The position numbers and the translations under genes were made by a program. From IMG/VR virus record IMGVR_UViG_3300028706_000033, positions 1 to 25,586 of that record: a stretch of DNA of 25,586 bases; one strand, given 5' to 3'. Below, one piece after another: positions 1 to 25,586 of the stretch. The notes under the pieces were generated by a model. The model saw nothing but the letters and a program-made list of their open reading frames with translations, searched no databases and had not been told where the DNA came from. Position 1 is the first letter of the stretch. Every line of letters begins with the position of its first letter. The stretch is from a virus.

Positions 1-3000
1 CTTTGGTTATACAGCATGTATTTGAAGGTATATCGACAACTAGGGGAAGGAAACATATTTTTTGTTGGAGAAAACCCCGCACCGGGTGATCTCAACACAA
101 TAGACCAAGCCCAAGCCGCTGGTACAGAATCTTTGGAAGGGACGTTTTATTCAAATCAGGATGGGCCCCAAGGCGCCCTCGGTCGCATTTTCAACTTAGA
201 AGACTACGGAGACCCGGCTGTTTTCACGTCTAGCACAATGTCAGATCTCATGGACACCCTTGAGAGTTTTATGAACGCGAGAGGGCTTAACATCCCAGGT
301 GTGGGAGGTATCTTTAGTTTTTGGCTGGATGATATCACTAAAATGAAATTCTTTTTTGATGATTATAAATTAATAAAATTACATGTTTGGACTGCTGAAT
401 GCGGTGCAAACAGACCAATTAGATTTAGCAAGAAGCGTTTAGCTTCTCTTAACGCAAAAGGCGCCTGGAAAGACAAAACAGCAGTAGCGTATTTTACTAA
501 GCTGTGGCCAATGGAAGCTTCAATTTCAGCTAGGATACCCTTACCTTGGGTAGAATTTGTTGAAAAATTTACGTATCCTACGGTTAAAGCAAACTTTAAA
601 GATGAAGACGTTGAGAAACGTGAAACTCCATTAAGCTGTGTTGCGGACGCCTTGGCAGATGATCTTAAAGAATTAGGTAGTGACTTGCTAGATGATTTCT
701 TCGGTATTGGTGACGCGATAGCTATGAAGTTTAACCAGAATATATGTCGCTTTAATCTAGATGAAGTCCGTGATGATAATACACAAATGGGATTAATTCT
801 TGATCCAAATGCGAACGAGAAAGGTAACATCTTCGCGATGGCCCAAACGGCAGCTTACAAAAAGATTAATCAAGACGATCAAATCTTTGTTCGAATGTGT
901 GCTCAAATGCTATCTAATGCAACCGGATTCCAAGACGCTCAAAAAGCAATGGATAAAATGTATGCGGAAGGTTTCGAGAGAATTAAACAATGTGGTATGT
1001 TTGATATGCTCATGCAAGCGATTGAATGTTTGCTCGGCGGACTTGATTTAGAGGGCGCCCTGAACGCTATTGTAAAAGCCGCCCTAGATAATATGTCCAT
1101 CGAGAACTTTGGAGAGTTATTTGTTGGATTACCTCCACACAAACAAGATGAACTAGATGCCATAGTTAAGAAGAAAATGGAATCAGGAGAATTCGTTAGT
1201 TTAGGCGAAGCTAATAAGCCATGGGAAAAACCGGACGTTATTAATGACGAGCGCACAAATGGGATGACCAATGGACCAGGGATGGCAGCAGGGGGGTCTT
1301 CAACAGCTTCTTATAATCAGGCGGCTGGTAGAGCACAAAGCCAAACCCAGAGAACCCTTGGAAAAGAATGGGATATTCAAGCAGCTCAAACCGACGCAGC
1401 CCCAGACACAATGTTCTCCTTATATGTTGGAGCATTGTTAGAAGTCTACAGTAATAACCTCTTAGAATTAATGGACGAACTGAACAAATTCCCGGGCGCC
1501 CAACTCGTTGCACACATGATTATCGCGATGGATTGCCCACGCCCTCCACTTTTTAATCCCAGTTTTATGGATTTCATCAAGAGTATCCAGCTTCCGTTCT
1601 GTCAAAATATTACGGATATGCGCGCACCCCGCCTCGAAAATCCATTCAAATGGATCCCGAAGCTACGAAACATTATGGCAGCCCTCTGGGAAGCAATAAA
1701 ATGGGCAGTTAGCCAAGCAATTATGGCGATGCTGATGAAAATCTTTATCAAAGTTTGTGAAATGCTAGGAGATGCTATTTGTAAAGCCCTTGAAACAGCT
1801 GGAGATATAGCCAAGTCGCTCCCAGCAATCGTCCAAGGCACCACAACATTTGCGGATGTTATTCAGGAATCTTTGTGCGGACCCACTTCTTCCCCAGAAC
1901 AAGTTGAAGATACAATTGTTGATATGATGTCTTCCTTGGGTGTTGGCGGAGCAGCCTTCTCAAGTCGTGATGGCCTCATGAAATTTACTGAAGATCTTTC
2001 TGCCTCAGCCACTAGAAAAGAGATGGCTGAGTGGTTCTTGGGAAGACCACCAAAAGCGTTTTTACAAGTTGTAGACCAACTTCTTGAGTTCGAGTACCCC
2101 GAATTCCGAAACGCACTTCCAAACGAACGTGCTTTGGGCCGCTTAGGCAAGAACATTGGTAATTTAATGCCGTTAGACTTTAGAGATTCACTAGAAGATT
2201 TATTAAATTCGTTACCAGAAGGGGATGCGATGCCGGCAAATCCAACTCTCTGTGCATCACCTGAACAATTAGAAAACTTTGCGAACTTACGCTGCCAGCT
2301 TCTTGAAGGTAGGGCCACGAAAGAACAGTGTGACGTAATGTATGACGAAATGAGAAATGGATTTGTTCAAGATTTAGGAGACATATCTAACCTTATGCAA
2401 GGCGGACTTGAATCATACATGTCCCCCGGCGGGCCCGGCGGAATGCCAGTACTCGTTTCTGAGCCCGGTTGTGACGATGGACTCTTCCCATATGAGTCCG
2501 CAGCGCAGATTGCAGTTGCGGGACACTCATCCAAAATGGCTATGGAGTCATTACGAATATCTTATGCAAAAGATATGATGGGTAATGGTGGCTTTTTAAC
2601 CGGCGATGGTTCGTGGGGACTAATGAACATGGCCATGAGTGACACAATGGGCAACCCCCTCACAGCACACCACCGTAAAGCTAAAAACAATAAGAGTTAC
2701 GTAAACTTTGCTACTAACGTTGCCAACGGCGGCGAAGCTAGCTCAGGGTTTTTCTCTCTATTCCAAAGCAACGCTGGCTTCTCAGCCCAAGAAGGGCAAT
2801 TTCCCACCTATGTAGGCGAATGGTTAATGAGACAGTTCCAGAATGCCTCAGTATACACCAAGTGGTTTGAAGAAGGATCCTCGACCAATGCAGAGAGTTG
2901 GAATAAAGCCCCGCGAAACGCCTACCAGCACCAAAGCACCGCACCCGCTGACGGTGGAACGGACCTTCGTGGACATTTTAAATTCAATTCCCACAATGGC

Positions 3001-6000
3001 TATCGCAATGATAAGAAGAAATCAATCAAATGGTCTGATTTAGACTTTAATATGTTCTGGGGACAGGGTGTGGACTTGTTGACATTACCCGATTTTGGAT
3101 ATAATTCCCCCATGACAGTTGATTTTGTTAATGAGAAGGTGATAGTAAACAAACGAGCCCGCAAGGGGCGCCAGGGTAGTGAAGGGAAGAGCACCGAATC
3201 CGGACTTAGCTATATCACCCTCGATGGCGATATGTCATTGGTGTATCACGATAACGCTGCTGGTATGAGAGATGGCTGCGGACTTGGTTCAAACATTGGC
3301 TTAAAGAGTGGAGCTTACCCCGGTGGCGACGGCATCATGGGCATGGCTGGAAGCCAGTGGAGTTACGGATTTAATGTAGAGCTTTACATGTCTGATATAG
3401 CAGAGATCCAAGAGCCTAAATTTAGGAAGAAGAAAGCAGGAGAAAATATAGAAGGAAAGTTAGTAGACAAAGACGGGATGATCTTCGTAGGGCTTAAAGA
3501 CACAGGAATAATTGCAAACCGGTTTGAGGACGCATGCAGGGTTAAGATCACAGAGCTAATTAATGTAAACTCCTCAGTTGAATCACCATTAGCAGAAAAC
3601 GCGATGGAAGATTTTGAAAAGGGAGAACTAATTGATCTACCTAATTGGATCGAAAACATCCCTCTCTTGGGTGATTTACTTCAAGCAGGACTTAATTTAA
3701 TAACCGGTCCGTTTTCCATGCTTTTCCGCGCGGCATCGATGATGGGCAGATCAGCAACCGCTACTGTTTCTGTAAAGAAGAACCGCAGGTTTGAGTTCAC
3801 GGGAATAGACGATGGACTGTCTGGGTTTGAAATGGCGACTACTGGTCCCGCAACGAATAAAAAAACTCAAAAAGTTCTTAAATGGAAAGATTTTCCAAAA
3901 ACTGAAAAGTTCTTCAACAGTCACCAAAGTTCCTATTATATTCCACAAGTTCAAATGTTAAAAGAACTAATTCACGGCGCTGGCAGCACCGCGAACGACG
4001 CCGACAAAGATAACTACGACAGCAAGATGCAGCAGCTTCTTGAATTGTTTGCTGGTCTCATTGCGCGTAATGAACAAGCATGGCAGTATGGCGCCAAATA
4101 TGATACTTTGCAGAAGAGCGATCTAGATTACCTCATTCCGAAAAATTCGGGATATACAAACGGCGGCTCCGGCAACGCCGACGGGCATGCATACGAAGCT
4201 GCGTCTGTAGTACGTGAAAAGCTATTCGATTTTTATGGCAACCCAGCCGGCCACGAGTGGCGAACACCGGAAAATGATGATATGATTCTCGGTGTTAGCC
4301 GAGACCAATATATGAATGGTGAAAACGCGCGAGTTATTTATCTGAACCCGGCACAGTTCGGAGGTTCGTACATAAACCCACCTCTCCACATTAAGCCTGT
4401 CAAATATGAGGGCTGGATGGGTCTTGTTAATGTGTGGTTCCCCGAGATGAGCGCATGTAAGCCCGCTATGACAGAATTAATAGACTTCGGCGAGATTAGT
4501 GATAAGGTTAATACGCGATATCCGAAGATACCAGAAGACCCACGCCTCAAACAAGACGAGGATTGTGCATTTGAATTGCCTTACAACAGAATTTTATCTA
4601 GGACCGCAAAAGCTGGTTTGCAGCGAACAATTGAAGCAGCAGTAAGAATATATGCTAGCACCCACTTTCTTAAGGCAATACCAACTTTCTCGTTGGTTAC
4701 ACCTAAATTCCCAGAGAATTATAGTTCTGTCTACTCAGCTTATATTGTAGAGCAAATGGAAGAAGGATTTAAGGACGCACAGCCAGCATTCTGGGAATAC
4801 TTCAGTACTTTTAAAGATGAGGAATTCTGGTATGCGTTTCTGGAGATGAGTGTGCAATACTATGGCTATCTTCTTGATTCGGAAGAGATCGTAGATCCGC
4901 CTGATAGTGTAGTTCGAGCAATTCAAAGACTCAATAATGGTCAAGAAACTTATGATTTTCCATGGGGTATGGACCTCCGCCGAGCTAAAGCCACCGGTGA
5001 TGCAGGAACACTAGAATCCCTATCAAGTTTCCGCGGCAATAAAAACCTTGAATTTGTAAGAGCAACCGAGGAAGACGCGAAGCTCGTCTTGAAAGAATTA
5101 GTTAGCATGCAGCTAGAAGAAATGGGAAACAAACTTAATGAAAACTTAGAGGTTGCTGGATTTAAAACTAAGATCTGGGATCTTGATTGGTGGATGTTGA
5201 TGGGGCAATACGATACGGACACCACCGGTGGCCGAGTGGCGACAGGGTTAGAGATTGGCTCAGGATTGACCGCCGGCGGAGAAAATCTACATGTCTTTTC
5301 TCCTAAGATTGTAGAATACGCTGATGATTTACCAATGCCACCCGGCCGCCTCGGTAGCGGTGATGCTGAATACGTGGATTCCGAGACTGGCAACTCATGG
5401 CCAGGTCCGTTTTATACACGTGGCGGCACATATGTTATTGGCAAGAAAAATGATTCCGAAAGCGAAGCTGAGGTGGGCGATAGTTACGTTGGGTATTACC
5501 ATGGTCATGTGGACGATTCCAATGACGTTACCTACATGGCGGGTGAATATCACAGCGATTCCCCACACGATGAATTAGTGCCGATGGGCGATATTTTAAG
5601 AATGGGAACTCGTGTTCCACTTACGACTAGAAAAGAATCTGGCACCTTTAACAAAGACGGCTCAGCAGCCGCCAGAGACGAAGACACTGGTGGACCTAAC
5701 GATTTCCATACTGTGATTGACGGTGGTAATGTGATGGGCTTCGGAGATGTCGCTGATTATGGAGCCGCTAGCCCTGGCTCGCAACACATGTATGCAATAG
5801 AGAAATATGTAAGCGTTAATGGTCAAAAAATGACCTACGACGCAGCCAAAACCCTCGTTCAAGCAAATGATAACGCAGCTGTACTGTCAGAATTTTATCC
5901 CGGCACAATGGAAACAGTCAAAAATGCAGCCGGCAAGATTATGGGTATTAAGGGTCAATTAGGAGTTAGGTTGGGAATTGAATTTTCGTATGTTGACAAT

Positions 6001-6987
6001 GGAAACAAGATTGCTGTAACTAGTGTTGAAGTCGATGCACTAGATTTGCCTATCGGACAATTCCAACCATTCGGCGCCGACAGCAAAATACTGTGGTGTT
6101 TGATTTACATGCTTAAAGAAGATCCGGTTTATAAATTATTGATGAGATATATCTTTCCGATTCCTAAAATATTAAGTACTTTAGCGATTTATAATGACAT
6201 GGGTTTCTTGTCAGCAATTGGCGAAGTAACTGTAGGAAACGGCGACTACAATCAATTCACCCCCGTTACCTCGGGAGAAGCCAAGGGCGTAATGGGGTTC
6301 TTTTTGAAGGCAATTCTTCGCGATGGATCCAAATGGAAAGAATGGATTCCGTTTATTCATGGGACCGCTGACGAAGCAACCTATGGAGTTGTTCCACCCG
6401 ACGGCGTTGGAAAAGCAATCGATGGTAAACGCCCGGGCAAAGAAACGTCCACGTGGGACACAGACTCATATTCCGGCGGCGAAGGCCGTTCATGGGGCGC
6501 CCGATCTAAACCCGGAAGAAACGCATTTATTGACTTCGGAGAAAGAGAAGAAAAATATTACCCCAACAACTCAGGCGGCTCTAAATTCATGGACTTTTTG
6601 TTTGGTAGTGATGATCCTATTGAGATGACTGTCAGATGGGTTAGAGACTATGATATGAGTGGAAACGAAGGCTGGCAACATTATGATGACAGACAGCCCG
6701 GATTCTTTAATTTTGATGCGATGTTTGTTACTGAGTGGGATAGTTGGGATAGAAAACTATTGAGAAATTCTAACAGCCGAATTAAACAACAATTTAAAAG
6801 CTATTATTACTCCCGCGACTTTAAACCTGGAGATTCTGGTGATGATTCACCTGGATCTGTATTTATTAAAAACTTGCGAGGCGCCCTCCTCCCAGTGCCC
6901 GGTGGTGGTATGCTCCCATGGTGGCAGCGCGGCCGCTTGAGAAGCAGTCCATATAATGCAGATGGTAAGTTATGTTCCAAAAAATAA
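1..6987 (+). CDS. Giant phage structural protein, 5'-partial, function unknown
   Basis: The frame is open from base 1, and the first ATG (base 16) has no Shine-Dalgarno sequence in front of it, so the true start probably lies left of the window. Residues here are counted from that ATG, giving 2323 residues to the TAA. I do not recognise a named family. A helical part near residues 546-595 is rich in Met, Ala, Ile and Trp, and a second hydrophobic stretch lies near 1215-1243. A histidine cluster lies at 1829-1851: H1829-G-H1831, then H1846 and H1851. Gly/Asp/Trp/Tyr-rich beta-like sequence makes up most of the second half. The gene sits directly before the gp25-like gene, the place of the spike gene V in P2, but I see no spike or lysozyme signature. 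The long coiled coil expected of a tape measure is also missing. A virion or baseplate-associated structural role is inferred from context. The reading frame itself is certain. Confidence 0.85.
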   Translation, partial: LWLYSMYLKVYRQLGEGNIFFVGENPAPGDLNTIDQAQAAGTESLEGTFYSNQDGPQGALGRIFNLEDYGDPAVFTSSTMSDLMDTLESFMNARGLNIPGVGGIFSFWLDDITKMKFFFDDYKLIKLHVWTAECGANRPIRFSKKRLASLNAKGAWKDKTAVAYFTKLWPMEASISARIPLPWVEFVEKFTYPTVKANFKDEDVEKRETPLSCVADALADDLKELGSDLLDDFFGIGDAIAMKFNQNICRFNLDEVRDDNTQMGLILDPNANEKGNIFAMAQTAAYKKINQDDQIFVRMCAQMLSNATGFQDAQKAMDKMYAEGFERIKQCGMFDMLMQAIECLLGGLDLEGALNAIVKAALDNMSIENFGELFVGLPPHKQDELDAIVKKKMESGEFVSLGEANKPWEKPDVINDERTNGMTNGPGMAAGGSSTASYNQAAGRAQSQTQRTLGKEWDIQAAQTDAAPDTMFSLYVGALLEVYSNNLLELMDELNKFPGAQLVAHMIIAMDCPRPPLFNPSFMDFIKSIQLPFCQNITDMRAPRLENPFKWIPKLRNIMAALWEAIKWAVSQAIMAMLMKIFIKVCEMLGDAICKALETAGDIAKSLPAIVQGTTTFADVIQESLCGPTSSPEQVEDTIVDMMSSLGVGGAAFSSRDGLMKFTEDLSASATRKEMAEWFLGRPPKAFLQVVDQLLEFEYPEFRNALPNERALGRLGKNIGNLMPLDFRDSLEDLLNSLPEGDAMPANPTLCASPEQLENFANLRCQLLEGRATKEQCDVMYDEMRNGFVQDLGDISNLMQGGLESYMSPGGPGGMPVLVSEPGCDDGLFPYESAAQIAVAGHSSKMAMESLRISYAKDMMGNGGFLTGDGSWGLMNMAMSDTMGNPLTAHHRKAKNNKSYVNFATNVANGGEASSGFFSLFQSNAGFSAQEGQFPTYVGEWLMRQFQNASVYTKWFEEGSSTNAESWNKAPRNAYQHQSTAPADGGTDLRGHFKFNSHNGYRNDKKKSIKWSDLDFNMFWGQGVDLLTLPDFGYNSPMTVDFVNEKVIVNKRARKGRQGSEGKSTESGLSYITLDGDMSLVYHDNAAGMRDGCGLGSNIGLKSGAYPGGDGIMGMAGSQWSYGFNVELYMSDIAEIQEPKFRKKKAGENIEGKLVDKDGMIFVGLKDTGIIANRFEDACRVKITELINVNSSVESPLAENAMEDFEKGELIDLPNWIENIPLLGDLLQAGLNLITGPFSMLFRAASMMGRSATATVSVKKNRRFEFTGIDDGLSGFEMATTGPATNKKTQKVLKWKDFPKTEKFFNSHQSSYYIPQVQMLKELIHGAGSTANDADKDNYDSKMQQLLELFAGLIARNEQAWQYGAKYDTLQKSDLDYLIPKNSGYTNGGSGNADGHAYEAASVVREKLFDFYGNPAGHEWRTPENDDMILGVSRDQYMNGENARVIYLNPAQFGGSYINPPLHIKPVKYEGWMGLVNVWFPEMSACKPAMTELIDFGEISDKVNTRYPKIPEDPRLKQDEDCAFELPYNRILSRTAKAGLQRTIEAAVRIYASTHFLKAIPTFSLVTPKFPENYSSVYSAYIVEQMEEGFKDAQPAFWEYFSTFKDEEFWYAFLEMSVQYYGYLLDSEEIVDPPDSVVRAIQRLNNGQETYDFPWGMDLRRAKATGDAGTLESLSSFRGNKNLEFVRATEEDAKLVLKELVSMQLEEMGNKLNENLEVAGFKTKIWDLDWWMLMGQYDTDTTGGRVATGLEIGSGLTAGGENLHVFSPKIVEYADDLPMPPGRLGSGDAEYVDSETGNSWPGPFYTRGGTYVIGKKNDSESEAEVGDSYVGYYHGHVDDSNDVTYMAGEYHSDSPHDELVPMGDILRMGTRVPLTTRKESGTFNKDGSAAARDEDTGGPNDFHTVIDGGNVMGFGDVADYGAASPGSQHMYAIEKYVSVNGQKMTYDAAKTLVQANDNAAVLSEFYPGTMETVKNAAGKIMGIKGQLGVRLGIEFSYVDNGNKIAVTSVEVDALDLPIGQFQPFGADSKILWCLIYMLKEDPVYKLLMRYIFPIPKILSTLAIYNDMGFLSAIGEVTVGNGDYNQFTPVTSGEAKGVMGFFLKAILRDGSKWKEWIPFIHGTADEATYGVVPPDGVGKAIDGKRPGKETSTWDTDSYSGGEGRSWGARSKPGRNAFIDFGEREEKYYPNNSGGSKFMDFLFGSDDPIEMTVRWVRDYDMSGNEGWQHYDDRQPGFFNFDAMFVTEWDSWDRKLLRNSNSRIKQQFKSYYYSRDFKPGDSGDDSPGSVFIKNLRGALLPVPGGGMLPWWQRGRLRSSPYNADGKLCSKK

Positions 6988-7006
6988 ATAAGAACATAAT
7001 TATTAT

Positions 7007-7011
7007 AAGGA
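7007..7011 (+). promoter_or_regulatory. Shine-Dalgarno site for the gp25-like gene
   Basis: AAGGA lies seven bases before the ATG at 7019, in a 31-base AT-rich gap after the preceding TAA. It supports this start. The gap holds no hairpin with a T run, so there is no sign of a terminator here. Confidence 0.75.
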
Positions 7012-7018
7012 ACAAACA

Positions 7019-7387
7019 ATGTCTTCTTTTAGTGTAGCCCTTCCCTTACGTAGAGATTCAAACGACGGGTTTGTAATGAATAAAAAATTTACTACCCTGG
7101 TCAGACAGAATCTTAAGATGCTTATCTTGACAGTACCTGGAGAAAGAATAATGGATCCCGAGTTTGGTGTAGGGCTTAAAACATACCTATTTCAGAATTT
7201 CCACGAAGGCACTTTAGCTGAAATAGACGCGAAAGTTCGTGAGCAAGTCGCTAAATATTTACCGGTAGTATCTATAATAGGGCTATCATTCGATCAATCT
7301 CGTATCGACACAAATCAACTTGGTATCGCAATTAAATTTACAATACCAAATATAGGTGCTACTGATTTACTACAAATCACTATTTAA
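7019..7387 (+). CDS. Baseplate wedge / sheath initiator protein, gp25-like (P2 gpW, TssE superfamily)
   Basis: This 122-residue protein matches the size and pattern of the GPW_gp25 family. The family signature is clear at residues 40-50: P-G-E-R-I-M-D-P-E-F-G, followed by a V-G-L-x-x-Y-L-F-Q-N stretch and a C-terminal beta hairpin ending in hydrophobic residues. In T4, P2, R-type pyocins and type VI secretion, members of this family sit in the baseplate wedge and template the first sheath ring on the baseplate. The start has a good Shine-Dalgarno sequence. The gene lies 15 bases ahead of the gp6-like gene, the same W-J neighbourhood as in P2. Its presence shows that the tail is contractile. 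Function is assigned from family knowledge and is well supported by both motif and neighbour. Confidence 0.93.
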   Translation: MSSFSVALPLRRDSNDGFVMNKKFTTLVRQNLKMLILTVPGERIMDPEFGVGLKTYLFQNFHEGTLAEIDAKVREQVAKYLPVVSIIGLSFDQSRIDTNQLGIAIKFTIPNIGATDLLQITI

Positions 7388-7390
7388 AAT

Positions 7391-7395
7391 GAGGG
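7391..7395 (+). promoter_or_regulatory. Shine-Dalgarno site for the gp6-like gene
   Basis: GAGGG lies seven bases before the ATG at 7403, within the 15-base gap after the gp25-like stop codon. It fixes the start of the downstream wedge gene and points to translation from the same message. Confidence 0.75.
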
Positions 7396-7402
7396 TTTTT
7401 TA

Positions 7403-9199
7403 ATGCCAGATAATCAAAAAAAGATAGTTCCTATAAACTATACTAACCGAGAATTCGAATCGATTCGTTCGGATTTATTACAAATCGCAGAGCGGTTTTA
7501 CCCCGATTCCTTTCAAGATTTTAGTGAGGCATCCTTTGGTGCATTGATGGTGGACGCGGTTGCATATGTTGGAGACCAACTTTCTTTTTACTTAGATTAC
7601 AATGTAAACGAATCTTTTTTAGATACCGCCTACCAATACAATAATGTGGTAAGACACGGTAGAATTATGGGCTACAAATATACCGGCCGCCCCTCCACTT
7701 TCGGAACAGTAGCTCTATACGTCATGGTGCCTGCTTCCGCTATCGCTCTCGGACCAGACCGTGCATACATCCCAACTATGAAGAAGGGAAGCCGCTTTAC
7801 CTCAGAAACAGGACTAAGCTATGTACTAACTGAAAATGTTGATTTTGCTAATAGTAAAAATCCAATAGTTATTGGTAGAACTGATCAAACTACTGGAGCC
7901 CCAACACATTTTGCGATTAAATCCTACGGAACGGTAGTGTCGGGATATTTCGGAAGTGATACATTAAATGTTGGCGCTTATGAGAAATTCAAGCGCATGC
8001 GGTTGACAGCCCCCAACATATCTGAAATCATTTCAGTCTATGACTCAGATGGAAACGAATACTACGAAGTTGATTATTTAGCACAAGATATGGTTTATAA
8101 GGAGATGGGGAATTCTAACTTTAAAAATGATAATGTCCCCTCTATTTTAAAGCCATATTTGGTATCACGGAAATTTATTGTTCAACATGAGAGGAACAAT
8201 GTATTCCTGCAATTTGGAAGCGGAAAAAGTGGGGAAACTAATATTGTAGCCGATCCACAGACTGTAGCAATGGACGTTTTTGGGAAAGACTACGTTGTTG
8301 ATACAACTTTTGATCCAACGAGATTGTCAAAAAATGAAAACTTTGGTATTGTGCCTAGCCAGACCACATTGACTGTTAATTATCGAGCCACAAACCCGGC
8401 TAATTCAAATTTAGCCACAGGGATGCTAAGTGAGGTTGTTGATGCTAAACTAGACTTTGGAGACGTTCAGCTATTAACAACTGCAAAGATGGCCGCAGTA
8501 TATGAATCGGTTGAGGTGTCGAATGAGATTCCAATATCAGGAGATGTTGATACTCCAGATACTAATGAGCTTAAGCTAAGAATATTTGATACTTTCCCAA
8601 CACAGAACAGGGCAGTAACCCAAGCTGACTACGAAAACGTCGCCTATAGAATGCCTGGGAAATTTGGTTCTATTAAGAGGTGCTCAATCCAGCGCGACCC
8701 CAGTTCAGCAAAAAGAAATCTAAATATGTATATCATATCAGAGGGACCATTTGGAAAATTGATACAAAGTAACTCTACAATTAAAAAGAATTTAAAAACG
8801 TGGCTCAACCAATATAGAATGATTAACGATACAATTGATATATTAGATCCATATATCATTAATCTGGGCATCGAGTTTGTAGTTAAGGCTGAATCAGGTG
8901 CTAACAAATACGATATCTTACAAAGAGCTGTTCACTCCCTACAAGACAAATACAAAACATGCTATTATATCGGGGAGCCAATCTACATAAGTGATGTCTA
9001 TAGCGAACTAAAAAAGGTCAGCGGTATCCTTGATGTATTGAAAGTGAAATTAGTCAATAAGACGGGGACGAATTATTCTAGCGTGACAATTGATATTAAT
9101 GCAAATCTTTCGCCAGACGGAGGCTACCTAGTTGTACCTAAAAACGCTATTGTGGAAGTAAAATATCCCCAGACTGATATCGTAGGTCGGGTGAGATAA
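7403..9199 (+). CDS. Baseplate wedge protein, gp6/gpJ-like
   Basis: This is a 598-residue protein, close to T4 gp6 (about 660). The N-terminus carries the typical opening: a Y-T-N-R-E-F-x-S-I-R-S-D-L segment, then A-L-M-V-D-A-V-A-Y-V-G-D-Q-L-S-F-Y and a helix with N-V-N-E-S-F-L. The C-terminal part has R403-A-V-T-x-x-D-Y, found in the gpJ/gp6 group, then W467-L-N-Q-Y-R-M and a segment ending in Y-I-I-N-L-G. In T4 two gp6 copies per wedge clamp gp7 and form the inner iris ring of the baseplate, which opens on sheath contraction. TssF (type VI secretion) and P2 gpJ do the same job. The gene overlaps the next gene by one base (TAATG), so the two are probably translationally coupled. The assignment is firm at family level. 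The exact contact partners here are inferred. Confidence 0.93.
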   Translation: MPDNQKKIVPINYTNREFESIRSDLLQIAERFYPDSFQDFSEASFGALMVDAVAYVGDQLSFYLDYNVNESFLDTAYQYNNVVRHGRIMGYKYTGRPSTFGTVALYVMVPASAIALGPDRAYIPTMKKGSRFTSETGLSYVLTENVDFANSKNPIVIGRTDQTTGAPTHFAIKSYGTVVSGYFGSDTLNVGAYEKFKRMRLTAPNISEIISVYDSDGNEYYEVDYLAQDMVYKEMGNSNFKNDNVPSILKPYLVSRKFIVQHERNNVFLQFGSGKSGETNIVADPQTVAMDVFGKDYVVDTTFDPTRLSKNENFGIVPSQTTLTVNYRATNPANSNLATGMLSEVVDAKLDFGDVQLLTTAKMAAVYESVEVSNEIPISGDVDTPDTNELKLRIFDTFPTQNRAVTQADYENVAYRMPGKFGSIKRCSIQRDPSSAKRNLNMYIISEGPFGKLIQSNSTIKKNLKTWLNQYRMINDTIDILDPYIINLGIEFVVKAESGANKYDILQRAVHSLQDKYKTCYYIGEPIYISDVYSELKKVSGILDVLKVKLVNKTGTNYSSVTIDINANLSPDGGYLVVPKNAIVEVKYPQTDIVGRVR

Positions 9200-10911
9200 T
9201 GAGTATTCGTCGCTACACTGCAAGCGCAGACACTACAATTGTCAACGCATTCAAAGCCGATTTAACAACTCGTGGCACTGGCTCAAATATGGGTCGAGCC
9301 GATGTTATGGAAGTATTTTCCATTTACGGCCGCCAGCAGCCGAGCAGTTCAGCCCTTTTCAAGGGCGGAGCCTCCCAGGAATTGTCGCGATTGTTAGTAC
9401 AGTTTCCAGTGTCGAGCATCGCCTCCGATAGAAACGCTAGCAAAATTCCAGCATCCGGTAGTATAAGCTTTTATCTTAAATTATATAACGCGAAAACTTC
9501 TAAAACTGTACCAAGAGATTATAAACTTGTAGTACTACCTGTCTCTCAATCCTGGCAAGAAGGAAACGGACTTGATTTAGAAAACTATCGTGATGAAACC
9601 AAAGGAAAAATGGGAGCTAACTGGTTAAATGCCGGTTCTAGTTCTACTGGGGTTTCTACATGGAAAAATATTGCCGGCGCTGCATCAATCGGGGGTTCTT
9701 ACAAAACGGGATCCTGGCAGGGCTCTGGGGTGACTGCAACCATGAAACAATTTATTTATACACAAACGTTTGGTGGTGGACTAGAAGATTTAGAAATTGA
9801 TATTACTGGACTAGTGGAAGAATGGATCGCTGCAGAGACAGGTAGTGCCACCGCTGGAATCGATAATTATGGTGTAGGGGTTCATCTCTCGTCGAGCTAC
9901 GAGGCTTATTTTTCTACAGCCGATGGGAATGATGCATCGCCAACGCCTGGGGGCTCACCACCGTACGCTTCTCTCTCGGCATCATCTTTACAGAACACCG
10001 ATGGCGCCCTAACTTCATATTATACCAAACGATTTTTTGCAAGAGGTACCCAATACTACTTTAAGAAACCCACTATCGAAGCTCGTTGGAACTCTATTAA
10101 ACGAGATGACCGAGCAAACTTCTATTACAGTAGCTCTCTCGCGCCAAGCGGTCAAAACCTAAACACACTTTATTTATACAACTATGTACGCGGCCGCCTG
10201 GTTGATATTCCCGGACTCACAGACAATAAGCTGCTTGTAAGCTTTTATTCTGGCTCATCAGATAACTCCGACGCCACTGGCTCCGCAATACTTCTCTACT
10301 ACCCTGGTGCCGGCTCAGGGGGCAAGTATGCAGTCACGGCTAGCAGAGCGGCCACGGGCATTTATTCGTGTTCTGTGGCGATTACAGCAGCCAATACGCC
10401 TCTTCAGACTATCTTTGATGTCTGGCATGATGGCAAAAACACCCCCGCTCTGGGATCAACCCAGTTTGTTACAGCGTCGTTTCGTCCAAATACTTTTGGT
10501 GGACAAACAAACACACGCGAACCAATTTATTATTGCAATATTACAAACTTGCAAAACTCTTACTTACCAACACAGAACGCGAGATTTAACTTGTATATTC
10601 GCGAAAAGAACTGGAACCCAACGATTTATACCAAAGCGAATTCTGATCCAGCGACTACATCGATCGCAAGTGCATCCTACCGCGTTTATCGTGTGATGGA
10701 CAGCTATAATGCTGTGCCATATTACACAGGTTCTGAATATGCGACAGGATTATCCTACGATGTGTCCGGAAATTATTTTGATTTTGACATGACCCTGCTC
10801 GACCCGGGATATGCATACGCATTTAAGTTTGCATTTTATGATCCAGAGCTTAAAAGCTGGCAAGAGCAGGATCAGACCTTTAAGTTTAGAGTAGAGAACT
10901 ATGAGTATTAA
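9199..10911 (+). CDS. Beta-rich baseplate-region protein with a DNRLRE/CBM96-like N-terminal half
   Basis: A 570-residue protein of unassigned role. Residues about 8-297 follow the layout of DNRLRE-type beta-sandwich domains. A-D-T-T-I comes near residue 10, G-S-N-M-G-R-A next, and L62-S-R-L-L-V-Q-F69 resembles the domain's central strand. A W-Q-E-G segment follows, then D197-L-E-I-D-I-T-G-L-V-E-E-W209, like the D-I-T-x-L-V-x-x-W core, and a closing strand P-T-I-E-A-R-W. The remaining 270 residues are Tyr/Ser/Asn-rich and strand-like, probably two more beta sandwiches. DNRLRE domains usually occur in secreted or surface carbohydrate-associated proteins. The gene starts inside the gp6-like stop (TAATG) with only a weak ribosome site and ends 11 bases inside the next gene, so coupling is likely. 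It sits between J-like and I-like genes. A wedge-attached receptor-binding or decoration part is inferred, not shown. Confidence 0.85.
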   Translation: MSIRRYTASADTTIVNAFKADLTTRGTGSNMGRADVMEVFSIYGRQQPSSSALFKGGASQELSRLLVQFPVSSIASDRNASKIPASGSISFYLKLYNAKTSKTVPRDYKLVVLPVSQSWQEGNGLDLENYRDETKGKMGANWLNAGSSSTGVSTWKNIAGAASIGGSYKTGSWQGSGVTATMKQFIYTQTFGGGLEDLEIDITGLVEEWIAAETGSATAGIDNYGVGVHLSSSYEAYFSTADGNDASPTPGGSPPYASLSASSLQNTDGALTSYYTKRFFARGTQYYFKKPTIEARWNSIKRDDRANFYYSSSLAPSGQNLNTLYLYNYVRGRLVDIPGLTDNKLLVSFYSGSSDNSDATGSAILLYYPGAGSGGKYAVTASRAATGIYSCSVAITAANTPLQTIFDVWHDGKNTPALGSTQFVTASFRPNTFGGQTNTREPIYYCNITNLQNSYLPTQNARFNLYIREKNWNPTIYTKANSDPATTSIASASYRVYRVMDSYNAVPYYTGSEYATGLSYDVSGNYFDFDMTLLDPGYAYAFKFAFYDPELKSWQEQDQTFKFRVENYEY

Positions 10912-13900
10912 GAAGCTTTTTGATTCCACCGAGAAATCAAGAAACTATCTGACAGAAAAAAATTCTAAGGATGCCTTTGAAGAAGTAGAATCTTCTAGAA
11001 ATCTAGAACAACTTCGGATAAAGCAGGAACATTTTCAGCCGCAGATAGATTATAATAACCCTGAACAATTCGCAAGATTTGGTTCGGCTATTCTATATTA
11101 TAAGTCTGCCTTTACTCGCATCCTGGATTATTATCCTTATGATGGCTCGGCCACCGAAGTAAATAAGTTTACTAATGACAGTCTCGATATTGAGAATTAT
11201 ATTCTTGATAATCTTTATCCTCGCACAAACGGTTACGCAAGAATAAACTATGTCAATACAACACCAGATAATATTCTGGATGGGTATGGATACTACGCCA
11301 CAGACAGAGAGTTCATAAAGTTTTATGGTGGACCAGGCACAGGAAGTGTCACGAGTACTGCTCTTAAAGATCTATCAATAAATAAGTACAACGATCAGAT
11401 CAATAACGCCAATGTCTATGATACAAATTTATACAAAAATGATGGACTTCCATCAGACTATGGAAAGGGTACTCGCCAGTCTAATTTAAGATCAAATTTT
11501 GATGACGGAGTTACAATTGAATTCTGGTTAGACCAAGATTCCAATATTAGTGCAGATCCTTACGGTACCTGGGGCCAGAAAAAAGTTGTCTTTGACATGT
11601 GGAATGGTGCTCCCTCTGCAAGTGCTGATTACGGACGAATTACACTTGCGCTTGAAGCTGCAAGCACTAGTATAACAGCAGACAGGTTCTTTACTCTCAC
11701 CTGTCAATCGGGTACAACTCCCTGGGTTGACGGCGCCACGAACCAAACTGCGTCTGGATTCTTTGAAACCACTATCTCAGATAACTTTACAACAGCTGAG
11801 TTTCAAAAGTGGAACCACTACGCGGTTACAATTCAGAATTCTGGAAGTAGCCTCGTTGCTAAATTCTTTGTAACTGGTGGAATCCAAAAAGAAACAACAC
11901 TTAAAACTGGGATCGCCACCGGGCTAGGAGAGATCAACCCAAAACCGTCAAACCAAGTTGATGGCTCTACTTGGAAAGCGGGACTTCGAGCGCATATAGG
12001 TGCTCTTATAACGGCGCCGTCATCGTCTGCGTTGACGAGTCCGGAAAACTTAGTCGGTGCAGGTAGACTTAGTGGGTCTATCGACGAATTCCGCTTCTGG
12101 AAAACAACGAGATCCTCGCGCGAGATTGGAACAAACTATTTCACCCAAATTAAGGGCGGCACCAACACAGACATTTCAAACACCACTTTGGGTGTTTACT
12201 ATAAATTCAATGAAGGTATTACCGGCAATTCAAGCGTTGATAAATCTGTCTTAGATTACGCTGGCCGCGTAACAAATGGTGTGTGGACTGGATATACGGC
12301 AGGTGCTAGAAACGTTGGCTCTGCTATTGTTTCTGCTTCAGCAGCCACCAAAGAATTTAAAGACCCGATTATCCGTCCAAACCACCCGGATATTATATCC
12401 TTAAGAAAATCGCTAGTAGACAAAGGGCAATACCACGACCTAAACAACAACTCGTCAATGCTAAGTTTACTACCCGGCTGGATTGTAGATGATGAAGAAG
12501 TTGGAGTCGACTCAGATTTACAGAACATGTGTCACATTGTCGGCGCGTACTTTGATAAACTATACCTACAAATCTCACAGATATCACGATTAAAGAACCT
12601 TACTTATACAAGCGCTTCACACAAGCCCTTTCCGTTCGCAGAACATTTGCCACAGTCTTTGGGGCTTTACTCTCCTGAATTGTTTGTAGACGCCTCTGTG
12701 ATGGAGAAATTCATTAATAGAGACGATACTACACTGTTTGAAGGTGATCTACACGACACCAAGAATTTAATCTACAGCAATCTCTATAATAACCTTACAG
12801 CAATTTATAAGTCAAAGGGTACTGAAAAAGCCATTAAAAACATCTTTAGATGTTTCAATATTGACGAAAAACTTCTGAGACTAACAATCAATAGTAATAG
12901 AGAAGAATTTACTTTACATAACAACGTCCAACAAACCCTTATTCATAAAAACTGTGCTAATTTTAATACATCTTCAAACACCAACGCAGTCATCTACCAA
13001 TATTCTAGCTCCGTAGCTGCTTACGGCCCATCGCAGGGCTATATTACGGGAGCCGTAAACCTCTTAAAATATGGATTCACTGCAGAAGCTAATATTGTTT
13101 TCCCACACTTTGATATGGTAAACAATACTACGGGCAGAGACTTCATTAGTTCATCTTTGTTTGGTGCTGCCACAGTACTTTCCAGTGTCAAATCGGGAAA
13201 AAACCTCACTGGCGAAGATACTACATTTGCTAATAATTTTGCTGGCATCTCAAACGCAGACGTCGCTAACTTCCAAGTCACCGCCGTTAGGACAAAGCCA
13301 TACTCTAAGGACGCTTACTTTGTATTGGAATCGAAATACGCTGGAGCCTCCGGCGCCAAGCCTTTCCCAATATTGACAAGCTCAACGTTCCTAAACGTTT
13401 ATGATAACGAAGAGTGGAATATTTCAGTTCGACTGAAGCCGAGCGTAAATACGTCTACCGCCTTTGTTGAAGGAACCGGCAGTTATACTTATGATGTAGA
13501 ATTCTACGGCGTTAACACAATAAACGATACTGTCGCTAACACGTTCAAAGTAAGCTCTTCAATCTCCCAAGCAGTTGGTCAGAAGATGCTGTATTCAGGC
13601 AAAAGACTTTATGTTGGCGCATTGCGCACTAACCTTACGGGAGCGATTGTCAACAAATCAGATGTGTTGATTCCTTCTGTTAAATATTGGACAAAATATC
13701 TTGAAGATTCTACCTTAAAAGTACATGCTTTGGATGTGGAGAACATTGGAATTTCTGGTTCCATGTTCCCGCTTTCGCCGCTTGATACAGGTACCCCAGA
13801 CGCACAAATTCTTAATTCGGACACCCTGGCGCTAAACTGGAATTTCTTAAATGTTACTGGCGCCGATGGTACAGGCAATTTCTTGGTGCAAGACTTTAGC

Positions 13901-16900
13901 TCTGGCTCATATATGCCTGTATTATATGACCCCGCTGCTCCCGGTACCCCGCGGCCGCGCGGCGGCTACAGCTGGATGGACAAAATTACCAAGAAACTAC
14001 ACGCTGGTTTTGGTTACGGCTTCCAAGCTTCTTCTGCGAATGCTATAGACAAACGCTCTATGAACTCATACCGGTTCATAAACCCAGAGCATGTAGTGTC
14101 GTCGGATATGATTACCATCTTCGATGACGAAGATAGGATGTACCCGCCCACTGAATTCGTTCCAAATTATGTTTATACAATCGAGAAGAGCCTTTACAAC
14201 GCAATTTCTGAAGAAATGTTGGACTTCTTTGCTGGCGTAGTGGACTTTAATACAGTCATCGGCGCACCAGTAAACAGATACCGAGATCGCTATAAATCAC
14301 TAGAAGCTTTGCGTAGAACGTTCTTTAGAAGAGTTAACAAAGTCAAACAGGTTGAGAAATATCTCAATTATTATAAATGGTTTGATGACGCGATAACCTC
14401 TATTATAGGACAAGTTGTTCCTGTTTCTGCTGAATTTGTTGATGACATTTTGAATGTGGTTGAGCCACATGTGCTAGAGAGGCCAAAATATCAAAGTCGC
14501 TTTCCTACACTCAACTTCGTAGACCCAGACGTCCAGGGCGCCCTAACTGGTCTTGACCCTCTGACATACTCTGCTCGCTTGGGACGCTCAACACTAGCAG
14601 CATCACCGCGGCCAACGAACAAACATGAGCTTTATTGGAAAGCTCGCGCCGAACGCAGTGCACCCGAGATTACGTCAGGCGACAGCACCATTGACACCCA
14701 GCGCGAAACTATACGAAAAACTGTAGTAGGAAGCCCAAGGCTTGCACAAGCAACAACGATCGTCTCATCCTCAACCGCAGGGCAATACCAAACAAGACGA
14801 TATGCCCAGCGCGCATTCAATAGACTATATAAAATAGAAGCTTATTCTTCAGAAGGGCAAACAATATCCTCATCAACATTCCAGGGGGGTGTTAATTTTT
14901 CTCCACAGAAAAACTTAGATTTTGCTAGATCGGCAGTATGGCCCGCAGGACCTATAAACACTGAGGGTGGGGTTTTCGTCCCTCAAAACGTTTTATTTGC
15001 AGATCCAGAAGACTATGTAAAAACTCCTGACTTTATTAATGTTGATGAGCCGGCAAATCTTATAAAGAAAATCCATCGCGTCTACAAGGTACAACATGGT
15101 CGAGACTGGGAGTTGGGGCAAGGCTATAAAAACCTTAAGTCAACAGTAGCTTTCCCATTCAGTATAATGAGTTCTTCAGCACGCGGCGGTTACATCGAGC
15201 AGATTAGAACGAGAGTTAGTGCAAACTTAGATATAACTAATATCCACAACGATGTTTACGGACCCTCTAAGGAGAAACCTTTGCAGGGACCATTCACAGA
15301 GTACGCAGTAGGCGGTTTACAGTCACGACATATAGCAGTTAACTTTAAAGCAACTGACACATGGCATACCCGCCCAGAACAATTTAACATTCTATTGGGT
15401 TCATGTATAGGTCCTCCCGGCGCCATTGGCGTCGTTGGCCCAGATTATCCATGGCCAGAAGCCAATAACGAGGGCGATGCTCCCTATCCAATGACCGGCT
15501 CAAAGAAAGCCTATCTTTACCGCGATTTTATTGCCAAACGTCCCGTCAACATCAGAAACATTTTGATGCGCACTGGCTCCACAATACTTGGAAACTATAC
15601 TCAAGAATATGAAGTTCTGCACTCATTTGGTACATATGCAAACCCACGGCACTTCATTGATAATCAGCCTGATTTGCCTGACAATGCCTTTACTGGCTCC
15701 ACCCGATACGCAACCCAAATGCGAACATACCTGGACGTTAGAAGGACAGCTGAGGGGCACCAGCAGCTTCTCCCTGACTATTCAGTAGGGTACCTTACCG
15801 GAACACAGAACCAACAAATAATCACAACCAGATTCTCTAATCCAGGAAGTGTACAAACTATGGGTGTCGGCTATAGGGATATTAGAGGAAATGAATATTC
15901 TGTTTATAATACAGTTGGCTATAGAAACTTAGGATTCTCACGCACCTCACAGATGCCAAGCGGCACTATTTCAGAAGCAACTGGGGCAGCTACGCCTGGT
16001 ATCCGCTTGTTTGACCTTCATGGAAAAGATATTGGAGAGTACGCCCACCGCGCCCGCCACTCCGCACGCTTCGGGAGGGATTCAGTAACAAACAGTGACA
16101 TCACCCCAGTATCAGGAACGCCTGCTGCATACGGACTCACCGGCGCCATGTCTCCCTTATTTACACGTGGGCCCATAGAATATGGGCTGTCTGGATACTC
16201 TTATTCTGGTGCACCCGTTACAAAATTGCAAGCATGGTGGAGGCTCAACACAAATATCTCTTCGGCTGGGAATGCAACTGATTCAAGCGGAAACGGCCGC
16301 CACGGAACATTTGCCGCCGCCGCCAACAGACCTGCGTTTTCAACTACACGATATCCTTCAACTTACGTTCAAACCGGAAGCTGCACATTTGATGCAACTG
16401 ACGACGCGACGAATATCCTTTCAGCTGCGACTTGGGATGCACTCATTGGAAACGATACCGGCGGTGGTTCTACTCAAAAAATGACATTTGCGACATGGGT
16501 ATATCCCGAGGGCCCCGGAGAGAATAACTTTGGGCGTATCCTTGATTTTGGCGCACAAGATATTGCACTTTTTACTAATTCAACGATGCAAATAGTATTT
16601 TCTGCGAGGTGGAGTGCAGGCAGCGTGTATGCTAAGAGTGTTGCTTTACTTCCTCTAGACGAGTGGTCACACGTTGCAGTCACATACGATGCTAACGATA
16701 TAGGTAATGATCCAGTCTTGTATCTTAATGGACTAAGGATCCCCGCGACTCGTACTGGCGCCACCTCTGGAACCTATTCCGGCATTGCCACAGAAGACTG
16801 TTTCATTGGCAACAACTCCACCGGCGCTAGAACTTGGGACGGCAGCTTGGCAGATATTGCGGTTTGGAATGAGACCCTTACCGAAGGTGCAATACGGGCG

Positions 16901-19900
16901 ATATATCACGTAGGTAAATATGGTTTAATAGAATCTAACGTTAGTGGGCCCGGGGCAACCTATACGCAAGATCCTGCAAGATATAAGATACAAAGAAACA
17001 TTAAGAAAAGACTCCAAATATTAGCCGACGGCACGTACGGAACAGCCAGTCGCTACGACAATTATAACGTCCAACACCAGATTCCTCAGTCCGATATTCA
17101 ATATAATTGGATCGCTCGTTCTGTAACAGATCCTAACAGTATAAACTACTTTAATTATCAAAAAACATATGGCGGAGACCGTGAGTTCCGAAAACTAACC
17201 GCCACCACTTATGAGCCTTTCTACTCATTTGTTTCTGCGAGCGACGAAAAAGGAACCGCGGCACTTGCCGGCGGATTCCAACCAGTCGGCCGCCTGAACA
17301 CTCTTACGCTTGATGCAGTAAGTGGTACTGAGAATACCATAGGATTCCCAGACTCCGCCACCGCCGCAGAAGTTTATTTGAATGCAGCCTTCAACGACAC
17401 TACCAACATCCCTAGCGCGTCTTATCTTAACCTTCTGCTTTCTCGGCGCGAGGCAACCTATGGCTGGACGTGGCGTATGTGGCGCGCCGGCTTTAATAGC
17501 CCTGTCTTGATTGAGGAGATGAAAAATAACCAGTTGTCAGCAGTAACTGGTGGAGTTCAAGGGTTTTATAACTTTAGCTTACCACCGGTATCAATGAAAG
17601 GCCGGACTTCACGTATCAACTACGATGCCGGCTACTCTAACAAATTTCAAGCTGCAGCCGGAAAAAGAAATAATATAACCCTCCGAACAGCACACACTAA
17701 TGATAAGATTTTCTTCAACGAACGCGTTCTAAACAATCTAGCATCTCCAAACCCAAATAGCGTATACACACCGCTGTATAGTGCAATTGACATGACGTCA
17801 AATGCCGGCTTCCGGCCAAACTGGATTATCTATTCCCAAAACGTCTTCCCATCCATGCGCAACGAGTTCACTTCACGATCTGCTGGTCGAATTGGATATG
17901 ATAATAAATTCTGGCGCAACTCAAATACAGATCGAGTTATTTTAGATGCCGCAGCCCGAAATGGTGCAGGCACCCCCAACTCTTTTGGAGTTGGGCTAGG
18001 CCGAGTCCGATCATCACCAGCCGGCGGGTTCCCCCCATCTCAAAGTGTGTGGCCGTTAGATGCACCAGAACACTTCCTCACGCGCACAGAACCATATCGC
18101 TTTGAAAAATCTGGTTCAGGGTTCCACTTGTCAGGTCCACGGGGACATGGTAAAGCCGGCGAACTTCAGAACACTTTTAGTCAATATATTTATGCTGACC
18201 AAACCTCTTCTACCGGCGGCAGCAACCCAGATCGTTATCGATACTCTCCCAATGACCCCGACCACCAATATTATCCTCGTTGGGCGAATATTACACTGTC
18301 CCCCCTGTATTCCAGAAAGCACATCCTAGGTTCTCCACGATCTGTAGTGGCACCTTCCGGCTTAGACATCCCAGAGACTGGAACTCTACCTATTGGGCCG
18401 GCCGCCGGCAAGATGGGCTCCAAGCTTCACACATCCGGCGCTTTTGGAATCAATGAGTTTAGGTTCCTCAGTTCATCTGATCCTTTCTCCGGCGAAGCGT
18501 TATGGGAGGCACCAACCGGCGCTGGAATTATTTTAAACTCCGGCTCAGTCCCAAATTATATTATATCTGCTTCAAATCCGTGGTGGAATAATTATGATGC
18601 ATTCCACGCCGACTTAAAATTAGCAGCTAGAGGATATTCAACAGTACCCGAATTTAGGATTAGCGATCATGTTGAAGACTATATGAGATTTGGCGCTTTA
18701 AATCCGGGAACTGTAGACACATTCAATATTCCGGGAACCAGCATTAATAGCACCTCCGCTTCATTCTACAAAGATTATTCAAATTCAGATTTCTTACAAG
18801 ACTTTGTGAATATTAAAAACAAGTCTATGCTAGATTTAACACAAATTAAACTTACGGTTGAAGCCGCCATCAGGTTTAATCCATATAAGGGATTCTACCC
18901 AGCACAGAGAACGCTGGACATGGTTTCACAATTTTCTCGCTCATATGGCCCCGGCATATTTGCCACCCCGATTATTACCAAGGGCAACGGCAACCTAGAC
19001 ACAAATTATAAGGATGGTATTACCGGAAGCACAAACGCATACCAATGGCTTGGCAGTGCTTTCCGCCCCGTCATCGCACCTCTATTCGCCCCAGGCATTC
19101 TTTACAATTCTATAAAATCTGGACTTGCAGTTGATTACCCAGTTGTTACAGATCCTGAAAGAATGGTACGCCAACCGTTTGGTGGCGCTCATACTAATTA
19201 CGAAGCTGAAGGTCCGAGCAAAGGCTACTCCCCAGATAATTGGGCCCTGACAACAAATACAGGGCAACATAATGATACTACTGGCAGATTTAAAGGCTCA
19301 TATTTTGATCACCGTATACCTTTTGAAGCTATTATTGAACCCGCGCCGTTTATCAGAGATAAGTATCTCCTTGATATGGAGCCTCACCCATCGTGTTCAT
19401 TGGCTGCCACAGCCTCGTGGGCTGGGAACACGGACGGAACCTACACTAAGATGTCCGCAAACTTTTTTGGAGAAGTCGGCAACTTCTTCTTAAGAGACCG
19501 AGATTACACTAACCTTGAATCAAACGTCGTACCACCGGATATCAAGTTCAGCGAAGGCGAAGTCTTTGGCGCACGTATTGTATTGAGGCGCTCAATGCGC
19601 GGCGCCCGAACATATGGTAATGATTCAGGTTCTACGGGTAATCATGCAGCTTTCTCTAATTTAGGTGGAAAAACATTTATTGCAGACGACCCAAGCACAT
19701 CTTTTGCAGTTGGAACATTAGACAACTTTGGGGCTTATCAAGAAAGCTCATATGCTATTCCTCAAGATCCGAAAAGAAGCCCAGACTACCGAGAAAACTT
19801 TACAATGTACAGCAGACCCACAGCATTTGGTCCACCTCTTTCAGGTCGTTTTTGGGCTTCATCCGCAGCTGCTAATACCGGCTCACTAGGGCTTTCTGGT

Positions 19901-21445
19901 TCGGTGGACTGTTTCGATGGCTATAATTGGGCGTATACCCCTCCTTATTACCACGGCGAAGCGTGGGCAGATTTGGTTTTCAGACCAAGTGCTTCTATCA
20001 GTTATGATTTAGAGAAGATTCTTTCCGAAACAAAAGTCTATTATTGGCGCGCCGACGCCGGCGCCCCCAGCGGCTCATCTAACACAGCTTATTATACTAG
20101 TTTAATTCCAGGTGGGCCTTCTTCACTGCATGGACCCAGCCAGGGCCCCGGTGAGCCATACGCAGGAGACCACGTTAATCTAAATGCTATGCAGCTAAGC
20201 GCTAGTTTCAACTTGTTTGGTATAGAGCGAGTATTTAAAACTCAAGTTGGCGCCGGCGGCGCCCAAACCAACGAAATAGTGGGCGCAAAATGGATTATTC
20301 AGCCAAAATTTGAAACACCAATGTTTGACTTTGGAGATGTAGGTTTACATCCAATTACTAGTGGTTCGGGTAACTTAACTATACCGCTCTACGGATCATC
20401 TTCGGTACCACGCGGCATGTGGCATCAATTTGGAAAAACCCCGCCCGGGCCAGATAGAGGAATTTTCCTATCAATCGGGGAAATTCCTTCCGACTGGCTT
20501 AACAATCACTGGGCTGTAATTAACTCTTCAAGTATATATAACAATTATACTGTCCCATCCGGCAAAGAAAGATTTTCGCAAGGGAATAAATATAAGTCAC
20601 TAGCTAAGCTTTTCGGCTTCGATCGAAACAACAGCAGTGTTAGAATGGGAGAAGTGGCAGAGTCTCGCACTATCAGAGAAGCTGTAGTCGCGATACCTTA
20701 TGTAATAGAGCAACCTGAGGTACCAGACTCAGCGGCATCAACTTCAGAAACTTTAACAGCACAAAAGAAGTTTATTGGAATTAAGCAAACACTTTTAACT
20801 CGTGATTCTGAAGGCTTACGCGCCTCAACAAAGGCCGGCAAATCTGTTGGAGACATGTTATCAAAAATGAAGAAATATGTTTTACCTCCCCAATTTGATT
20901 TTATTAGCAACCCTCAGTTAAATCCGATGGCAATGTATATTTTTGAATTTGAATATACATTTGATAAAGACGATTTATCCTATATGTGGCAGAACCTTGC
21001 ACCACGAGACTACCAGAAAATGAGTTTTCAAAAAAGTGCTGTAGCTCATGAGTTGTTCGATACTGAAATACTGGATGACAACGCCCTCTTATCAAATAAT
21101 AATTTGAGATGGATGGTCTTCAAGGTAAAACAAAGAAGCCAAGTAGAATATTGGGACCTTATAGCTGATCAAGCTAGAGAAGCGTCAACACAGATTTTTG
21201 GAAAATTGAAAAAGCAGCCAGAAGGTTATGATGTCGCGTACAACTGGCCTTACGACTTCCTGTCTTTTGTTGAAGCTATTAAGGTTGACGTGGACGTAAT
21301 GTATAAAAATCCATCAAACCCACACATAAAACAAAATTCTGAATCTGGGCAAAAGGCTTCAAAAAAGCTAGCTGATGCAAAGGCTCAGAAAAAGCTACAG
21401 GAAATACCCGCAAAGAAAAAGACGAATAGAGGAAATAATAACTGA
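10901..21445 (+). CDS. Giant tail/baseplate protein with LamG-like domains and a gpI/gp7-like segment
   Basis: A 3514-residue protein, among the largest expected in a phage. Order of parts: N-terminal anchor 1-130, with Y-Y-P-Y-D-G and Y-P-R-T-N-G-Y-A motifs; LamG-like domain about 195-445 (D202-G-V-T-I-E-F-W209, W304-N-H-Y-A-V, G392-S-I-D-E-F-R-F-W400); helical gpI/gp7-like segment 520-670 (L-L-P-G-W near 525, Y636-K-S-K-G-T641); probable further LamG-like fold about 720-950; helical part 1040-1215; second clear LamG domain 1776-2010 (D1920-E-W-S-H-V-A-V, G1981-S-L-A-D-I-A-V-W). A long Gly/Ser/Tyr/Pro-rich part follows, then a C-terminal module with V3327-L-P-P-Q-F-D-F and a Lys-rich tail from about 3485. 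LamG domains bind sugars or proteins, so host-surface contact is the likely job. The gpI-like part suggests it is built into the wedge. The start overlaps the previous gene by 11 bases. Domain bounds are approximate; role is inference. Confidence 0.88.
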   Translation: MSIKKLFDSTEKSRNYLTEKNSKDAFEEVESSRNLEQLRIKQEHFQPQIDYNNPEQFARFGSAILYYKSAFTRILDYYPYDGSATEVNKFTNDSLDIENYILDNLYPRTNGYARINYVNTTPDNILDGYGYYATDREFIKFYGGPGTGSVTSTALKDLSINKYNDQINNANVYDTNLYKNDGLPSDYGKGTRQSNLRSNFDDGVTIEFWLDQDSNISADPYGTWGQKKVVFDMWNGAPSASADYGRITLALEAASTSITADRFFTLTCQSGTTPWVDGATNQTASGFFETTISDNFTTAEFQKWNHYAVTIQNSGSSLVAKFFVTGGIQKETTLKTGIATGLGEINPKPSNQVDGSTWKAGLRAHIGALITAPSSSALTSPENLVGAGRLSGSIDEFRFWKTTRSSREIGTNYFTQIKGGTNTDISNTTLGVYYKFNEGITGNSSVDKSVLDYAGRVTNGVWTGYTAGARNVGSAIVSASAATKEFKDPIIRPNHPDIISLRKSLVDKGQYHDLNNNSSMLSLLPGWIVDDEEVGVDSDLQNMCHIVGAYFDKLYLQISQISRLKNLTYTSASHKPFPFAEHLPQSLGLYSPELFVDASVMEKFINRDDTTLFEGDLHDTKNLIYSNLYNNLTAIYKSKGTEKAIKNIFRCFNIDEKLLRLTINSNREEFTLHNNVQQTLIHKNCANFNTSSNTNAVIYQYSSSVAAYGPSQGYITGAVNLLKYGFTAEANIVFPHFDMVNNTTGRDFISSSLFGAATVLSSVKSGKNLTGEDTTFANNFAGISNADVANFQVTAVRTKPYSKDAYFVLESKYAGASGAKPFPILTSSTFLNVYDNEEWNISVRLKPSVNTSTAFVEGTGSYTYDVEFYGVNTINDTVANTFKVSSSISQAVGQKMLYSGKRLYVGALRTNLTGAIVNKSDVLIPSVKYWTKYLEDSTLKVHALDVENIGISGSMFPLSPLDTGTPDAQILNSDTLALNWNFLNVTGADGTGNFLVQDFSSGSYMPVLYDPAAPGTPRPRGGYSWMDKITKKLHAGFGYGFQASSANAIDKRSMNSYRFINPEHVVSSDMITIFDDEDRMYPPTEFVPNYVYTIEKSLYNAISEEMLDFFAGVVDFNTVIGAPVNRYRDRYKSLEALRRTFFRRVNKVKQVEKYLNYYKWFDDAITSIIGQVVPVSAEFVDDILNVVEPHVLERPKYQSRFPTLNFVDPDVQGALTGLDPLTYSARLGRSTLAASPRPTNKHELYWKARAERSAPEITSGDSTIDTQRETIRKTVVGSPRLAQATTIVSSSTAGQYQTRRYAQRAFNRLYKIEAYSSEGQTISSSTFQGGVNFSPQKNLDFARSAVWPAGPINTEGGVFVPQNVLFADPEDYVKTPDFINVDEPANLIKKIHRVYKVQHGRDWELGQGYKNLKSTVAFPFSIMSSSARGGYIEQIRTRVSANLDITNIHNDVYGPSKEKPLQGPFTEYAVGGLQSRHIAVNFKATDTWHTRPEQFNILLGSCIGPPGAIGVVGPDYPWPEANNEGDAPYPMTGSKKAYLYRDFIAKRPVNIRNILMRTGSTILGNYTQEYEVLHSFGTYANPRHFIDNQPDLPDNAFTGSTRYATQMRTYLDVRRTAEGHQQLLPDYSVGYLTGTQNQQIITTRFSNPGSVQTMGVGYRDIRGNEYSVYNTVGYRNLGFSRTSQMPSGTISEATGAATPGIRLFDLHGKDIGEYAHRARHSARFGRDSVTNSDITPVSGTPAAYGLTGAMSPLFTRGPIEYGLSGYSYSGAPVTKLQAWWRLNTNISSAGNATDSSGNGRHGTFAAAANRPAFSTTRYPSTYVQTGSCTFDATDDATNILSAATWDALIGNDTGGGSTQKMTFATWVYPEGPGENNFGRILDFGAQDIALFTNSTMQIVFSARWSAGSVYAKSVALLPLDEWSHVAVTYDANDIGNDPVLYLNGLRIPATRTGATSGTYSGIATEDCFIGNNSTGARTWDGSLADIAVWNETLTEGAIRAIYHVGKYGLIESNVSGPGATYTQDPARYKIQRNIKKRLQILADGTYGTASRYDNYNVQHQIPQSDIQYNWIARSVTDPNSINYFNYQKTYGGDREFRKLTATTYEPFYSFVSASDEKGTAALAGGFQPVGRLNTLTLDAVSGTENTIGFPDSATAAEVYLNAAFNDTTNIPSASYLNLLLSRREATYGWTWRMWRAGFNSPVLIEEMKNNQLSAVTGGVQGFYNFSLPPVSMKGRTSRINYDAGYSNKFQAAAGKRNNITLRTAHTNDKIFFNERVLNNLASPNPNSVYTPLYSAIDMTSNAGFRPNWIIYSQNVFPSMRNEFTSRSAGRIGYDNKFWRNSNTDRVILDAAARNGAGTPNSFGVGLGRVRSSPAGGFPPSQSVWPLDAPEHFLTRTEPYRFEKSGSGFHLSGPRGHGKAGELQNTFSQYIYADQTSSTGGSNPDRYRYSPNDPDHQYYPRWANITLSPLYSRKHILGSPRSVVAPSGLDIPETGTLPIGPAAGKMGSKLHTSGAFGINEFRFLSSSDPFSGEALWEAPTGAGIILNSGSVPNYIISASNPWWNNYDAFHADLKLAARGYSTVPEFRISDHVEDYMRFGALNPGTVDTFNIPGTSINSTSASFYKDYSNSDFLQDFVNIKNKSMLDLTQIKLTVEAAIRFNPYKGFYPAQRTLDMVSQFSRSYGPGIFATPIITKGNGNLDTNYKDGITGSTNAYQWLGSAFRPVIAPLFAPGILYNSIKSGLAVDYPVVTDPERMVRQPFGGAHTNYEAEGPSKGYSPDNWALTTNTGQHNDTTGRFKGSYFDHRIPFEAIIEPAPFIRDKYLLDMEPHPSCSLAATASWAGNTDGTYTKMSANFFGEVGNFFLRDRDYTNLESNVVPPDIKFSEGEVFGARIVLRRSMRGARTYGNDSGSTGNHAAFSNLGGKTFIADDPSTSFAVGTLDNFGAYQESSYAIPQDPKRSPDYRENFTMYSRPTAFGPPLSGRFWASSAAANTGSLGLSGSVDCFDGYNWAYTPPYYHGEAWADLVFRPSASISYDLEKILSETKVYYWRADAGAPSGSSNTAYYTSLIPGGPSSLHGPSQGPGEPYAGDHVNLNAMQLSASFNLFGIERVFKTQVGAGGAQTNEIVGAKWIIQPKFETPMFDFGDVGLHPITSGSGNLTIPLYGSSSVPRGMWHQFGKTPPGPDRGIFLSIGEIPSDWLNNHWAVINSSSIYNNYTVPSGKERFSQGNKYKSLAKLFGFDRNNSSVRMGEVAESRTIREAVVAIPYVIEQPEVPDSAASTSETLTAQKKFIGIKQTLLTRDSEGLRASTKAGKSVGDMLSKMKKYVLPPQFDFISNPQLNPMAMYIFEFEYTFDKDDLSYMWQNLAPRDYQKMSFQKSAVAHELFDTEILDDNALLSNNNLRWMVFKVKQRSQVEYWDLIADQAREASTQIFGKLKKQPEGYDVAYNWPYDFLSFVEAIKVDVDVMYKNPSNPHIKQNSESGQKASKKLADAKAQKKLQEIPAKKKTNRGNNN
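21428..21433 (+). promoter_or_regulatory. Shine-Dalgarno site for the 538-residue gene
   Basis: AGAGGA lies inside the last codons of the giant gene, 11 bases before the ATG at 21445, a little further than usual. The stop and start share bases as TGATG, so re-initiation by terminating ribosomes probably helps. Confidence 0.55.
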
Positions 21446-23061
21446 TGGCTAAATTCATAGACAAAAAAGAACAAGTTTTTGATTTTCAGTTAACGCCATA
21501 TGGTAAATACACCTTATCTACAGGCGCCTTTAAACCAGTTTATTATACACTATACGATGGAGAAGTACTGTACGATAGTCAATATGCTGGACTGACCGGC
21601 AGTGGTGTTCAAGAGCAACAGAATAATATCCACACGAGAATCAAAGAAAACACAGCTTATATCGAAAGCCTTGTGTGTTTTGACGAATTAGAAACGTCTC
21701 CGCCCAATAAGAGCGAGTTAATTCGCAAAGATATGGGAGATCTCCGCGGCGAACTGAACGATCTAGTAACAGATCCCCTTTCAGGATTTGACGCCGAAGA
21801 AATCATCGATATTCTCGAAATTGCTGAATCAACGTTGTCTGGTGATGGCACTACACTTAATTATTTTCCCACCGACATTGAAGTCCGCCACGAGGTGCCA
21901 AGAAAAGATATCTATCGATTTGGTCAGCCAATCGGAAACGCACGGTTTTCCGGACCGTCACAACAGAGTGCGCCGGCATGGAAATACGCATCACTACAGG
22001 GACACATCTCTTCTTCAACAAGGATTAATTTAAACCACGAAGAAGAAAGGATTCCCCAACTCAACACAAAATTAGTATATAAAAAATTAATCCATGAGCC
22101 TCCAAAAGGGGTAAACCCAATCACAGTTGCAGAAACCATAGCATCCACACCAGTATTTCCAGACGGGCATGTTATATCTTTAGTTAAGGATGACCTTTTA
22201 GGATATATTGAAGAGGTTAACACAGAGCTTTTAACTGAAAATTTTGATATTGAAGTATTCCAAGTAGAAACGGTCCCCGCTGTCCCGGCAGTAGGTAAAA
22301 TATTCCTCAGTGTCTCAACAAACCAGCGGTTCACAGAAACTATTACAATAAATGATGGATGGACCGCGATGGAAGGGTCGGAGGATGCACCAATATGGAG
22401 AAACAGCAGGGAGGTTACCTTCGAATTCTCGTCAGATGGCACCGCCGCCGACGCAGATTATGTCGTGGTAACTATTGGTTCAACCACTCAAGAGACAGCA
22501 GAAAACTTAGTAGCAGCAATAGAATCCAGTCGCGCTAGTGGTTTACTAGATGTCGTGCCAACGTTTGATATAGAGGCCAGAGATGTAGATGACAGCTATT
22601 ATGTAATTATGCTTCAAAATAAAATAGTCCAACGGCCATGGCAATGGACCAACTGGGAAATAACCGAAACAATGACACATGGATTTACGTCCGGCTTTGA
22701 GAGCGGCTCAATTGAACTCGAAACGTTAAACAAGAAATACTTTGAACGCACCAATCCACAAGTTGTTGATGGTATGATGATGTACCCCGAGGCACCTGAC
22801 ACACACATGTTTGGGAATAATGATCCTTTAAACTTAACTTCCGCTAGTGTAGAATATTACTTTGACGTACTTACTGATACTCAAGTGGACCAGAAGGCAG
22901 CATGCCGCGGCTCCGAACTATTTAATAAAGATTCATACTATATTGATCTAGACTTTGAATGTGACCCGACAAAAGCTTGCGAGGACGATGAAGAAGTATT
23001 TTATGATATCTACGGCCGCGCGGTTGAAGAACCAGAGATATGTGAACCAGATGATGAATAG
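21445..23061 (+). CDS. Phage structural protein of unknown function with inserted beta domain and acidic tail
   Basis: A 538-residue protein. The first 50 residues, opening M-A-K-F-I-D-K-K-E-Q-V-F-D-F and holding P-Y-G-K-Y and Y-D-S-Q-Y-A-G, look like a compact conserved head that I have seen in uncharacterised marine phage proteins (memory, not a search). Residues about 290-390 differ in style. T-I-T-I-N-D-G-W, then T-F-E-F-S-S-D-G, then T-A-E-N-L-V-A-A-I-E looks like one unit of the beta repeats found in large adhesins, as if inserted into the host protein. The last 30 residues are strongly acidic with three Cys, ending D-D-E. The start is fixed by the TGATG overlap with the giant gene. Position and coupling suggest a partner of the giant protein in the tail. 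No enzymatic motif is visible. Function is unknown. Confidence 0.85.
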   Translation: MAKFIDKKEQVFDFQLTPYGKYTLSTGAFKPVYYTLYDGEVLYDSQYAGLTGSGVQEQQNNIHTRIKENTAYIESLVCFDELETSPPNKSELIRKDMGDLRGELNDLVTDPLSGFDAEEIIDILEIAESTLSGDGTTLNYFPTDIEVRHEVPRKDIYRFGQPIGNARFSGPSQQSAPAWKYASLQGHISSSTRINLNHEEERIPQLNTKLVYKKLIHEPPKGVNPITVAETIASTPVFPDGHVISLVKDDLLGYIEEVNTELLTENFDIEVFQVETVPAVPAVGKIFLSVSTNQRFTETITINDGWTAMEGSEDAPIWRNSREVTFEFSSDGTAADADYVVVTIGSTTQETAENLVAAIESSRASGLLDVVPTFDIEARDVDDSYYVIMLQNKIVQRPWQWTNWEITETMTHGFTSGFESGSIELETLNKKYFERTNPQVVDGMMMYPEAPDTHMFGNNDPLNLTSASVEYYFDVLTDTQVDQKAACRGSELFNKDSYYIDLDFECDPTKACEDDEEVFYDIYGRAVEEPEICEPDDE

Positions 23062-23063
23062 GA
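23060..23063 (+). promoter_or_regulatory. Shine-Dalgarno site overlapping a stop codon
   Basis: AGGA begins inside the TAG stop of the 538-residue gene and lies six bases before the ATG at 23070. It decides the start of the last gene, which follows after a gap of only eight bases. Confidence 0.65.
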
Positions 23064-23069
23064 ATAAAA

Positions 23070-25586
23070 ATGGCAAATAATGTAGACTTAAATTACGATG
23101 CAAAAAGAGCAATGGGACAAGAACTCCCCACGGTAACAGTGGACTTTGTAGATATTTCATATGGTTATGAGATCGACGAAGCTAGCGGCGAAAAAAGGTT
23201 AGTTACGAGAGCTTCCAACGGCACCCACATAGAGGGAAGTTTTTCTATATATTTTACAAAAGAAGCAGCCCAATCAAATGCAGAAATAGCCGGCTGGCTT
23301 AGAGAGAACTTGGATCAATTATATCTTTATAGCTGGCTTAGTGCTTGGTCCGGTATCAATAAGAAAGTAAAAGAATCTAGGTTAGACTTGAAAGAGATCT
23401 TTTATGCAATGGAGCCGGCGTACTGGTCATCGTTTACAAGTGAACACCCTGCGTACCCTCTTGTAATAGAAGAGATGAAAGACGCGTATTTTAATGGAAA
23501 TTGGTATGATAGTACCACCTGGAACTCTTATGGCGAAGGTACTTGGACCGGTACCGACTGGGTGTGGGACCACTCGAAGGTTCCAACCAGAGAAGAACAA
23601 ATGGCAGAAATAGATATTGAGGGTAGCTGGACATTTAATCGCTTTTGGGGGCAATATGGAAAAACAAGTGGTCCGTGGAATGATTCTTGGTCGATCAATA
23701 CCGGCTATGTTGATTCTAATGACGACGGCATAAGCGCCTATGCCGATCTTTTCAATGCCGGAATTTCATTTATGGACAAGTATATCGAATTTACGCTGAG
23801 AGCATGGATAGGAACAGATTCTAGTGGCGATTACTCTACCTACGGCCGTCGATTTAATGTTATAAAACTTGCCGATTATATCGAAGAAACTGGTAGCAAT
23901 GTTAAGATAGAAGGACTTTACGATAATGAAGGCGATGAAATTGGTGTAATCCTTAACCTCCCGATCAACTTTAAAATAGACAACAGTTCGATAACATCCC
24001 GTCTTGATGATGACGGCGAAATTTATATAATAGCAACTATTGGGCGCAAAGTATTAGATGACATGACATGGCAAGCTTCAGACAATGACGACCCCGGAAC
24101 ATTAACTAGCGATTATAGAGAGATGAATTCTACTTTGTTTAATAGTAATTTTGGAGATATAACATATGAACATATTTTAACTGGGGCCGGCGCGTCAGAA
24201 GACAGCATGAAAGTGGCAAATGAGCCAGAAGAGGTGTTTATCTCCGTATCGTCAGGCGCCCCAGTAGACGGTAAGCCAATTATGTCTATTGACGGCACAT
24301 ACCACGACTCCCGGCCACTTAATCAAGCCATGGTCGTCAGCACTATGAATCAAATTCTTAATAAATATGGTTCATATATTGATAAAAATTTAGAAATAAA
24401 ACAAAATTTAAGTAATTTGTCACGGATCCTAGGCGACCACGGCGAGTCAATTGACCTACTTCGTCGCTTACAACTGTATAGAAAATCATATATGCAGAAG
24501 TCCACCTCCACAGTTTCTGGAAAGATGTATGAGGCGTTTAAAAAACTTCTTTATAACGCAAATCAATCTGTAGTTAAACAATCAAAGCTTAAGAAAGTAT
24601 TAGTAGTTAATAATAAAATAGTGGATTCTAGAATGACTGCTGAAAATGTTAGCTACACCGCACCCCGGGGCACAGGTAATGGTGGAGATGTCGTAGGTGG
24701 TGGAAAGGAAACAGCCGATGGTGGTTCGTATATTCCTGAAAAATGGTCAATGATGTCGCGACGGACCGTAAAAACAATGCCGATTGAAGGTAGAGGACTG
24801 CTAGGAGAAATGGCACAGTACATTCTTGAAGAAGGTCTCCCTACATACACTTACGATGATGACGGTGACGGCACAGGTGCTGGTAGTGCTTACGGTTCTT
24901 TCACAAAATCCACCACAGGTACCGGTTATGCCGGCGAAAGCGATGAGGTGCGAGACGAATGGGTGTCATGGTACGATAACTTTGTTAGAAACCGAGCTAT
25001 GGGCGCCCCAACAAGCTTGCTAGAGGAGGCAGATATGGACACGATGGGGTCGCATGACGGCGGAGCAGCCCGGGATACGCACGGCCCAGCAGGTAACACT
25101 TTATGGCAAGATACTGTGGTTGAAAATAAAGGGTTTTTCTTTTTCGATTATGAAAAAGCGCTACAAACACATTCAAAATTATCATACGTAATATCACCGT
25201 GGAAAATTGAAAGGTATCTTGGACTTCATGTACCGTGGGACTATTTTAGAGTCACCCAAGTTAAACTAATCAGAGAAGAGCTTGAATTTACTACCCATAT
25301 GTCTGAAGACGAGGCCAGGGTTCTTGACGACGGCACGGATGCAGTTACCATCCAACAAACTCTAACTTTTGCAAGAGACAAGGAGTATCCACAATGTGAG
25401 AAAACAACATATAATTATTATGAAGACAATTTTAGATATGGACAGCCATTTGTTCAGCTTGCATCATCTTGGGATGGTAGTTTAAAGGTCGACGACGGCA
25501 TCACCGTCGGTTCGGGCACCGGTGAAGTTACCGCCGGCGGCGGTTACTCGGGTACCTGGATGGGCTCAACTGACTTTGATATATCA
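23070..25586 (+). CDS. Large phage structural protein, 3'-partial, function unknown
   Basis: The frame is open for 839 codons from the ATG to the last base of the window without a stop, so the C-terminus is missing. The protein begins M-A-N-N-V-D-L-N-Y-D-A-K. A tryptophan-rich stretch follows, with nine Trp between residues 145 and 207. A helical part lies at about 440-520, where I-L-N-K-Y-G-S-Y-I is followed by many Lys, Leu and Ser. An acidic loop D596-D-D-G-D-G could bind calcium. A segment G-F-F-F-F-D-Y-E-K-A-L precedes W-K-I-E-R-Y-L-G. I do not recognise a named family, although this last motif resembles uncharacterised structural proteins of large marine phages (memory). No signal peptide, membrane segment or catalytic motif is visible. 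Being the next gene in the operon after the giant LamG protein, it is inferred to be another tail or baseplate component. Confidence 0.88.
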   Translation, partial: MANNVDLNYDAKRAMGQELPTVTVDFVDISYGYEIDEASGEKRLVTRASNGTHIEGSFSIYFTKEAAQSNAEIAGWLRENLDQLYLYSWLSAWSGINKKVKESRLDLKEIFYAMEPAYWSSFTSEHPAYPLVIEEMKDAYFNGNWYDSTTWNSYGEGTWTGTDWVWDHSKVPTREEQMAEIDIEGSWTFNRFWGQYGKTSGPWNDSWSINTGYVDSNDDGISAYADLFNAGISFMDKYIEFTLRAWIGTDSSGDYSTYGRRFNVIKLADYIEETGSNVKIEGLYDNEGDEIGVILNLPINFKIDNSSITSRLDDDGEIYIIATIGRKVLDDMTWQASDNDDPGTLTSDYREMNSTLFNSNFGDITYEHILTGAGASEDSMKVANEPEEVFISVSSGAPVDGKPIMSIDGTYHDSRPLNQAMVVSTMNQILNKYGSYIDKNLEIKQNLSNLSRILGDHGESIDLLRRLQLYRKSYMQKSTSTVSGKMYEAFKKLLYNANQSVVKQSKLKKVLVVNNKIVDSRMTAENVSYTAPRGTGNGGDVVGGGKETADGGSYIPEKWSMMSRRTVKTMPIEGRGLLGEMAQYILEEGLPTYTYDDDGDGTGAGSAYGSFTKSTTGTGYAGESDEVRDEWVSWYDNFVRNRAMGAPTSLLEEADMDTMGSHDGGAARDTHGPAGNTLWQDTVVENKGFFFFDYEKALQTHSKLSYVISPWKIERYLGLHVPWDYFRVTQVKLIREELEFTTHMSEDEARVLDDGTDAVTIQQTLTFARDKEYPQCEKTTYNYYEDNFRYGQPFVQLASSWDGSLKVDDGITVGSGTGEVTAGGGYSGTWMGSTDFDIS

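Follow-up and report, generated by a model that had tools for sequence, protein, structure and literature searches.

The window, meaning the whole 25,586-base virus record analysed here, has no family assignment and carries its large genes all on the plus strand. Four plus-strand open reading frames at 7019-7387, 7403-9199, 9199-10911 and 10901-21445, with short overlaps, encode proteins of 122, 598, 570 and 3514 amino acids, respectively. The first is a gp25/gpW-like sheath-initiating wedge protein (PHROG_261, E 5.9e-19; PF04965, GPW_gp25, E 8e-12). The second is a gp6/gpJ-like wedge protein (PHROG_6 'baseplate wedge subunit', E 1.4e-21; PHROG_219, E 5e-16) with a weak Baseplate_J match and with tblastn matches in Microcystis phage Mel-JY01 (E 6e-81) and to the 'baseplate wedge protein' of Flavobacterium phage immuto (E 3e-71). 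Coordinates and family matches agree with the preliminary description of this DNA, which had read adjacent gp25-like and gp6-like genes followed by a beta-rich 570-residue protein and then the giant one. The same description called the arrangement a P2-like W-J-I order. The adjacency stands and the specificity to P2 does not, as W-J-I order is general among contractile tails and in length the 598-residue protein comes nearer T4 gp6 than P2 gpJ.

The genes to either side are shared as well. Positions 1-6987 hold a 2328-residue reading frame, open at its 5' end and without a PHROG or Pfam match, which many relatives also keep upstream of gp25. Positions 21445-23061, after the giant gene, encode a 538-residue protein starting MAKFIDKKEQVFDFQLTPYGKYTLSTG, kept in 17 of the 17 relatives examined and without a confident family.

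At least 510 matching stretches of this aquatic clade are present in IMG/VR. Using the gp25-like protein as scan query, 80 loci were collected, and the order gp25, gp6, 570-residue-type gene, giant gene is found in every one of these with enough downstream sequence. Cultured phages have equivalent clusters with shorter proteins and an extra small gene, gp25-gp6-386-413-1336 aa in Mel-JY01 and gp25-gp6-369-112-1265 aa in immuto. The extra gene of the cultured relatives, absent from the window, lies between the CBM96-like and gp7-like genes (L082:23020-24261, 413 aa; L083:22910-23248, 112 aa); the 413-residue protein aligns with residues 3393-3430 at the giant's C-terminus at E 0.21 only. A further occurrence is at L247:8500-13621, in the chromosome-level metagenome-assembled chromosome of candidate division WOR-3 bin77 (CP070664.1). 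There the end of a 570-residue-type gene and a 1559-residue giant piece lie among genes on both strands, gp25 and gp6 were not detected, and the locus is either a phage remnant or a binning or assembly join.

Since the order is kept in relatives including cultured phages, the 570-residue gene between the J and I positions is an old and conserved baseplate part. It had previously been described as an extra gene splitting the order; the gene is present, and the arrangement is an old one, conserved in all sufficiently long relatives. HHalign identifies orthologs of this beta-rich protein (9199-10911, plus strand) in Mel-JY01 WWT39509 (386 aa, E 7.5e-16) and immuto gp111 (369 aa, E 1.8e-10). The 570-residue protein itself (P0003) has no PHROG or Pfam family and no CBM96 match. 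Its CBM96/DNRLRE-like character is taken from WWT39509, which matches CBM96 at E 5.5e-5 with 23.5 bits, 2.5 bits short of the cut-off of 26. It is probably the giant's constant partner in the peripheral baseplate.

The 3514-residue protein (10901-21445, plus strand), a candidate third wedge subunit, has a single Pfam match, Laminin_G_3 (PF13385, E 1.8e-18), at residues 1857-1998. A first LamG/ConA-like domain at about residues 200-440 (11498-12220) is assigned from relative L065, residues 170-339 of which match Laminin_G_3 at E 2.3e-9; the window's own copy has no Pfam match at that place. A gpI-like core block follows at residues 490-700 (12368-13000) and contains LLPGW (residues 523-527, 12467-12481) and YKSKGT (residues 636-641, 12806-12823), the two features placed near residue 525 and at 636-641 by the preliminary description; KGT is invariant across 43 diverse relatives. 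ConA-like domain 2, at about residues 695-1060 (12983-14080), separates this block from the second core block, which is conserved and helical, at residues 1085-1215 (14153-14545, VPVSAEF...VEPHVLER). The C-terminal region, about residues 1260-3470 (14678-21310), is conserved through the clade according to the conservation profile, and holds the third LamG domain (16469-16894) as a lineage-variable insertion. All of these features are on the plus strand.

By sequence comparison, residues 490-700 show firm homology to the 1265-1336-residue proteins at the same place in cultured phages. The first block aligns by HHalign with the immuto-type at E 5.5e-18 and with the Mel-type at E 1.8e-13, the second at E 3.7e-8 and 2.5e-9, respectively. 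Over column shuffles the immuto-type alignments have z values of 42 (first block) and 20 (second block), and BLAST of the giant's core against the cultured-phage proteins gives E 1e-6. The blocks are separated by a median of 366 residues in the window family, compared with 316 in the Mel-type and 130 in the immuto-type, which points to the ConA-like domain as an insertion that some lineages do without. A BFVD search returned uncharacterized marine-phage proteins (34-38% identity), LamG proteins and nothing else; close relatives of the giant are already public, filed under the former name.

Structure prediction was informative mainly for the insert. In the AlphaFold model of the window protein, high confidence is confined to the ConA-like domain (pLDDT mostly 80-95 over about residues 680-1000), and the helical core has low confidence. 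Foldseek of its residues 400-1230 against the PDB gave mainly ConA-like lectins, lyases and toxin binding domains, and ConA-like domain 2 matched pea lectin (E 4e-4), ulvan lyase (E 6e-4) and PL7 alginate lyase (E 1.5e-3). Being of lectin and lyase type, the matches of the window model probe the insert and not the core. For the insert-free immuto-type core, AlphaFold predicts two long N-terminal helices at the expected place (pLDDT 59-87) in a low-confidence model (pTM 0.27), with which Foldseek found no PDB match and no wedge protein. A profile search of PDB sequences with the core found neither gpI nor gp7, nor anything else relevant. The core may be stable only together with gp6, which would account for the weak models.

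The link between core and gpI comes from sequence models. The 43 diverse core segments of the family alignment were each scanned against Pfam and NCBIfam-type libraries, including TIGR02242. Tail_P2_I (PF09684) was matched by 11 segments and TIGR02242 by 16, the next family in either scan by two. A profile match of this segment had been proposed beforehand as a check; it is present and weak, the best scores being 13.6 bits for Tail_P2_I (cut-off 20.6) and 16.4 bits for TIGR02242 (cut-off 51.85), both below the curated cut-offs. In record G017, two collinear TIGR02242 stretches (model positions 2-39 and 68-99) coincide with the regions of LLPGW and KGT. An HMM built from nine P2-type gpI proteins reached at least 5 bits in 17 of the 43 real core segments, in none of 43 reversed and none of 860 shuffled ones; including A511 in the model changed these numbers to 25, none and one. 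These controls, together with the 16 members against two for TIGR02242, gauge specificity. Across 78 tiles from six window proteins, the gpI HMM exceeded 2 bits in just two, both containing KGT. It scored 5.4 bits on the window core, 4.9 on the gpI-like N-terminus of the 1309-residue A511 protein and -1.7 on T4 gp7. The A511 protein also fails Tail_P2_I (E 0.5), so that a curated cut-off evidently misses divergent members.

Direct HHalign to gpI was marginal, at E 0.0053 for the window family (one of 60 shuffles was equally good) and 9e-4 for the Mel-type. The giant's gpI match centres on the KGT helix, and T4 gp7 carries a comparable YSTKGIEASYKFLF; HHalign of the core against gp7 reached no significance, with the KG(T/I) helix alignable by eye. 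The idea that the second block corresponds to the gpI C-terminal domain was dropped (HHalign against gpI, E 0.14). The weak matches come from related sequences and are not mutually independent. Taken as sequence similarity, the core's resemblance to gpI is weak but specific.

The window's record is a 25.6 kb fragment, and gene uniqueness is a statement about its long relatives. Six-frame searches with TIGR02242 over 32 phage records of up to 203 kb, and with PF09684 over 20 records, found matches solely within the giant or its counterpart. Thus a separate gpI/gp7 gene, named beforehand as one of two findings that would count against the proposal, was not seen in the long relatives. The T4-type gp7 domain (Pfam Gp7_5th) is absent from 17 long relatives, and the core is present as one copy in 16 of 17 long records.

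Given the gpI models, the gene position and the lack of another candidate, a third wedge subunit very probably lies inside the giant, as the preliminary description had suggested; the models bearing on the structural half of that suggestion have low confidence in the core. It is likely that the giant as such, with the layout given above, serves a contractile-tailed aquatic phage as its third baseplate wedge subunit, of P2 gpI/T4 gp7 type. A less likely reading, though one to be kept in mind, makes the giant a protein of the baseplate periphery or a fibre anchor whose only resemblance to gpI is in one KGT helix, the true third subunit being another, unrecognised gene or unneeded. This would suit a protein that is mostly beta-rich and lectin-like, has no fold-level gpI or gp7 match and aligns mainly over that helix, but it leaves unexplained why two independent gpI models pick the core segment, why the two stretches of G017 are collinear, and why the giant follows gp6 in long records that offer no other candidate.

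The 570-residue protein could instead be the third wedge subunit, with the giant as an accessory layer like A511 gp106/VrlC, which seems improbable. Its gene comes straight after gp6, the position that gpI has relative to gpJ in P2 and the third wedge gene relative to the J-like gene in A511. Pelagimyophages lack T4 gp7 and have VrlC (PMC7029224). Against this, no helical core or KGT motif is found on reading the 570-residue protein, its Mel-JY01 ortholog resembles CBM96, and the start of A511 gp106 is unlike the giant by eye. A reading of the same start led to the identification of the giant as VrlC being set aside.

Of 17 independent contigs that extend downstream, 15 carry the giant's homolog as a single reading frame of 2822-5171 aa, with no stop, and the remaining two have a pair of genes, L065 (1234 + 1790 aa) and L063 (1819 + 1536 aa). 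The two relatives in which a gene pair takes the place of the window's single gene might hint at an assembly artefact joining two genes, but the 15 uninterrupted contigs refute this for the clade and leave it next to no probability. The longest homolog, 5171 aa, is in L105 (the record of L075, IMGVR_UViG_3300030430_004105). At the L065 junction there is a stop, a GAGG-type ribosome site and a new ATG. The first gene there stops just past the second core block, meaning that the wedge part is able to exist as a separate chain, and the C-terminal region is encoded by the separate 1790-residue gene in L065/L103. Both split lineages nest among fused relatives in the tree, with modest support (0.57-0.89), which suggests two separate fissions, in L063 and L065, of an older fused gene. 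The same nesting makes a recent gene fusion less likely.

The sequence shows a core of residues about 490-700 and 1085-1215 that the 1265-1336-residue proteins of cultured phages share. The ConA-like domain interrupts it, an N-terminal segment and a LamG-like domain come before it, and some 2,200 conserved residues are fused after it. With the giant taken as third wedge subunit, and by analogy with T4, XM1 and eCIS structures, this core would join two gp6-like chains into a (gp6)2-gp7 wedge beside the gp25-like sheath initiator. The lectin-like domains and C-terminal region would face outward and form the peripheral baseplate, and this periphery would hold the fibres and possibly touch cell-surface glycans.

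The lectin-like domains differ in how widely they are kept. The conservation profile shows clade-wide conservation of the first LamG-like domain, of the ConA-like insert and of the greater part of the C-terminal 2,200 or so residues, which fits structural roles. The region 1741-1980 is found in only about 10-20% of relatives, and the LamG domain at 1857-1998 is the sole variable insert among the three. The preliminary description had the wedge subunit absorbing sugar-binding domains and thereby merging baseplate core and receptor binding in one chain. Lectin-like folds are indeed present, by the LamG match and the ConA-like model, two of the three being clade-conserved; the merger as stated is only partly supported, the C-terminal 2,200 residues being mostly conserved and not hypervariable. 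A bolder proposal has a single chain combining the wedge core, a lectin domain embedded between the core's two halves and the entire peripheral baseplate. Contact of the embedded domain with glycans could then move the core directly and trigger contraction without separate trigger subunits like T4 gp8-gp11. This proposal is speculative and probably incorrect.

The gp7-like subunit is the presumed site at which contractile machines are re-engineered for different fibres (PMC8894135). In the present clade the third wedge subunit would have grown to 2,800-5,200 residues, with its core enclosing a lectin-like domain, and would have been split again at different points in two lineages. The fused and split series is a natural one for asking which wedge parts cannot be dispensed with and whether lectins carried on the wedge make contact with hosts. 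The third wedge gene may also now be annotated in many phage genomes that list it as 'uncharacterized'.

Among known systems, P2 gpI has about 180 residues. Together with XM1 gp17 it shares with the giant the place after gp25- and J/gp6-like genes, the LLP...KGT order and the helical KGT segment. These proteins (176-242 aa) have no added domains, whereas the giant is some 20 times larger and has its core interrupted by the ConA-like domain. T4 gp7 resembles the giant as a large third wedge subunit that has extra beta domains and whose KG(T/I) core lies well away from the N-terminus; it differs in its 1032 residues and in giving no significant direct profile match. XM1 gp17 and T4 gp7 have been termed orthologs (PMC10457771), and the relation of gp7 to gpI-type proteins is structure-based (PMC10457771, PMC6300606). 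LiPA511_gp035 of A511 (1309 aa, after the J-like gene; phmmer E 7e-117 to TmpF of PDB 9euf) has a gpI-like N-terminus with KRGTIPAI and appended F5/8 type C and Ig-like domains; unlike in the giant, its gpI-like part is N-terminal and uninterrupted, and its carbohydrate-binding folds are others.

From the literature, Vp4 Gp119 is a Herelleviridae third wedge protein with carbohydrate-binding modules that decorates host cells (PMC11406892); it likewise joins a wedge protein to carbohydrate-binding folds but has 831 residues, belongs to Herelleviridae and uses other folds. Afp12, Pvc12 and Alg12 of extracellular contractile injection systems (eCIS), also compared via the literature, are wedge proteins enlarged by fusion, and their fibre-holding gp7-like part has been described as a "hotspot" of re-engineering in evolution (PMC8894135); in them the gp7-like part is fused to the gp6-like part and not to lectin domains. 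Mel-JY01 WWT39511 (1336 aa) and immuto gp109 (1265 aa) have a homologous core at the same place; the 2,200-residue C-terminal region was not detected in either, and the immuto-type is also without the ConA-sized insert. With T4 gp7, A511, Vp4 Gp119 and the eCIS proteins as precedents, the giant would represent a new and extreme extension of a known trend rather than a new type of machine.
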